From contig QOCQ01000009.1 in NCBI GenBank assembly GCA_003574685.1, positions 124,001 through 188,000 on the forward strand: a stretch of DNA of 64,000 bases, read 5' to 3'. Shown piece after piece: positions 1 to 64,000 of this stretch; position 1 is the stretch's first letter; each line of letters opens with the position of its first letter. A program made the position numbers and the translations under genes. This stretch comes from Rhodospirillaceae bacterium SYSU D60007. GTDB lineage: Bacteria > Pseudomonadota > Alphaproteobacteria > Reyranellales > Reyranellaceae. Under the pieces are notes generated by a model. It was given only the letters and a program-made list of their open reading frames with translations, did no database searches and was not told where the DNA came from.

Positions 1-119
1 CGTGCGGGCGGCGCCGGCCGGCCGCCATCGGCGAGCGTGAACAGCGCCACGATGCCGCCGACGCCCAGCAGCGCGATGAACCCGATGACCGCCAGAAGCC
101 CGACCAAAAACCGCCGCAT
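1..119 (-). CDS. N-terminus of a membrane/exported protein, probably signal peptide peptidase SppA (partial)
   Basis: Only the first 39 or so codons are inside the window; the gene runs off the left edge on the minus strand. It starts at the ATG at 119-117. The visible part begins MRRFLVGLLAVIGFIALLG, a short basic head followed by one strong hydrophobic segment of about 25 residues and then a Gly/Pro-rich linker. From memory, this leader resembles those of alphaproteobacterial S49-family SppA peptidases, which cut signal peptides left in the inner membrane. The catalytic domain is outside the window, so the family is a guess and only a membrane-anchored or exported protein is directly supported. 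Confidence 0.45.
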   Translation of the reverse strand, partial: MRRFLVGLLAVIGFIALLGVGGIVALFTLADGGRPAPPA

Positions 120-141
120 GCCTGCGTCTCCTCAGGACTTT

Positions 142-266
142 CCTTCCCCCGGAGGGGGAAGGTGGCGCGCCAGCGCCGGAAGGGGGATGCCTCAACCAGC
201 ACGACGCCGAACGTGTTGCACCATCCCCCTTCCGCCCTTCGGGCACCTTCCCCCTCCGGGGGAAGG
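142..266. repeat. Composite palindromic intergenic repeat, copy 1
   Basis: A 125-bp element. Each end is itself a hairpin (CCTTCCCCCGGAGGGGGAAGG on the left, the matching form on the right) and the two ends are inverted relative to each other. The core holds the submotifs GCGCCGGAAGGGGGATGCC and TGTTGCACCATCCCCCTTCC. It lies between the SppA-like start and the permease gene. Related copies occur at 6621, 16346, 24110, 36165 and 50419. Transcribed, it could fold into a long cruciform RNA and may act as a terminator or mRNA stabiliser, in the manner of REP/BIME elements; that role is inferred. Confidence 0.85.
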
Positions 267-310
267 CCGACCGTAGTGGCGAATAGTGTCGGATGCCAGC
301 GTGCCTCTGT

Positions 311-1237
311 TCAACGTTCTGCCCTCGGGTCGAGGGCGTCTTGCAGGCCGTCGCCGACGAAGTTGAAGGCGATGACCGTGATTAAGATCATCAGGCCAGG
401 CCACAGAGCCAGCAGCGGCGCGCTCCAGACGAAATCCTGCGCGCCGGTCAGCATGTTGCCCCAGCTCGCATGCGGCGGCTGCACGCCCAGGCCGAGGAAG
501 CTCAGCACCGATTCGAACAGCACGATATTGCCCACTGACAGCGTGGTCGCGACCACGATCGGCGAGGCCGCGTTGGGCAGGATGTGGCGGAACATCAGCC
601 GCAGCGGCGAGGCACCCAGTGCGGTCGCGGCGCGCACGAAGTCGCGCGCTTTCAGCGACAGCGTCTCGGCGCGTACGAGGCGCGCCACGGTGGTCCAGCC
701 CGTCAGCGCCACGATGACGATGATGCGATAGAGCGAGAGCTGGTCGGACTGCGCCACTTCGGCGGGCACGCCCAGCTTGGTGACATCGACCGCCGCGAGC
801 ACGATCAGCAGCGGCAGTAGCGGCAGCGCGATGACGCCGTCGGTGAGCCGCATCAGCAGCGAGTCGAGCCGGCCACCGACGAAGCCGGCCACCACGCCGA
901 TGGCCGCGCCGATCACGGCCGACAGCAGCGCCGCCGCCAGCGCCACCAGCAGCGAGACACGTCCGCCCTGCAGCAGGCGCTGGAAGACGTCGCGCCCGAC
1001 ATCGTCGGTGCCCAGCCAGTGGCGCGCCGAGGGTGGCTCCAGTCGCGCCAGCAGGTCGGTGGCGGTGGGGTCGATGCCGCGCCAGGCAGCGATCCAGGGA
1101 CCGGCCATGGCGAGCGCCGCCAGCAGCACCAGCAGCGCCAGCGACCACAAAGCCAGCCGGTGGGCGCAGAAGCGCCGCCATGCGCGCTGCCCCGGTGTGC
1201 GTGCGCCCGCTATCTCCAGAACGGTGCCGGCCGTCAT
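311..1237 (-). CDS. ABC transporter permease, DppC/OppC type
   Basis: 308-residue inner-membrane permease of a peptide/nickel-type ABC importer. A hydrophobic segment at residues 28-48 is followed by the typical GTDDVGRDVFQRLL motif at 77-90 and then further membrane segments. The cytoplasmic EAA loop that docks the ATPase is at about 206-222 (ATALGASPLRLMFRHILPN). The C-terminal FVGDGLQDALDPR is typical of the C-type partner. It overlaps the end of the upstream permease gene by 4 bp (ATGA), so the two are translationally coupled. The substrate cannot be told from sequence. No ATPase gene of this system is visible; it may lie elsewhere. Confidence 0.93.
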   Translation of the reverse strand: MTAGTVLEIAGARTPGQRAWRRFCAHRLALWSLALLVLLAALAMAGPWIAAWRGIDPTATDLLARLEPPSARHWLGTDDVGRDVFQRLLQGGRVSLLVALAAALLSAVIGAAIGVVAGFVGGRLDSLLMRLTDGVIALPLLPLLIVLAAVDVTKLGVPAEVAQSDQLSLYRIIVIVALTGWTTVARLVRAETLSLKARDFVRAATALGASPLRLMFRHILPNAASPIVVATTLSVGNIVLFESVLSFLGLGVQPPHASWGNMLTGAQDFVWSAPLLALWPGLMILITVIAFNFVGDGLQDALDPRAER

Positions 1238-2184
1238 CGCTCGCCCTGCAGGCGCACGCGCGGATCAAGCCACGCGTAGCCGAGATCGGCCAGCAGGCTG
1301 CCTGCCAGGGTTGCCGCGGTCGCCAGCAGCAGGCCGACCAGCGCCAGATTGTAGTCATTGCCCATGATGGCGTCGTAGATCGCCTTGCCCATGCCCGGCC
1401 GCGCGAACATGGTCTCGGTGATCAGGGCGCCCGAGAACAGGCCGCCAAACGACAGCGCCAGCACGGTGAGCGTGGGTGCGAGCGCGCCGCGCAAGGCATG
1501 GCGGCGCACCACGTCGCGCTCGGACAGACCCTTCGCCCGCGCCGTGCGGATATGGTCCTGCCGCATCACCTCGATGGTGGCGGCGCGCACGAAGCGGGTG
1601 TAGTGCCCGACATGCGTCAGCACCAGCACGGCCACCGGCATCAGCAGGTGGCGCATGCCGTCGAGCAATCCTTCGCCGGTACCGCTGGCGGGCAGCCAGC
1701 CCAGCAGCACCGCGAACAGCATGATCAGCAACAGCGCCAGCCAGAAGGGCGGCACGGAAATGCCGGCGAAGCACAGCAGGTTGACGCTGTAGTCCGCCGC
1801 CGAGCGCGGCCGGCGCGCGGCCAGCATGCCGATCGGCAGGGCGATCGCGGCTGACACCAGAAGCGACACGCCCATCAGCAGCAGCGTGTCGGCCAGCCGC
1901 GGCAGCAGCACCTCCAGCACCGGCCGCGAAAAGGAGCGCGAATAGCCGAGATCACCCCCCAGCGCCGCGCCCAGCCAGCTCAGGTAGCGGGCGGGCAGGG
2001 GCCGGTCGATGCCGTAGAGCGCGCGCAGCCGGGCGACATCCTCCGCCGTCATATGGGGATCGCCGGCGATCATCAGGTCCACGGGATCGCCCGGCATCAG
2101 CCCGATCAGGCCGAACACCACGGCGCTCATCAGCAGCAGCACGGCCAGCATCTCCGCGAGCCGGCCGGCGAGGTAGCGGATCAT
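1234..2184 (-). CDS. ABC transporter permease, DppB/OppB type
   Basis: 316-residue inner-membrane permease, the B-type partner of the next gene. It starts MIRYLAGRLAEMLAVLLLMS, with the first membrane helix at about 8-30, then the conserved LMPGDPVDLM motif and the periplasmic region with YGIDRPLPARYLSWLG near 57-72. The EAA loop is at about 213-235 (ARAKGLSERDVVRRHALRG). The C-terminus has the usual LADLGYAWLDPRVR. Length and motifs match the family. It is followed, with a 4-bp overlap, by the DppC-type gene, and preceded by a GNAT gene 19 bp away, so all probably share one transcript started at the binding-protein gene. Confidence 0.93.
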   Translation of the reverse strand: MIRYLAGRLAEMLAVLLLMSAVVFGLIGLMPGDPVDLMIAGDPHMTAEDVARLRALYGIDRPLPARYLSWLGAALGGDLGYSRSFSRPVLEVLLPRLADTLLLMGVSLLVSAAIALPIGMLAARRPRSAADYSVNLLCFAGISVPPFWLALLLIMLFAVLLGWLPASGTGEGLLDGMRHLLMPVAVLVLTHVGHYTRFVRAATIEVMRQDHIRTARAKGLSERDVVRRHALRGALAPTLTVLALSFGGLFSGALITETMFARPGMGKAIYDAIMGNDYNLALVGLLLATAATLAGSLLADLGYAWLDPRVRLQGER

Positions 2185-2203
2185 GGCGGCGCGTCGGGTC
2201 CGG

Positions 2204-2782
2204 CTAGTAGCGCAGGCGCCGCTCGAGGCCGGCCTTCACCGCCGGCCAGTCGGCGTCGGTGACGCTGAAGTACACCGAGTCGCGCACGTGGCCGTCGGCG
2301 AGAATCATGTGGCGGCGGAAGGTGCCTTCCTCGACGGCACCCAGTCGCGCGAGCGCGTCGCGGCTGCGCTGGTTGCGGCTGTCTGTCTTGTACTCGACGC
2401 GGTTCCAGCCCAGCGTCTCGAACACGTGACGCATCAGCAGCAGCTTGCACTCGGGGTTGACTTCGGAGGCCCATACGGCGTGGGCGTACCAGGTGGAGCC
2501 GATCTCCAGACGCTTGTGGGCCGGTTCGATCGCCATATAGCGCGTGCTGCCGACAAGGCTTTCGTCGCGCAGCAGGCACACGGCGAACGGCAGCTCGCGG
2601 CCGGCGTCGCGTTCGCGCAGAGCGCGGTCGAACCAGGGATCGAAGTCAGGGCCCAGCGCCGAGGCCGTGAACGCCCAGATGCGCGGATCCTGCGCCGCCG
2701 GCCGCAACGTCTCGCGATGCCGCTCCTCCAGCGGCTCCAGCCGCACGTAGCGGCCCGTCAGCGTGACTGCGTCAATGGACAT
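2204..2782 (-). CDS. GNAT-family N-acetyltransferase (RimJ/RimL-like)
   Basis: 192-residue single-domain acetyltransferase. The N-terminus VTLTGRYVRLEPLEERH is the common opening of the RimJ/RimL-like group. The acetyl-CoA pocket region follows the strand GSTRYMAI and includes NPECKLLLMRHVFETLGWNR, then NQRSRDALARLGAVEEG and RDSVYFSVTDADWPAV at the end, all in the expected order. Members acetylate protein N-termini, antibiotics or small amines using acetyl-CoA; the substrate here is unknown. It sits inside a peptide-type ABC transporter cluster, between binding protein and permeases, which hints that the substrate may be related to the imported compound. That link is inference. Confidence 0.85.
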   Translation of the reverse strand: MSIDAVTLTGRYVRLEPLEERHRETLRPAAQDPRIWAFTASALGPDFDPWFDRALRERDAGRELPFAVCLLRDESLVGSTRYMAIEPAHKRLEIGSTWYAHAVWASEVNPECKLLLMRHVFETLGWNRVEYKTDSRNQRSRDALARLGAVEEGTFRRHMILADGHVRDSVYFSVTDADWPAVKAGLERRLRY

Positions 2783-2810
2783 GGCGTGATGACCCGTTCA
2801 TCGTGGAACT

Positions 2811-3017
2811 AGCCTTCATGGTGAGCTTGTAGAACCATGCCCCTCGACAAGCTCGGGGTGAAGACAGAGAAGCCTTCATGGTGAGCTTGTCGAACCATGC
2901 CCCTCGACAAGCTCGGGGTGAAGACAGAGAAGCCTTCATGGTGAGCTTGTCGAACCATGAAGGCGTCGCACAGCGGGAGTGCGGGTCGCTTCATGGTTCG
3001 ACAAGCTCACCATGAAG
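2811..3017. repeat. 60-bp tandem repeat ending in an inverted copy
   Basis: Two complete 60-bp units (2811-2870 and 2871-2930, differing at one base) and a 29-bp partial third unit (2931-2959) stand head to tail. An inverted copy of the unit's left part (CTTCATGGTTCGACAAGCTC and following) lies at 2989-3017, so the last part can form a long hairpin. Each unit contains both GGTGAGCTTGTCGAACCATG and CCTCGACAAGCTCGGGGTGA. Repeats with this core are widespread in bacterial genomes and often read as spurious peptides such as MVRQAHHEG. It fills the gap between the GNAT gene and the binding-protein gene. Confidence 0.9.
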
Positions 3018-3056
3018 CGGCTGTCTGCTGCGGAAGGTCGCCCTGATTCCATGCTC

Positions 3057-4730
3057 CTACCGCCCATCGGCTTCCCAGCGCCATTCCTCGACCCAGAGGG
3101 TGGAGGCGTTGAGGTGGCCGGTGGGGCGTACGCCCTTGAGCTGTTTGGGGAAGACGAAGGCGTCGGTGCGGAAGTAGAGCGGCAGGGCGGGCAGATCCTC
3201 GGTGTAGATGCGCTGGATCTCGGCGAACAGCGCCTTGCGCTTGCCGGCATCGAGTTCGATCTCCGCTGCGTCCAGCACGCGATCCATGTCAGGGTTGCGG
3301 TAGCCGCCGCTGTTCTGGCCGCTCCAGCCATTGCTCTCGTCGGGGATCTCCTCCGAATGCAGCGTGGTGCGCGGCACGCTTTGCGGCGCCGATACCCAGG
3401 CATACATGGCAAGCCCGCCGTATCGGCGTTTGCGTACGGTCTCGCCGAAGAAGACGCGCGGCGGCTCGACCTTGAGACGCACATCGATGCCGAGCTGCTT
3501 CCACTGGCTCTGCAGAACCTGCTGCACCTGCTCGCGGATGCGATTGCCGGCGGTCGTCGCCAGCTCGATCGTCAGCCGCTCGCCTTTCGCGTTGTGCCGG
3601 ATGCCGCCCCGGATGTCGCTGTAGCCTGCTTCATCGAGCAGCTTGCGGGCGGCGGCCGCGTCATAGGCATAGTGGCGCGCGCCGGGGCTGTACATCGGGT
3701 CGAGTGGATTGATGCTGCTGTGCGCCACCGGCTGCTTGCCGTCGAACAGCCGCTGCGAGATCGCCTCGCGGTTGATCCCGTGCAACAGGGCCTGGCGCAC
3801 GCGGCGGTCGGCGAGCAGGGAATTGTCGAGATTGACGTCGATGTGCTCGTAGACGAGGCCGGGCTTGTAGACGACGTCGAACCGGTCCTTGTGGCGCTTC
3901 TCGAAGGCCAGCGCCTGGTCGAGTGACAGGCCCAGCTCGCCGATCACGTAGTCGACCGAACCGGACAGCAGGTTGGCTTCCAGGGCCGCGGTGTTCTCGA
4001 CGATACGAAAGACGATGCGCTTGAACTGCGGCGCCTTGCCCGGCCAGGCGGGGTTGCGCTCCAGCTCGATGGATGCGCCGGGCACGGTCCTGGCGATGCG
4101 GTAAGGGCCGAACCACAGCGCTGCGTTGGTGGTATCGGTCTCGTATTTCGACTTGTTGCGGTACTCGGCAGGGCTGGCCTCGAAGACCGGGCGCTCGATA
4201 TGCGCCGGCAGCAGGCGGAAATCGCCGACGCTGGCATATTCAAAGGTGACGCGATCGACGTGGAACGTGAAGGTATGGTCATCCCGGATGTCGAGCTTGC
4301 GGATGCGGCGGTAGCCTTCCGCGGCGGCGACGCCCGACTGCGGATGCTTGCCGACCTCCATCGTGAAGGCGACATCCCGTGTCGTGACGGGCGTGCCGTC
4401 GCCCCACTTGATATCCGGCCGCAGGGTGTAGGTGACGGCGATACCACGTTTGCCCGCCGCGTACTCCTCGATGACGGCGCGGCCGTTCTCCAGCGTCGGC
4501 AGCTCCGTGCACAGCAGGCAGACCAGCTTCCAGTCCGGATCGTAGGCGGTGATCGGCCGCGAGGTCATGTTCTCGACCAGCGTCTTGGCCAGCATCGAGC
4601 CGATATTGGGATTGAAGGACGAGGGATACTGCGTCATCCCGATCACGAGCTCGTCCTTCGCAGACGCAGGTAGCGTCCCCGCCGACACGGCAGCCGCGAG
4701 CAGCAGGGCAACAAGGCGGCGAACGATCAC
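3057..4730 (-). CDS. ABC transporter substrate-binding protein, family 5 (peptide/nickel type)
   Basis: 557-residue periplasmic binding protein of the SBP_bac_5 type. A signal peptide covers about residues 1-24 (VALLLAAAVSAGTLPASA). The mature part has the expected order: YTLRPDIKWGDGTPVTTRDV near 110-130, the bilobed body, then RQALLHGINREAISQRLFDG and the C-terminal ALPLYFRTDAFVFPKQLKG. Proteins of this family deliver oligopeptides, opines, nickel or sugars to DppB/DppC-like permeases. It is first in a minus-strand cluster with GNAT and two permeases. A tandem repeat and 270 bp separate it from the GNAT gene, so expression may drop after it. No ATPase is visible. Confidence 0.92.
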   Translation of the reverse strand: MIVRRLVALLLAAAVSAGTLPASAKDELVIGMTQYPSSFNPNIGSMLAKTLVENMTSRPITAYDPDWKLVCLLCTELPTLENGRAVIEEYAAGKRGIAVTYTLRPDIKWGDGTPVTTRDVAFTMEVGKHPQSGVAAAEGYRRIRKLDIRDDHTFTFHVDRVTFEYASVGDFRLLPAHIERPVFEASPAEYRNKSKYETDTTNAALWFGPYRIARTVPGASIELERNPAWPGKAPQFKRIVFRIVENTAALEANLLSGSVDYVIGELGLSLDQALAFEKRHKDRFDVVYKPGLVYEHIDVNLDNSLLADRRVRQALLHGINREAISQRLFDGKQPVAHSSINPLDPMYSPGARHYAYDAAAARKLLDEAGYSDIRGGIRHNAKGERLTIELATTAGNRIREQVQQVLQSQWKQLGIDVRLKVEPPRVFFGETVRKRRYGGLAMYAWVSAPQSVPRTTLHSEEIPDESNGWSGQNSGGYRNPDMDRVLDAAEIELDAGKRKALFAEIQRIYTEDLPALPLYFRTDAFVFPKQLKGVRPTGHLNASTLWVEEWRWEADGR

Positions 4731-4744
4731 ACGGCCTCCCTTCC

Positions 4745-4833
4745 TGTCATCCCGAGCGCAGCGAGGGATCTTTCGTTCAGCGGTGCGGTGACGCGCGTTC
4801 GCCGAAAGGCCCCTCGCTGCGCTCGGGATGACA
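4745..4833. repeat. Perfect 23-bp inverted repeat (dispersed-repeat type)
   Basis: TGTCATCCCGAGCGCAGCGA plus GGG at 4745-4767 is matched exactly, in inverted orientation, at 4811-4833, with 43 bp between the arms. Similar arms (TGTCATCCCGAGCG...) occur as dispersed repeats in many unrelated bacterial genomes. Here it lies upstream of the peptide-binding-protein gene and downstream of the terminase-like gene, where a hairpin could end transcription from either side. There is no T-run, so a terminator role is only possible. Confidence 0.85.
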
Positions 4834-4856
4834 CATGGGACACTAGCGCGGATTGC

Positions 4857-5621
4857 TCATGCGGCGTTACCCAGAAGCGGGTTCAGCCTGCGCGCATATT
4901 GCCGTCCGTAGACGTGGTCGGCGATCGCAAGGATCGGAACCCGGGCCGGAACGGAGACAGCCGGAGACAGACCCGCGGCTTGGGCGCGAACTGAGACAGC
5001 CGGAGACAGAAGCAGGGGTCGGGCGCGAACGGAGACAGTCGGAGACAGAACTGGAGCGCAGACAGTTGGAGACAGAGCCGACGGCAGGGCCGGAGCGGAG
5101 ACAGTGGGAGACAGAACGCGGGGCCTGGGAGGAGCGGAGACAGTCGGAGACAAATCCGGCGGGGCCGCAACGGAGACAGTCGGAGACATTTGGCGCAAGG
5201 CTTCTTCGCGTTCCCGCACCGCCGCCTCGCGCTGCTCCACCGCCTTCAGCCGCCTGGCGAGCTGCGCCTCGGCGACGCGCAGCGATTCCTGCTGGTTGGG
5301 AGACGGCCGGCGACGCTGCAAGAGCAGCATCAGGAGGCGGTCGTTGTAGCTCCTGAACGAGCCGACCTGCTTGCCGCGGTAGAATACCGGCTTCTCGACA
5401 CCCTCGAGCGCCCGCCGCAGCGCCTCGTCCTCTATGGCCTCGGTGGCCGCGGTCGTTGCATCATCCCATTGCTCGGCGAAGTCGGCATACCGCCGCCGCC
5501 ATTTATAGAGGAGCGTGCGATTGACGCCTGCGGTCTCGGCCGCCGCGCTGACCGACAGGCCCTTTTCGGTAGCCGCAATGAACCTGGCCCGCTTGCCGCG
5601 CGCCGCTGCCTCACGCTTCAT
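4857..5621 (-). CDS. Terminase-small-subunit-like HTH protein with 13-residue tandem repeats
   Basis: 254 residues, starting at the ATG at 5621 (MKREAAARGKRARF). Residues 10-45 form a helix-turn-helix (KGLSVSAAAETAGVNRTLLY), followed by EALRRALEGVEKPVFYRGKQ and SYNDRLLMLLLQRRRP, the arrangement seen in many phage small-terminase-like proteins of alphaproteobacteria. A coiled-coil stretch (about 110-155) follows, then a tail of seven LSPTVSA-type units at 13-residue spacing. No other phage gene is nearby, so it is probably a stranded or domesticated gene. DNA binding is supported by the HTH; a packaging role here is not. An upstream extension of the frame to 5750 would run into pyrE and is not chosen. 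Confidence 0.65.
   Translation of the reverse strand: MKREAAARGKRARFIAATEKGLSVSAAAETAGVNRTLLYKWRRRYADFAEQWDDATTAATEAIEDEALRRALEGVEKPVFYRGKQVGSFRSYNDRLLMLLLQRRRPSPNQQESLRVAEAQLARRLKAVEQREAAVREREEALRQMSPTVSVAAPPDLSPTVSAPPRPRVLSPTVSAPALPSALSPTVCAPVLSPTVSVRARPLLLSPAVSVRAQAAGLSPAVSVPARVPILAIADHVYGRQYARRLNPLLGNAA
4952..5188. repeat. Intragenic degenerate tandem repeat (39-bp period)
   Basis: Seven copies of a CGGAGACAGYCGGAGACA-like motif start at 4952, 4991, 5030, 5057, 5096, 5135 and 5171. The spacings are 39, 39, 27, 39, 39 and 36 bp, all multiples of three, so the array stays in frame and codes the Ser-Pro-Thr-Val-Ser tail of the terminase-like protein. This codon-locked spacing argues for a protein repeat that grows and shrinks by slippage or recombination, not a CRISPR array. 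Confidence 0.85.
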
Positions 5622-5685
5622 CTTCGCACTCCTGCCTAACGAGGAATGCGGCCTATGAATACCTGATCTTATGAAAAAATCAAGC

Positions 5686-6534
5686 CTACCGCGTGGCGCT
5701 GGCCGGGGTCGGCGGGCGCACGGCACCGGCCGGGGGATTGCGGCCGCCATGCGCGGCGGACCAGGAGTCGGGGGCGTTCAGGAAGGCGCGGGTTTCCGCC
5801 AGACCCTTTTCGTCGAACAGCCGATAGCGTTCGGCCGCATCAAGCACGTCCCACCAGGTGGCAAGCGCGTGCAGCTTCACCCCCATGGCGGCCAGCACAT
5901 CGACGCTCTGCTGGAAGATGCCGTAGTGAAAGACGACGAAGCAATCCGTCACCCGGGCATCAGCCTTGCGCAGGGCATCGATGAACATCACCTTGCTGCC
6001 GCCGTCGGTAGCCAAATCCTCGACCAGCAGGACGCGCTGGCCGGGTTTCAGCTCACCCTCGATCTGAGCCATGCGCCCGAACCCTTTGGGCTGCTTGCGT
6101 ACATAGACCATCGGCTTTTTGGCGGCGGCGGCGATAAAGGCGGCAAAGGGGATGCCAGCCGTTTCGCCGCCAGCCACGACATCGATCTTCGACCAGCCGA
6201 TCTCCTCGCCGACCAGCTTGTGCGCGTGCGCCATGATCCGGGCCCGCGCTTCGGGGTAGGAAATGATCTTGCGGCAGTCGATGTAGACCGGGCTGGCCCG
6301 TCCGGATGTGAAGATGAAGGGGTTTTCCGGCCGGCAATGGACGGCCTTGATGTCGAGCAGAAGCCGCGCCGTATCGCGGGCGGCGGGGCTGTTGCCGTGA
6401 CGGCCGTTGACCCTGCCGGCGGGCGCCGCCGCGGCGCGGACAGCGGTCTTGACAACCGCCTTCCCGGCAGCGTTCCGGCGCACAGGCTTTTTCTCCGCCG
6501 CTGGCCGCGATTTTGTCTTTCGTTTTGGCGCCAT
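5686..6534 (-). CDS. pyrE: Orotate phosphoribosyltransferase
   Basis: 282 residues. PyrE transfers the phosphoribosyl group of PRPP to orotate, giving OMP in pyrimidine synthesis. The body from about residue 50 shows FIFTSGRASPVYIDCRKIIS (substrate loop), VVAGGETAGIPFAAFIA, VYVRKQPKGFGRMAQIEG (catalytic Lys loop) and the PRPP-binding VLLVEDLATDGGSK at 168-181. The first 50 residues are an extra Lys/Arg/Ala-rich extension absent from typical 210-230-residue PyrE. No other ATG offers a shorter complete protein, so the extension is probably real. The tail from about 260 is Pro/Ala-rich and likely unstructured. Monocistronic. Confidence 0.93.
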   Translation of the reverse strand: MAPKRKTKSRPAAEKKPVRRNAAGKAVVKTAVRAAAAPAGRVNGRHGNSPAARDTARLLLDIKAVHCRPENPFIFTSGRASPVYIDCRKIISYPEARARIMAHAHKLVGEEIGWSKIDVVAGGETAGIPFAAFIAAAAKKPMVYVRKQPKGFGRMAQIEGELKPGQRVLLVEDLATDGGSKVMFIDALRKADARVTDCFVVFHYGIFQQSVDVLAAMGVKLHALATWWDVLDAAERYRLFDEKGLAETRAFLNAPDSWSAAHGGRNPPAGAVRPPTPASATR

Positions 6535-6620
6535 GAACTGGTCCCCGCCGATGCCCCCAAATGCCGGCGACGCTATCTACCGTCCGGCTGGAAAGGCCGC
6601 AAGTCGTGCGCCGGGTTTGT

Positions 6621-6743
6621 CCTTCCCCCGGAGGAGGGGGAAGGTGCCCGAAGGGCGGAAGGGGGATCTCGCAACAGGCACCATGCTTGTTGAGGCATCC
6701 CCCTTCCGGCGCTGGCGCGCCACCTTCCCTCTCCGGGGGAAGG
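6621..6743. repeat. Composite palindromic intergenic repeat, copy 2
   Basis: 123 bp between the divergent side of pyrE and the end of the binding-protein gene. It has the same terminal hairpins as copy 1 (CCTTCCCCCGGAGGAGGGGG on the left, one base triplet longer; CCTTCCCTCTCCGGGGGAAGG on the right, with one change). The core is in the opposite orientation to copy 1 (AAGGGGGAT...GCATCCCCCTTCCGGCGC). Confidence 0.85.
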
Positions 6744-6760
6744 AAAACCGGCCTGCACGG

Positions 6761-7927
6761 TCACGGCGGGAAGGTGTAGCGGGAGACGATGGCGGGCACC
6801 CGGCTGGTGCCGTCGTAGCACACGATCAGCGCGTCATGGGCCATGTTGCCCTTGCCGTCGGAGTAGTAGTCGGTGGCCAGGCCGCTCCAGCGCATCGCGG
6901 ACAGGCGGGCGCGCACGGACTCGCCCGTGACCGCGCCCGCACCGCCGGCTTTCACGATCTCGCCGATCGCTGCGTCGAGCATGTGGACGGCATCATACTC
7001 GGCCACGGCAAAGGCATCCGGATCGCCCTGGTGCTCGCGTCGCCAGGCAGCCACGAAATCGCGCATCTGTGCATTGTCGGTAACGGCCGCTGGCATTGCC
7101 GCCGTCTCGGCGCAGACGCCCTTCAGCTCGACAGGCTCCAGTAAGGCCGCCGTGGCGGGCTGGGCCATCGCCGAACCCGCGATGATGGGCAGGGCCGGCG
7201 CCAGGGTGCGGGCCTGGCGGATGGCAAGCGCCGTGGACTGCGAATGCAGATGCAGCACCAGCGCGTCGGCCTGCGCGGCCTGCGCGCGGGCGATCATGGG
7301 CGCGATGTCGTTGACGCTGGCGGCGATGCCTTCTTCCAGCACCGGCTTGACGCCCAGCTCGGCGAAAGTACGCGCCAGCGCCTCGCGGCCGGACTGGCCA
7401 TAGGCGGTGGTCTGGTAGATCACGGCGGGCCGTTTCGCGCCGGCCTTCTCGATGACGTATTTGGCATGCGCCACCTTCACGGTGCCGTCGCCGGGAAAGA
7501 ACCGGAAGAACCAGGGATTGCCCATCTCCGACAGCCGCGCCGTACCCGAAGGGGTGAGCACAGGTGTCTTCGCTTCTGCGGCCAGCGGCAGCAGCGCCAG
7601 CATCTGCGTGCCCAGGATCGGCCCCAGCGCGGCCACCGGCGGCCGTACGCCGTCGCGCACCTCCTTGTCGCGGAAGGCGCGCTGCCAGGCGGTCGCCGCG
7701 CCTTCCGGGCTGGTGCCGGTGTCGATGATGTCGGGGACAAAGCGGGTGCGGGCTTCGCGGATGGCGAGCAGGGCGCCGTCGCGCTGGCTCTTTCCTTCAA
7801 GCGCAACGAAGCCGGTCAGCGGCACCAGCAGGGGCAGGCGGAAGGCCGGCCGCTCCTGCGCCCGCACGATAGCGGGCGCACTGGCGACGAGCGCGGCGGC
7901 GCCTGACAGCAGATTGCGCCGGCGCAT
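6761..7927 (-). CDS. ABC transporter substrate-binding protein, branched-chain-amino-acid type
   Basis: 388-residue periplasmic binding protein of the LivK/Peripla_BP_6 type. A leader MRRRNLLSGAAALVASAPAI has a twin-arginine-like start and an AQE cleavage region near residue 24. The mature protein opens with FRLPLLVPLTGFVALEGKSQ, then YVIEKAGAKRPAVIYQTTAYG and DALVLHLHSQSTA, the normal order of the two lobes. The C-terminal third has the AAIGEIVKAGG helix. The start lies 3 bp after the end of the upstream gamma-glutamyltransferase gene, so they form one operon; amino acids or amides freed by the transferase could be the ligand. No permease genes adjoin it. Confidence 0.88.
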   Translation of the reverse strand: MRRRNLLSGAAALVASAPAIVRAQERPAFRLPLLVPLTGFVALEGKSQRDGALLAIREARTRFVPDIIDTGTSPEGAATAWQRAFRDKEVRDGVRPPVAALGPILGTQMLALLPLAAEAKTPVLTPSGTARLSEMGNPWFFRFFPGDGTVKVAHAKYVIEKAGAKRPAVIYQTTAYGQSGREALARTFAELGVKPVLEEGIAASVNDIAPMIARAQAAQADALVLHLHSQSTALAIRQARTLAPALPIIAGSAMAQPATAALLEPVELKGVCAETAAMPAAVTDNAQMRDFVAAWRREHQGDPDAFAVAEYDAVHMLDAAIGEIVKAGGAGAVTGESVRARLSAMRWSGLATDYYSDGKGNMAHDALIVCYDGTSRVPAIVSRYTFPP

Positions 7928-7930
7928 CGC

Positions 7931-9487
7931 CTACACCGCCGCGCCGCCAGCCCAGGGCGACATGATCTCGTTCATGCCGGTGACGGTGCCGGTCATGGGA
8001 TCGCGGCGGATGCAGCTCGGATTGGCGAAGTTGAGCGGATAGACCACGTTGGGCACGTCCTCGACCGGCAGCCGGGCGGCGATGGCGTTGCGCACAGCCT
8101 CGGGCAGATCCCAGTTGGCGCGCACCGGACCAGTCCCGGAAACATCGATGCGCGGCAAATGGAAGGCGGTTTCGACGTCAAGTCCGCGATCGACCTGCAT
8201 CATGATGAGCTGGGTGATGGCCGGTACGATGCGGCGGCCACCCGAGGCGCCGATGGCAAACCAGCCCTCGCCGTTCTTCGACACGACGGTCGCGCAGATG
8301 TTGCACAACGGCCGCTTGCCCGGGGCAACGGAGTTGGGCTTTCCAGGCTCGGGATCGAACCACAGGATGCCGTTGTTCATCATGATGCCGGTTTGCGGCA
8401 GCATGACCCGCGAGCCGAACAGCGACAGCAGGGTCTGGGTCAGGGCCACCATGTTGCCCTCGCTGTCGACGGCATTGAAATGCGTCGTGCAGGTGGGGGT
8501 GTGCGCATCGCCCATGTCACGCAGCCGCTCCTGGTAGGCGACGTGCAGGGCTTCGGCCACGGCCACGAAGGCTTCGGCGTCGGGCGCACCTTCGCCGACT
8601 GTGCGCGTGCCCATCAGCTCGAAGGCGCGCTTCATGGTCGGGCCGGCGGTCAGGTACGGCACGGTATGGATGGTGGCGCCGTTGCGCTCGAAGCTCAGCG
8701 GATCAACCACGCGGGCGTGGTAGCCGGCGAGGTCTTCCAGCGAGATCGGCGAGCCGCCATCCCGGAGATCGGCCACGATGCGCCGCGCGATCTCGCCTTC
8801 GTAGAAGTCACGCGGACCGGCGTCGCTCAGGCGCTTGAGCGTGTCGGCCAGCCGCCCGAGCCGGATGCGTGGCGGCGCGCCTTCCCAACCGACGACCGGC
8901 GGCAACCCGCCAGGCAGGTAGGTGGCGCGCGATGTCTCGAACTGCGAGAGCATGGCCGCGCCGGTGGTGATCATCAGCGTGGCGTACCAGTCGCAGAGCA
9001 TGCCACGCTCGGCGAGCTCGATGCCAGGAGCCATGACCTGCGGCCAGGACCAGGTGCCGAACCGCTTCAGCGCCGTCGCCATGCCGTCCACCTGGCCGGG
9101 GACGGCGATTGAGTGGTAGCCCTTGAGATTGCGATCCTCCAGCACGGGCGGCCAGCCGAACAGATCGGCCGCCGGACGGCCGGGGACGATGGGGTAAGTT
9201 TTGGGATCGAGCTTGCGGGCGGCGATGGCGCCATAGTCCACGACATAGGCGCGGCGCTCGCGGGCAATCCACACCGCCATGTAGCCGATGCCGCCGATGC
9301 CGCTCATCCATGGCTCAACGCAGCCGATGGCCATGGCCGTGGTGACGGCCGCGTCGATGGCGTTGCCGCCCTGGGCCAGGGTGCGCGCGCCGATTTCGGC
9401 GGCCAGCGTGTTCTGGGCCACGACGGCACCGCGGCCGCGCACCGCCGCCTTGGTGATCTTCTGACGGCGGCTGAAGTTCTCGCTCAT
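7931..9487 (-). CDS. Gamma-glutamyltransferase family protein
   Basis: 518 residues from the ATG at 9487 (MSENFSRRQKITKAAVRGRG). The family is an Ntn-hydrolase that moves or hydrolyses gamma-glutamyl groups of glutathione and other amides. AAEIGARTLAQGGNAIDAAV and GCVEPWMSGIGGIGYM are the usual N-terminal motifs. The nucleophile region TTHFNAVDSEGN (Thr at about residue 334) follows, where the proenzyme cuts itself into two subunits. GASGGRRIVPAITQ is the conserved C-terminal motif. No signal peptide is seen, so it is likely cytoplasmic, unlike E. coli Ggt. A 21-residue longer form from a TTG at 9550 is possible but has no better start signal. Confidence 0.9.
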   Translation of the reverse strand: MSENFSRRQKITKAAVRGRGAVVAQNTLAAEIGARTLAQGGNAIDAAVTTAMAIGCVEPWMSGIGGIGYMAVWIARERRAYVVDYGAIAARKLDPKTYPIVPGRPAADLFGWPPVLEDRNLKGYHSIAVPGQVDGMATALKRFGTWSWPQVMAPGIELAERGMLCDWYATLMITTGAAMLSQFETSRATYLPGGLPPVVGWEGAPPRIRLGRLADTLKRLSDAGPRDFYEGEIARRIVADLRDGGSPISLEDLAGYHARVVDPLSFERNGATIHTVPYLTAGPTMKRAFELMGTRTVGEGAPDAEAFVAVAEALHVAYQERLRDMGDAHTPTCTTHFNAVDSEGNMVALTQTLLSLFGSRVMLPQTGIMMNNGILWFDPEPGKPNSVAPGKRPLCNICATVVSKNGEGWFAIGASGGRRIVPAITQLIMMQVDRGLDVETAFHLPRIDVSGTGPVRANWDLPEAVRNAIAARLPVEDVPNVVYPLNFANPSCIRRDPMTGTVTGMNEIMSPWAGGAAV

Positions 9488-9517
9488 CGGGAAGGGTTTC
9501 CTGCCGGCTTGTGTTGA
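9466..9517. repeat. 52-bp direct repeat, copy 1 (over the ggt start)
   Basis: GGCGGCTGAAGTTCTCGCTC and the next 32 bases cover the start codon, the first few codons and the upstream region of the gamma-glutamyltransferase gene. They recur without change at 9989-10040, 523 bp away and in the same orientation. Confidence 0.9.
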
Positions 9518-9611
9518 TTTGGTTGCTAGCGCGTTTGCTGGCCCCGGCAAGGCGGCCAGCGGCCTGTCATGTCAGGTGCAGCGCATCACGGATTCGCAGT
9601 TTGCCGGACTG

Positions 9612-9905
9612 TCAGCGGCCTTCCAGAACGCTGATGCGGCGCTCCAGCTCGGCGAGCCGGTCGGTCGTGCGCCGGGCGCGCCCAAGGAAGTCACCGAAAT
9701 CGCCGGTCAGGTTAGCCAGCTCCTGATGAATGGCACCCAACTGTTGCTGCTGTGCTGCCAGAAGATTGCGATGGCCTTCGGACAACCGCTCGAGGCGCTC
9801 CAGCCGCTCGTCCTGGCCGGCCAGAACTCTGTCTACATTGTCGAAGCGCTGGACTACGGCCGTGCGCAGCGCCGCCACCAGCTCGGCCAGTTCATCAATG
9901 CTCAT
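9612..9905 (-). CDS. Small coiled-coil protein, unknown function
   Basis: 97 residues, starting MSIDELAELVAALRTAVVQR, with a good ribosome site (GGACCGGAGACA) just before the ATG. Nearly the whole chain is helical, with heptad-like leucines (RLERLERLSEGH, IHQELANLTGDFG, RLAELERRISVLEGR), so it should form a coiled coil. There is no signal peptide or membrane segment. It is trapped between the two copies of the 52-bp direct repeat, so it may have arrived as part of a duplication or insertion in front of the ggt gene. No family is recognised. Confidence 0.65.
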   Translation of the reverse strand: MSIDELAELVAALRTAVVQRFDNVDRVLAGQDERLERLERLSEGHRNLLAAQQQQLGAIHQELANLTGDFGDFLGRARRTTDRLAELERRISVLEGR

Positions 9906-9988
9906 TGTCTCCGGTCCTCGTCGTGTGGCGATGCTGTCTCTAAATTAGGGTGCCCATGCTGTTCGTGTCGAGCGGGTCCAGCCCAAAT

Positions 9989-10040
9989 GGCGGCTGAAGT
10001 TCTCGCTCATCGGGAAGGGTTTCCTGCCGGCTTGTGTTGA
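9989..10040. repeat. 52-bp direct repeat, copy 2
   Basis: Exact second copy of 9466-9517. On the minus strand it carries a spare ggt start (ATG at 10010) that reads only about 20 codons before a stop, so it cannot express the enzyme. Confidence 0.9.
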
Positions 10041-10142
10041 CTGCCTGGTAGCGGGCGCAGCCTGCCACAGAAAAGTCGTGTAAGATCATGAAGTTGCAGC
10101 ATAGGGGGGATGTTCCGGGCACATCCTCCGTAGGTTTGGCAA

Positions 10143-10685
10143 GTGGCGTCCTTCGACGACATAGATTTTCGCGCGCTGCTGGCGGGCAAAAAACGGGAAT
10201 GGGACCGGTTCGTGGCCGCCGCCGCGCCGGTGATCCATGCCGTGGCGCGCCGCGTGGTGGCGGCGCACGGCGTGGCCGTCGAGGAAGCCGTTGACGTGGC
10301 ACAGGACGTCTTTGTGCGGCTCTGCGCCGATGATCGCCGGCTGCTGCGCAGCTACGATCCGGCGCGCGCTTCGCTGGGCACGTGGCTGGCGGTGGTTGCG
10401 CGTTCCTGCGCGGTGGACCACCTGCGCCGCCGGCGCCAGCAGCACGCCCCGCTGGACGATGTGCCCGAAAGTGCCGTGAGCGTCGAGGACCGGCATGTGG
10501 AGCGGCTTAACATTCCGCCGGGCTTGCTGACGGAGCGCCAGGCGCTGGTGCTGAAGTTGCTCTACGACCGCGAAATGGATGTGGCCGAAGCGGCCGCGCT
10601 GCTGAAGGTCGATGCCCAGACCGTGCGCAGCACGCATCACAAGGCCATGCTGCGCCTGCGCGAGCATTTCCGTGTCGAGGCATAG
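10143..10685 (+). CDS. Sigma-70 family RNA polymerase sigma factor (ECF-like)
   Basis: 180 residues from a GTG start. Region 2 covers about 20-95 (EEAVDVAQDVFVRLCADDRR, TWLAVVARSCAVDHLRRRRQ) and region 4 covers about 120-175 (LLTERQALVLKLLYDREMDV, then AAALLKVDAQTVRSTHHKAM, the helix-turn-helix). The size and lack of region 1 and 3 are typical of ECF factors. It is followed by an anti-sigma-like membrane protein and a periplasmic metal-sensor-like protein, so it is likely held inactive at the membrane and released by an envelope or metal signal. Targets may include the DUF1800/DUF1501 genes just downstream; that is inference. Confidence 0.88.
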   Translation: MASFDDIDFRALLAGKKREWDRFVAAAAPVIHAVARRVVAAHGVAVEEAVDVAQDVFVRLCADDRRLLRSYDPARASLGTWLAVVARSCAVDHLRRRRQQHAPLDDVPESAVSVEDRHVERLNIPPGLLTERQALVLKLLYDREMDVAEAAALLKVDAQTVRSTHHKAMLRLREHFRVEA

Positions 10686-10750
10686 GTTTACGGGCGGTTT
10701 TTCGGGGATGAGGCATGAGCCGGGGACGTATTGGGGATAAGGAGGGGATC

Positions 10751-11284
10751 ATGAACGAGAAGGATCCCGTGGGAAGCGAGGCGCAAAAGGCGCTGTGGGC
10801 GCGGCTGAAGGCGGGCGCGGCGATGCCCCCTGCCGCCAGCCTGCCGCCCGTCGCCGACGCGGAGCTGGCGGCGTGGCTGGACGGCGGGCTCGAGCCGCAG
10901 GCGGCGGCACGGGTCGAGGCCCGGCTGGCCGCTGATCCGGCGCTGCTCGACGCGGCGCTGGATGTCGCGGGCGCGCTGCGCGAGGCGGGCGAGCCCGCGC
11001 CGGACCGGCTGGTGACGCGGGCGCAGGCGCTGGTTGGCTTCGAAGCCGAGAGGCAGCAGCGCGCCGCCGGCGGCCTGTCCCGCTGGTTCGCCGGGTGGCG
11101 CCGGTCACTGGAGCTGGCGGCTGTCGCCGGTGCCTTCCTGGTCGTTTGCGCGACGGGCTTCTCGCTGGGCGGCGGCTTCCAGGAGGCCTATGCCGATGAC
11201 AGCTTCGATGTCGCCTACTACGTGACGAGCCCGCTGGATTCGGGCGTGACGGGCTTCCTCGTCGAGCAGGGGGATCAGCAATGA
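10751..11284 (+). CDS. Putative anti-sigma factor, single-pass membrane protein
   Basis: 177 residues, starting at the ATG at 10751, which follows a strong AAGGAGGGGATC ribosome site. The N-terminal half is a cytoplasmic Ala-rich helical part (AELAAWLDGGLEPQAAARVE) of the kind found in anti-sigma proteins. One membrane helix lies at about 125-147 (LELAAVAGAFLVVCATGFSL), and a short periplasmic tail of about 35 residues follows. No zinc HxxxCxxC motif is visible, so it is not a ZAS-type anti-sigma factor. The role is deduced from topology and its place between the sigma factor and the sensor gene, whose ATG overlaps its TGA. Confidence 0.65.
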   Translation: MNEKDPVGSEAQKALWARLKAGAAMPPAASLPPVADAELAAWLDGGLEPQAAARVEARLAADPALLDAALDVAGALREAGEPAPDRLVTRAQALVGFEAERQQRAAGGLSRWFAGWRRSLELAAVAGAFLVVCATGFSLGGGFQEAYADDSFDVAYYVTSPLDSGVTGFLVEQGDQQ

Positions 11285-11763
11285 TCCGCCGCAACCTGGC
11301 CTGGATCCTGCTCGGCCTGTCGCTGGCGCTGAACGTCTTCTTCGTCGGCGGGTTCGTCTATGCCCGCTATTTCGATCCGCCCTGGGGCCATCACCGGATG
11401 GAGATGAAATGGCGCCAGGAGCTCAACCTCGATCCAGACCAGCAGCGCGCCGTGCGCGAGGCGTTCCGCGAGATGCGCCAGCGCAACCGCCCGCGCGTGC
11501 AGGAATTGCGGCAGCTTCGCCGCCAGCTCGTGGACGAGCTGCGCAAGGAAAAACTCGACTTCGCCGCCATCGATCCGATGATTGACCGCGCAGCCAATCT
11601 GCGCAGCGATATCCAGAAGGATGGGCTGCGTACGGCCGGCGAGATTGCCGCCACGCTGCGGCCCGACCAGCGCGAGCGGTTCCGCGAGGTGGTGATCAAC
11701 CGCACGCTGGCATTCCACGGCCCCGGCGGCCGGCGCAAGATGCGCCGCCAGTCGGACGAGTAG
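11281..11763 (+). CDS. Periplasmic heavy-metal-sensor-like protein (CnrR/Spy/CpxP-like)
   Basis: 160 residues with an N-terminal membrane anchor (about 7-30, LAWILLGLSLALNVFFVGGF) and an all-helical periplasmic part. The helical hairpin MKWRQELNLDPDQQRAVREA and later TLRPDQRERFREVV is typical of the CnrR/Spy/CpxP fold, where an LTxxQ-like motif recurs twice. HH at about 40-41 and Met/Glu residues could bind metal, but this is not proven. It overlaps the anti-sigma gene by 4 bp (ATGA). Together the three genes look like a sensor - anti-sigma - sigma cascade of the CnrYXH kind. Confidence 0.75.
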   Translation: MIRRNLAWILLGLSLALNVFFVGGFVYARYFDPPWGHHRMEMKWRQELNLDPDQQRAVREAFREMRQRNRPRVQELRQLRRQLVDELRKEKLDFAAIDPMIDRAANLRSDIQKDGLRTAGEIAATLRPDQRERFREVVINRTLAFHGPGGRRKMRRQSDE

Positions 11764-11802
11764 CACCGGCCGCGCGCTTGCGGCCCGGGCAGGGAGAGGA
11801 GC

Positions 11803-13413
11803 ATGGGTTCGCCCGCTGGCACGTTCGTGCGCCGCAGCCTGTTGCGCGGCGCGGCATTCGCCGGTGCGGCCGCACTGATGCCGGCCGTGCGCCCGGCGCG
11901 GGCGGCCGCGATGGGCGCGCAGGAGGCGCGCCATCTGCTGTCGCGCACCGGCTTCGGCCCGACGCCTGCGGAGATCGCCGCATGGCAGGGCCTCGACTAT
12001 GGCGCCGCCGTCGAGCGGCTGCTGGCTACGTGGCGCGCCGAGCCGCAGACGCCGCCACCGGACTGGGTCGACATCACGCCCCCGCAGTTCCGTCAGGAGG
12101 TGAAGCGTCACAAGGAGATGCTCGCCGAGGTGCGGGCAGGCAGCGATGCGCCGGAAGCCAGGCCGAACGGGAAGAAGCCGGCCCGTCTGGAGCGGCGCGA
12201 GCTCGCCAATGCCAATCCCGTGCGCGAACAGGCGCGCGAGCTTGAGAACTGGTGGGTCGAGGAGATGCTCGAGACGGACCAGCCCTTTGTCGAGCGGATG
12301 GTCCTGTTCTGGCACAACCACTTCACCTCCAGCCTGCAGAAGGTGCACTACGCGCCCGCGATGTACCGGCAGAACCTGCTGTTCCGCCGGCATGCGCTGG
12401 GCAATTTCGCGACCCTGCTGCGCGAGGTCGCGAAAGACCCGGCGATGCTGACGTATCTCGACGGCAGGCAAAATCGCGCGGGGCGGCCCAACGAGAACTT
12501 CGCCCGCGAGCTGCTTGAGCTGTTCACGCTGGGCGAAGGCCATTACAGCGAGGCCGACATCAAGGCCGCCGCGCGTGCCTTCACCGGCTGGGGGCTGGAC
12601 CCGGAGACCGGCGCTTTTCGTCTCCATCGCCGGCAGCATGACAACGGCGAGAAGACCTTCTTTGGCCGCACCGGCAATTTCGGCGGCGACGAGATCCTGT
12701 CGCTGATACTGGAGAAGCCGCGCGTGGCGGAGCTGATTGTCGAAAAGCTGTGGCGCGAATTCGTCTCGTTCCAGCCGGACGCGGGCGAAGTGAAACGGCT
12801 GGCGGCGGTGTTCCGCGCGGCACGCTACGAGATGAAACCGCTGTTGCGCGCGCTGTTCCTGGGCCCGGCCTTCCGCGATCCGGCCAATCGCGGTGCGCTC
12901 ATCAAGTCGCCGGTCGAGCTGATCGTCGGCACCGTGCGCCTGCTGGGACTGCCGGTGCCGGAGAAGACCCGTCTGGTGCGCGCGCTGCGTGCCATCGGCC
13001 AGGTGCCGTTCGCACCGCCCAACGTGAAGGGCTGGGCGGGCGGCGAAGCATGGATCACCACCAACACGCTGCTGATGCGCCAGCAGATCCTGCGGCGGAT
13101 CATCGAGGCCACCAACGTGGCGCCGATGGGTGGGCCCATGCAGATGGCGCCGCCGCGGCCGGGCCGCCGCGCCCCGATGGCCGAGGGCGGCGAGACGATG
13201 ATGGAGCCGCCCGAGACCACGCCGGTCGAGGGCCGCAGCCTGCGCGGCGCCGGCAGCAGCGCGCGGCTGGGGCCGGCGCTAGCCGGTCTCGACACACAGG
13301 CGCTGCAGCAGGCGCTGCTGCCGGTGCCACCGCAGCTACCGCTGGAAAGCAATCTGTCGGCGGGCGAGGCAGTGGCGCGCCTGCTGCTCGATCCCGGCTA
13401 TCAGCTCAAATAG
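11803..13413 (+). CDS. DUF1800 domain protein, Tat-exported
   Basis: 536 residues. A twin-arginine-like leader (FVRRSLLRGAAFAGAAALMP) ends near ARA at about residue 36. The DUF1800 body starts with ARHLLSRTGFGPTPAEIAAW and holds RMVLFWHNHFTSS, NENFARELLELFTLGEGHYS and AAARAFTGWGLDP, the family's hallmark motifs. The last 130 residues are Pro/Gly/Met-rich and look disordered before a short conserved end. The family has no established biochemistry but is almost always paired with a DUF1501 gene, as it is here 12 bp downstream. Export through Tat suggests a folded, perhaps cofactor-carrying, periplasmic protein. Confidence 0.88.
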   Translation: MGSPAGTFVRRSLLRGAAFAGAAALMPAVRPARAAAMGAQEARHLLSRTGFGPTPAEIAAWQGLDYGAAVERLLATWRAEPQTPPPDWVDITPPQFRQEVKRHKEMLAEVRAGSDAPEARPNGKKPARLERRELANANPVREQARELENWWVEEMLETDQPFVERMVLFWHNHFTSSLQKVHYAPAMYRQNLLFRRHALGNFATLLREVAKDPAMLTYLDGRQNRAGRPNENFARELLELFTLGEGHYSEADIKAAARAFTGWGLDPETGAFRLHRRQHDNGEKTFFGRTGNFGGDEILSLILEKPRVAELIVEKLWREFVSFQPDAGEVKRLAAVFRAARYEMKPLLRALFLGPAFRDPANRGALIKSPVELIVGTVRLLGLPVPEKTRLVRALRAIGQVPFAPPNVKGWAGGEAWITTNTLLMRQQILRRIIEATNVAPMGGPMQMAPPRPGRRAPMAEGGETMMEPPETTPVEGRSLRGAGSSARLGPALAGLDTQALQQALLPVPPQLPLESNLSAGEAVARLLLDPGYQLK

Positions 13414-13425
13414 GCGAGGAGCGCC

Positions 13426-14643
13426 ATGCTGCGTCGCGACTTCCTCCAGGTATCCGCGGGCCTCTCCATCGCACTGGCCACGCCGCAGGCGCTGGCGCAG
13501 ACCGGCACGCCGGCGGCGAAGGCCGCGCGCAAGGCCGCGCAACCGGCTGCGGCCGGCGGTGCGGCGCGCTGGGACCGCATCCTCGTTCTGGTCGAGCTGA
13601 AGGGCGCCAATGACGGGCTCAACACCGTCATCCCGTTCGCCGATCCGCTCTACGCGAAGCTGCGCGGTCCGATCGCAATTCCGCGCGAGCGCGTCGTGCA
13701 GCTTGATCAGCGCGTCGGCCTTCACCCGGCACTGAAGGATCTCGTCGAGCCGTGGAAGGCGCGCGATCTCGCGATCGTGCAGGGCATCGGCTATCCCTAT
13801 CCCAACCGCTCGCACTTCCGCTCGATCGAGATCTGGGACACGGCCTCGGCCGCCAGCCAGACCCTGACCGAGGGCTGGATCGCGCAGGCCTTCGAAGGCG
13901 TGTCGCGGCCGGCCGGGCGCCGGTTCGATGCGGTGGTGATCGACACCAACGCGCTGCCGGCGACCGGCGCGGGCATGCTGCCGATCGTGATGCAGGACGC
14001 GGAGAGCTTCATCCGCCAGGCACGCGCCATGGGCGAGGGCAACCGGCCGCCGCCGGCAAACCCGGCGCTGGCCCATGTGCTGAAGGTACGCGCCGAAATC
14101 CATCAGGCCTCGCTGGAGCTGGCGGAGCGCATGCGCGGCGCGCCCGACCCGGCGCATGCCTACGGGACGGATGGCTTCAGCCGCCAGCTTGCGCTCGCCA
14201 CGCGCATCCTGATGGCCAAGGTGCCGGTGGTGGCCATCAAGGTGGCGCTGGGCGGCTTCGACACGCACGCGCGCCAGATGGAGCCGCACGAGCGGCTGCT
14301 CGGCATGGTGGGCGAGGGGCTGGCGCAGTTCCGCCGCAACCTGCGCGCCGCCGGCCTGTGGAACGACGTGCTGGTGATGACCTATTCCGAGTTCGGCCGG
14401 CGCGTGCAGCCCAACGCCAGCGGCGGCACCGATCACGGCACGGCCGCGCCGCATTTCGTGATGGGCGGTCAGGTGAAGGGCGGCCTGCACGGCGCCTATC
14501 CGCCGCTCTCGGACCTGCAGGACGGCGATTTGCGCCACACCGTCGATTTCCGCGACGTCTTCGCCACCGTCGCGCGCCGCTGGTGGGCCCTCGACCACAC
14601 CTTCGGCCGCCGCAACCCGGTGATGGTCGATTTCCTCGCCTGA
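13426..14643 (+). CDS. DUF1501 domain protein, Tat-exported
   Basis: 405 residues with a leader MLRRDFLQVSAGLSIALATP ending in ALAQ (about residue 25). The sulfatase/alkaline-phosphatase-like fold of DUF1501 is shown by RILVLVELKGANDGLNTVIP, then IQGIGYPYPNRSHFRSIEIW-type residues near 120-135, VALGGFDTHARQMEPHERLL and VMTYSEFGRRVQPNASGGTD, followed by DHGTAAPHFVMGG. The conserved Asp, His and Glu positions could bind metals. It is the standard partner of the DUF1800 gene 12 bp upstream, with which it should be co-transcribed. Function of the pair is not known; a periplasmic hydrolase is a reasonable guess. Confidence 0.9.
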   Translation: MLRRDFLQVSAGLSIALATPQALAQTGTPAAKAARKAAQPAAAGGAARWDRILVLVELKGANDGLNTVIPFADPLYAKLRGPIAIPRERVVQLDQRVGLHPALKDLVEPWKARDLAIVQGIGYPYPNRSHFRSIEIWDTASAASQTLTEGWIAQAFEGVSRPAGRRFDAVVIDTNALPATGAGMLPIVMQDAESFIRQARAMGEGNRPPPANPALAHVLKVRAEIHQASLELAERMRGAPDPAHAYGTDGFSRQLALATRILMAKVPVVAIKVALGGFDTHARQMEPHERLLGMVGEGLAQFRRNLRAAGLWNDVLVMTYSEFGRRVQPNASGGTDHGTAAPHFVMGGQVKGGLHGAYPPLSDLQDGDLRHTVDFRDVFATVARRWWALDHTFGRRNPVMVDFLA

Positions 14644-14878
14644 AGAAAAATGAGCCGGCGGGTCAGGTTCCTCATTTGGCGGTGATGATTCGTTTCGCTC
14701 GCGGTCGAACTGTAAGAGCGCGACCCGATGCCCCGCATAGTCTAAGACGGGACGCATGGCCTCGATGAGGGTGCGTGACCTGGCTGATGCGTCCGATACC
14801 CGCGAGCACGTCACGCGCGCCTGCTTTCGCAGACCAGTACCCCACGGGACTGACGGCACGGAACCGGGGAGCTGAACG

Positions 14879-16120
14879 ATGCGAAAGGGCCTCTCGGCCG
14901 CGGGCGTGACGGCAAGCCTTTCCTTTTGCCTCGTCGCGAACCTCGTACCCCTGATGACGTTTCCGGCCGTGATGCCTGACGTGGTCGGGGCGTGGCGTCT
15001 CACGGCCAGCGAGGCAGGCTGGATCGGGGGCATCTATTTCGCAGGCTACGCCGCCGCTGTTCCAATCCTGGCGAGCGCGACCGACCGCGTCGATGGCCGT
15101 CCAATCGTGGTCGCTTCGTCGGTGCTGGGCGCGGTAGCCAGCCTTGCGTTTGGACTCGCCGCCGACGGGTTTTGGGTTGGCCTTTTTCTTCGCCTTCTCG
15201 GCGGCGCAGCCCTCGCGGGCGTGCACATGCCCGGGCTTGTGTTGCTGACCGAACGTCTCGAAGGCCCGGACCAGGGTCGTGGTGCTTCAATCTATACATC
15301 GTGCTATGCGATCGGCTCCGCCGGCTCGTTCCTTGTCGCCGCTGGTATCGCCGTGTGGCTGGGATGGCGTGCCGCGTTCATCGCTGGCGCCATCGCGCCG
15401 CTGCTTGCGGTTGCTGCGCTCGCCGGCCTTTCAGCGGCGCCGCCGCGGCAAACGACCGTCCAGGCACAGATCGGGTTTTGCGACGTGCTGCGCAACCGGC
15501 CTTTCATGGCCTATGTGTTCGCGTTTGCCGGTAACACATGGGAGGTCTTTGGCATACGGGTGTGGTTTGTCGCCTGCCTGGCGTGGATGGTGCAAATCCC
15601 GGGCAATGAGATGGACCTTCCCAATCTGGCGCTGATCTCCGGTCTGGCCGCGCTTGCCGGCGTTCCTGTCAGCATTGCGGTTGCAGAGGCCGCATCGCGG
15701 TGGGATCAGGCGGCGGTCATTGTCCTCACCTGCGCGGTGTCGGTGGCCGTCTGCCTTGGCCTGGCGGCGACGGCCGGCGGCAGCATCGCCGTGGTTCTCA
15801 TACTTCTCATCCTGCTGCAGATCACGAGCTTTGCTGACGTCGGCGCACTCGGCGCAGGGGCGGTCGTCCTGGCCGAACCGGCGCGACGCGGCGCTTCCCT
15901 GGCGGTCTACGCTCTGGCCGGGTTCACGACCGGCTTTCTGGGACCAGTCACTTTCGGCCTGGTGCTCGATTGGTTCGGCAGTGACAGTGCTGCCGGGTGG
16001 CGCGCAGCGTTCCTGACGCTGACATTGGGCTCCGCGGTCGCAGCATTGGCCGTCTGGACGGTGCGCCGCGCTGGACCGCCAGGGCAGCCCGGCTCGGGTG
16101 GCGCACGACACCGCGAATAG
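14879..16120 (+). CDS. Major facilitator superfamily transporter
   Basis: 413 residues, about 12 hydrophobic segments and a ribosome site (CGGGGAGCTGAACG) before the ATG. ATDRVDGRPIVVASSVLG near 65-85 fits the loop 2-3 motif region of MFS carriers, and RLLGGAALAGVHMPGLVLL and SCYAIGSAGSFLVAAGIAVW are consistent with helices 4 and 5. The layout recalls CynX/NimT-type carriers, but no substrate can be assigned. It stands alone, 235 bp after the DUF1501 gene; that gap contains no gene that I can recognise. Confidence 0.88.
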   Translation: MRKGLSAAGVTASLSFCLVANLVPLMTFPAVMPDVVGAWRLTASEAGWIGGIYFAGYAAAVPILASATDRVDGRPIVVASSVLGAVASLAFGLAADGFWVGLFLRLLGGAALAGVHMPGLVLLTERLEGPDQGRGASIYTSCYAIGSAGSFLVAAGIAVWLGWRAAFIAGAIAPLLAVAALAGLSAAPPRQTTVQAQIGFCDVLRNRPFMAYVFAFAGNTWEVFGIRVWFVACLAWMVQIPGNEMDLPNLALISGLAALAGVPVSIAVAEAASRWDQAAVIVLTCAVSVAVCLGLAATAGGSIAVVLILLILLQITSFADVGALGAGAVVLAEPARRGASLAVYALAGFTTGFLGPVTFGLVLDWFGSDSAAGWRAAFLTLTLGSAVAALAVWTVRRAGPPGQPGSGGARHRE

Positions 16121-16135
16121 TTGCCCGCCGAGACA

Positions 16136-16285
16136 TCAATAGGCAAGCCGGTGTTGCGTCCCAAGCTTGCCGCGGGTCTTCTTCAGGAACCGTGCGGTCG
16201 GATCTGGCCGCGCCCGCTTCGCCAGCAGGCTGGCTGCACGTCGAGTGGCGCCGCGTTTGCGGGCCTTTGATGTATTCGGTCGCAT
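16136..16285 (-). CDS. Possible 49-residue basic protein
   Basis: A short minus-strand frame starting MRPNTSKARKRGATRRAASL and ending KLGTQHRLAY. It is very rich in Arg, Lys and Ala, with RARPDPTARFLKKTRGKLG in the middle. An AGG lies 13 bp before the ATG, which is a weak start signal. It fills an otherwise empty gap after the MFS gene. It could be a nucleic-acid-binding or ribosome-associated small protein, or a chance frame; no family is recognised. Confidence 0.3.
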   Translation of the reverse strand: MRPNTSKARKRGATRRAASLLAKRARPDPTARFLKKTRGKLGTQHRLAY

Positions 16286-16345
16286 ATGCGCTGAATAGGA
16301 CCTGACGTCCCACAAGACAAGACGTCGGGAGCACGGTCTCGATAA

Positions 16346-16470
16346 CCTTCCCCCGGAGGGGGAAGGTGCCCGAAGGGCGGAAGGGGGATAGTGCAACACC
16401 TGCGGCGCCGTGCTTGTTGAGGCATCCCCCTTCCGGCGCTGGCGCGCCACCTTCCCCCTCCGGGGGAAGG
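16346..16470. repeat. Composite palindromic intergenic repeat, copy 3
   Basis: 125 bp with both terminal hairpins intact (CCTTCCCCCGGAGGGGGAAGG and its counterpart). The core orientation matches copy 2 (CCCGAAGGGCGGAAGGGGGA at left, GCATCCCCCTTCCGGCGC at right). It lies in front of the isochorismatase-like gene. Confidence 0.87.
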
Positions 16471-16559
16471 ACAGACGCGCATACGGCGAGACCTCGGTAC
16501 GTTGACGGGCGGGAGGGGGCGGCGAATAATTGCGCGGCCTTGCCGGGGAGGAAGCGAAG

Positions 16560-17210
16560 ATGACAGGCGCAGGCGCGGAGCGCACGGTCGCTGATCGCGG
16601 ACGCGATCCTGCGTTGATCATCGTTGACATGCAGAACGATTTCGTCCGTGTGGGCGCGCCGCTGGAGGTGCCGGCGGCGCGCGACACGATCGCGGCCCAT
16701 CGCAAGCTGATCGCTGCCTTCAGGGCCGCAGGCCGCCCGGTGGTCTACACGCGCTTCATCTCGCGACCCCACGAGACGCTGCTGTGGAACTGGTCGCCAC
16801 AATGCCGTCCGCCGGTGAAGTGCTGCTGGCGCGATCACGTGCGCACCTATGGCGACTGCGAAGGGCCGCGCGCCTGCATCGACGTCATCGAGGAGCTGCG
16901 GCCGGCCGAGGGCGAGCTGGTGATCGACAAGTACGGCTACGGCGCATTCCATGACACTGATCTTGGGGAGGCACTACGGGCGCGGGGCGTGGTCTCGCTG
17001 TTCGTGACCGGCACGGTGACGCAGATCTGCGTCGAGGAGACCGCGCGCGAGGCCTTCCATCACGGTTTCCCCACCACGCTCGTAGCCGATGCGGTGTCCT
17101 CGTTTGACGAAGGCCTGCATGCCGCGGCGCTGCGCAACTTCGCGATGAAGTTCGGCTGGGTGGAAGAGTCGGATGCCGTGGTGGCGCGGCTGACCAGACT
17201 GGCGGCATGA
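16560..17210 (+). CDS. Isochorismatase-family cysteine hydrolase
   Basis: 216 residues from the ATG at 16560, preceded by GGGGAGGAAG. The catalytic triad of the family is visible: Asp23 (IIVDMQNDF), Lys124 (VIDKYGYGAF) and Cys157 (GTVTQICVEETAREAF). Such enzymes hydrolyse isochorismate, nicotinamide, N-carbamoyl compounds, biuret or similar amides. A Cys-rich stretch at about 82-106 (CRPPVKCCWRDHVRTYGDC) is unusual. It heads a run of same-strand genes with an amidohydrolase (ATGA overlap) and a Liv-type transporter, so an amide or carbamoyl compound is the likely substrate. That is inference from context. Confidence 0.88.
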   Translation: MTGAGAERTVADRGRDPALIIVDMQNDFVRVGAPLEVPAARDTIAAHRKLIAAFRAAGRPVVYTRFISRPHETLLWNWSPQCRPPVKCCWRDHVRTYGDCEGPRACIDVIEELRPAEGELVIDKYGYGAFHDTDLGEALRARGVVSLFVTGTVTQICVEETAREAFHHGFPTTLVADAVSSFDEGLHAAALRNFAMKFGWVEESDAVVARLTRLAA

Positions 17211-17221
17211 GGGAGGTCCCG

Positions 17222-18502
17222 ATGCAGACGCTGTTCGCCAACGTGCGCATCATCGACGGGTCGGGCAGCGCCGCCCGTGACGGCGAGGTGCTGGTCACCG
17301 GCAACCGGATCGAGGCGGTCAGCGAGCGGCCCGGCGGCCTGAGAGCGGCGGCCGATGCGGCGGTCATCGACGGCGGTGGCGCCACGCTGATGCCGGGGCT
17401 GGTAGAGGCACACGCTCATCCCAGCTTCGCCAACACCGCCAATCTCGAGGCGCTGGGCGACATCCCGCCCGAGGAGCACACGCTGCTGACGATGAAGCAT
17501 GTGCGCCTGCTGCTGGACCACGGCTTCACCAGCATCAGCAGCGCCGCTTCCGCCAAGCCGCGGCTGGACGTGGTGATCCGCAATGCCATCAACGCCGGTG
17601 AGATACCGGGCCCGCGCATGCTGGCCGCTTCGCCGGAGCTGACGGTGACCAGCGGGCTGGGCGATGTGAATCGCCTGCACATGCGGCGCGACACCTTCGC
17701 CGTCGTCGCCAACGGCGCCGACGAGTTCCGTGCCGTGGCCCGCATGTTCGTGCGCGAGGGCGTGGATACCCTGAAGATCAACCCCTCGGGCGACGAGTTC
17801 GTGCCCTATGCGCGGGCCCGCCATACGGTGATGACCGAGGCCGAGATCGCCGCCGTCTGCGAAGTGGCGCGCTCGCGCGAGAAGCGCGTTGCCGCCCATG
17901 CCCGCAGCGCCGAGTCGGTGAAGCTCGCGCTGCGCCACGGCGCGGAGATCATCTTTCACGCCACGCTGGCCGACGCGGAAGCGCTGGACATGCTGGAGGC
18001 GGCGAAGGACCGCATCTTCGTGGCGCCGACGGTGGGTATTACCTACGCCACCTACAAGGAGGCGGCGCAGAACGGCATCACGCTGCCCGACGACGTGCGG
18101 CGTGCGCTGGAGGTCGAGCTGGAGAGCGCCTGCGACAACATGAAGGCGCTGCAGCGCCGCGGCGTACGGGTGCTGCCCGGCGGCGACTATGGCTTTGCGT
18201 GGAATCCGATCGGGCGCAACGCGCGCGACCTGGAGCATTTCGTCAACCTGTTCGGCTTCAGCCCGATGGAGGCGATCGTCGCCGCCACGCGCATGGGCGG
18301 CGAGCTGATGATGCGCGGCGGCGAGCTGGGCCGCGTCGCGCCGGGCTTCCTCGCCGACCTGCTGCTGGTCGATGGCGATCCCTGCGCCGACATCCGCATC
18401 CTCCAGGACGCGAACCGGCTGCTGGTCATCATGAAGGACGGGCGCGTGCACAAATCGGCCGTCGCCGCAGGGCGGACGGCGCGGCCCCTGGCGGCGGAGT
18501 AG
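17222..18502 (+). CDS. Amidohydrolase-family protein (metal-dependent)
   Basis: 426 residues. I chose the ATG at 17222, which has GGGAGG a few bases upstream; an ATG at 17207 overlapping the previous stop is the alternative. It opens with LFANVRIIDGSGSAARDGEV, the beta-sandwich start of the superfamily, then the metal motif LVEAHAHPS near residue 60. VAAHARSAESVKLALRHGAE (second metal His) and HA in IIFHATLAD follow, and VLPGGDYGFAW supplies the late Asp. The end, LGRVAPGFLADLLLVDGDP, is classic for imidazolonepropionase-like amidohydrolases. It probably acts after or beside the isochorismatase-like enzyme. Confidence 0.9.
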   Translation: MQTLFANVRIIDGSGSAARDGEVLVTGNRIEAVSERPGGLRAAADAAVIDGGGATLMPGLVEAHAHPSFANTANLEALGDIPPEEHTLLTMKHVRLLLDHGFTSISSAASAKPRLDVVIRNAINAGEIPGPRMLAASPELTVTSGLGDVNRLHMRRDTFAVVANGADEFRAVARMFVREGVDTLKINPSGDEFVPYARARHTVMTEAEIAAVCEVARSREKRVAAHARSAESVKLALRHGAEIIFHATLADAEALDMLEAAKDRIFVAPTVGITYATYKEAAQNGITLPDDVRRALEVELESACDNMKALQRRGVRVLPGGDYGFAWNPIGRNARDLEHFVNLFGFSPMEAIVAATRMGGELMMRGGELGRVAPGFLADLLLVDGDPCADIRILQDANRLLVIMKDGRVHKSAVAAGRTARPLAAE

Positions 18503-18603
18503 CAGGGACGTTCCCGGCGGCGGCTTGACTTGCCGTTGCAAGGCCGTTCATGCTTTCCAGCGAAGAAAAGGCGGCCCCGTGCACGCCCGTGGGAGGAACA
18601 ATC

Positions 18604-19797
18604 ATGTATCGCCGATCGCTGCTTGTTGGTGCGTCCTCGCTTGCCCTCGCCGGATCCAGGGCTGCCCAGGCCCAGGGCGTGATCAAGGTCGGGTTTCCCA
18701 TGATCCTCTCGGGTCCCGGCGCCCTGTTCGGCGAGCCGGCGATGAAGGGCGCCCAGATGTTCGTCGAGGAGATCAATGCCAAGGGCGGCGTGCTCGGGCG
18801 CAAGATTGAGCTCATCCCGCGCGATACCAAGGGCAATGCCGACGAGGCCGTGCGGCAGGCGCGGGACCTGATCCTGCGCGATGAGGTGCAGTTCATTGTC
18901 GGCACGCTGACATCGGCAGAGGGGCCGGCCGTGTCCACCATCGCGAAGGAGAACAAGATCGTCTTCATCGCGCCGATTCCCAAGACCGACCAGCTCACGG
19001 CGCCGGCCAACCTGCATCCCTACGTCTTCCGCTCTTCCTCGAATACGACCATCGAGGGGCGCACCGCGGCCGAGATCGTGGCCAAGTGGCCGGTCACGAA
19101 AATCGGCACGATCGCGCCCGACTATGCCTACGGGCAGGACGTGACCAAGGCCTTCGTCGAGCACCTGAAGAAGATCAAATCGTCGGTCGAGATCGTCGAT
19201 CAGCAATGGCCGAAGCTGGGCGAGGCGGACTACACGCCGTTCATCAACGCCCAACTCGGCAAGAAGCCGGAGGCGGTGTTCTCCGCGCTTTGGGGCGGAC
19301 ACTTCGTGACGTTCGCCAAGCAGGCGAAGCCGCTGGGCTACTTCAAGGCGCTGAACAACAACCTGATCGGCGTCGGCGAGGCCGGCTCGATCGAATCGAC
19401 CAAATCGATGGGCGCCGACTATCCGGTCGGCATCTGGGGCAATACCTACGATGTCTTCAACTGGCCGGACGCGCCGCCGGCGCACAAGGACTACATCACG
19501 CGCCTGAAGAAATACACCAACCAGGAGCATCCCTCATCGTGGCCGATCACCGGCTATATCGGTATGCAGTTCCTCACGGATGCCATTGCCAAGGCGAAAA
19601 GCCTCGACTCCGACAAGGTGTCGGCGGCGCTGAAGGGGCTCACCATTGACTGCCCATTGGGCAGCATGACCATGCGCGCCAAGGACCAGCAGGCCAATCA
19701 CGGCCAGTTCTGGGGCCGCACGAAGATGGATCCGAAGTATCCCTTCGCGATCCTGGAAAACGTGACCCGCATCGATCCCGAGCCGTTCATGGGCTGA
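18604..19797 (+). CDS. ABC transporter substrate-binding protein, LivK type
   Basis: 397 residues, ATG at 18604 after GTGGGAGGAACA. A leader (MYRRSLLVGASSLALAGSRA) ends at AQA near residue 22. The mature chain begins VIKVGFPMILSGPGALFGEP, then INAKGGVLGRKIELIPRDTK and VQFIVGTLTSAEGPAVSTIA, all typical of branched-chain amino-acid or amide (UrtA/FmdD-like) binding proteins. The YTNQEHPSSWPITGYIGMQF stretch belongs to lobe closure. It is followed by two Liv permeases and two ATPases, so the importer is complete. The ligand probably matches the hydrolases upstream. Confidence 0.92.
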   Translation: MYRRSLLVGASSLALAGSRAAQAQGVIKVGFPMILSGPGALFGEPAMKGAQMFVEEINAKGGVLGRKIELIPRDTKGNADEAVRQARDLILRDEVQFIVGTLTSAEGPAVSTIAKENKIVFIAPIPKTDQLTAPANLHPYVFRSSSNTTIEGRTAAEIVAKWPVTKIGTIAPDYAYGQDVTKAFVEHLKKIKSSVEIVDQQWPKLGEADYTPFINAQLGKKPEAVFSALWGGHFVTFAKQAKPLGYFKALNNNLIGVGEAGSIESTKSMGADYPVGIWGNTYDVFNWPDAPPAHKDYITRLKKYTNQEHPSSWPITGYIGMQFLTDAIAKAKSLDSDKVSAALKGLTIDCPLGSMTMRAKDQQANHGQFWGRTKMDPKYPFAILENVTRIDPEPFMG

Positions 19798-19841
19798 TGG
19801 TGTTGGCCGCCGGCCCAATCTTGTTGCCGCGAGGCCGCGAA

Positions 19842-19894
19842 GCCCCTCATCCGCCCTTCGGGCACCTTCTCCCCGCCTTCGCGGGGAGAAGGGC
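19842..19894. repeat. Variant palindromic repeat (half-element type)
   Basis: GCCCCTCATCCGCCCTTCGG then CACCTTCTCCCCGCCTTCGCGGGGAGAAGG. The 28-bp hairpin at 19865-19892 is perfect apart from its loop. The CGCCCTTCGGGCACCTTC part is shared with the large composite repeat, but the GC-rich hairpin differs. It sits between the binding-protein and first permease genes, where it could reduce read-through or protect the upstream mRNA, a common arrangement that yields more binding protein than permease. Confidence 0.75.
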
Positions 19895-19918
19895 TGAATA
19901 GCAGGCGAACTGATCTCC

Positions 19919-20806
19919 ATGCCCGAGCCTTCGTTTCTGTTCGGCCAGTTTCTGGGCGGACTTACGGCCGCGATGTTTCTGTTCACCATCGGGGCCGGCC
20001 TGTCGCTGATCTTCGGCGTGCTGCGCGTCCTTAACTTTGCGCATGGCTCCTTCTACATGTTCGGCGCCTATATCGCCTGGCAGGTCATGACCTGGCTGGG
20101 GCCGGGCACCGAATATTTCTGGCTGGCGGCGCTGGGTGCAGCGACCGGCGTGGCCGTGCTCGGCGTTGTCATCGAACGCCTGTTGCTGAGGCATCTCTAC
20201 GGGCGCGAGGAGCTCTACCAGCTTCTCTTTACCTACGCGCTGGTGCTGATCCTCGCCGACAGCGTCAAGATCATCTGGGGTACGGGGCAGCTTTCCGCCT
20301 CGCGTCCGCCCAGCATGACGGGCGCGGTGCAGATCTTCGGCACCACGGTGCCGTACTACAACCTCTTCATCATGCTGCTGGGACCCGCCATTGCCCTTGG
20401 GTTGTGGCTGCTGATGCACCGCACGCGCCTGGGGCGGATGATCCGGGCGGCGGTGATGGACCGCGAGATGCTGGAGGCCCTGGGCGCCAATGTCGGTGTG
20501 CTCTACACGGTCATGTTCGCCGTCGGCGCATTTCTCGCCGGCCTGGGCGGCGCGCTGGTGACGCCGGTCAAGAGCATCGTGCCCGGCATGGACGTGGAGG
20601 TGATCGTCGAGGTCTTCATCATCGTGGTGATCGGCGGGCTGGGCTCGCTGTGGGGCACGTTCCTCGGCGCCGTCGTGTTCGGCCAGGTGCTCGCCTTCGG
20701 CATCCTCATCATGCCGCGCTTTTCGATCTTCGCCGTCTTTGCCCTGATGGCGATCATCCTGATCGTCCGGCCGTGGGGCCTGCTCGGAAAGCCGCTGTCG
20801 CGATGA
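19919..20806 (+). CDS. Branched-chain amino-acid-type ABC permease, LivH-like
   Basis: 295 residues, about eight membrane segments. FGVLRVLNFAHGSFYMFGAY near residues 33-52 is the LivH signature. The loop RAAVMDREMLEALGANVGVL is the ATPase-coupling region, and VEVFIIVVIGGLGSLWGTFL follows. The end IAVFALMAIILIVRPWGLLG matches the family. The last codons overlap the start of the LivM-like gene by 4 bp (ATGA). Confidence 0.94.
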   Translation: MPEPSFLFGQFLGGLTAAMFLFTIGAGLSLIFGVLRVLNFAHGSFYMFGAYIAWQVMTWLGPGTEYFWLAALGAATGVAVLGVVIERLLLRHLYGREELYQLLFTYALVLILADSVKIIWGTGQLSASRPPSMTGAVQIFGTTVPYYNLFIMLLGPAIALGLWLLMHRTRLGRMIRAAVMDREMLEALGANVGVLYTVMFAVGAFLAGLGGALVTPVKSIVPGMDVEVIVEVFIIVVIGGLGSLWGTFLGAVVFGQVLAFGILIMPRFSIFAVFALMAIILIVRPWGLLGKPLSR

Positions 20807-21762
20807 GCCGCCGCCCTGTCCCCTGGGTCCTGGTGCTGTTCCTGGTCCTGCTGTGTATTCCGTGGCTGGGATCGCGCCTCTACACCTTCATCGCCACCGA
20901 CATCGCGATCCTCGCGCTGTTCGCGCTCAGCCTGAACCTGCTGCTGGGCTACACCGGGCTGGTGTCGTTCGGCCATGCCGCCTATTTCGGCATCGGCGCC
21001 TATACCACCGCCATCCTGATGAAGACGTATGGCGTGCCGTTCGTGGTGGCCTTTCCGGCAGCGGGCATCGTGGCGGCAGGTTTTGCGCTGGTATTCGGCT
21101 TCTTTTGCGTGCGGCTGACGAAGATCTACTTCGCCATGCTGACGCTCGCCTTCGCGCAGATCGTCTGGGCCATCTGCTTCAAGTGGAACGACGTCACCGG
21201 CGGCGAGCAGGGCATGCCCAACGTGCCCTATCCCGACCTCGGCTGGATGTCGGCCATACCCGGCCTTGGCAGCCTCCGTTCGGGTGATCACTTCTATCTG
21301 CTGGTGCTGGCGCTCGTGGCCGTGGCCATCGCCGCCTTGCGCCGCATCGTCGCCTCGCCCTATGGCCGCATGCTGAGCGTGATCCGGGAGAATCCCGAGC
21401 GCGCGGAGTTCATCGGCATCAACGTGCGGCTTTATCAGCTCTCGGCCTTTGTCGTGGCCGGATTCTTCGCCGGGCTGGCCGGCGGGCTGTTCGGAATCTT
21501 CAACCGCGGCGTGTTCCCGGACTTCGCCTACTGGACCAAGTCGGCCGAGGTGCTGATCATGACCATCCTGGGCGGCATGGGCCATTTCTGGGGACCGGCG
21601 GTCGGCGCCATGGTGCTGACCCTGCTGAACCAGCAGATCACCTCGTACACCGAGTACTGGCCGCTGATCCTGGGCATTATCCTGATCGTGCTGCTGTTCG
21701 GCTTCCGCGGCGGCATCGTCGGCGCCGTGGTGGCGCTGAACCGCCGGCTGCGGGGGCGCTGA
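20803..21762 (+). CDS. Branched-chain amino-acid-type ABC permease, LivM-like
   Basis: 319 residues from the ATG at 20803, which overlaps the livH-like stop. LSLNLLLGYTGLVSFGHAAY and FGIGAYTTAIL are the LivM signature near residues 43-70. SPYGRMLSVIRENPERAEFI then GINVRLYQLSAFVVAGFFAG is the coupling region, and LIMTILGGMGHFWGPAVGA closes the transport domain. It forms the membrane pore with the LivH-like protein. The ATPase gene starts 1 bp after its stop. Confidence 0.94.
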   Translation: MSRRPVPWVLVLFLVLLCIPWLGSRLYTFIATDIAILALFALSLNLLLGYTGLVSFGHAAYFGIGAYTTAILMKTYGVPFVVAFPAAGIVAAGFALVFGFFCVRLTKIYFAMLTLAFAQIVWAICFKWNDVTGGEQGMPNVPYPDLGWMSAIPGLGSLRSGDHFYLLVLALVAVAIAALRRIVASPYGRMLSVIRENPERAEFIGINVRLYQLSAFVVAGFFAGLAGGLFGIFNRGVFPDFAYWTKSAEVLIMTILGGMGHFWGPAVGAMVLTLLNQQITSYTEYWPLILGIILIVLLFGFRGGIVGAVVALNRRLRGR

Positions 21763-21763
21763 C

Positions 21764-22501
21764 ATGCTGGAGGTCCAGGACCTGCACAAGCGCTTCGGCG
21801 GCTTCGCGGCCGTGTCGGGTGTCAGCTTCAAACTGGAGAAGGGCACCATCATGGCCATCATCGGCCCCAACGGTGCCGGCAAGTCGACGCTCTTCAACCT
21901 GATCACCGGCCATGTCGAACCCACCGCCGGACGTGTGCTGCTGGCGGGGCGCGAGATCACCGGCGCGCCGCCGCACGAGATCTGCCGGCTGGGCGTGGGC
22001 CGCTCGTTCCAGCGCACCAACATCTTTCCCAATCTGACGGTCTTCGAATGCGTGCAGGCGGCGGTGCTCGCCCATCACGGCAAGGGGCGGAACTTCTGGT
22101 TGCGCGCCGATCAGCTCTATCGCGAGCAGACGGAGGCACTGCTGGCCTCGCTCGGCCTTGCCGACAAGGCCAATAGCCTTGCCGGCGAGCTCTCGCACGG
22201 CAACCAGAAGCAGATCGAGCTGGGCATTGCGCTCGCCAGCGATCCCGACATCCTGCTGCTCGACGAGCCGACGGCCGGCATGTCGTCCGGGGAAACGCAC
22301 GAGACGATCGCGCTGATCGCCCGCATCGCTGCAGAGCGCGGCCTGACGCTGCTGTTCACCGAGCACGACATGGAGGTAGTGTTCTCCATTGCCGCCCACA
22401 TCGCCGTGCTGCACCAGGGACGGCTGATCGCGGAAGGCACGCCGGACGAAATGCGGCGCGATCCGGAAGTGCGGCGCGTCTATCTCGGGGAGCGGTCATG
22501 A
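21764..22501 (+). CDS. ABC transporter ATP-binding protein, LivG-like
   Basis: 245 residues. Walker A is at 34-41 (GPNGAGKS), followed by the LivG-typical GVGRSFQRTNIFPNLTVFE (Q-loop). The signature is modified to ELSHGNQKQIELGIAL, and Walker B is DILLLDEPTAGMS with the switch His in LLFTEHDMEVV. GERS at the end matches LivG-type ATPases. It hydrolyses ATP to drive the Liv-type pore. Its stop overlaps the LivF-like start by 4 bp. Confidence 0.94.
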   Translation: MLEVQDLHKRFGGFAAVSGVSFKLEKGTIMAIIGPNGAGKSTLFNLITGHVEPTAGRVLLAGREITGAPPHEICRLGVGRSFQRTNIFPNLTVFECVQAAVLAHHGKGRNFWLRADQLYREQTEALLASLGLADKANSLAGELSHGNQKQIELGIALASDPDILLLDEPTAGMSSGETHETIALIARIAAERGLTLLFTEHDMEVVFSIAAHIAVLHQGRLIAEGTPDEMRRDPEVRRVYLGERS

Positions 22502-23205
22502 GCGCGCTGCTCGAGCTGCACGACGTCCATACCGCCTACGGCCTGTCGCGCGTTCTCTTTGGTGTCTCGCTCCAGGTCGCTGCCGGCGAATGCGTCTGCC
22601 TGCTGGGCCGCAACGGCGTGGGCAAGACGACCACCATACGGTCGATCATGGGTTTGACCCGGCCGAGCTCCGGGCACGTCCTGTGGAAGGGGCGGGATAT
22701 CGCCGGCTGGCCGCCGCACCGGATCGCGCGCGCGGGCATCGGCTTTGTACCCGAGGATCGGCGTGTCTTTGCCGAGCTCAGCGTATGGGAGAACCTCGAC
22801 GTTGCGCAGCGCGCCTGCGAGCGCAGCGGCCCGTGGACGATTGCGCGCGTGTACGAGGTGTTCCCCAAGCTGCAGGAGCTGGCGAAGCGGCAGGCGGGCT
22901 TCCTGTCGGGCGGCGAGCAGCAGATGCTGACCATCGGCCGCACGCTGATGTGCAACCCCGAGCTGCTGCTGCTGGATGAACCCTCGGAAGGACTGGCGCC
23001 GATGGTGGTTGACCGGCTCCTTGAGCAGGTCGCGGCGCTGAAGGACCAGGGGCTCACCATTCTGCTGGCGGAGCAGGGTGTCGAGTTCTCGCTGCGGATC
23101 GCCGACCGCGTCTACGTGCTGGAGAAGGGTACCGTCCGCCATTCCGGGCCGGCCGCCGAGCTGCGCGAGGACGAGGCCCTGCGCCAGCGGCTGCTGGCGC
23201 TGTAA
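22498..23205 (+). CDS. ABC transporter ATP-binding protein, LivF-like
   Basis: 235 residues. Walker A GRNGVGKT is near 37-44, then TIRSIMGLTRPSSGHVLWKG and the LivF motif IGFVPEDRRVFAELSVWENL. The signature is FLSGGEQQMLTIGRTL and Walker B ELLLLDEPSEGLAP. It pairs with the LivG-like ATPase as a heterodimer. The RRVF wording and family features also fit UrtE-type ATPases, so urea or short amides remain possible ligands. The SMP-30 gene starts 15 bp later. Confidence 0.94.
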   Translation: MSALLELHDVHTAYGLSRVLFGVSLQVAAGECVCLLGRNGVGKTTTIRSIMGLTRPSSGHVLWKGRDIAGWPPHRIARAGIGFVPEDRRVFAELSVWENLDVAQRACERSGPWTIARVYEVFPKLQELAKRQAGFLSGGEQQMLTIGRTLMCNPELLLLDEPSEGLAPMVVDRLLEQVAALKDQGLTILLAEQGVEFSLRIADRVYVLEKGTVRHSGPAAELREDEALRQRLLAL

Positions 23206-23220
23206 GGGAGGAGAGCGGCC

Positions 23221-24102
23221 ATGAGCGTCGAGATTCGCGATCCCCGCTTCACCGCCGTAGTGGGTGAGGCGGTGCAGTTCGAGCAACTGGGTACCGGCTT
23301 CATGTTCACCGAGGGTCCGCTCTGGCATCCCGGGGAATCGTATCTGCTGTTCAGCGACATGCCGGGCGACCATCTGCGCCGCTGGAGCAGCAGCGGCGGC
23401 GTGCAGACTTTCCGCAAGCCCAGCAACATGTCCAACGGCCTGGCATGGGACAACGAGGGGCGGCTGCTGGCCTGCGAGCACGCCAGCAGCCAGGTGACGC
23501 GTACCGAAGCCGACGGGCGCATCACCGTGATCGCCAGCCACTACCAAGGCAAGGAGCTCAACAGCCCCAACGACATCGTGGTCAGGCGCGATGGCGCCAT
23601 CTACTTCACGGATCCGACGTTCGGGCGGATGGAGTATTACGGGCGCAAGCGCGACTGCGAGTTGTCGTTTCGGGGCGTCTATCGGGTCGATCCGAACACC
23701 GGCGCGCTGACACTGCTGGCCGACGACTTCGCACAGCCCAACGGTCTCTGCTTTTCGGCCGACGAGCAGCGCCTGTTCGTGAACGACACGGAGCGCGGCC
23801 ATATCCGGGTGTTCGATATACGGCCGGACGGATCGCTCGGGAATGGGCGTGTGTGGGCCGAACCGAAAGGCGAGGGGCGCGGCGCACCCGATGGCATGAA
23901 GATCGACAGCGGCGGCAATCTCTATTGCTGCGGCCCGGGCGGCATTCACGTCTTCGCCGAGGATGCCACGTGCCTGGGCGTGATCCGTACGCCGGAAGTC
24001 GCCGCCAATTTCTGCTGGGGCGATGCCGACCTGCGGAGCCTGTTTATCACCGCCTCAACCTCCCTCTACCGCATCCGCCTCAAGACTCCTGGCCGCGCGT
24101 AG
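23221..24102 (+). CDS. SMP-30/gluconolactonase/LRE family protein
   Basis: 293 residues forming a six-bladed propeller. The metal ligands are recognisable: Glu in FMFTEGPLWHPG (near 36), Asn in LNSPNDIVVRRDGAIYFTDP and Asp in RGAPDGMKIDSGGNLYC. GLCFSADEQRLFVNDTERGH lies between them. Family members open lactone rings of sugars or other acids. It ends the run of genes that starts at 16560, 15 bp after the LivF-like gene, suggesting that the degraded compound passes through a lactone. No signal peptide is visible. Confidence 0.9.
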   Translation: MSVEIRDPRFTAVVGEAVQFEQLGTGFMFTEGPLWHPGESYLLFSDMPGDHLRRWSSSGGVQTFRKPSNMSNGLAWDNEGRLLACEHASSQVTRTEADGRITVIASHYQGKELNSPNDIVVRRDGAIYFTDPTFGRMEYYGRKRDCELSFRGVYRVDPNTGALTLLADDFAQPNGLCFSADEQRLFVNDTERGHIRVFDIRPDGSLGNGRVWAEPKGEGRGAPDGMKIDSGGNLYCCGPGGIHVFAEDATCLGVIRTPEVAANFCWGDADLRSLFITASTSLYRIRLKTPGRA

Positions 24103-24109
24103 TTTTTTT

Positions 24110-24235
24110 CCTTCCCCCGGAGGGGGAAGGTGCCCCGCAGGGGCGGAAGGGGGATGGTGCAACACCTGCGGCGTCGTGCTGGTTGCGGCATCCCCCTTCC
24201 GGCGCTGCGCGCCACCTTCCCCCTCCGGGGGAAGG
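24110..24235. repeat. Composite palindromic intergenic repeat, copy 4
   Basis: 126 bp directly after the SMP-30 stop, preceded by a run of seven T. Both terminal hairpins are intact. It separates two convergent genes, so a shared transcription end is likely. The core has the copy 2/3 orientation. Confidence 0.87.
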
Positions 24236-24247
24236 TCTTAAACAGGG

Positions 24248-25735
24248 TCAGTGGCCGCGGAAGGCGTAGCGGACGGCGGGGCGTTCGGCTTCGATCCTGA
24301 TGAACCAGATGAGGAGCGCGGCGATCGCCTTCACGGCGACCGGCAGGACGATATAGACCACGATCAGCGCCGTTGTGTCGAACCGGCCGGCGCCGGGATT
24401 GAAGCCAAGCCATGCCGCCACCGGCAGCGAGCAGGCCGCGCCAATGGCGGTGGCGAGCTTGGTGGCGAGCGCCCACAAGCCGAAATAGGCACCGGTTTCA
24501 CCCCTGGTATCGGCGCCTTCCTGCGCATTGATGATGTCTGCCAGGATCGAGGGCGGCAGGCCGTAATCGGCGCCCAGGCCAAGGCCGATCACGGCCGACA
24601 GCGCCACGAAGAGCCAGATGTCGCTGGGGCCGAGGAACACCGCCAGCATCAGCGCCACCGCCGTGAGGACCATCCCGACAAACCAGGCGGTGGCCTTGCT
24701 GGTACTGCGCGAGAGGATGAGCCACAGCGGCACGCTGGCGGCGCCGGCGATGAAATAGGCGAGCAGCACGATGCCGGCGTCGGTCTTCGAACCCTTCAGC
24801 ACGTGCTCGATGTAGAAAAGCATGACGCTGACGGCGATGCCCAGCGCTGAACCGTTGACTACGAACACCAGAAGCAGACGGCGGAACAGCGGATTTTTCA
24901 GCGGCGCCATGAAGTCATGGAAGATCGAGCGTCTGGCCTTGCGGACGACGACGCCATGCACGCTCGGCGGGGAGCGCAGCAGGGCCGGCAGCGCCGCCAG
25001 TACGGCGATGCCGATGAACAGCACGCCGAAGAGCCCGTAGCCGTGGATCTCGGCCTGATGCTCCGCGACCTTGAGTTGCGCCTGGGCCAGCGCCATGGCT
25101 GTCGGGTCGCTGAGCGTGGTGGCGGCCAGCAGCGCCGCCCGGGCCTCTTGGGCGGCAAGCCGCGTGTCGGCGAAGAAGCCGGTCGAGGTGAACACGGCGG
25201 GCAGGACCACGGCAAGGGTCATCCCGGTGAGCCCGAACACCTCGCGGCCCACGGTCACGCGCGTGCGTTCGTTGTAGTCGTCGCTGAGTTCTGCACCGTG
25301 CGCGTGATAGCTGATCGAGGTTCCGGAATAACCCAGGTGCACAAGCACCAGGGCCACAATGAGCCACACTTGCAGGCCGGTTTTGCCCAGGACGCCTGTT
25401 GGCGGGTAGAACAAGGCCGCAAAACCGCCGACCAGCAGCGGCATCATCAGCGCCACCAGCAGCAGCCGCCCGTTACGGCGTGCCGTCATGCGGTCGCTGA
25501 TGAAGCCGATCACGGGATCCTGAAGGGCGTCGATCACCCGCGTGATCAGCAGGAACAGCCCCAGCGAGGCCAGCGACAGGCCCAGCGTCTCGCCATAGAA
25601 CTTCGGAACGTTGAGCACCACCGGCAGCGCCGCCATCGCCAGCGGGAGCTGCAATGTCGAATACGCGACCAGGCGGCCAAACGGTATCTTCACCTGGCGC
25701 GCGGTCTGCAGCACGCCGGACGGGGGAGGATGCAA
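24248..25735 (-). CDS. MFS transporter of the GPH (MelB-like) type
   Basis: 495 residues, 12 membrane segments. The N-terminal domain has LLITRVIDALQDPVIGFISD followed by RMTARRNGRLLLVALMMPLL, the hallmark of glycoside-pentoside-hexuronide carriers. A longer-than-usual loop between helices 5 and 6 (about 175-215) is Ala/Gln-rich. GLGADYGLPPSILADIINAQ is the matching motif of the second half. The substrate is probably a sugar or sugar-acid conjugate carried with a cation. It is convergent to the SMP-30 gene and divergent from the LuxR-type regulator, which may control it. Confidence 0.88.
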   Translation of the reverse strand: MHPPPSGVLQTARQVKIPFGRLVAYSTLQLPLAMAALPVVLNVPKFYGETLGLSLASLGLFLLITRVIDALQDPVIGFISDRMTARRNGRLLLVALMMPLLVGGFAALFYPPTGVLGKTGLQVWLIVALVLVHLGYSGTSISYHAHGAELSDDYNERTRVTVGREVFGLTGMTLAVVLPAVFTSTGFFADTRLAAQEARAALLAATTLSDPTAMALAQAQLKVAEHQAEIHGYGLFGVLFIGIAVLAALPALLRSPPSVHGVVVRKARRSIFHDFMAPLKNPLFRRLLLVFVVNGSALGIAVSVMLFYIEHVLKGSKTDAGIVLLAYFIAGAASVPLWLILSRSTSKATAWFVGMVLTAVALMLAVFLGPSDIWLFVALSAVIGLGLGADYGLPPSILADIINAQEGADTRGETGAYFGLWALATKLATAIGAACSLPVAAWLGFNPGAGRFDTTALIVVYIVLPVAVKAIAALLIWFIRIEAERPAVRYAFRGH

Positions 25736-25903
25736 GTGGGCCTTCCTGCTCGGGCAATTCGTCTTTCAGGGCAAGGGATATGTGCATTCGGGTGCCCTTG
25801 GCAATGGCGAAACAGTCCGGCCCGCGACGCTTCGGTTTCGCCCGGCCAGCCCGTCGGGTAAGGTCCGCATCGGCGCCTGTCCGAGGGGGAGGCACGTCCT
25901 GCC

Positions 25904-28576
25904 ATGCTGATGGAGCGAGACGCGCCGCTTGACGCGCTGCAAGGCGTTCTCGCGCAGGCCGGAGCTGGCCGCGGCTCGATCGTCGTGCTGGGCGGCGAGG
26001 CGGGAATCGGCAAGACATCCCTGCTGCAGGAATTCGCGCAGCGCGTGGGCAAGGATTGCCGCGTCTTCTGGGGCGGCTGCGAAGCACTGTTCACGCCGCG
26101 TGCGCTGGGCCCCTTGCAGGACATTGCGCCGGCTCTGGATCCTCGTGTCGCGCGACTACTGGAACAGCCGGCCGCGCCGGACCGGCTGTTTCCCGCAGTG
26201 CTGGCCACCCTCCAGGAGGTCCGTCGCCCCACGGTCCTGATTTTCGAGGATGTGCACTGGGCCGACAACGCGACGCTGGATCTGGTGAAGTACCTCGGCC
26301 GCCGGATCGCCCTGCTGCGTGTGGTGCTGGTGCTTTCGTTGCGCACGGATGAAGTCGGTCCGGATCATCCGCTGGCCCGGGTGCTGGGCGACCTTCCCGC
26401 CGCTGCCACGGTACGGATCACACTGCAGCCGTTCTCGCCGGACGCCGTTGCCACGCTCGCGGAGCAGGCAGGGCGCCCCCTGGAAGATCTGTATCGCATC
26501 ACCGCGGGCAATCCGTTCTTCGTTACCGAGCTGCTGGCCAGCCGCGATGTGGCCGCACAGATGCCGGCCTCGGTGCGCGACGCGGTGTGGTCCCGCCTGT
26601 CGCGTCTGCCGAAAGCGGCCCGGGACGTGCTGGAGGCGATCAGCATCATTCCCGGCAGCGTGGAACCCTGGCTCGTCGAGGCTTTGGCAGGGGCAGGTGC
26701 AGATAGCGCGGTAGATCAGTGCGTTGCGCGTGGCGTTTTGGTGCGCGACGAGCAGGGCATGCTGCGCTTCCGCCACGAGCTGGCGCGCCAAGCCGCGCTC
26801 GATCGTCTGCCGCTCTCGGTGCAGCAGGGGCTGCATGCCAGGGCCGAAGGAGCGATCGCCGCCGGGTCAGCGGCGCAGGAAAGCGATTCCCTGACGCGGC
26901 GGGTACACCACGCCGCCAGCGCAGGCGATGGCGCCCGTGTGCTGGGGTTGGCACCGCAAGCTGCCCGACACGCGGCACGGCTGGGCGCCCATCAGCAGGC
27001 CGCGGCACATCTGGCTGCCGCCCTGCGCTATGTCGCGCAAGCGCCGAAGCGCGTGGCGGCGCAGCTCTATGAGGAGTGGGCCTACGAGGCTGGCCTGGCG
27101 CTGCGCATCGACGAGGAGGTGATCGAGGCACGGTGGCGCGCGGTCGCGCTCTGGAAGGAGCTGGACCAGTCTGACAAGGTTGGCCTCAATCTGCGTTGGC
27201 TCTCGCGCCTGCACTGGTATCGCGGCGAGGCGCAGCAGGCGCAGCAATACGCTGACGAGGCGGTGCAGGTCCTGGAGGGACTGCCGCCTGGCCCGGAGCT
27301 TGCGGTTGCCTACAGCGTGCGCGCGCAGCTCCACATGCTGCATGACCGCTTCGATGCGGCAATCGAGTGGGGCGAGCGTGCGATCGCGCTGGCTCAGCAG
27401 GTTGGCGACATCGAGACGCGGGTGCACGCGCTGAACACCGTCGGCACGGCGCTGCTGGTGTCGGATCGCGCCGGCGGACGCGAGAAGATGGAGGAGAGCC
27501 TGGCGCTGGCGCTGCGCCACGGGCTCCATGAGCAGGCGGCACGCGCCTACACGAACTATGGCGAGTATGCCGTGCTGTTCAAGGACTTCGCGCTGGCCGA
27601 ACGGCTGCTGGCCGAAGGCATAGCGTTCGACACGCGCCACGATCTGGATGCGTGGACGCATTACCTTGTCGGCCGTCAGGCACTGCTGCGCATGGAACAG
27701 GGCCGGCTGCACGAGGCCGAGACGATCGCCCGCGGCGTGATGGGCCTGGAACGCCTGACGGTGGTGATGCGGCTGCCGGCGCTCACGGTGCTGGGGAGAG
27801 TCCACGTCCGCATGGGCGAGGGCGATGGCGTCACGCTTCTGCAGAGGGCCCTTGGCGAGGCGCTGGCAACCGGCGAGCCGCAGAACATCGTGCCCGTTCG
27901 CCTGGCTTTGACCGAAGCGGCATGGCTGACCGAGGATATCGCCGCGTGCCGCGAGCAGCTGGCCGCGCTGGCAGCCATGGACGTCGCCAGCTTCGACCGT
28001 TGGGAGCGTGGTGAATTCGCGTGCTGGCGCCAGCGAAGCGGCCTGGCACTCGGCATGACGACATTGGATGTCGCCGGTCCCCGCGCCGCGGAGTTGGGCG
28101 GCGATGCGCTCGCTGCGGCGGGAGAATGGTCGCGGCTGGGTCTGCCGTACGAGGCCGCGCTGGCCCTGATGCAGGTACGCGGCGCAGGTGCCGCCGATGC
28201 CGTGTCGCGGGCGATCTCGATACTGGAGGAGATCGGCGCGCGGGGTGCAGCCTCGGCGGCGCGCCGGCTGGCCCGCCGGCTGGGACTCGACGGCAAGCTG
28301 CCCAAGGCGCGCAGAGGCCCTTATTCGGCGGCGCGGCATCATCCGCTGGGTCTCACAAGGCGCGAACTGCAGGTCCTCGAACTGGTGGCGCAAGGGCTGG
28401 GTAACCGCGAAATAGCCCAACGCCTGGTGCGCTCGCCCCGGACTATCGAGCACCATTTCTCGGCGGTGCTGGGCAAGCTCAACGCCAGCAGCCGGATGGA
28501 CGTCGTGCTGCGCCTGCGCAGCGAACCGTGGCTGCTGTCGCCCTCGAAAATTGGGGGCACAAGACCCCAAAAATAG
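25904..28576 (+). CDS. LuxR-type transcriptional regulator with AAA/AAA16-like ATPase domain
   Basis: 890 residues. The N-terminus has Walker A (GGEAGIGKTS, residues 30-39) and Walker B-like VLIFEDVHWADNATLDLVKY near 112. The middle is a helical, TPR-like solenoid of roughly 450 residues (for example AVAYSVRAQLHMLHDRFDAA). The C-terminus is a LuxR helix-turn-helix: LTRRELQVLELVAQGLGNRE then RSPRTIEHHFSAVLGKLNAS. This is the layout of large ATP-binding LuxR (LAL/MalT-like) regulators, which bind a ligand and ATP and then activate promoters. Neighbours suggest control of the GPH carrier or of the two genes downstream. Confidence 0.9.
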   Translation: MLMERDAPLDALQGVLAQAGAGRGSIVVLGGEAGIGKTSLLQEFAQRVGKDCRVFWGGCEALFTPRALGPLQDIAPALDPRVARLLEQPAAPDRLFPAVLATLQEVRRPTVLIFEDVHWADNATLDLVKYLGRRIALLRVVLVLSLRTDEVGPDHPLARVLGDLPAAATVRITLQPFSPDAVATLAEQAGRPLEDLYRITAGNPFFVTELLASRDVAAQMPASVRDAVWSRLSRLPKAARDVLEAISIIPGSVEPWLVEALAGAGADSAVDQCVARGVLVRDEQGMLRFRHELARQAALDRLPLSVQQGLHARAEGAIAAGSAAQESDSLTRRVHHAASAGDGARVLGLAPQAARHAARLGAHQQAAAHLAAALRYVAQAPKRVAAQLYEEWAYEAGLALRIDEEVIEARWRAVALWKELDQSDKVGLNLRWLSRLHWYRGEAQQAQQYADEAVQVLEGLPPGPELAVAYSVRAQLHMLHDRFDAAIEWGERAIALAQQVGDIETRVHALNTVGTALLVSDRAGGREKMEESLALALRHGLHEQAARAYTNYGEYAVLFKDFALAERLLAEGIAFDTRHDLDAWTHYLVGRQALLRMEQGRLHEAETIARGVMGLERLTVVMRLPALTVLGRVHVRMGEGDGVTLLQRALGEALATGEPQNIVPVRLALTEAAWLTEDIAACREQLAALAAMDVASFDRWERGEFACWRQRSGLALGMTTLDVAGPRAAELGGDALAAAGEWSRLGLPYEAALALMQVRGAGAADAVSRAISILEEIGARGAASAARRLARRLGLDGKLPKARRGPYSAARHHPLGLTRRELQVLELVAQGLGNREIAQRLVRSPRTIEHHFSAVLGKLNASSRMDVVLRLRSEPWLLSPSKIGGTRPQK

Positions 28577-28655
28577 GAAACGTCCCTCAAGAGACGAGTG
28601 AGCGCTTCAAGTAGTCTGACTGCCGTCCATTCAGGGCGATCGACAGGAGGCAATC

Positions 28656-29111
28656 ATGAAGCGCGAAACCTGGAGCGTCAGCCGCATTTTTACCGCCAGC
28701 GACCCGGCGCCGGTGTGGGGCGTTGCCGGCGGCTTTCCCGATACGCCGATCCTGCAGATCCCCCTGCCGCCGAGGCCAAAGCCGTGGCCCAAAATCCTCA
28801 CGGACGGGCGGCTCAGCCGCTACTACGACGATCAGAAGAACGAGGAATCGTACTACGGCGTTCTTGCGCCCGATACGACCGACCTGATCGTCACGAAGGT
28901 CCACAGCAAGATCAAGTTCCTGATCGACCAAGGGGCCGAATCAGCCCTGACCAAGCTGACGGCGCTCATGCTCGGCGGACGAATCGCCCCCATTGTCGGC
29001 GGCATCCTGACCCTGCTCGTGCCGTCCGACGTCGCCCAGACCTACGTCTGGAAATCGACAACGAAGGACGGCGCTGCGGTGACCTTCGTCGTCACGGGCT
29101 TTAACCTGTAG
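28656..29111 (+). CDS. Unknown 151-residue protein upstream of an amidase gene
   Basis: Starts MKRETWSVSRIFTASDPAPV after a strong GACAGGAGGCAATC ribosome site. It has a Pro-rich part (ILQIPLPPRPKPWPKI), a central helix and one hydrophobic glycine-rich stretch (LMLGGRIAPIVGGILTLLVP, about 105-124) that may dip into a membrane. The end, TYVWKSTTKDGAAVTFVVTG, looks like beta strands. No signal peptide is seen and no family is recognised. Only 9 bp separate it from the amidase-domain gene, so they are co-expressed; it could be a chaperone, immunity protein or pore-forming helper of that protein. Confidence 0.75.
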   Translation: MKRETWSVSRIFTASDPAPVWGVAGGFPDTPILQIPLPPRPKPWPKILTDGRLSRYYDDQKNEESYYGVLAPDTTDLIVTKVHSKIKFLIDQGAESALTKLTALMLGGRIAPIVGGILTLLVPSDVAQTYVWKSTTKDGAAVTFVVTGFNL

Positions 29112-29120
29112 GAGCCGGTC

Positions 29121-30137
29121 ATGGCACACTTCGTTTCGCTGCAGCGCAATCCGCCCTCGCCCGAGGACGATATCGATGTCCTGTTTGCCGACGCGGCCGG
29201 CAATGCGCGCGCCGGGCTATGGGGCTTCATGGACGGCAGCACGGCCTGCACCGTGAAGATCACGGGACCCGGTTCCGCGACGCCCGGAATGAAATACGGC
29301 AACACCACCCAGGTCTGGACCTTCACCGGCCTGACGGCGGCCAGCCGTATCCAGGGTTTCTCCGGCACGCGCCCCTTCACCGGCGTGCTGGAGGTGCACA
29401 TCGGCGCTGCCGGTGCCAGCCTGGGCGAGCAGAACAAGGCGCTGCTGGCCGGCAGCGATCCCGACGAGCGTGCGCGCGTGGCCGGTGCCTTCGTGCCGGC
29501 CGTGCCGCTGGAGAAAGCAATCGGCGACTATCACTACGCACCGAAGATGGGCACGGTGCGCGGGCTTGCCGTTCACATCACCGCCGGCGGCGGTGCCGCC
29601 GACAGCTTGAAGAAGACATTCGAGGACCGCGGCGCCTCGACGCATTTCGTGATCGACCGGGCGGGCAGCATCGTGCAGTACGTCGCCGCCTCGATCCGCG
29701 CGCAGGCGCAGGGGCCCGGCAACGGCCATTTCCTCAGCGTCGAAATGGTCGGCGTCGGAGCCGCCAGCGGCGCCTGCCAGACCATGACCGGGCCGCAACT
29801 CACGACGCTGCGCGGCCTGTGGGGCTGGGTGCGCGAGCGCCATTCCGGCGTGCCCAACAAGCTCGCGCGGGCGTTTGCCGGCAGGAAGGCGCTCGGCACC
29901 GAGCTCGCCGAGGTCTATGTGAAGCTCGCCCATGCGCTGGGCAGTTCGCCGGTCGGCAGCGGCGTCAGCGACTCGATTGCTGCTTGCATCGATTCCTATG
30001 GCCTGTCCTGTCACTACTGGCTCGACACCGCCGTCAAGCCGTGTCCGGGCGTCGGCATTATGGGCCAGCTCCCGCAGGTGCTTGGCCAGCCGGACCGGGT
30101 CGCGGTGGCGGGCGACGGCAAGTACATCCTGGCCTGA
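29121..30137 (+). CDS. N-acetylmuramoyl-L-alanine amidase (amidase_2/PGRP-like) domain protein
   Basis: 338 residues. The C-terminal two-thirds match the zinc amidase fold: RGLAVHITAGGGAADSLKKT (first His), TFEDRGASTHFVIDRAGSIV, NGHFLSVEMVG, and CHYWLDTAVKPCPGVG (late His and Cys). Such enzymes cut the amide between MurNAc and L-Ala in peptidoglycan. The first 130 residues (VSLQRNPPSPEDDIDVLFAD) have no leader and form a separate beta-rich domain, unlike housekeeping AmiD. The lack of a signal peptide means it would need another route to reach the wall, for example a contractile injection system or a phage-like holin. This makes it a possible effector. Confidence 0.78.
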   Translation: MAHFVSLQRNPPSPEDDIDVLFADAAGNARAGLWGFMDGSTACTVKITGPGSATPGMKYGNTTQVWTFTGLTAASRIQGFSGTRPFTGVLEVHIGAAGASLGEQNKALLAGSDPDERARVAGAFVPAVPLEKAIGDYHYAPKMGTVRGLAVHITAGGGAADSLKKTFEDRGASTHFVIDRAGSIVQYVAASIRAQAQGPGNGHFLSVEMVGVGAASGACQTMTGPQLTTLRGLWGWVRERHSGVPNKLARAFAGRKALGTELAEVYVKLAHALGSSPVGSGVSDSIAACIDSYGLSCHYWLDTAVKPCPGVGIMGQLPQVLGQPDRVAVAGDGKYILA

Positions 30138-30146
30138 GGTTCCGCC

Positions 30147-31031
30147 TCAGGCGCGCGGCACACGGGCGGGGAGGGCTGCCATGCGTCCCTCCAGCAGCGT
30201 GTTGGCGATCAGCGCGCCAAGCACGACAGCGCCCCCGAGCAGCCCGGCGGCACTGGGTGTCTCGCCGATGGCCAGCCATACCCAGAGCGGGCCCAGCACG
30301 GTTTCGAGCAGTGCCACCAGGCTGGCCTGCGCCGCGGGCAGGTAGCGCAGGCCGAGCGTGAACAGCACCAGCCCGAGGCCGAGCTGGACGACGCCGAGAA
30401 ATGCCAGCCACGGGATCTCCCGGACAGGTGCGGGAAACGGCCACGCAAGGGGCAGGGTGATGGCGGCGGAGATGAGCCCGGCCAGCACGACGGTGGGCAT
30501 CATGTCGACGTCGGGGCGGGTGCGCAGCACGACCATGTTGGTGGCGAAGCAGGCGGCGCAGCCGACGGCCAGGATCGAGCCTGCGAAGCCGTGCGTGGAC
30601 AGCGAGTCGTTGACCATCAGGCCGACGCCGACCAGGGCCGCGAGCATCGCCAGCCAGGTGTTCCAGCGCACCGGTTCGCGCAGGATCACGCGGGCCATCA
30701 AGGCCGCCATCAGCGGTGCCGATGCCGTTACCACCAGCACATTGGCGACCGTCGTTTCCTTGAGCGCGAGGATAAACCCGACGAAGGCGCCGGACAGGCA
30801 CAGGCCGCTCAGCATCATCGCGCCCGTGGCGTGACGCAGCCCGTAGAGGGTTGCGGGCCGCCGCCAGATCGCAAGATAGAGTCCCACCACCACGGCCATG
30901 ACCGCGGAGCGCCAGAAGACCACCTCCCAGGCGCTTGCCTCGAGCGTGCGCACCACGAGGCCGCCGAAGCTCCAGCACACGGCGCCGCTCGCGACCAGGG
31001 CGACGCCCAGCGCATAGGGATGGCGGGTCAT
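30147..31031 (-). CDS. EamA/DMT-family permease
   Basis: 294 residues, ten hydrophobic segments, formed by two repeated EamA halves (GAVCWSFGGLVVRTLEASAW in the first, GCAACFATNMVVLRTRPDVD in the second). AFVGFILALKETTVANVLVV then TASAPLMAALMARVILREPV is the typical helix 3-4 region of drug/metabolite exporters. The end ETVLGPLWVWLAIGETPS repeats this in half two. The family exports amino acids, metabolites or drugs; the substrate is not known. Convergent to the amidase gene with 9 bp between stops. Confidence 0.9.
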   Translation of the reverse strand: MTRHPYALGVALVASGAVCWSFGGLVVRTLEASAWEVVFWRSAVMAVVVGLYLAIWRRPATLYGLRHATGAMMLSGLCLSGAFVGFILALKETTVANVLVVTASAPLMAALMARVILREPVRWNTWLAMLAALVGVGLMVNDSLSTHGFAGSILAVGCAACFATNMVVLRTRPDVDMMPTVVLAGLISAAITLPLAWPFPAPVREIPWLAFLGVVQLGLGLVLFTLGLRYLPAAQASLVALLETVLGPLWVWLAIGETPSAAGLLGGAVVLGALIANTLLEGRMAALPARVPRA

Positions 31032-31134
31032 GAGCGGTTGTGGGTCTGCGGGCTCGGCAGATGTGACGGGAACATCACAGGGCGAAACATGCCCTGCCTA
31101 TGCCATGGCAGACGCCTTCATGTCGATATGAGCG

Positions 31135-31335
31135 TCACCGCTCGGCCGGCCGCGCGATGTACCAGGCGATGACCAGCAGGGTGATCCCCAGAGTCGCCCA
31201 GGACAGGGCATCCCAGAGGTGATCGCCGAGCAGCGCCGAGAGCAGCCCCACGAGGCTGAGCAGACCCATGAGCGCAGGCGCGGCAAAGATGCGACGCACG
31301 CCGCCGCCGGCGCGTTGTTCCCTGGTGGTGCTCAT
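31135..31335 (-). CDS. Small two-helix membrane protein
   Basis: 66 residues: a basic head (MSTTREQRAGGGVRR), a first membrane helix (IFAAPALMGLLSLVGLLSAL) and a second (LGITLLVIAWYIARP). Its ATG overlaps the stop of the PepSY gene (ATGA), so the two are coupled. Small proteins of this kind often follow iron-regulated PepSY genes (DUF3649/DUF3325-like), and may assist ferric-siderophore reduction. That role is inferred from context. Confidence 0.7.
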   Translation of the reverse strand: MSTTREQRAGGGVRRIFAAPALMGLLSLVGLLSALLGDHLWDALSWATLGITLLVIAWYIARPAER

Positions 31336-32501
31336 TCTGCGGGCTGCCTCGCGATACCGTCATCATCCCGCACCGCTTCGCCGAGGCCGGCTTCCACCGG
31401 TTCCCGCCGGCGCGCCAGCCACAGATAGAGGCCGCTGCCCAGCACCACGATAGTGATGATGTCCAGCAGCGCCCAGATGATCTTCAGCGGCAGCTCGCCG
31501 TAGTCCCCGAAATGCAGCGGCTGTGAGACCAGCAGGGCGGTAAGGTACCAGGGCATCGCTCGGCTGTCGGTAAAGGCCGCCGTCTGCGCATCGACCAGCA
31601 CCGGCCGGATCAGGCGGCGGGTCAGCGCGGCATCGCCGCGCATCGCAACCATGTAATGGTGCGCACTGGAGAACAGTGTGCCGGGGAAGGCGACGAAGCT
31701 CGGCGTCATGTCAGGTGTGGCGGTCCGCGCCGTGGCTATTGCGCGGTCGAGCGACACGAGCTGGTGAGTCTCCAGCGGCGGCTTGCCCTGGTAGGGCTGG
31801 ACCATCTCCATGAGCTGGCTGCCGCGCCAGTACTGGATCATCAGATCCGCCCAGGTGTTGATCACGCCGGTGAAGCCGACCACCAGCGCCCATACGATGG
31901 TGACCACGCCCAGCAGGTTGTGCAAGTCGAGCCATTTGAGCCGCGTTGAGCGTTGCACGCGCACGGTGCCGAAGCCGAGCTTGCGCATGAAGGGCGCGTA
32001 CAGCACCACACCCGAAACGATCGCGATGACGAACAGCAGGCCCATCGCACCGAGGAAGAGCTTGCCCGGCAGGCCGGCAAACAGCTCCACGTGCAGCATC
32101 AGGATCACATACATGAAGCCTTCGTTGGTCGTGGGTTCGTTCACCACCTGCGCCGTGCGCGCGTCAACGGCGAGGACCTTCAGCTCGGTCGGCGGCGCGG
32201 TGACGGTCCTGGCCATGCTGACATAGACGAGGTTCGGCTCGTCGGGATCCCAGAACATGTACTGGATGACCTCGCCGGGACGCCGTGCCAGCCCGGTTTG
32301 CGCGATGCTGTCCAGCGTGGCGCGCGGCGTGTCCGCCGGCATCGCCGGTGGATCGACGGCATTGCCGGTCAGGTGATCGATCTCGTGGTGGAAGATCAGC
32401 GGCAATCCGGTCAGGCACAGCAGCAGCAGGAACGCCGTGCAGATCAGGCTGGTCCATTTGTGCACCGCGGACCAGGTCCTGATGCTCTTGGCTGTCATCA
32501 T
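31332..32501 (-). CDS. PepSY-associated transmembrane protein (putative siderophore reductase)
   Basis: 389 residues with about four membrane helices: 17-38 (LICTAFLLLLCLTGLPLIFH), near 145-170, 192-212 and 340-362. HEIDHL and VHKWTSLICTAF at the first helix and DLHNLLGVVTIVWALVVGFT at the third are typical of PepSY_TM proteins, whose histidines can hold haem. Relatives such as FsrB-like proteins reduce Fe(III) from siderophores at the inner membrane. It is divergent from the TonB receptor across a 138-bp gap with a Fur-like box, which supports iron regulation. Confidence 0.87.
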   Translation of the reverse strand: MMTAKSIRTWSAVHKWTSLICTAFLLLLCLTGLPLIFHHEIDHLTGNAVDPPAMPADTPRATLDSIAQTGLARRPGEVIQYMFWDPDEPNLVYVSMARTVTAPPTELKVLAVDARTAQVVNEPTTNEGFMYVILMLHVELFAGLPGKLFLGAMGLLFVIAIVSGVVLYAPFMRKLGFGTVRVQRSTRLKWLDLHNLLGVVTIVWALVVGFTGVINTWADLMIQYWRGSQLMEMVQPYQGKPPLETHQLVSLDRAIATARTATPDMTPSFVAFPGTLFSSAHHYMVAMRGDAALTRRLIRPVLVDAQTAAFTDSRAMPWYLTALLVSQPLHFGDYGELPLKIIWALLDIITIVVLGSGLYLWLARRREPVEAGLGEAVRDDDGIARQPAE

Positions 32502-32576
32502 GCAGGGGCCTCACGCGGGCGGTTTTGACGTGTCGCGAAACCAGCTTGCAACGGATCGGGTCCTGTTTACAATGAA

Positions 32577-32595
32577 AATGCGAGTCAGTCGCATT
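32577..32595. promoter_or_regulatory. Fur-like iron operator
   Basis: AATGCGAGTCAGTCGCATT is a 19-bp near-perfect palindrome around a central C with one mismatched pair. Its TGCGA-TCGCA core and AT flanks match alphaproteobacterial Fur-type boxes. It lies 45 bp before the TonB receptor start and 76 bp before the PepSY gene on the other strand, where it could control both. Confidence 0.6.
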
Positions 32596-32639
32596 ATCGA
32601 AACCAAGCCAGCGGCGTTGAGCAAAACCGGGGGTGGTCC

Positions 32640-34784
32640 ATGGGGGCGAGCGTACGGGCGCGCGCGGCAACGGCTTGCAGCGCAGCGCTGATGGCGGGGC
32701 TGCTGGCCGGGCAGGCAGGGGCGCAAACCCCGCCCGCCGAGGCGCAGCAGCCGGCGCCCGCCGTGCCGGGCGAGGTAACGGTGCTGGAGCCGCTGACCAT
32801 CGGGGCTGACCGGGCGACGACCGCGACCAAGACCGACACCCGGCTGATCGAGACGCCGCAATCCATCAGTGTCGTGCCGCAGAGCCAGATCACCGACCAG
32901 GGTGCCAAGGACCTGCAGGATGCGCTGCGGTACTCCACCAGCGTGCGGGCCGAGCCCTATGGCACCGACACACGGCAATCGAACCTGATCGTTCGCGGCT
33001 TCTATCCGATGGAGTATCTCGACGGGATGATCAGGGTGGCCGGCGCCGGCACCTATCCGCTGATTGCGCGCAGCGATCCCTGGACGCTGGAACGCATCGA
33101 GATCCTGCGCGGACCGTCCTCGGTCCTGTACGGCGCCGGAACGACGGGCGGCGTCGTCAACATGGTCAGCAGGCGGCCGCAGTTCGACTTTGGCGGCGAA
33201 ATCGGCGTGCAGTTCGGCTCGTACTTTCGCAAGCAACTGCAGTTCGACGTGACGGGTGCGCTGAATGAGGAGCGCACACTGGCCGGCCGGCTCACTGGCG
33301 TGGTGCGCAACAGCGACATGCAGACGAAATACGTCCCGGATGATCGCTACCTGGTGCAGCCATCATTCACCTGGCGGCCGGACAACAAGACCAACATCAC
33401 GCTGATCAGCCTGTTCCAGAGAGACGAAACTGCGTCCAGCCAGCAGTTTCTGCCCGTCGTCGCCACACTGCACGCGCCCAGCCGCAACCGGCGTTTGCCG
33501 GACAGCTCGTTTCTGGGCGAGCCGTCCTATGACAAACTGAACACAGAGCAGACGAGCGGCACGCTGCTGGTCGACCACCGCTTCACGGACTGGCTGAAGC
33601 TGCATGTCGGCGCGCGTCTCGCCAGCGCGAGAACGCACTTCGCCGAGATCTATCCCGACGTCTACTCCAATCCGCTCGATCCCTTCATCGATCCACAAGA
33701 CCGGATCCTGAACCGCTTTGCCTACGAGACGAAGCACAACATCACGACCTACACGACAGACAGCAACCTTCAGTTCGACTTCATCACCGGGCCGCTGACG
33801 CACAAGGTTCTGGCGGGCATCGACTACGTCAATTTTCGCATGAAAAGCTCCACCGGCTCGGGCGCCACGACGCCGATCGACGCCTATGATCCGGTGTATG
33901 GCAACTTCGTCAGGCCGGCCATGTTCCGCAACCCGAACCTGAAGCAGTCGCATGTCGGCTTCTACGTCCAGGACCAGATTCGCTACGCTGACCGTGTCCA
34001 CCTCGTGATCGGCGCACGGCGCGATCGTGCGACCGCCGAAGTGCAAGGCTCGCGTCCGCAGGTCGACCATGCCACCAGCTTCCGCGCCGGCCTGATCGTC
34101 GATGTCGGCTTCGGCCTGTCGCCCTATGTCAGCTATTCCGAGTCGTTCCTGCCGGTGCTGGGGCTGGACCTGTTCAACAGGCCGTTCAAGCCGCAGCGCG
34201 GCTATCAGTACGAGGCAGGAATCAAATGGCAGCCGGAGCCGGGCATCCTCGCCATGATTTCCGTGTTCGATATCCGGGAGACCAACCGGCCGACCAACGA
34301 TCCGGACAATGTCCTCAACGTGGTGCAGACCGGCGAGGTTCGTTCCCGCGGCGTGGAAGTCGAGGCATCGTGGACGGTTGCCGACGATTTTGTCGTGCTG
34401 GGCAGCTACACCTACACGGATGCCGAGGTCAAAAAGAGCGGCTTTCCCTGGGAGGTCGGCGCACCGCTTGAGGGCGTTCCCGAGCATGCGGCATCGATCT
34501 GGGGTGTGAAGACATTCCGCGTCAATGACGAGGTGGCGCTGCGGGTCGGCGCCGGCCTGCGTTACGTCGGCGAGGCCGTGTCGACGTCAGCCGACCGCAA
34601 GCTCACGACGCCGGACTACCTGCTGGTGGACGCGCTGCTGGCGGTTGACTGGCAAAAATGGAGCCTGGCACTGAGCGCGAACAATCTGACGGACAAGCGG
34701 TACTACACGGTCTGCCGCACCTTCGGCGACTGTTTCGTCGGCAACCGGCGCAGCGTCATCGCGACGCTTTCCCGCAGGTTCTGA
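32640..34784 (+). CDS. TonB-dependent siderophore receptor
   Basis: 714-residue outer-membrane receptor. A leader (SALMAGLLAGQAGAQ) ends near residue 29. The TonB box region precedes the plug, which runs from about 60 to 180: DTRLIETPQSISVVPQSQIT, LQDALRYSTSVRAEPYGTDT, and WTLERIEILRGPSSVLYGAG then GGVVNMVSRRPQ. These are the classic FhuA/FpvA-type siderophore motifs. The barrel ends with SLALSANNLTDKRYYTVCRT and a terminal Phe. Ferric hydroxamate-type siderophores are likely ligands. A Fur-like operator lies just upstream. Confidence 0.95.
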   Translation: MGASVRARAATACSAALMAGLLAGQAGAQTPPAEAQQPAPAVPGEVTVLEPLTIGADRATTATKTDTRLIETPQSISVVPQSQITDQGAKDLQDALRYSTSVRAEPYGTDTRQSNLIVRGFYPMEYLDGMIRVAGAGTYPLIARSDPWTLERIEILRGPSSVLYGAGTTGGVVNMVSRRPQFDFGGEIGVQFGSYFRKQLQFDVTGALNEERTLAGRLTGVVRNSDMQTKYVPDDRYLVQPSFTWRPDNKTNITLISLFQRDETASSQQFLPVVATLHAPSRNRRLPDSSFLGEPSYDKLNTEQTSGTLLVDHRFTDWLKLHVGARLASARTHFAEIYPDVYSNPLDPFIDPQDRILNRFAYETKHNITTYTTDSNLQFDFITGPLTHKVLAGIDYVNFRMKSSTGSGATTPIDAYDPVYGNFVRPAMFRNPNLKQSHVGFYVQDQIRYADRVHLVIGARRDRATAEVQGSRPQVDHATSFRAGLIVDVGFGLSPYVSYSESFLPVLGLDLFNRPFKPQRGYQYEAGIKWQPEPGILAMISVFDIRETNRPTNDPDNVLNVVQTGEVRSRGVEVEASWTVADDFVVLGSYTYTDAEVKKSGFPWEVGAPLEGVPEHAASIWGVKTFRVNDEVALRVGAGLRYVGEAVSTSADRKLTTPDYLLVDALLAVDWQKWSLALSANNLTDKRYYTVCRTFGDCFVGNRRSVIATLSRRF

Positions 34785-34833
34785 CGGTTCTGCTGTTCCG
34801 CTTTTCGTCTTCAATCCTGCAAAATAGGGAGCA

Positions 34834-35826
34834 ATGGACATTGCCGCTGCTCCCGACTTGCCACCATTCCGGCCGCGCTTTCCTTGGCTGACGGGCGATC
34901 TGCAGACGCTGGCCAACAGGCTCGTGCCGCCGCTGGCCGGGCTGGGCGCCACGTCGAGCGAGCGGCTGCGCCTGCCGATGGATGACGGCAGCGGCGATAC
35001 GCTGTTGGCGGTCCTCGACCGTCCGCCCCAGGATAGCGGCGGGCCGGTGCTGATCCTGATCCACGGCCTGACCGGCTGCGAGAGCAGCGCCTACATGCTG
35101 AACACCGCACGGCATTTCCTGACGCTGGGCCATCCCGTGCTGCGGCTGAACCTGCGCGGTGCCGGCCCGTCACGGCCCGTATGCGGCGACATCTACTACG
35201 CCGGACGCTCACAGGATTTCCGGGCGGTGCTGCGCCTGCTGCCGCAAGAACTCGTGGCGCGCGGGCTGGTGGCGATCGGCTTCTCGCTGGGCGGCAACAT
35301 GCTGCTGAAATATCTCGGCGAAGAGGGTGCCGCCGCGCCACTGAAGGCAGCGGTCACCGTATGCGCGCCGATCGACCTTTCGGCGACGTGCCAATACATG
35401 CTGCGGGCCCGCAACTGGCCGTACCATCGCTACATCATTGCGATGATGAAGCGCGAGGCCACGGGCGAGGGCGCGCGGCTCACGGCCGCCGAGCGCGCCG
35501 CCATCCTGGGGTCGCGCAATGTGTGGGAGTATGACGATCGCTTCATCGCGCCGCGGCACGGCTTTGCCGGCGCTGAGGACTATTACGAGAAGAACAAGGC
35601 GCTGCGCTTCATGCCGGCGATCAGGACTCCGACGCTGGTGATCGCGTCGGCCGACGATCCCTGGATTCCGGTTTCGATCTACCGGAGCTTTCCGTGGCAG
35701 GCCAATGCTGCGCTGGTGCCCCTTCTGCCGGCCGGCGGCGGCCATGTCGGGTTCCATACTGCGGGCAGCGCCGTGCCGTGGCATGATCGGGCCATAGAAC
35801 ATTTCATAAGGGGGAGATCACCATGA
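34834..35826 (+). CDS. Alpha/beta hydrolase, YheT family
   Basis: 330 residues. The N-terminus PPFRPRFPWLTGDLQTLANR is typical of YheT-type hydrolases. VLILIHGLTGCESSAYMLNT holds the oxyanion region, and the nucleophile elbow is VAIGFSLGGNMLLKYLGEEG with Ser151. The acid is the Asp in IASADDPWIP near 273 and the His is in GGGHVGFH near 307. YheT proteins are esterases of uncertain natural substrate. Its stop overlaps the start of the next small secreted protein (ATGA), so the two are coupled. Confidence 0.92.
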   Translation: MDIAAAPDLPPFRPRFPWLTGDLQTLANRLVPPLAGLGATSSERLRLPMDDGSGDTLLAVLDRPPQDSGGPVLILIHGLTGCESSAYMLNTARHFLTLGHPVLRLNLRGAGPSRPVCGDIYYAGRSQDFRAVLRLLPQELVARGLVAIGFSLGGNMLLKYLGEEGAAAPLKAAVTVCAPIDLSATCQYMLRARNWPYHRYIIAMMKREATGEGARLTAAERAAILGSRNVWEYDDRFIAPRHGFAGAEDYYEKNKALRFMPAIRTPTLVIASADDPWIPVSIYRSFPWQANAALVPLLPAGGGHVGFHTAGSAVPWHDRAIEHFIRGRSP

Positions 35827-36149
35827 AGGCATGGACAGGCGCCTTGGCGACAGCCGTATCGCTGCTTGCCGCGGGTGCGGCGATGGCCGGCGACAAGGTC
35901 GGCAAGGACTGCACCTTCAATGGCAAGAAGCTCTGGGGCAAGGTGCAGTTCGTGACTTCCAGCCCCGACCTGAAGATCGAGGTGGTGAACTCCTTCCCCG
36001 ACCTCAAGGTGATGCACGTGAACTCGTTTCCGGACGCCTGCGGCAAATGGCAGGTGGTGACGTCGTTTCCCGATCTGAAGGTGCAGATCGTCACGTCCTT
36101 TCCGGACATCAAGATCCAGTACGTATCCAGCTTCCCCGGCGTGCCGTAG
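35823..36149 (+). CDS. Small secreted protein with SFPD tandem repeats
   Basis: 108 residues. A leader (MKAWTGALATAVSLLAAGAA) ends at AMA near residue 22. The mature 86 residues consist largely of a repeated motif V-x-S-F/S-P-D-L/I-K-V/I, seen as FVTSSPDLKIEVV, NSFPDLKVMHV, NSFPDACGKWQVV, TSFPDLKVQIV, TSFPDIKIQYV and SSFPGVP. The period is about 11-15 residues and suits a short beta-solenoid or beta-roll. A single pair of Cys residues (near 28 and 69) could form a disulfide. It is translationally coupled to the YheT hydrolase. I know of no assigned function. Confidence 0.8.
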   Translation: MKAWTGALATAVSLLAAGAAMAGDKVGKDCTFNGKKLWGKVQFVTSSPDLKIEVVNSFPDLKVMHVNSFPDACGKWQVVTSFPDLKVQIVTSFPDIKIQYVSSFPGVP

Positions 36150-36164
36150 CTAGCATCTCATAGA

Positions 36165-36303
36165 CCTTCCCCCGGAGGGGGAAGGTGGCGCGCAGCGCCG
36201 GAAGGGGGATGCCTCAACAAGCACGGCATCAAAGAGCGAGACGCCGAAGGTGTTGCACCATCCCCCTTCCGCCCTTCGGGCACCTTCCCCCTCCGGGGGA
36301 AGG
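36165..36303. repeat. Composite palindromic intergenic repeat, copy 5
   Basis: 139 bp, the longest copy. The extra length comes from a short insertion in the core (CACGGCATCAAAGAGCGAGA). Orientation matches copy 1. It sits between convergent genes, right after the SFPD protein stop, so it may end transcription on both sides. Confidence 0.87.
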
Positions 36304-36304
36304 A

Positions 36305-36796
36305 TCACACCGCGATCTGGATCGGGTGGTCGGGCCATTGGCCGTGCAGGATCGGGGGCAGCAGGCGGGCGAGGTCGCGCGGGACGAAGCGCTCTTCGGA
36401 GGCGGCGATCTCGTCGGCGGACCACCAGCGGAAGCCGCGGAAGGTCTCGTGCTCCTCGGCGGTAAGCCCGGGTGGTGAGGGCTCGAAGGCCGCGACACGC
36501 TGCGCATAGACGCGTGCCACTGTCATAACGCGCTCGCCATTGCGCACGAGTTCCTTCTCGCCGGTCCATATCCAGCGGCCTTGCTGGCGCAGCACCAAGC
36601 CGGTTTCCTCGCGGATCTCGCGCAGCAGGGCGTCCTCGAACGATTCGCCGGCATCGAGCGAGCCACCGGGCGTCACCCAGAAGGTCGGCCGCGTTGCGGA
36701 ATCAGAGAGCTCGATGCGGCCACCGGCCAGCCGCATCAGCAGCACGCGACCATCAGGATCGATCAGCAGGGCCCGCGCCGATTCGACGATGCGCAT
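36305..36796 (-). CDS. NUDIX hydrolase
   Basis: 163 residues. The Nudix box is complete at about 44-66 (GGSLDAGESFEDALLREIRE then ETG), giving the G-x5-E-x7-R-E-x2-E-E-x-G pattern that binds metal and splits diphosphate bonds in nucleotide-type substrates. The N-terminal SARALLIDPDGRVLLMRLAG is the usual first strand pair. The C-terminal GFRWWSADEIAASEERFVPR is often seen in general-purpose housecleaning enzymes. The hemB gene ends 8 bp before its start codon, so the pair may share a transcript. Confidence 0.92.
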   Translation of the reverse strand: MRIVESARALLIDPDGRVLLMRLAGGRIELSDSATRPTFWVTPGGSLDAGESFEDALLREIREETGLVLRQQGRWIWTGEKELVRNGERVMTVARVYAQRVAAFEPSPPGLTAEEHETFRGFRWWSADEIAASEERFVPRDLARLLPPILHGQWPDHPIQIAV

Positions 36797-36804
36797 CGCG
36801 CTGG

Positions 36805-37818
<1,014 letters not shown>

Positions 37819-38013
37819 TCATCCCCGGGACAGGGCCGCGGCTGGCGGCTGGCTGGGGTTATGAACCGCGGCCGGGCGGGCTGCAACGGGCAGGAGCCGG
37901 CATGAAGGGGCGGTCGGCAATTCCGGCCGGCGAGACGGCCACCCTTCCCGAATGCTTGCGTTGACAGGCGGCCCCTCCCCTCTATCCTCCGCGCGCGACA
38001 AAACGGACACCGC

Positions 38014-39156
38014 ATGGACTTTACGCTCACCGACGATCAGCGGGCCTTCCAGGAGACGGCGCGCACCTTCGCGCGCGAGGAGATGGCGCCGCACGCCGCG
38101 CGCTGGGACGCGGAAAAATTCTTTCCCGAGGAAACGCTGCGCGCCGCCGCCCAGCTCGGGTTCGGCGGCATCTATGTGCGCGACGACGTTGGCGGCAGCG
38201 GGCTGACGCGGCTGGACGCCGCCCTGATCATGGAGGAGCTGTCGGCCGCATGTCCCAGCACGGCGGCATACATCTCCATCCACAACATGGCGGCGTGGAT
38301 GATCGATGGCTTTGGCGATGATGCGCAGCGCCGGCGGTTCCTGCCCAAGCTGTGCGCGATGGAACACTTCGCCAGCTACTGCCTGACCGAGCCCAGCGCC
38401 GGCTCCGATGCCGCGGCGTTGCGCACGCGCGCCGTCCTGGAGGGAGATCACTACGTCCTCAATGGTACCAAGGCATTCATCTCCGGCGGCGGGCGCAGCG
38501 ACATCTACGTCGCCATGGTGCGCACCGGCGGCGAGGGGGCCGGCGGCATCACCGCGGTCGTGGTGGAGAAGGGCACGCCGGGCCTGTCCTTCGGCAAGCA
38601 GGAGGAGAAGCTGGGCTGGAACAGCCAGCCCACCGCCGCTGTGATCTTCGAGAACTGCCGCGTGCCGGTGGCGAACCGGCTGGGTCCGGAAGGACATGGC
38701 TTCAAGATCGCGATGATGGGGCTGGATGGCGGGCGCATCAATATCGGGGCCTGCTCACTGGGCGGCGCACGCGCCTGTCTGGAGGCGGCGTCGCGCTACG
38801 CGATCGAACGCAAGCAGTTCGGTAAGCCGCTGGCCGATTTCCAGACCACGCAGTTCAAGCTGGCCGACATGGCGACCGAACTGGAGGCCGCACGTCTGTT
38901 GATCCACAAGGCCGCCGCGCTGCTCGATGCGAAATCGCCCGATGCAACGCAGGCCAGCGCCATGGCCAAGCGCTTTGCCACCGATGCCGGATTCCGCATC
39001 GTCAATGAGGCATTGCAGTTGCATGGCGGCTACGGCTATCTCAAGGACTTCCCGATCGAGCGCTACCTGCGCGATCTGCGCGTGCACCAGATCCTTGAAG
39101 GCACGAACGAGATCATGCGTATCGTGATCTCCCGCCGACTGCTGACCGGCGCATGA
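38014..39156 (+). CDS. Acyl-CoA dehydrogenase, probably isobutyryl-CoA type
   Basis: 380 residues. The FAD-binding motifs [20 protein letters not shown] and [18 protein letters not shown] lie in the middle, with [20 protein letters not shown] and [20 protein letters not shown] after them. The end [20 protein letters not shown] then [15 protein letters not shown] places the catalytic Glu near 365. The family oxidises acyl-CoA to 2-enoyl-CoA and passes electrons to ETF. The next gene (hydroxyisobutyryl-CoA-hydrolase-like) and the later hydroxyisobutyrate dehydrogenase point to valine breakdown and so to isobutyryl-CoA. Confidence 0.9.
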
Positions 39157-39192
39157 GGCGGCCGGCTGCGGGGGCTACAAAATGGAGATGAT

Positions 39193-40260
39193 GTGACAAG
39201 CGAACCCGAGATTCTCTTCGACGTGCAGCAGGGCCTGGGCCTGATCACGCTCAACCGTCCCAAAGCGCTCAATGCGCTGACGCTGGATATGATCCGCGAG
39301 ATGGAGCAGGTCTTGCCGGCGTGGGAGAACGATTCCGCCATCAAGGCGGTGATCGTGCGTGGCGCCGGCGATCGCGCCTTCTGCGCCGGCGGTGATGTGG
39401 CGGGGCTCTACCGCGAAATGCGTGATGATCCCTCGGGCACGCTGCGCCGCGACTTCTTCCGTGAAGAGTACATCATCAATCGCCGCATCTACCGCTACCG
39501 CAAGCCGTGGATCAGCCTGATCGACGGCATCGACATGGGTGGCGGCGTCGGGCTGTCGGCGCATGGTTCGCATTCGATCGCGACCGAGAAGTTCATGTTT
39601 GCCATGCCCGAGACGGCCATCGGCCTGTTCCCGGATGTCGGCGGCGGCTACTTCCTGTGCCGGCTGCGGGGCGCGCTGGGCGTCTTTCTCGCCCTGACCG
39701 GACACCGCCTGCGCGCGGCCGACGCGCTGTGGGCCGGGATCGTGCAGGCATACGTGCCCGGCGCGAAGCTGCCCGAGCTTGTGGCTGCGCTGGACGCGGC
39801 CGATCTGGCGGGGGAAAGCAGCCGGCGCAAGGTCGATGGCGTGATCGCGCAGTTTGCCGAGGATCCCGGTGCGCCCTCATTGCCGGCGATCATCGAAGAC
39901 ATCGACCGCTGCTTCTCGGGCGGGACGTTGCAGGAGATCGTGACCAAGCTGCGGGCGCACAACGAATGGGCCCAGAAGCAACTGGACGTCCTGGCGAAGA
40001 TGTCACCCACCGCGATGAAGGTGACTCTGGAGCAGCTCAGGCGCTGCGCCAACCGCTCGTTTGAAGACACGATGACCATCGAGTACCGCATTGTGCAGGC
40101 CTGCATGCGGCCAGGTCACGACTTTTTCGAGGGCGTGCGGGCGCTTCTGATCGACAAGGATCAGAACCCGAAATGGAATCCGCCGACCATCGAGGGCGTC
40201 ACTGCCCAGATGGTCGAAGCGCATTTCGAACCGGTAGCGAACGACCTTGTGTTCGAGTGA
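39193..40260 (+). CDS. Enoyl-CoA hydratase/isomerase family, 3-hydroxyisobutyryl-CoA hydrolase-like
   Basis: 355 residues from a GTG at 39193, after GGAGATGAT. The crotonase fold shows GLITLNRPKALNALTLDMIR, FCAGGDVAGLYREMRDD, and DGIDMGGGVGLSAHGSHSIA followed by FAMPETAIGLFPDVGGGYFL. The longer C-terminal part with LRRCANRSFEDTMTIEYRIV and VRALLIDKDQNPKWNPPTIE is specific to the 3-hydroxyisobutyryl-CoA hydrolase group. The enzyme frees 3-hydroxyisobutyrate from its CoA ester in valine catabolism. Same strand as the dehydrogenase 36 bp upstream. Confidence 0.9.
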   Translation: MTSEPEILFDVQQGLGLITLNRPKALNALTLDMIREMEQVLPAWENDSAIKAVIVRGAGDRAFCAGGDVAGLYREMRDDPSGTLRRDFFREEYIINRRIYRYRKPWISLIDGIDMGGGVGLSAHGSHSIATEKFMFAMPETAIGLFPDVGGGYFLCRLRGALGVFLALTGHRLRAADALWAGIVQAYVPGAKLPELVAALDAADLAGESSRRKVDGVIAQFAEDPGAPSLPAIIEDIDRCFSGGTLQEIVTKLRAHNEWAQKQLDVLAKMSPTAMKVTLEQLRRCANRSFEDTMTIEYRIVQACMRPGHDFFEGVRALLIDKDQNPKWNPPTIEGVTAQMVEAHFEPVANDLVFE

Positions 40261-40295
40261 GACCCTGTCCAGACGCAAGCACGATCCGGACGAGC

Positions 40296-41108
40296 CTAGC
40301 TCCAATCCTGGAAGAGGACTCCTTTCTCGGCCGGTACGATGCGTGAGAACTCGCGCGGAAACGTGCAGGGCTGGCCTGTGCAGGGCTTGGCTGTGACTGG
40401 CATCAGCTTCGGGACGAAACGCTTGTTCTGTATGAATCCCCACGGCTGACCGTAGTAGCCGAGGTCCCACATCAGCAACGACTCCTCCTTGCCGAGCTGA
40501 CCGCACTTTCCGGGCAGGTCTTCCTGCCTTATGCCGTGGTCGCGGTCGAAGATGACGTAGAAGCCGAGCAGATTCGACACCAGGTCCTCGGCGCTGAACC
40601 CGCTGTTGAACGGGATCCCGAGCTCGCGCCGGGGCGCTTCCTGGAGAGACTCGAAAAGGAACGTGACTTCGATGAAGATCGCCAGGGCCACCGACTTCTT
40701 CTGCTCAAACGTCAGCCCGCGGCTGACGACATAGGTCCGCTGCCTGCCGACATGACCGGTCATCTCCTGCCGGTACGTCACGAGGAACCCTCCCCGGCCG
40801 TTGGGGAACTTGAACGGTTCCTTCCAGGTCCCGGGTCCGGGATCGGGGACGAACTGTCGGTGCGGTGGCGGCAAGCGGCGCCGGAAGTCTTGCCAAAGAT
40901 CCTTTCCTATCCGTTCGAGAGGATTCGGGTCTTTTCGAATATGGTAGGCGGTGTAGGCCGCGTTCGACTCGTTGTGGACGATCTCATACCATAGACTCCA
41001 GGCGCCGATGTGGGCACCGCCTCGCTGCGGGTTTGCGTGGCCCAGATCAATCCAGCCGCAGTTGCAGGAGTAGCGCAGTCTGCCACTCTCGATATCGCTG
41101 CGTCTCAT
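40296..41108 (-). CDS. Unknown protein, possibly DUF4056-like
   Basis: 270 residues on the opposite strand to the valine genes around it. It opens with RLRYSCNCGWIDLGHANPQR, then GAWSLWYEIVHNESNAAYTA. A helical block near 130-165 reads FEQKKSVALAIFIEVTFLFE and then SLQEAPRRELGIPFNSGFSA, followed by EDLVSNLLGFYVIFD. No signal peptide is seen. The CGWIDLGHA opening and helix layout remind me of the DUF4056 family, but I cannot confirm it. Its base composition is less GC-rich than neighbours, and it splits a catabolic cluster, so it may be an insertion. Confidence 0.65.
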   Translation of the reverse strand: MRRSDIESGRLRYSCNCGWIDLGHANPQRGGAHIGAWSLWYEIVHNESNAAYTAYHIRKDPNPLERIGKDLWQDFRRRLPPPHRQFVPDPGPGTWKEPFKFPNGRGGFLVTYRQEMTGHVGRQRTYVVSRGLTFEQKKSVALAIFIEVTFLFESLQEAPRRELGIPFNSGFSAEDLVSNLLGFYVIFDRDHGIRQEDLPGKCGQLGKEESLLMWDLGYYGQPWGFIQNKRFVPKLMPVTAKPCTGQPCTFPREFSRIVPAEKGVLFQDWS

Positions 41109-41126
41109 GATCAGACCTCACGTGTT

Positions 41127-41262
41127 TCACTTCACCTGGCGGTCGAGCCCGTTCCAGTGGGGCTTGCCCAGCTCGCGTTTCAGCACCTTGCCGGCGCCCG
41201 ACATCGGCAGCGTCGTGACGAACTCACAGCTGCGCGGGGCCTTGTAGCCGGCCACCCGGGCT
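41127..41262 (-). pseudogene. Remnant of an acyl-CoA synthetase C-terminus
   Basis: The minus strand codes AARVAGYKAPRSCEFVTTLP then MSGAGKVLKRELGKPHWNGL and DRQVK before a TGA. This is the end of the AMP-binding C-terminal domain, with the catalytic Lys in SGAGKVLKREL. Upstream of about 41262 the similarity stops and no other part of the gene is present. So roughly 90 percent of the gene has been deleted. Acyl-CoA synthetases often belong to valine/fatty-acid clusters such as the one here. Confidence 0.75.
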
Positions 41263-41490
41263 GCCCCGGTCGACGTGCTCAAGCACTACGCGTACATCGG
41301 ACGGCCTTTCGCTTGCCCATTATCCAGGCCAGCAATATTGGGAAGAGCGCGTCCGGAACGCTTGGGCCTTAGCGAACAGGGATCTGGCTTCAAGTGAACA
41401 GGTCAGGCCGGCTGCCGTGGCTCTTGCCCCCCGCGACGTTCCGTCGGAAATAGGGTGCCAGATGCCGGGACCAGATTGGGAGGACGCGTC

Positions 41491-42372
41491 ATGGCGAGGA
41501 TTGCATTCATCGGGCTGGGCAACATGGGAGGGCCGATGGCGGCCAATCTGGTGAAGGCCCAGCACCAGGTGGCGGCGTACGACCTCTCGCAGACGGCCGT
41601 CGCGGCCGCGGTGGAGAAGGGCGCGAGTGCCGCATCCGGCATTGCCGAAGCGGTGAAGGGTGCCGAGGTCGTGATCACGATGCTGCCTGCGGGCAAGCAC
41701 GTGCGCGATGTCTACGAGGGCACGGTGATCGGCGCGGCGGCGCGCGGCACGCTCTTCATCGACTGCTCGACCATCGATGTGGAGACGTCGCGGTCAGTGG
41801 CGGCAGCGGCGGCGAACGCCGGGATGGATATGCTGGATGCGCCGGTCTCGGGCGGCACCGGTGGCGCGGCCGCAGGCACGCTGACCTTCATGGTCGGCGG
41901 TCCCGACGCCGCCTTCGCGCGGGCCCGGCCGCTGCTGGAGAAGATGGGCAAGAACATCGTTCATTGCGGTGGCAGCGGCAATGGCCAGGCTGCCAAGATC
42001 TGCAACAACATGATCCTGGGCGTGTCGATGATTGCCGTGTCGGAGGCCTTCATGCTGGCCAGGCGCCTGGGGCTCGACGCGCAGCGGCTGTTCGATGTCG
42101 CCTCGACGTCGTCGGGCCAGTGCTGGGCGCTCACCAGCTATTGTCCCGTGCCGGGCCCGGTGCCGGCCTCGCCGGCCAACCGTGACTACCAGGCCGGCTT
42201 TACGGCGGCGATGATGCTCAAGGACCTGATGCTGGCGCAGGAGGCCGCGCGTGCGGCCAATGCCACGACGCCGCTGGGTGCCGAAGCGGCACAGCTCTAC
42301 AGCCTGTTCGTCAATGCCGGGCGCGGCCCGCAGGATTTCTCCGGCATCATCCGCATGCTGGACGGTCAGTAA
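41491..42372 (+). CDS. mmsB: 3-hydroxyisobutyrate dehydrogenase
   Basis: 293 residues from the ATG at 41491, preceded by TTGGGAGGACGCGTC. The NAD-binding motif is IAFIGLGNMGGPMAANLVKA at 4-23. The substrate motif is DAPVSGGTGGAAAGTLTFMV near 122-141, and the catalytic Lys lies in GNGQAAKICNNMILG near 171. The C-terminal KDLMLAQEAARAANATTPLG is typical. The enzyme oxidises 3-hydroxyisobutyrate to methylmalonate semialdehyde, the step after the hydrolase encoded 1.2 kb upstream. The intervening unknown gene and acyl-CoA-synthetase scrap break the cluster. Confidence 0.93.
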   Translation: MARIAFIGLGNMGGPMAANLVKAQHQVAAYDLSQTAVAAAVEKGASAASGIAEAVKGAEVVITMLPAGKHVRDVYEGTVIGAAARGTLFIDCSTIDVETSRSVAAAAANAGMDMLDAPVSGGTGGAAAGTLTFMVGGPDAAFARARPLLEKMGKNIVHCGGSGNGQAAKICNNMILGVSMIAVSEAFMLARRLGLDAQRLFDVASTSSGQCWALTSYCPVPGPVPASPANRDYQAGFTAAMMLKDLMLAQEAARAANATTPLGAEAAQLYSLFVNAGRGPQDFSGIIRMLDGQ

Positions 42373-42396
42373 GCTCACACACTCACAGGAACCCGA

Positions 42397-42975
42397 ATGT
42401 CCGGTCTGATCATCCCGTTCAACAATTTCGTACCGAAGGTCCACCCCTCGGCCTTCGTCGCGCCCAACGCCACGCTGATCGGCGAGGTCGAAGTGGGCGC
42501 CATGTGCGGCATCTGGTTCAACGTCGTGTTGCGCGGTGACGGGCCGGGCATCGTGATCGGCGAGAACACCAACATCCAGGACGGCGTGGTGGTGCACGTC
42601 AACTACGGCCGCCAGAACACGTCGGTCGGGCGCAACGTCACCGTCGGCCACATGGCGCTGCTGCACGCCTGCACGGTGCAGGACGACGCCTTTATCGGCA
42701 TGCATTCGACGGTGCTCGACGGCGCCGTGGTCGAAAGCGGTGCGATGGTGGCGGCGGGCGCGCTGGTGCCGCCGGGCAAGATCGTGAAATCGGGCGAGCT
42801 CTGGGCCGGCAATCCGGCGCAGAAGCTGCGTGACATCACAGACAAGGACCTGCAGGTCTTCAAGTGGTCGGCGCTGCATTATATGGAGCTGGCGAAGGCC
42901 TATACCGGCCGGCCCAACATGATCGACGGCTCCGGCCCGCCGCCCAGGCCCGAAGACCTGCTGAAGAAGGCGTAA
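42397..42975 (+). CDS. Gamma-carbonic anhydrase family protein
   Basis: 192 residues with a left-handed beta-helix of hexapeptides. The three zinc ligands of the family are at His67 (GVVVHVNYG), His85 and His90 (TVGHMALLHACTV). IWFNVVLRGDGPGIVIGENT and DGAVVESGAMVAAGALVPPG are typical of YrdA/PaaY-type proteins. Members may hydrate CO2 or act on CoA thioesters; the location beside an acyl-CoA pathway fits PaaY-like thioester roles. The end is a helix that packs on the trimer. Confidence 0.9.
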   Translation: MSGLIIPFNNFVPKVHPSAFVAPNATLIGEVEVGAMCGIWFNVVLRGDGPGIVIGENTNIQDGVVVHVNYGRQNTSVGRNVTVGHMALLHACTVQDDAFIGMHSTVLDGAVVESGAMVAAGALVPPGKIVKSGELWAGNPAQKLRDITDKDLQVFKWSALHYMELAKAYTGRPNMIDGSGPPPRPEDLLKKA

Positions 42976-42994
42976 CCTGCCGCGCGACGGCCCT

Positions 42995-44134
42995 CTATGC
43001 AGCCGCCGTGGCTGCACGTCGCGGCCAGAGTCCCCGAAGGAACGTCCGGGCCGGCCGCTCCAGGAACTCGTAGCTCACGTGGCTCAGGGCCAGCACGATA
43101 ATGGTGACCACCAGCAGAAGGCCCAGCGACATCCAGCGCGTCCCCTCGATCAGGCCTTCGCGGATAGCGTCAAGGAAGGCGGCGCTGGCGAGGAGCACGA
43201 CGATGTAGTGGGTCATGTAGATGGAGTAGGAGATCCGGCCCAGCCACTGGAAAGGACCGCGCAAGAGCATCGGGCAGAGGCCGCCGCGGTCATGGCTGCA
43301 GGCCACGATCAGCACGGCGAAGGCGACGGGAGCACCGTAATCCATGTAGGGGACGCGGCGGGTCGAAACCGCCAGCATCACGAGCAACGCCGTGATCGCG
43401 ACAGCCTGCATCCATGTCAGCGCGCGGGTAGAAGGCGCCGGCAGCCTGATGCAGACACCGTACGCCACGACACCCAGGGCGAATCCCAGCACGTTGCGGA
43501 CAAATCCCCAGTCGTGCATCACGTGGATGCTGGGTGTCCTCGCAGCGAGCCAGGCATAGGCCGCAACTGCCAGCAGGACGGGGACGAGAAAGGGCCTGTC
43601 GCGTCCGATCGCGCCGGCCCAGAACAGCACGCCGAAGAAAACGTAGGTGTAGAGCTCGGTGCTGATGCTCCAGCTCGGGATGTTGAATGACGGCCCCTCG
43701 AAAAGGTGCAGCCCGTGCACCGCAAACAGGTTGGCCAGAAGCGACCAGACGTCGTTGTGGGCGAAGATTGGCCGCAGCATCGCCTCGAGGCTGCCGCCGC
43801 GCGCGGCAACAGCCGCCTGCAGGACAATGAACGCCAGCAGCGTCGCCAGATGAAGCGGATAGATGCGTGCGAGGCGCAGCCACAGGAAGCGGCCGTATGC
43901 CTGTCCGTCCCTGATGGCGTCACCATAGACGGCGTAGATGATGAAGCCGGAGAGGACAAAGAACAGGTCCACGCCGAGATAGAAATTGTCGAACCAGAAC
44001 GGCCAGCCCAGGCGGTCGTCGAGGTGATAGGCGACGATGGCAACCGCGGCGATGCCACGCAGCGCGTCGAGCGAGCGGAACCGCCTGCCTGCTGCCGCAC
44101 TACCGGGCGCGGCAGCCTTGTCCGGTGATCGCAT
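42995..44134 (-). CDS. Membrane acyltransferase, family 3 (OafA/YrhL-like)
   Basis: 379 residues, about ten membrane helices. The start FRSLDALRGIAAVAIVAYHL is the family hallmark, with the conserved Arg26 and His37. NFYLGVDLFFVLSGFIIYAV and RLARIYPLHLATLLAFIVLQ follow in the usual order. The family moves acetyl or other acyl groups from the cytoplasm onto sugars of lipopolysaccharide, glucans or Nod factors. Only the membrane part is present; there is no SGNH domain. The acceptor is unknown. It lies 7 bp after the phaC stop on the same strand. Confidence 0.92.
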   Translation of the reverse strand: MRSPDKAAAPGSAAAGRRFRSLDALRGIAAVAIVAYHLDDRLGWPFWFDNFYLGVDLFFVLSGFIIYAVYGDAIRDGQAYGRFLWLRLARIYPLHLATLLAFIVLQAAVAARGGSLEAMLRPIFAHNDVWSLLANLFAVHGLHLFEGPSFNIPSWSISTELYTYVFFGVLFWAGAIGRDRPFLVPVLLAVAAYAWLAARTPSIHVMHDWGFVRNVLGFALGVVAYGVCIRLPAPSTRALTWMQAVAITALLVMLAVSTRRVPYMDYGAPVAFAVLIVACSHDRGGLCPMLLRGPFQWLGRISYSIYMTHYIVVLLASAAFLDAIREGLIEGTRWMSLGLLLVVTIIVLALSHVSYEFLERPARTFLRGLWPRRAATAAA

Positions 44135-44141
44135 CAGGCTG

Positions 44142-45944
44142 TCAGTCGATGATGCGCAGCTTCACGTAGCTGCCGGGCGCGTCCTCGATCGGCGGCACCC
44201 CCCCTTTCGCTGGATCGCGTGCAGGCACCTTCGGGCCGCTGAGCGCGGAGAGCCACTTGTCCCAGTCGTGCCACCAGGAGCCCTTGTGTTCGGTGGCACC
44301 GGCCATCCACTCCTCGAATGTGGGCGGGTTCTTCGGCGTCTCATTGAGCCAGTGGTTGTATTTCTTGGCGCGGGGCGGATTGATGACGCCGGCGATATGC
44401 CCTGATCCGGCGAGCATGAACCGCACCGGTCCGGCCATGACCTGGGTCATCTTGTAGACCGATTTCAGCGGCGCGATGTGGTCCTCCTTGCCCGCCTGGA
44501 TGTAGCAGGGGATCGTCACCTTGCGCAGGTCGATGGGCTCGCCGGCGAGCGTGATGCCGCCAGGCTGCACCAGCAGGTTCTTCTGGTACATGTTGCGCAG
44601 ATAAAAGCTGTGCATCGCCGCCGGCAACCGCGTGGCGTCCGAGTTCCAGTAAAGCAGGTCGAAGGGGAAGGGGTCCTTCCCCAGCAGGTAGTTGTTGACG
44701 ACGAACGACCAGATCAGGTCGTTGGCGCGCAGCATGTTGAACGTCGTCGCCATTTCGGCGCCGTCCATATAGCCGCGCTCCTTGATCAGCGCCTCGATGT
44801 TGCGGATCTGGTCCTCATCGATGAACACTGTCAGCTCGCCGGCCTCGGTAAAGTCGACCTGGGCCGTGAAGAACGTGCAGGCGGCAATCCGGTCGTCGTG
44901 CTTCGCTGCCATCCAGGCCAGCGTCGCCGCCATCAGCGTGCCGCCGATGCAATAGCCGATCGCCGTCACATGGCGGGTGCCGATGGCCTTTTCAATCGCA
45001 TCGAGCGCCGCCAGCGGGCCTTCCAGCATGTAATCCTCGAAGGATTTCCCGGCGAGCTTTTCGTCGGGGTTCACCCAGGAGATCACGAACACCGTGTAAC
45101 CCTGGCCAACGGCCCAGCGGATGAACGAATTCTCCGGCTTCAGGTCGAGGATGTAGAACTTGTTGATCCAGGGCGGAACGATCAGCAGCGGCCGCTCGTA
45201 CACCTCCGCCGTGGTCGGGCTGTACTGAATCAGCTGCATCATCTCGTTCTGGAAGACGACCTTGCCGGGTGCGGTCGCCACATTGCGTCCCACCTGGAAT
45301 GCATTCATGTCGGTCTGGCGGATCGCCAGCCGGCCCTTGCCGCGCTCGAGGTCCTCCAGGACGTTGCGCAGGCCCTTCACCAGGTTCTCGCCGCCACTCT
45401 CCAGCGTCGCACGCAAGACCTGCGGATTGGTGGCCACGAAGTTGGTCGGGGCCATGGCGTCGACGAACTGGCGGATGTGGAAGTCGACCTTCTTGCGCTC
45501 GCGGTCCGACAGTCCCTCGACGTCCTTCGTGAGGCCGGTCAGCCAGCGCGACGTAAGCAGGTAGGCCTGCTTGATGTGATCGAAGATCGCCTCGTCCCGC
45601 CACGCCGGATCGGCGAACCGCTTGTCCTTCGGCGCATCGATCACCGGTTCGGCCGGCTTGCCCGCGAGACGGTCCGCCGTAGCCTGCCAGAGCCTCATGT
45701 ATTGCTGCCACAGCTCCATCTGGGCGGCGACCACCTTCTGCGGATCGGCCAGCAGCTTGGTCGTGAAATCGAGGAACGTGCCGGTAAGGTTCAGCACGTC
45801 GCCGGGCGGTGTGGCACCCTCCTTCGCCTGCTTCTCGGCAAACTCCTTCAGCAGCCGCTGGCTGCGTTCGGCGATGTCCTGCCATGCCGCCTGCATCGCA
45901 GTGGGGTCAGGCAGGCGAGGTCCCGGGCCTTGTGCTTCCGCCAT
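44142..45944 (-). CDS. phaC: Class I poly(3-hydroxyalkanoate) synthase
   Basis: 600 residues, normal for class I PhaC. It polymerises (R)-3-hydroxyacyl-CoA into storage granules. The N-terminal domain has QVGRNVATAPGKVVFQNEMM then QLIQYSPTTAEVYERPLLIV and PPWINKFYILDLKPENSFIR. The lipase-box-like nucleophile is TAIGYCIGGTLMAA with Cys332. The Asp lies in IQAGKEDHIAPLKSVYKM and the catalytic His in LAGSGHIAGVINPP. No phaA, phaB or phasin gene is next to it. Confidence 0.96.
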   Translation of the reverse strand: MAEAQGPGPRLPDPTAMQAAWQDIAERSQRLLKEFAEKQAKEGATPPGDVLNLTGTFLDFTTKLLADPQKVVAAQMELWQQYMRLWQATADRLAGKPAEPVIDAPKDKRFADPAWRDEAIFDHIKQAYLLTSRWLTGLTKDVEGLSDRERKKVDFHIRQFVDAMAPTNFVATNPQVLRATLESGGENLVKGLRNVLEDLERGKGRLAIRQTDMNAFQVGRNVATAPGKVVFQNEMMQLIQYSPTTAEVYERPLLIVPPWINKFYILDLKPENSFIRWAVGQGYTVFVISWVNPDEKLAGKSFEDYMLEGPLAALDAIEKAIGTRHVTAIGYCIGGTLMAATLAWMAAKHDDRIAACTFFTAQVDFTEAGELTVFIDEDQIRNIEALIKERGYMDGAEMATTFNMLRANDLIWSFVVNNYLLGKDPFPFDLLYWNSDATRLPAAMHSFYLRNMYQKNLLVQPGGITLAGEPIDLRKVTIPCYIQAGKEDHIAPLKSVYKMTQVMAGPVRFMLAGSGHIAGVINPPRAKKYNHWLNETPKNPPTFEEWMAGATEHKGSWWHDWDKWLSALSGPKVPARDPAKGGVPPIEDAPGSYVKLRIID

Positions 45945-46093
45945 CTGATGTTCCTCCCGGAGAGCGCCGATTCTCTTGTCAGATCATTGCCTTTATGCCG
46001 ATTAATACGATAATCGCCCAAGGCAGGCCGTCAGGTTAGGCAGCCGGCCGGCAGGCGTCAAACCAATGCTCGAACGGCTCAGGGTTTCGGAGA

Positions 46094-46555
46094 ATGGAAC
46101 ATAGCTATCGCTCACGATCGCGCCTGCCCGCCATGCTGGCCATCGCCATGTTGGCGAGCGAACTTGCCGGCTGCGGCTGGTTCGAATCAAGCCCGCCCGC
46201 CCCGCAGACTGCCGACGATCAGCGCGGCTACCCCAATCTCGGGACCGTGCCGCCCCGGCCGCCGACCTCCACCGCTGCGGACCGCGCCGCCGTCGCCGGC
46301 AGGCTGGAATCCGATCGCGCCCGCGCCCGTTACAGCGACGATACCCGTGCCATCGACGAGACGCGCGGTTCGACCATCGGCTCACTGGTGAGACCGAGGC
46401 CGCCTGCACCGCCGGAGCCGGCGACGCCGCCAGGGCCACCGGAACCTCCGGCCGGCGCAACACCGCCAACACCGGTGCCGTTGCCGTCAGCGCCGGACGC
46501 ATCGCCACCGCCGCCAGCGCCGGAGCCGCCACCGACGCCGCAGCCGCGGCCATAG
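46094..46555 (+). CDS. Putative proline-rich lipoprotein
   Basis: 153 residues. A leader with LPAMLAIAMLASELAGCGWF has a lipobox (ELAGC) near residue 27, so the mature protein likely starts at an acylated Cys. The middle is charged (RLESDRARARYSDDTRAIDE) and the last 50 residues are almost all Pro, Ala, Glu and Gly, giving an extended tail that may cross peptidoglycan. No homologue is recognised. It stands alone between phaC and the aminotransferase. Confidence 0.6.
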   Translation: MEHSYRSRSRLPAMLAIAMLASELAGCGWFESSPPAPQTADDQRGYPNLGTVPPRPPTSTAADRAAVAGRLESDRARARYSDDTRAIDETRGSTIGSLVRPRPPAPPEPATPPGPPEPPAGATPPTPVPLPSAPDASPPPPAPEPPPTPQPRP

Positions 46556-46650
46556 GGCACTGAAATCGCCCTCGACTTCTGAAAGCACTGGCGGCAGAAA
46601 GCCTGCCCCCGACCCGCCGCGTCGGCACGGCCCCGAAAAAGGCAACCGCC

Positions 46651-47907
<1,257 letters not shown>

Positions 47908-47919
47908 GGATCGGTTGCC

Positions 47920-49218
47920 ATGTCCCAACCGGTTCGTATCGGCATCGCCGGCCTTGGCACTGTCGGCGCCGGCACCGTCAAGCTGCTGCGCGCGCATGCC
48001 GAGCTGCTGGCACAGCGCAGCGGCCGTGCGCTGCACGTGATCGCCGCCAGCGCGCGCGATCTCAAGAAGGACCGCGGTCTCGACCTGTCGGGTATCCGCC
48101 TGGAGAGCGATCCGCTGGCGCTGGCGCGGGCATCCGATATCGATGTCATCGTCGAGGTGATCGGCGGCAGCGACGGCATTGCGCGGGCTGTCATCGAGAC
48201 GGCGATCGCCAATGGCAAGCATGTGGTGACGGCCAACAAGGCGCTGCTGGCATTGCACGGCAGCGCCATCGCGCAACAGGCCGAGGCAAAGGGCGTGATC
48301 CTGGCCTTCGAAGCCGCGGTCGCGGGCGGCATCCCGATCATCAAGGTTCTGCGCGAGGGGCTGGTCGGGAACCGCGTGCGACGCCTCTACGGCATCCTTA
48401 ACGGCACCTGCAACTACATCCTGACCACAATGCGCGAGAGCGGCCGCGAGTTCGCCGATGTGCTCGCGGAAGCGCAGAAGCTGGGCTACGCCGAGGCTGA
48501 TCCCGGCTTCGACATCGACGGTATCGACGCGGCCCACAAGCTGGCGTTGCTGACCGCCGTTGCCTTTGGCCGCCCCGTGGATTTTTCCGGCGTTTACATC
48601 GAGGGCATCCGCAAGGTCGGTGCGCACGACATCCGTTTCGCCGAAGAGCTCGACTGCCGCATCAAGCTGCTGGGCCTGGCGCGCGAGACGCCGCACGGCA
48701 TCGAGCAGCGTGTGCATCCCTGCCTCGTTCCGAAGAACGCACCGATCGCCTCGGTGGACGGTGTGCTCAATGCTGTGGCGGTGGAGGGCGATTTCGTCGG
48801 ACCGACGGTGTTCGAAGGCCGCGGTGCGGGCGCGGGACCGACAGCCAGCGCCGTGGTCGCCGACCTCGTCGATGTTGCCCGCGGCCACGGCCTGCCTGCG
48901 TTCGTGCTGCCGGCGGCGCGGCTGAGCGCAACGCCCGGCTCGCCCATCGACCGGCATCGTGGCGCCTACTATTTGCGTCTGATGGTGCTGGACAGGCCGG
49001 GGGTGATCGCCGACGTGACGGCGGCGCTGCGCGACGAGCAGGTTTCGCTGGAGTCCATGCTGCAGCATGGTCGCGCGCGCGGGCCGGACGACACCGTGCC
49101 CGTGGTGCTCACCACCCACGAAACCGAGGAGGCGGCGATGCAGCGTGCGCTGAAGCGCATCGCCGGCTTGGCGGCAATGCGCGAAGCCCCCACATTGATC
49201 AGGATCGAGGATCTGTAG
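47920..49218 (+). CDS. hom: Homoserine dehydrogenase
   Basis: 432 residues. It reduces aspartate semialdehyde to homoserine on the path to threonine and methionine. The NAD(P) motif is IGIAGLGTVGAGTVKLLRAH at 6-25. VVTANKALLALHGSAIAQQA, LYGILNGTCNYILTTMRESG and AEADPGFDIDGIDAAHKLAL are the catalytic motifs, with the Asp and Lys in the last one. A C-terminal ACT domain begins near 350 (YYLRLMVLDRPGVIADVTAA), consistent with threonine feedback. Operon with the aminotransferase and glpX. Confidence 0.96.
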   Translation: MSQPVRIGIAGLGTVGAGTVKLLRAHAELLAQRSGRALHVIAASARDLKKDRGLDLSGIRLESDPLALARASDIDVIVEVIGGSDGIARAVIETAIANGKHVVTANKALLALHGSAIAQQAEAKGVILAFEAAVAGGIPIIKVLREGLVGNRVRRLYGILNGTCNYILTTMRESGREFADVLAEAQKLGYAEADPGFDIDGIDAAHKLALLTAVAFGRPVDFSGVYIEGIRKVGAHDIRFAEELDCRIKLLGLARETPHGIEQRVHPCLVPKNAPIASVDGVLNAVAVEGDFVGPTVFEGRGAGAGPTASAVVADLVDVARGHGLPAFVLPAARLSATPGSPIDRHRGAYYLRLMVLDRPGVIADVTAALRDEQVSLESMLQHGRARGPDDTVPVVLTTHETEEAAMQRALKRIAGLAAMREAPTLIRIEDL

Positions 49219-49233
49219 CGCGCGGAGGAAACG

Positions 49234-50223
49234 ATGGCCAACTCGCAGACCAAGATGGATCGCAACCTTGCGCTCGAGGCGGTACGGGTGACCGAGGCGG
49301 CGGCGCTGGCGGCCTCCAAGCTGATGGGCCGCGGCAACGAGAAGGCGGCCGACCAGGCGGCGGTCGACGCCATGCGCCAGGCGCTCAATGCGCTCAACAT
49401 CGAAGGCACCGTGGTGATCGGCGAGGGCGAGCGCGACGAAGCGCCGATGCTCTATATCGGCGAAAAGGTCGGCACCGGGCAGGGGCCCCTGATCGATATT
49501 GCGCTCGATCCGCTGGAAGGCACGACCATCACCGCCAAGGGCGGCCCCAATGCGCTGGCGGTCATCGCCATGGCGGAGCATGCCAACTTCCTCAATGCGC
49601 CCGACGTGTACATGGACAAGATCGCCGTCGGTGGCGGCCTGCCCGAGGGGGTCGTGGACCTCGACGCGGCGCCGGGAGAGAACCTGCGGAATCTCGCCAA
49701 GGCCAAGGGCGCGGAGGTTTCTGACCTCGTCGTCTGCATCCTCGACCGGCCCCGGCATGCCGAGCTGATCGCCAAGGTGCGCGAGGCGGGTGCGCGCATC
49801 ATGCTGATCGGCGATGGCGACGTCTCGGGCGTGATCGCCACATCGCAACCCGACTCGGGCGTGGACATCTACATGGGTTCGGGCGGTGCGCCGGAGGGCG
49901 TGCTGGCGGCGGCGGCGCTGCGCTGCATCGGCGGCCAGATGCAGGGCCGTCTGCTGTTCCGCAACGACGATGAAAAGTCACGCGCGGCGCGCTGGGGCAT
50001 CAAGGACCTGAACCGCAAGTACGGCATGCTCGACATGGCCAAGGGCGATGTGATGTTCGCCGCCACGGGCGTGACCAACGGATCGATGCTCAAGGGCGTG
50101 CGGCGCTTCGCCAACGGCGCCGAGACGCATTCGCTGGTGATGCGCTCAAAGACCGGCACCGTGCGCTACGTCGAGGCCAGGCACAATTTCACGGTCAAGA
50201 GCGGCCTGCCAAGTTGGGCCTAG
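49234..50223 (+). CDS. glpX: Class II fructose-1,6-bisphosphatase
   Basis: 329 residues. NLALEAVRVTEAAALAASKL at the N-terminus, VVIGEGERDEAPMLYIGEKV (metal Glu/Asp) and IALDPLEGTTITAKGGPNAL (the D-P-L-E-G-T metal motif) are all present. MGSGGAPEGVLAAAALRCIG and MFAATGVTNGSMLKGVRRF follow. The enzyme makes fructose-6-phosphate in gluconeogenesis. It lies 15 bp after hom, an order conserved in many alphaproteobacteria, with recJ next. Confidence 0.96.
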   Translation: MANSQTKMDRNLALEAVRVTEAAALAASKLMGRGNEKAADQAAVDAMRQALNALNIEGTVVIGEGERDEAPMLYIGEKVGTGQGPLIDIALDPLEGTTITAKGGPNALAVIAMAEHANFLNAPDVYMDKIAVGGGLPEGVVDLDAAPGENLRNLAKAKGAEVSDLVVCILDRPRHAELIAKVREAGARIMLIGDGDVSGVIATSQPDSGVDIYMGSGGAPEGVLAAAALRCIGGQMQGRLLFRNDDEKSRAARWGIKDLNRKYGMLDMAKGDVMFAATGVTNGSMLKGVRRFANGAETHSLVMRSKTGTVRYVEARHNFTVKSGLPSWA

Positions 50224-50242
50224 TCTTCGTCACGCCGGGAGC

Positions 50243-50355
50243 GCGCCACTCCAGTGGCGCATTGGCGAAGCGCAGCGAAGCCAAGTTTTGCGACGGTACT
50301 GGCACGACCCGGGGGTTGCCCTGCGCTGCCGCTCCGGGTAGGGCGCCACTGGAGT
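50243..50355. repeat. Short inverted repeats after glpX
   Basis: GCGCCACTCCAGTGGCGC at 50243-50260 is a palindrome with 8-bp arms. ACTCCAGTGGCGC at 50248-50260 recurs inverted at 50343-50355. The inner hairpin is close to the glpX stop and may be a terminator. The space up to the recJ start (50224-50675) holds this, the next composite repeat and no gene that I can see. Confidence 0.6.
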
Positions 50356-50418
50356 TTGCCACCGGCGGGGCCGACCCTCGGGTATGAAACGATCGGCCGG
50401 CAGTGACTGATCGTTCTT

Positions 50419-50538
50419 CCTTCCCCCGGAGGGGGAGGGTGGCGCGCAGCGCCGGAAGGGGGATGCCTCAACAAGCACGACGCCGCAGGTGTTGCACCAT
50501 GCCCCTTCCGCCCTTCGGGCACCTTCTCCGGGGGAAGG
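50419..50538. repeat. Composite palindromic intergenic repeat, copy 6
   Basis: 120 bp in the orientation of copy 1, slightly worn: the right hairpin has lost a few bases (CCTTCTCCGGGGGAAGG) and the left one has GGGGGAGGG. It lies upstream of recJ. Confidence 0.85.
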
Positions 50539-50675
50539 TGACGTCAGGCGCTCCGACCGCAAGTTTCCTACCTTTGTTTCTTGTTGGTGGCGCGCTCCCA
50601 GCCGATGAGTTATTGGCGACTCCCACAGCCTGGGCGGCTTGCGGCGCGGACGCCGCGATGTTTGGCTGCGCGGGC

Positions 50676-52502
50676 ATGACGCTGCTGCTTGAACCGCCGC
50701 CTGTCGCCGGGGCGCCGGCCTTTCTCGGAGTCGAACGGTCGTTGTCGGGGCGGCGCTGGATTTCGCGCGCGGGTGAGGGCGCCGAAGTGATGGCGATTGC
50801 GCAGCGCCATGGCCTGCCCGAACCGCTCGCACGCCTTTTGGCGGCACGCGGCGTTGCTTGCGAGGCCGTGCCGGAATTCCTGGAGCCGACGCTGCGGCAG
50901 GGTCTGCCGGATCCCGCTCATCTCAAGGACATGGATGCGGCTGTCGGGCGGCTGGTGCGGGCGGTCCAGCAGGGAGAACGCATCACGGTGTTCGGCGACT
51001 ACGACGTCGATGGCGCCACCTCGGCGGCATTGCTGCTGCGCTTCTTCCGCGCCGCCGGCGGCACGATCGACGCCTATATCCCGGATCGGCTGAAGGAGGG
51101 CTACGGCCCCAACGCACCGGCGCTGCAGCGACTGCGTGCGCAGGGAAGTGCTGTCGTGGTCACGGTCGATTGCGGCATCACCGCTTTCGAAGCGCTGGAG
51201 GCGGCGGCGCAAACCGGCCTGGATGTGATCGTGATCGATCATCACAAGGCGGAGCCGCGTCTGCCGCAGGCGCTGGCCGTGGTCGATCCCAACCGGCAGG
51301 ACGAAGAAAGCCCGCACACGCAAATGGCGGCCGTGGGTGTGGCGTTCCTCCTGGTTGTCGGCGTCAATCGCGCCTTGCGCGAAGCCGGCTGGTACGGCGC
51401 GGCACGGCCCGAGCCCGATCTGCGCCAGTGGCTCGATATCGTGGCACTGGGCACGGTGTGCGACGTGGTGCCGCTGACCGGCGTCAACCGTGTCCTGGTG
51501 CGCCAGGGAATGAAGATCCTGAACGATCGCAGCAACCCCGGCATTGCGGCGCTGGCCACGACGGCACGGCTCAGCGAACCGATGGATGCCTGGCACCTCG
51601 CTTTCATCCTGGGGCCACGCGTCAATGCCGGCGGCCGGGTGGGAGAGGCGGCGCTTGGCGCGCGTCTGCTTGCCACCGACGACGCGCAGGAGGCGATGGG
51701 GCTGGCGATGCGGCTGGACGCCTTCAACGCGGAGCGACGCGCGATCGAGCAGGCCGTGCTGGAGATGGCGGTGGCGCAGGTCGAGGCGCTGGGTGCCCTG
51801 CCGCCGGTGATCGTGGCCATCGGCGAAGGCTGGCATCCGGGTGTGATCGGCATTGTCGCCAGCCGTCTTGTCGAGCGCTTCCATCGGCCGGCCTTTGTGA
51901 TCGGCATGGACGGCGATATCGGCAAGGGATCGGGCCGCTCGCTGCGCCCGCTCGACATGGGCGCGATGGTGATTGCGGCGCGGCAGCGCGGCTTGCTGGT
52001 CAATGGCGGCGGCCATCCCATGGCGGCCGGGCTCACCGTGCAGCGGACGCGGCTGGCCGAGCTGGTTGGCTTTTTCACTGAAGAAACGATTGCCGCGATC
52101 GGTGCCCGGCCGGCCGCGCGTACGCTGGCCGTGGATACGGCCGTCCAGGCCCGCGCCGTCAGCGTCGATCTGGTGCGCCTGCTGGAGCGCGTCGGGCCGT
52201 TCGGCGTGGGCAACCCCGAGCCGCGCATCGTGCTGCCGCATGTGCGCGCGGGCTGGTCGCGGCCCGTGGGCGAGGCGCATGTCCGGTGCACGCTGGTGGG
52301 CAGCGACGGCGGCGCGGTGCAGGCCATCGCCTTCCGCGCCGCCGGCAGTCCCTTGGGCGCCGCGCTGATGGACCCGACCTCGCCGACGTTGCACGTCGCC
52401 GGCACATTGCGCATCGACCGCTTCAACGGCAGCGAAACCGTCAGCCTTCACGTGGAGGACGCAGCTTCGGTGCGGATGGCGGCGGACGTGCCAACTGCTT
52501 GA
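50676..52502 (+). CDS. recJ: Single-stranded-DNA exonuclease RecJ
   Basis: 608 residues from the ATG at 50676 (MTLLLEPPPVAGAPAFLGVE); an ATG at 50658 is an alternative and the longer frame runs into a repeat. RecJ degrades ssDNA 5' to 3' in recombination and mismatch repair. DHH motifs are ITVFGDYDVDGATSAALLLR, VVVTVDCGITAFEALEAAA and VIVIDHHKAEPRLPQALAVV. The DHHA1 part has LVNGGGHPMAAGLTVQRTRL (the GGGHxxAAG motif), and the C-terminal OB fold starts near VGPFGVGNPEPRIVLPHVRA. Follows glpX in the same direction. Confidence 0.95.
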   Translation: MTLLLEPPPVAGAPAFLGVERSLSGRRWISRAGEGAEVMAIAQRHGLPEPLARLLAARGVACEAVPEFLEPTLRQGLPDPAHLKDMDAAVGRLVRAVQQGERITVFGDYDVDGATSAALLLRFFRAAGGTIDAYIPDRLKEGYGPNAPALQRLRAQGSAVVVTVDCGITAFEALEAAAQTGLDVIVIDHHKAEPRLPQALAVVDPNRQDEESPHTQMAAVGVAFLLVVGVNRALREAGWYGAARPEPDLRQWLDIVALGTVCDVVPLTGVNRVLVRQGMKILNDRSNPGIAALATTARLSEPMDAWHLAFILGPRVNAGGRVGEAALGARLLATDDAQEAMGLAMRLDAFNAERRAIEQAVLEMAVAQVEALGALPPVIVAIGEGWHPGVIGIVASRLVERFHRPAFVIGMDGDIGKGSGRSLRPLDMGAMVIAARQRGLLVNGGGHPMAAGLTVQRTRLAELVGFFTEETIAAIGARPAARTLAVDTAVQARAVSVDLVRLLERVGPFGVGNPEPRIVLPHVRAGWSRPVGEAHVRCTLVGSDGGAVQAIAFRAAGSPLGAALMDPTSPTLHVAGTLRIDRFNGSETVSLHVEDAASVRMAADVPTA

Positions 52503-52544
52503 TTCGCCGGAGCGTACACGGTAGATCGACCGCGCCCGCTAGCC

Positions 52545-52620
52545 GTCCCCATCGTCTAGAGGCCTAGGACACCAGCCTTTCACGTTGGTAACACGGGTTC
52601 GAATCCCGTTGGGGACGCCA
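52545..52620 (+). tRNA. tRNA-Glu (anticodon TTC)
   Basis: 76 nt with CCA encoded. The acceptor GTCCCCA pairs with TGGGGAC; the anticodon arm is CCAGC-CTTTCAC-GTTGG with TTC in the loop; the T arm is ACGGG-TTCGAAT-CCCGT. The last 17 bp double as the left attachment site of the island that follows. Confidence 0.95.
52604..52620. repeat. Island attachment site attL (tRNA-Glu 3' end)
   Basis: TCCCGTTGGGGACGCCA, the 3' end of the tRNA. It is identical to 62927-62943. Direct repeats of a tRNA end around an integrase gene are the mark of site-specific integration by a tyrosine recombinase. The tRNA stays intact. Confidence 0.92.
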
Positions 52621-52851
52621 ATCCTTTCTGAGCGACAAGAATCAAGAAGATTCAAAGGCCTAAATGATGATGCGATTCACGGTTAGGGGAAAGACTTAGG
52701 GGATAGGGGAGTTTTCCACAGCCTCCTAAGTACCTACCAATCCGTTGGTTCAGGTTGGTTCATTTTCGGCGCCCCGTCATCGTGACTTTCACATAGGCAG
52801 GCTGTTAGCGTTCGCCTGACCTGAGAAGCAATCGTCTAGTTGGGGTGAGCG

Positions 52852-54311
<1,460 letters not shown>

Positions 54312-54518
54312 CCCCCACTTCACGAGCAGCAGGAGATTGTCGACGAGATTGAAATCTTCTCCGCACGTATAGACGACCTCACACGTGCCGCCCAGAAAGC
54401 GATCTCTCTCCTCCAGGAACACCGGTCAGCGTTGATCACGGCTGCCGTTACCGGCCAAATCGACTGTAACGCCGTTCGAGCTGCGCTTACGAGGGGAGTT
54501 GGTGCTTTCTGCAACTAA
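54312..54518 (+). pseudogene. Remnant of HsdS specificity subunit (C-terminal 68 residues)
   Basis: In a different frame from hsdM, the sequence codes PPLHEQQEIVDEIEIFSARI then DDLTRAAQKAISLLQEHRSA and LITAAVTGQIDCNA, the conserved C-terminal helix and tail of HsdS. The two DNA-recognition domains and all upstream parts are missing. The join with hsdM at about 54311 has no intergenic gap, so one deletion removed the end of hsdM and nearly all of hsdS. Confidence 0.8.
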
Positions 54519-54555
54519 CGGTAAGCTTACCCTCAGGGCGAGACCGGGTGGGGTG

Positions 54556-56456
54556 ATGGCGGTCGATCATAAAGAGAAAGGTTTCGAGGCGGCTATTGAG
54601 GCGGACCTCTTGTCACTGCGGGGATACCAGAAGAGACCCGCAGCGGCCTTCAATGGCACACTGGCGCTTCAACCCGCCGATCTCGTTGGTTTCTTCAAGG
54701 CCACACAGCCTGACGCCTGGAACAAGCTCCAGACGATCTACGGTGCCCAAGTCGAGACAAAGGTCCCGGCCTACGCCGCCCAGCAGCTCGATCAGCAGGG
54801 TACGCTTAATGTGCTGCGCAGGGGCATCTCGGATCGCGGTGTAAAGCTTCAGCTCGCGTACTTTCGGCCCTCCAGCGGTCTCAACGCTAAAGCACAGGCG
54901 CTTTACGACCAGAATGTCTTGACCGTCACTCGGCAGGTCCATTACGCGACCAAGGACGCGAGCCAGTCTATTGACGTGGTGCTCTGCCTCAACGGCATTC
55001 CTGTCGCCACGGCGGAACTGAAGAACCCCTTCACCAACCAAACGGTGAAGCACGCGATCAATCAATACCGCTTCGACCGTGATCCCGGGGAACCCCTGCT
55101 GAGGTTCAAGACTCGGGCACTCGTCCACTTCGCGGTCGATCCTGACCAAGTCTACAAGGCAACCAAGCTTGCCGGGAAGGACACCAAGTTTCTGCCCTTC
55201 AACAAGGGGCGCGATGGTGGGGCAGGCAACCCCGACAATCCGAATGGCTATCGGACGAGCTACCTGTGGGAATGGGTGTGGTCGAAGGATGTATGGCTGG
55301 ATATCCTTGCCCGGTTCATCCACCTCCAGCGCGAGGAGCGGGACGGCAAGGTCCGCGAGACTCTGATCTTTCCGCGCTACCACCAGCTCGATGCCGTGCT
55401 GAAGCTCATTGAGGATGCGCGATTAGGTGCTGGCCGAAACTGCCTGATCCAGCATTCGGCAGGATCGGGAAAGTCGAACTCCATCGCGTGGCTCGCACAT
55501 CGCCTGGCAAATCTGCACGACGCCAAGGACCAGTCGGTTTTTGACTCGGTTCTGGTGATCACCGACCGTCGCATTCTCGATAACCAGCTCCAGGACACCA
55601 TCTTTCAACTTGACCATCAGAGCGGGGTGGTGGAACGGATCAGCCATAGAATCGGTGCCAAAGGTGCCCAGTTGGAAGCGGCCCTCAAGGCAGGCAAGCG
55701 GATCATCGTTGTTACCCAGCAGACTTTCTCGGCGGACCGATCGCTGAACCTGATCGGCAGTCTGCCTGATCGCAGATACGCCGTGATCATCGATGAAGCC
55801 CACAGCGGTCAGACTGGGGAAGGCGCGACCAATGTCAAGAAAGTCCTGTCTACGGGTACCCCTAAGGATGACGAAGAGGAGAACGGAGGAGAGGAGGAAG
55901 ACGAGGTTCTGAAGGCCATCGCTGCACGAGGACCTCAACCGAATCTCAGTTTTTTCGCCTTCACCGCAACGCCAAAGAAGCGGACCTTGGAACTCTTTGG
56001 GCGACCTGGGTCAGATGGCAGACCACAGGCTTTTCATCTCTACTCAATGCGCCAAGCCATCGAGGAGGGCTTCATCCTCGACGTGCTGGCCCACTACACC
56101 ACCTACAAGACCTACTACCGCCTGACCAAGGCCATCGAGGATGATCCGACTATAGACAAGGCGAAGGCACGTACATCCATTGCGCGGTTCGTCAGCCTTC
56201 ATCCTCACAACCTGGCCGAAAAGACCCAGGTGATGGTGGAGCACTTCAGGAACTTCACACGACAGCAGATCGGAGGTCGGGCGAAAGCCATGCCTACTAT
56301 CGGCTCCAGAAGACAAGTGAGGGCAAGGCTTCACTTGCACCAGGGGAGACGGCGCCAGTCACAGGCCCTGGAGAAGTCGGCACGGTGCGGCAAAAGGACG
56401 ATCAGGCTGCGCCGCTGTCAGAGATCATCAAGACCATTAACGACCGGTTTGGCGAG
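54556..56456 (+). pseudogene. hsdR: Type I restriction endonuclease HsdR, internally deleted and truncated
   Basis: Starts at the ATG at 54556 (MAVDHKEKGFEAAIEADLLS). The PD-(D/E)xK nuclease domain is present: SIDVVLCLNGIPVATAELKN with the E-x-K. The motor has Walker A in CLIQHSAGSGKSNSIAWLAH, DEAH in VIIDEAHSGQTGEGATNVKK and motif III in FFAFTATPKKRTLELFGRPG. After NFTRQQIGGRAKAM (about 56288) the sequence jumps, in another frame, to AYYRLQKTSEGKASLAPGET, which belongs much further down the family. It ends again at IKTINDRFGE (about 56456). Several hundred residues are missing, so translocation and cutting must be lost. Confidence 0.85.
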
Positions 56457-56930
56457 CTGCTCTCGACCCTTGTCACTCGCGAGATCAACCCAGGGAAGGG
56501 GTTTGCCTTTGGCATCTCCTTTGGCTCTCTCTTGGTCGCCCAACTGTGCCAAGCGCGGCACAAAGAGGATGTTCTCTCCGGCGACCTTGGGATCGATGAT
56601 GTCTCGATAGCCCTCCGCAAGAATCTTTAGACGCGCCTCAAGGTTGGACTTTGGCATCTCTCCGTCGATGTAAAGGACACGGCGAGGTTTATTGGTCTGC
56701 CACTGGCCAACCTCGCCACCTCCGGCGATAACCCACGCCAGGGTCATGGCGAACCAGGTTTTACCTACACCAGTATCCGCATAGATCATCACGTTCTGTC
56801 CTTCGTGAAGCCAAGGCGACAACACGAACTCAGGCACGGGGCTATTGCTGGATAGCAGATCACGGCCGGTGAATGAGGCATAAGGAATGCGGCCCTTGCT
56901 CTCTGAGAGCCGCGCCAGATCAGTTTTCAT
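56418..56930 (-). CDS. AAA-family ATPase (RepA-like), C-terminally truncated
   Basis: Starts MKTDLARLSESKGRIPYASF after AAAGGAGAGCA. Walker A is GVGKTW within MIYADTGVGKTWFAMTLAWV (51-58) and Walker B RRVLYIDGEMPKSNLEARLK (84-94). This is the plan of plasmid/phage RepA-like (AAA_25) helicases that open replication origins. The native sequence continues to LPWVDLASDKGREQL, then hits hsdR remnant sequence read backwards and stops 11 codons later. Full-length relatives are much longer, so this gene has lost its end. Confidence 0.75.
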   Translation of the reverse strand: MKTDLARLSESKGRIPYASFTGRDLLSSNSPVPEFVLSPWLHEGQNVMIYADTGVGKTWFAMTLAWVIAGGGEVGQWQTNKPRRVLYIDGEMPKSNLEARLKILAEGYRDIIDPKVAGENILFVPRLAQLGDQERAKGDAKGKPLPWVDLASDKGREQLAKPVVNGLDDL

Positions 56931-56939
56931 TGCTCTCCT

Positions 56940-57101
56940 TTAAGTTTGGAAATCCAGGGTCGGCCGCTGTCTGCTGCTGTCTTTGGTCAATCCAGCGTGC
57001 TTCCAAGCCCGCGACAGGCGAATGCGATTGGGATCGCTGCTGACAACGACTGCTTCCTGGATAAGTAAGCTTTTAATCGGCGTCTCTCGTGCTGAGGACA
57101 A
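56940..57101 (-). CDS. Possible 53-residue protein upstream of the AAA ATPase
   Basis: Starts at a TTG (57101) after AATAGGA and runs MSSARETPIKSLLIQEAVVV then SSDPNRIRLSRAWKHAGLTK, ending in TLDFQT. The stop lies 10 bp before the ATPase start. It is in the position where such islands often carry a small excisionase or repressor, but it is too short and plain to assign. The rest of 56931-57441 shows no recognisable gene. Confidence 0.3.
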   Translation of the reverse strand: MSSARETPIKSLLIQEAVVVSSDPNRIRLSRAWKHAGLTKDSSRQRPTLDFQT

Positions 57102-57441
57102 TTCCTATTGTTGAATCAATGAGGTAGCGGTCTCCTGAGTTAGCAACCGGAAAAACTGCCGCGTTTGGTCTTTTACGAGCGCCCACCCATCGGAGCCCAT
57201 CCGCGTTACTTGCTTTCAACTCGATGCTTGGCCCCAGATCGCCGGCTGTCCTCTTTCTTCTCCCGCGCCGCCTCTCATGATCCCCCGTATCCCCGGAAGC
57301 TTGCAGAGCGGCGGGCAGATCGCGGGTCGCTGTGGCCTCCTAGGGTTCCCACGACCCCGGTGACGACTCAGGTAGTACTGTCACATTGACAGCAACGGAC
57401 GATGCGGCTAATGAGACGACCATCCAGAGAGGGGGCGGAAG

Positions 57442-58134
57442 ATGGCTACAGGTCGCTTCGTGGCGTACTACCGGGTCTCTACGGCAAGACAGGGACGCAG
57501 CGGCCTCGGCCTGGAGGCCCAACGGGACGCCGTGGGGAACTACCTGAATGGCGGCGACTGGAAGCTGATCGCAGAGTTCACCGAGGTAGAGTCCGGGAAG
57601 AGGGACGACCGCCCCGAGCTGGCCCGTGCCCTGGCTCTGTGCCGCGTTCGCAACGCTACCCTGGTGATTGCCAAGCTTGACCGCCTGGCCCGCAACGTCG
57701 AGTTCATTGCCCGCCTGATGAACAGCGGGGTGGACTTCGTGGCCGTGGACATGCCCCAAGCCAACCGTCTCACGGTTCACATCCTCGCAGCCATCGCTGA
57801 GCACGAGCGGGAGATGATCTCGGCCCGGACCAAGGCCGCCCTGGCCCGCGCAAAGGCCCGTGGAGTCACCCTTGGGGGAGACCGAGGGAATCTCCCAAGG
57901 ATCGCGAAACGAGGCGCCAAGGCCAGCGCAGAGGCCCGTAGCGAGGCTGCGGCGAAGCGGGCAGGGGACTTGGCGGAAGTGATCGCTGATCTGCGCAAGC
58001 AGGGCGCTACCTCCCTTCGCCAGCTCGCGGCAGGGCTCACCGAAAGGGAGATACCGGCACCACGAGGAGGCCCCTGGAGTGCCATGCAAGTCTCTCGGGT
58101 CATTCGGCTGGTGGAGACAAATGTAACGCCCTAG
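57442..58134 (+). CDS. Serine recombinase (resolvase/invertase family)
   Basis: 230 residues. The N-terminal catalytic domain has FVAYYRVSTARQGRSGLGLE with nucleophile Ser13, then LVIAKLDRLARNVEFIARLM and FVAVDMPQANRLTVHILAAI, followed by AEHEREMISARTKAALARAK, all standard. The C-terminal part (about 170-230) includes LRKQGATSLRQLAAGLTERE and RGGPWSAMQVSRVIR, a recombinase/HTH-type DNA-binding region. The size fits a small phage-type recombinase or resolvase. It may act on DNA flanking the module downstream. A GGGGGCGGAAG site precedes the ATG. Confidence 0.9.
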   Translation: MATGRFVAYYRVSTARQGRSGLGLEAQRDAVGNYLNGGDWKLIAEFTEVESGKRDDRPELARALALCRVRNATLVIAKLDRLARNVEFIARLMNSGVDFVAVDMPQANRLTVHILAAIAEHEREMISARTKAALARAKARGVTLGGDRGNLPRIAKRGAKASAEARSEAAAKRAGDLAEVIADLRKQGATSLRQLAAGLTEREIPAPRGGPWSAMQVSRVIRLVETNVTP

Positions 58135-58730
58135 CGGGCGGAATATCCTTCGTGGGGCGTTGTGGTCCGTTCAGCAGGGTGCCGACAAACCAAGGGTTTC
58201 TCGCGACACGCCGACGAGACAGCAGGGCGCCTCCAGATTTCGTGGGAGTCCTGACCTCCCTAAGGGTGTCGCTTCGGCCCCACCCCCACACCCCTCTTTC
58301 AAAATGCCGGTAAAGGGCCGCTTGTTGTTGTTAGATGCCACTTATCGTCGCGGGCGCGTCCAACTCCAGGGCATCCGAGACTACAACAGCCAACGCTACA
58401 ACCGCTCCGACAATTCCCCCGCTACCCGGAACCAGTTGGAGAACGCATCCCGATCCGCTTCTAGCGGGAACGCGTATCGGGTCCGGTTGGGAGGATCAGT
58501 AGTGGCCCAACTCGCGTGTCGGCCAGGCGCGAGTTGTTCAGCCTTTTTCGTGGAGCAGGCGGAACCGCTCTGGACCCCAACCGCCATCCAGCATGTGTAC
58601 CTCGATCCGACAGCGGTAGTCACGCTTGTACGTGTCGTGGGGATTGGTCCGGCGAAAAGTTTCTCGCTGGTGCAAGTTGAGTAGATTCCCACAACCATTT
58701 TGATGCAAACTGTGTTGGGGGTGAAACTCA
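58135..58730. other. Gap between recombinase and membrane protein genes, no secure gene
   Basis: 596 bp. Several short frames read on both strands but none has good start signals and conserved motifs at once. The only clear structure is a hairpin at 58508-58536. The stretch just before 58731 (TGTTGGGGGTGAAACTCA) serves as the ribosome site of the next gene, so its promoter should lie in this gap. Confidence 0.5.
58508..58536. terminator. Hairpin, possible terminator
   Basis: CAACTCGCG and CGCGAGTTG form a perfect 9-bp stem with an 11-base loop. On the plus strand TTCAGCCTTTTT follows, so it could end transcription from the recombinase side before the next operon. Confidence 0.4.
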
Positions 58731-59210
58731 ATGCCAGACGCCAACAGCGAAAAACCAAAGGACTATTCGAGTAGCCGCGAGAAGCATCTCGACTGGATTG
58801 AGAAGGTCATCGAACGGATGTCCAACAACTCCAGTTCGATGAAGCGGATGTGCCTGCTCGTAGCTGGGGCAGCGATCGGGCTCTGGTCCCAGCGTCGATC
58901 TCCCGAAGTCCTGTACGGGGCGATTGGGATCACCACCGCTTTCTGGACACTCGATGCCTTCTACCTTCGTCTAGAACGGCGATTCCGACTGCTCTTCGAT
59001 GAAGTCCGGCAGGAGTCAGCCAGCACTCCTCCGGACTACCGAATGAAACCGCCCGTCCTGCATGACAGGCGGAAAACCCCCTTCAAATGGCTGTTGTGGT
59101 GTTTTCTGTCCGGATGCTCCGTCACGGTGTTTCCGCTGTATGCGGTCCTGGTCGTGATTCTGTTCGTTCTAGTATTCCGATCACAGGTGTTAGCATGCCC
59201 AACCTTGTAG
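58731..59210 (+). CDS. Membrane protein partner of a TIR-like protein (candidate effector)
   Basis: 159 residues. The first 37 are hydrophilic (SSREKHLDWIEKVIERMSNN). Hydrophobic segments lie at about 38-53 (MKRMCLLVAGAAIGLWSQ) and 60-79 (LYGAIGITTAFWTLDAFYLR), followed by a charged helix (LERRFRLLFDEVRQ). A last hydrophobic stretch of about 31 residues at 119-149 (WLLWCFLSGCSVTVFPLYAV and on) is one long or two short helices. The FWTLDAFYLRLERRFRLLF pattern resembles small proteins that I recall beside DUF1863 genes. Its stop overlaps the next start by 16 bp, so they are one unit. A membrane-damaging effector role is inferred. Confidence 0.82.
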   Translation: MPDANSEKPKDYSSSREKHLDWIEKVIERMSNNSSSMKRMCLLVAGAAIGLWSQRRSPEVLYGAIGITTAFWTLDAFYLRLERRFRLLFDEVRQESASTPPDYRMKPPVLHDRRKTPFKWLLWCFLSGCSVTVFPLYAVLVVILFVLVFRSQVLACPTL

Positions 59211-59830
59211 ATTCCGGCGTGAGGGAGCCGGTACGTCGAGTTTTCTTTAGCTTCCACTACCAGCGCGACATTTTCCGGGTACACGTAATCAAGAACCATT
59301 GGGTTCCTACGGGATCACGGATGGCCGCGCGCTACTTCGACGGGTCATTGGAGGAGGAGTCCAAGAGGCAGAATGATTATGCGATCAAGCAAATGATCGG
59401 GAGGGCTCTCAACGGGTGCAGCGTGACCTGCGTGCTGATCGGTGCCGAGACGTACACTCGCCGTTGGGTTGATTACGAAATCTTCAAGAGCATTCAAGAA
59501 AGGAAGGGGCTGTTCGGCATCCGAGTCCACCAAGTGAAAGATGCTCGCACGCAGCAACCAGACAGTTGGGGCACAAATCCATTCTGGACGTTGGGGTTCG
59601 GAACGCACCAAAATAGCGATCTGCTTTGGCCGAAGGTACGACTTACATCGGGATGGGCCGACCACTCTCTGTTTACCGATGGCGTGCCAAGGGATGCCGC
59701 TCCATACCTGCCGGCCCAGGGCACTGTGTTGTTCAGCGATCTATTCTCCGTCTACGACTGGGTAAACGATGATGGTCCAAGAAATTTCCCGAACTGGGTT
59801 GGTGCTGCTGCTCACCAAGCAGGACGCTAA
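59195..59830 (+). CDS. TIR-like (DUF1863/ThsB-type) protein
   Basis: 211 residues from the ATG at 59195. The TIR-like core opens with RRVFFSFHYQRDIFRVHVIK (residues 14-33), continues with TCVLIGAETYTRRWVDYEIF (78-97) and KGLFGIRVHQVKDAR, the signature of MTH538/ThsB proteins. In Thoeris, ThsB senses phage and makes a cyclic ADP-ribose-type signal from NAD. Glu95 in WVDYEI is the likely catalytic acid by position. The C-terminal part (about 125-205) with SVYDWVNDDGPRNFPNWVGA is also typical of the group. Its partner is not a SIR2-type ThsA but the membrane protein just upstream. Confidence 0.88.
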   Translation: MPNLVDSGVREPVRRVFFSFHYQRDIFRVHVIKNHWVPTGSRMAARYFDGSLEEESKRQNDYAIKQMIGRALNGCSVTCVLIGAETYTRRWVDYEIFKSIQERKGLFGIRVHQVKDARTQQPDSWGTNPFWTLGFGTHQNSDLLWPKVRLTSGWADHSLFTDGVPRDAAPYLPAQGTVLFSDLFSVYDWVNDDGPRNFPNWVGAAAHQAGR

Positions 59831-60250
59831 TTTCTGAAGTGAGCGTGACGCTCGTCACTCGATAGGGAAGCCGTGCTTTTGGTCCAGGCTACATAGACGG
59901 AGCGCCATGTCTCCTGTGCCTGCTCATAGGTGATCCCATCCCACCTCTCTCCGAGGTGCTGAGGTATCTTGGCTCCGCAGCTCCCGCACCCTCGTTAGGC
60001 CGAGGACGAACTGCCACGGGTTGTCGAGCGGTCCATCGACCCGAGGCGAGACGGCTATGTGAGCGGCATTCTCGGTGGACCCGCAATTGGGGCAGATGAA
60101 ATCGGAGCCAAGTGAGACTGGGGGAGGGACTTGGGTGTGGCGGGGGTATCCAAAGGAACCTCCAAGCGAAAACCTGGAGGACCGACGCACCGCTACGGGA
60201 CCCGCTTCGTTGCCGACGAAGTCAGCCGCATCTCCGGATTGGAGAACCAC
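59827..60250 (-). pseudogene. Frameshifted zinc-ribbon protein gene
   Basis: The upstream frame has SLGSDFICPNCGSTENAAHI then VSPRVDGPLDNPWQFVLGL. Near 59980-60000 the reading must shift to give RGCGSCGAKIPQHLGERWDG followed by ITYEQAQETWRSVYVAWTKS and a natural-looking end (SDERHAHFRN, stop at 59827). Both CxxC pairs together would form a zinc ribbon. The start is unclear (about 60250). No family is recognised. The stop lies just 3 bp inside the convergent TIR-like gene. Confidence 0.45.
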
Positions 60251-60418
60251 CTTGCCGGGGTAGGCAGGTTGGCGAGGGCGTCAGCCCTTACTCTTGATGC
60301 CGAGTATTATTTGCCCGATCACGAGTAGAGGATCAAGAGTTGCTTCGGATCAACGATGCCTAGGACCTTGTCCCGCCGAATCTCCGATCTTGAATGGAGC
60401 GCGTAATCGGTGGTCAAT

Positions 60419-61256
60419 TTAGTTAGCGTTGAGTCCGTGGACACGACTTCCGAGCATCCGCTTCCATTGACCTTCTGCCGACAAGATTTCCTCATCATTC
60501 GCCGACGATCCAAAGTGTTCCAACACGCTGGCCGCTAAGAAGGCGGGGCTTACCTTTCGCTGAACAAGCAGGAGATTGCCGCCATGGCCATTTGCGGCAT
60601 ACGCCTCCCAACGCCCCAGGAAACCTCGACTCCCAATCGCGGCACCCACGTACTGCTCACCGTTGCGTTCATCAATGAGAATGTAGACACCGCGTGCTTG
60701 TTCCAGGTGCGGGCGCCAGGAAAGGTGAAGGGTTCGGCACTGAGGCTACACGGACGGTAAAGCGCCGAAGCCCAGGGAATGGTGGGTCAGGAGGAGATTC
60801 GATCGCTGTGATCGACTTGTCCTGCTTCTGGACCCATGCCCGATCACTCTCACCCCAATCAATGAAGAGCCTCCCAACATACTTCTCCAGTGTTGGCTCG
60901 CGTTCCAATGTGTACAGAACTTCGAGATTCTCATAGACCTTTTCCGCGATAGGGATGAATAGCGAGGGTACGTTGCGCTTAAGGCCCACGATACGGTAGA
61001 GCCCCACGAACATAACTCGCCGGTCACTCAATGCTACAAACATAGCAAGATGCGTTGTTGCTCCATCCTCGTATCGAACAACCATCTGCTCGGTTCGGGC
61101 TGATTGGTGGGACGCATAGACCTCAAATCCTGAGCGATCTCCTCGCAAAGACTCCAAGAGCCGCGGGTATTCATGCGGCCTTACGACATGGCGCATTGAG
61201 CGCACCTTCGCCGGATCAAACCCGTAGATGCGCAACAGAGAATGCAGCGAAAGCAC
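60419..61256 (-). pseudogene. GIY-YIG nuclease family gene with a frameshift
   Basis: The N-terminal frame starts MLSLHSLLRIYGFDPAKVRS and carries a domain with VEVYAS-type strands (RYEDGATTHLAMFVALSDRR, then LKRNVPSLFIPIAEKVYENL). At about 60735 the frame changes, giving LSWRPHLEQARGVYILIDER then GEQYVGAAIGSRGFLGRWEA and GHGGNLLL, the G-V-Y / Y-V-G / G-R-W hallmarks of the GIY-YIG fold with its catalytic Arg and Glu (VLEHFGSSANDEE). One added base within CCTTCACCTTTCC would restore one frame of about 280 residues. Such nucleases cut DNA in repair, mobile elements or defence. Confidence 0.75.
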
Positions 61257-61470
61257 GTGCAGCCCTCCCGCCCTAGTTAGCCTTGTGCGGCATTGACCCA
61301 GAGGCGCCCCTTTGGACTGTTCATGTTAGCTCACCATTGCGTCTCCGGAAGAGACGAAGCACTCTCGGTTCGCCCCCGGCAGGCTGTACAACATCGAGCG
61401 ATGGCCTCGGCTCTCATCCCGACTTCAAAAGTGCTTCTTGGACCACAAGGTCTGAGGGACCAACCCGTCC

Positions 61471-62832
61471 TTACTCGACCTTCACTTCGAGTCCGGGGTA
61501 TCTGAGCTTTCCAATGGCTTTTTGGCGCTGCTCAAAGGACGTGCCGCCGCTGTAAGTTCCGTAGGTAATTCGGGGTTTCTCATGCCCCACTATGTCCGCG
61601 GTGACGTTCTCTGGAACGTATGCTCGCTCCAACTGGGTCGTTACCGTCTTGCGGATCGAGTGGAAGACGTGCCGGTCCGAGAACCCTAGCTTCGTCTTTA
61701 GCCGACCGAAGCGCTTGCCGATCCCGTTGGAGCGTTTGCCGTACTTACCCTTGGTATTCAGGCCGGATAGCAGGTAACCATCAGTGCTCTTCTGACAGAG
61801 GCGCTTTACCACGCCCTTCAGGGAGGAGTGGATAGGCACCTCACGGATGCCTGCTTTGGTCTTGCTATCCGCTATCCTGAAGGCCTTGTCGGACACATCG
61901 GCAACCTTCAAGGCACACAGCTCTTCGAGGCGTGCCCCTGTGTAGGCAGCGAGGGCGATCAACTGAGCAAGCGCTGTGTCTCCATCATCAATTGCGGTCT
62001 GATAGAGCGTAGTGACCTCCTGGTCCTCAAACGGAACGTAGCCACGCCCATTCTTGCCATTGGTTGACTCCTTTGCCCGCTGAGCAACCTCAAGCCCGTC
62101 GAAGGGGTGACGTTCCCCATCGACGTACTCTCGATCCTGCAACCATTTCCAGAAGCGGCGAATCGACGTGAGCTGCCTGGTGATGGTGGCGGGGGCTACT
62201 CCTGCTTCGAGAAGTCGCTGTATCCATTCGTTAACAGCCTTTCGCGTGACCCTTTCCGCTGTTGGGAACTCGCTAACGAACTTCTCAACCGTGCTGACTG
62301 CCATGTCCGCTGTCTTAGCCTCAACCCCCAACGCATATGACTGGCGCCACTCAGATACGAGCGGCTGTAGGAGGATGGACTCGCCAAAGGCGGTTTTCAA
62401 ATAGCGCTTGGCGGGTTCTCCTCCAATGGCCTCAATTGCCCTTCGGCGATCCTGACAACGATTGAATTCATTTTGGAGGTCGATGCGTTCGCTGGGGGCC
62501 ACAAAACGCCTCTCTGCGCTGTCGAGGATTTCATCGACAACGTCATGGATCAGGAAATCGTCGCCGGAGGCTTTCTCCCTACGCTCGGCCAGTTGCAGTC
62601 GAGTCAGAAAGGCAAGCGCTTCGGCGTCGGCACCCGTTTCCTGATTGCGGGCAGCTCGCACCCTGGCCCTGAAATGGTCTAGGGCGACCAAGGCCCGAAG
62701 CCGAGCGTCGCGGGCGATCGCAGTTCCGAGGGAAACCCATTCCTCTGACTTCCCGAATGCAGATCGTATGTCTCGGGGCACCTGGAAGCGGGCGTAATAG
62801 TGCCCAGAACGAATCTTAAGATAGCTGCCCAT
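61471..62832 (-). CDS. Tyrosine-type site-specific integrase
   Basis: 453 residues. The arm-binding N-terminus reads LKIRSGHYYARFQVPRDIRS. The core-binding helices are around 190-260 (RVTRKAVNEWIQRLLEAGVA, PATITRQLTSIRRFWKWLQD). The catalytic residues are Arg in AAYTGARLEELCALKVADVS, Lys in DSKTKAGIREVPIHSSLKGV, HSIR at 391-394 (HVFHSIRKTVTTQLERAYVP), His417 (VGHEK) and Tyr427 (TYGTYSGGTS). It reads inward from attR, 95 bp away, and should drive integration and excision at the tRNA-Glu end. Confidence 0.95.
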   Translation of the reverse strand: MGSYLKIRSGHYYARFQVPRDIRSAFGKSEEWVSLGTAIARDARLRALVALDHFRARVRAARNQETGADAEALAFLTRLQLAERREKASGDDFLIHDVVDEILDSAERRFVAPSERIDLQNEFNRCQDRRRAIEAIGGEPAKRYLKTAFGESILLQPLVSEWRQSYALGVEAKTADMAVSTVEKFVSEFPTAERVTRKAVNEWIQRLLEAGVAPATITRQLTSIRRFWKWLQDREYVDGERHPFDGLEVAQRAKESTNGKNGRGYVPFEDQEVTTLYQTAIDDGDTALAQLIALAAYTGARLEELCALKVADVSDKAFRIADSKTKAGIREVPIHSSLKGVVKRLCQKSTDGYLLSGLNTKGKYGKRSNGIGKRFGRLKTKLGFSDRHVFHSIRKTVTTQLERAYVPENVTADIVGHEKPRITYGTYSGGTSFEQRQKAIGKLRYPGLEVKVE

Positions 62833-62926
62833 TGGGAGCGGAATAGGGGAAGAGGTTAGGGGAAAAGAATAATCAAAAAATCCCAGATTTCAAGGTTTCA
62901 ATTCCACGGGCGCCGTGTCCCGCGCC

Positions 62927-62943
62927 TCCCGTTGGGGACGCCA
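62927..62943. repeat. Island attachment site attR
   Basis: TCCCGTTGGGGACGCCA, an exact copy of the tRNA-Glu 3' end at 52604-52620, marking the far end of the island. Bases on either side differ from those at attL. Confidence 0.92.
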
Positions 62944-63128
62944 GAGGTCGGCTGGAAATACCATTTTCGCGAGCAAGCGGTTTTTTCCGGCGAATCGGTC
63001 CGAAGCAGACCATCGCTTTATTTCAATCTGTTACGTGATCTGCTGTCGTTCGCTCCTGACGAGGAAGGTCCCTCGCAGCAAGGGCGCCATCATCCTTGCC
63101 CGGCGCTCACATTGGGAGGGTCCGTTCC

Positions 63129-63641
63129 TTGACTGCAAGTGCAAGGGTTTTGAAGCAATCGATTTCCTGTATGTGCTTTCTTGTGCCAGGCCTGTTCGGG
63201 ACAGCCGCATCGGCCCAGACGGCAACGGGTTCGTTCAACGTCCGTATCACCATCCAGGCGGATTGCCGTATCAACTCCGCCACCGCCCTGGATTTCGGCA
63301 CGACCGGCGTCATTGCCGCCAATATTGATCAGAACAACCTGGTCTCGGTCCAGTGCACCAACGGAACGGCCTACAATGTCGGCCTCAGCGCCGGCGCCGG
63401 GTCCGGCGCTACCGTGTCGAACCGGCTGATGACCGGGCCCGGCGGTGCCACCGTGAGCTACAATCTCTATCGGGACGCGGCGCGAACCCAGCAATGGGGA
63501 ACGACTGTCGGCACCAACACCGGGACCGGTGCGGGCAATGGTCAGATCCAGACGATACCGGTGTACGGACGGGTGGCGCCGCAGGCGACACCGGCGCCGG
63601 GCGTGTACACCGACACCATCACCATCACAGTGACGTTCTGA
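63129..63641 (+). CDS. Spore coat U (SCPU) domain secreted protein
   Basis: 170 residues from a TTG at 63129 with GGGAGGG upstream; a longer form from a TTG at 63096 has no better signal. A leader (SCMCFLVPGLFGTAASAQ) ends near residue 30. The mature part has the SCPU pattern: GSFNVRITIQADCRINSATA then LDFGTTGVIAANIDQNNLVS and VQCTNGTAYNVGLSAGAGSG, with the Cys pair, and the end IPVYGRVAPQATPAPGVYTD then TITITVTF. SCPU proteins are pilin-like subunits of Csu-type chaperone-usher pili. No chaperone or usher gene is in the window. Confidence 0.85.
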   Translation: MTASARVLKQSISCMCFLVPGLFGTAASAQTATGSFNVRITIQADCRINSATALDFGTTGVIAANIDQNNLVSVQCTNGTAYNVGLSAGAGSGATVSNRLMTGPGGATVSYNLYRDAARTQQWGTTVGTNTGTGAGNGQIQTIPVYGRVAPQATPAPGVYTDTITITVTF

Positions 63642-63726
63642 AGCGGGTTTGCGCCGCGCGCAGCGACTTCACGTGCTGCGTTGCTTCGGTTGGTGCCGTA
63701 GGCATTCGCAATAAGACCTGAGGCTC

Positions 63727-63747
63727 CCTTCCCCCTCCGGGGGAAGG
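63727..63747. repeat. Half copy of the composite repeat (single hairpin)
   Basis: CCTTCCCCCTCCGGGGGAAG plus G, the right-hand hairpin of the composite repeat on its own, 85 bp after the SCPU stop. It could act as a terminator for that gene. Nothing else recognisable lies in 63642-63902. Confidence 0.75.
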
Positions 63748-63902
63748 CAGGGCTGGCCCGTTCGGCATTGCTGGTGGTCTTTTGCGGCGGATGGGCCGTG
63801 CTCCACGATATGGTCACTGCGCGTGGGCCAACCTCCGATGGCATGCTCTGGATCGGTGAGTACGAGCCAACCATTTCCCCGGAGGTCGGAGGCCAGGGAT
63901 CG

Positions 63903-64000
63903 ATGCAAGAGTCAGTCCCAGGGTTTTCGCGCGGCCTGAATTCGCTTCGCGGGATCGCGGCGCTAATCGTCGTCGTCTATCATGCCTTGCTGATCTTCCA
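63903..64000 (+). CDS. N-terminus of a family 3 acyltransferase (partial)
   Basis: The last 98 bp code MQESVPGFSRGLNSLRGIAA then LIVVVYHALLIF, and the frame runs off the right edge. The LNSLRGIAALIVVVYHA motif, with conserved Arg and His, is the start of the OafA/YrhL-type membrane acyltransferases, as in the gene at 42995. Start at the ATG at 63903. Acceptor unknown; neighbours would be outside the window. Confidence 0.8.
   Translation, partial: MQESVPGFSRGLNSLRGIAALIVVVYHALLIF

Follow-up and report, generated by a model that had tools for sequence, protein, structure and literature searches.

A probably inactive remnant of a type I restriction-modification operon, with hsdM joined to the tail of hsdS, in a tRNA-Glu island

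We analysed a stretch of 64,000 nucleotides from Rhodospirillaceae bacterium SYSU D60007 (GenBank assembly GCA_003574685.1, contig QOCQ01000009.1, positions 124,001 to 188,000 of the forward strand), which is called the window below. It contains a damaged type I operon. This operon sits, together with an integrase and other defence-gene homologues, in an island of 10.3 kb that is bounded by 17-bp repeats at a tRNA-Glu gene (Table 1). The marks of a tRNA-associated island are present: each end carries a 17-bp direct repeat of the tRNA 3' end, and an integrase lies next to the right one. The operon begins 231 bases past tRNA-Glu. The GC content of the island is 57.7%, that of the left flank (40000-52544) 66.4% and that of the right flank (62944-64000) 61.5%. 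A genome of the same genus matched the window at 49224-50219 and 50718-52621, and the homology stops at the tRNA end; neither the rest of the island nor the right flank was matched within the 17-kb stretch fetched from that genome. Scans for promoters and terminators returned fewer sites than were found in shuffled sequences.

Table 1. Features of the tRNA-Glu island and the broken type I operon (window coordinates)
Feature	Position	Strand	Support
tRNA-Glu(TTC), island insertion site	52545..52620	+	ARAGORN
Left 17-bp direct repeat (attL-like), tRNA 3' end	52604..52620	+	
hsdM remnant	52852..54309	+	486 codons; Pfam HsdM_N 5.8e-27, N6_Mtase 1.1e-61; tblastn with L005; alignment A1
Joint J1, hsdM/hsdS	54306..54311	+	DNA comparison with L005 and other relatives
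hsdS remnant (final 70 codons plus stop; frame differs from that of hsdM)	54306..54518	+	tblastn with L005 HsdS; weak Methylase_S profile end
hsdR 5' part (HSDR_N, SWI2_SNF2)	54556..56292	+	Pfam; identity to L005 HsdR; start codon by homology
Joint J2, internal hsdR deletion, frame changed	56289..56295	+	Comparison with L005
hsdR 3' piece (AYYRL...NDRFG), out of frame with 5' part	56292..56453	+	tblastn E 5.5e-17
Joint J3, position approximate	56450..56460	.	End of hsdR homology beside opposite-strand AAA_25 gene
AAA_25 ATPase gene	56454..56930	-	Pfam AAA_25 8.2e-15
Serine recombinase (Resolvase)	57442..58134	+	Pfam 1.5e-30
PDC-M50A (PADLOC candidate) ORF, membrane-protein-like	58731..59210	+	PADLOC 1.2e-24
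ThsB-like TIR ORF (PDC-M50B / ThsB)	59087..59830	+	Pfam ThsB_TIR 3.2e-22; PADLOC 2.9e-52
UzuA-like gene, GIY-YIG family by plasmid annotation	60422..61256	-	PADLOC 8.1e-25; plasmid homologues; tblastn
Tyrosine integrase, adjoins right repeat	61471..62832	-	Pfam Phage_integrase 2.6e-16
Right 17-bp direct repeat (attR-like)	62927..62943	+	

The hsdM open reading frame, as listed for the window, spans 52852-54372 with a TTG start and 506 codons. Pfam and alignment A1 showed the N-terminal helical domain and the N6 adenine methylase domain, and the protein matched PDLC03029 (MTase_I) of PADLOC at 1.5e-235. The closest complete operon among the matches listed was that of Microvirga massiliensis (L005), which encodes an HsdM of 672 residues (74% identical to that of the window), an HsdS of 445 and an hsdR ORF of 1041 codons. 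Both tblastn and DNA comparison followed the homology with L005 HsdM to PERIAR, where it ended at 54309. Beyond PERIARF, the hsdM frame is HsdS DNA read in the wrong frame; in another frame this DNA encodes PLPPLHEQQEIVDEIEIFSARIDDLTRAAQKAISLLQEHRSALITAAVTGQID..., which matches HsdS C-termini, and the HsdS tail (PLPPLHEQQEIV...AAVTGQID...) starts at 54306 and ends with the stop codon at 54516-54518. When residues 383-435 of L005 HsdS were compared with this tail by tblastn with composition correction off, the identity was 55% (E 4e-13). A loose genome search aligned positions 135-164 of the 168-position Methylase_S profile with 54306-54398 (G000:C58:178306-178398 in the assembly), at 13.5 bits and E 0.21, which is below the cut-off. 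The last 70 codons are all that is left of HsdS in the window; the target recognition domain(s) are absent, as is the presumed HsdS-docking C-terminal tail of HsdM.

The joint J1 was mapped against the complete hsdMS locus of L005. The window follows L005 hsdM up to CGC at 54307-54309 and L005 hsdS from CCG at 54306-54308; the bases CCGC at 54306-54309 are compatible with both sides, and the assignment of the next bases, to 54311, is uncertain. L005 has 1,685 bases between the breakpoints, which corresponds to about 1.69 kb missing from the window and to 180 of the 672 HsdM residues and about 382 of the 445 HsdS residues. As L005 is distant, the four-base overlap is only suggestive of homology between the breakpoints. 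No repeat of 14 bases or more spans any joint in the present sequence, and the repeat nearest to J1 (54278-54296) ends ten bases before the overlap. A previous sequence-only reading of this DNA had proposed that PERIARF is followed by the C-terminal tail of HsdS in another frame, and that the end of hsdM and nearly all of hsdS were lost in a single clean deletion; it had suggested a search for short repeats at the breakpoints. The frame-shifted HsdS tail was confirmed by the L005 alignments and by the end of the Methylase_S profile, and the extent of the loss by the bases missing in comparison with L005. One event is the simplest explanation of one joint, although this is unproved and the position of the cut is ambiguous within the four shared bases; the possible homology at the breakpoints is this overlap of about four bases.

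Two more joints follow J1, and all three lie within about 2.2 kb. The hsdR of the window shows 60% identity to L005 HsdR. The homology continues as far as AKAM, which ends at 56292, and resumes at AYYRL...NDRFG in a different frame; 807 bases (~0.8 kb) of the L005 gene are missing between the two parts. The only match to the missing segment in the same genome was the hsdR of another type I system, on contig C37 (44% identity). Clear hsdR homology ends at ~56453 beside the antisense AAA_25 gene. With the internal deletion at ~56292 and the end of homology at ~56453, a complete HsdR is absent from the window. Because the profile match of the AAA_25 gene covers positions 16-108 of 195, this joint with hsdR has probably removed the 3' end of the gene. 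A search of the plasmid set at E 1e-5 returned no relative of this gene, and the position of J3 is therefore approximate. When 52630-58140 was compared with plasmids by megablast, six records were matched, none with 80% coverage. Neither stops nor frameshifts interrupt the 486 codons left of hsdM or the 579 codons at the start of hsdR, which fits recent decay; alternatively, the undamaged frames could reflect a retained truncated product.

To place this lesion among related operons, we used HsdM relatives encoded in at least 594 genome-contig stretches, the best 80 of which were kept. Both of the C-terminal HsdM motifs tested were found in 68 of 86 relatives outside the source genome, one in 15 and neither in 3, in a sample that was mostly picked by similarity to the truncated HsdM and is not random. 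The HsdM tail was present in all 26 relatives of alignment A1, which had been chosen for long HsdM frames. With the L005 HsdM tail as query, the best match in the source genome had E 0.8 and nothing convincing was detected. The same query matched all five control genomes, which had been selected for their known related hsdM genes (best E 5.2e-37, 1.8e-36, 8.8e-32, 3.1e-31 and 6.4e-23); the matches to the two operons of the C37 type had E 6.4e-23 and 1.4e-21.

The three relatives with neither tail motif in the HsdM frame (L033, L068 and L089) gave no match to the window HsdS tail at E 1. In L033 (Acidovorax sp. MR-S7, 8001-9506), the related hsdM ends after 494 matched residues, so that this is another broken type I operon; it was rejected as a parallel case because no HsdS match lies behind the shortened gene. 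L068 was not accepted, since its sequence ends at the contig end, 163 bases past the HsdM match. In L089 (genome G026, 1453-4207), the related hsdM is frameshifted while the HsdM tail and hsdS are still present, and it was likewise rejected. An hsdM joined to an HsdS remnant was thus not seen in L033 or L089, L068 being cut off by the contig end.

It is highly likely that the locus is the remnant of a type I operon of the order hsdM-hsdS-hsdR in the tRNA-Glu island, broken by at least three joints and dead. Most likely, the operon died by ordinary decay within a mobile defence island. The three joints would most simply represent three deletions. The first (J1) would have removed the HsdM tail and nearly all of HsdS, the second (J2) an internal part of hsdR, and the third (J3) the end of hsdR, probably together with that of the neighbouring AAA gene. 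Methylation needs an M2S complex. Because HsdS and the HsdM tail are missing, no M2S complex would be expected to form, and therefore neither methylation nor restriction would be expected. The type I system of the window is thus very probably non-functional. We infer this loss of activity, the recent decay and a deletion mechanism in which ordinary end-joining or replication slippage may have acted at very short homologies.

The second type I system of the genome lies on contig C37 (L093, G000:C37:1-14000, 3004-5509, minus strand). Its HsdM is 48% identical to that of the window. Its hsdS is half-length and its frame opens inside the end of the hsdM frame, and its hsdR frame is open over 1001 codons. 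The relative of this system in genome G056 has an HsdM frame of 707 codons from stop to stop and an HsdS frame of 478, and the relative in G071 has frames of 849 and 474 codons; compared with these, the C37 system has lost the tail of HsdM as well as the first half of HsdS. The N6_Mtase family has five matches in the genome, including those of the window and C37; the other three are partial (C11, 1.4e-8; C3, 1.6e-7; C16, 3.5e-4). A third match of the SWI2_SNF2 helicase type is present at G000:C55:7203-7679 (E 2.6e-8). Searches of the genome with Methylase_S at E 0.001 and at E 5 detected only C37 and the window remnant. A full hsdS that could complement the window system was sought elsewhere in the genome and none was found, the C37 hsdS belonging to a system that is also damaged.

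HsdM tail and HsdS sequence have thus been lost in both of the type I systems found in this genome. This raises the alternative that such loss is a recurrent and favoured way of permanently switching off type I systems, which occurred here independently in each system at the HsdM/HsdS boundary and abolished restriction and methylation in one step. We regard this as unlikely. There are two cases only, and in an operon of ~6 kb the boundary can easily fall within a 1-2 kb deletion, so that the occurrence of the same lesion twice may be due to chance. Moreover, other losses in M or S would equally disable restriction, and the window operon bears hsdR lesions as well. A repeated route of type I loss is thus an unproven hint, and only a survey in which such joints proved over-represented would give weight to the pair of lesions.

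The assembly is a draft of 58 contigs, and J1 might have been produced by assembly or binning, which we consider very unlikely. No sign of assembly collapse was found: the two sides of J1 share about four bases, which is too few for a collapse, and searches of the rest of the assembly detected no copy of the missing HsdM tail, no further hsdS and no full HsdS. In addition, the host contig spans 193,893 bases, and three separate joints occur in a single operon.

The sequence-only reading had further regarded the product as a DNA-binding-less methylase with intact catalytic motifs. The motifs are indeed kept: DPACGTGG and NPPF, which we take to be methyltransferase motifs I and IV, remain in the window HsdM. 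The open frame still includes these motifs along with the N-terminal domain and the greater part of the catalytic domain, and the protein might on these grounds still act as an HsdS-independent or low-specificity methylase. The loss of 180 C-terminal residues argues against a working enzyme. We modelled full-length L005 HsdM by AlphaFold2 with alignment A1 (27 rows; mean pLDDT 86.1). The model predicts a strand at residues 622-632 followed by a terminal helix at 649-671, whereas the window HsdM ends at the equivalent of residue 492. In VIA-align, the rows for type I M subunits and M.TaqI extended to model residues 635-649 (7vru_B, Z 36.4, 433 residues, 2.8 A; 2adm_A, Z 20.8, 213 residues, 2.5 A), and those for BsaXI and 2f8l ended near 453-456; these ranges give the first and last aligned residue only. 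On the basis of these ranges, residues ~622-640 probably belong to the catalytic fold, and the helix 649-671 would be the HsdS-docking tail. According to a study of PacII, deletion of both M-subunit tails disrupts the M1M2S complex (PMC9613975), and a review states that neither S nor M alone binds DNA (PMC3874165). The truncation removes the presumed docking tail and probably also one strand of the catalytic fold, the tails are needed in PacII, and M does not bind DNA by itself; the shortened HsdM is therefore expected to be inert, and residual activity appears highly improbable. Complementation in trans by the half-length hsdS of C37 is scarcely credible, since the C37 system is more distant and its own HsdM is also tailless, no other Methylase_S match outside the window was detected at E 5, and the window HsdM itself is without the docking tail.

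The window operon shares with type I restriction-modification operons the gene order M-S-R, HsdM_N and N6_Mtase in HsdM, and HSDR_N and SWI2_SNF2 in HsdR, and differs from them in that the tail of HsdM, almost the whole of HsdS and two parts of HsdR are absent. Island-borne hsdM and hsdS genes with defects have been published before: truncated hsdM, premature stops or absence of the genes are reported for the vSa-beta island of Staphylococcus aureus (PMC6805111). vSa-beta resembles the window in having defective type I genes within a genomic island, but in the window a deletion joins hsdM to the hsdS tail. We found no description of such a joint in the titles and abstract openings listed from the open-licence literature. 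Half-HsdS systems (truncations of EcoR124I and EcoDXXI, and NgoAV) also have a shortened HsdS, but, according to the review, they keep a complete TRD (PMC3874165), whereas the window has none; the C37 half-HsdS resembles these types in length, although the C37 HsdM is without its tail. Modification patterns typically diverge by gain and loss of such systems, as stated in another review (PMC12707154).

Caution is called for, because domain searches accept an hsdM as a type I methylase when its frame is open and its catalytic motifs are intact. Looking for the HsdM tail as well is an easy additional step when type I systems are annotated. In this genome, that step suggests that both of the type I systems found are unable to methylate.

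Two further observations concern the right part of the island. The homology of the UzuA-like gene is split over two frames near 60720, and its plasmid homologues have 343 and 279 codons; a full-length gene was rejected because the homologues are longer and the homology goes on in another frame. The PDC-M50A ORF overlaps the ThsB-like TIR ORF (58731-59830), whose true start is probably later than 59087, and the two form a PADLOC candidate phage-defence pair.
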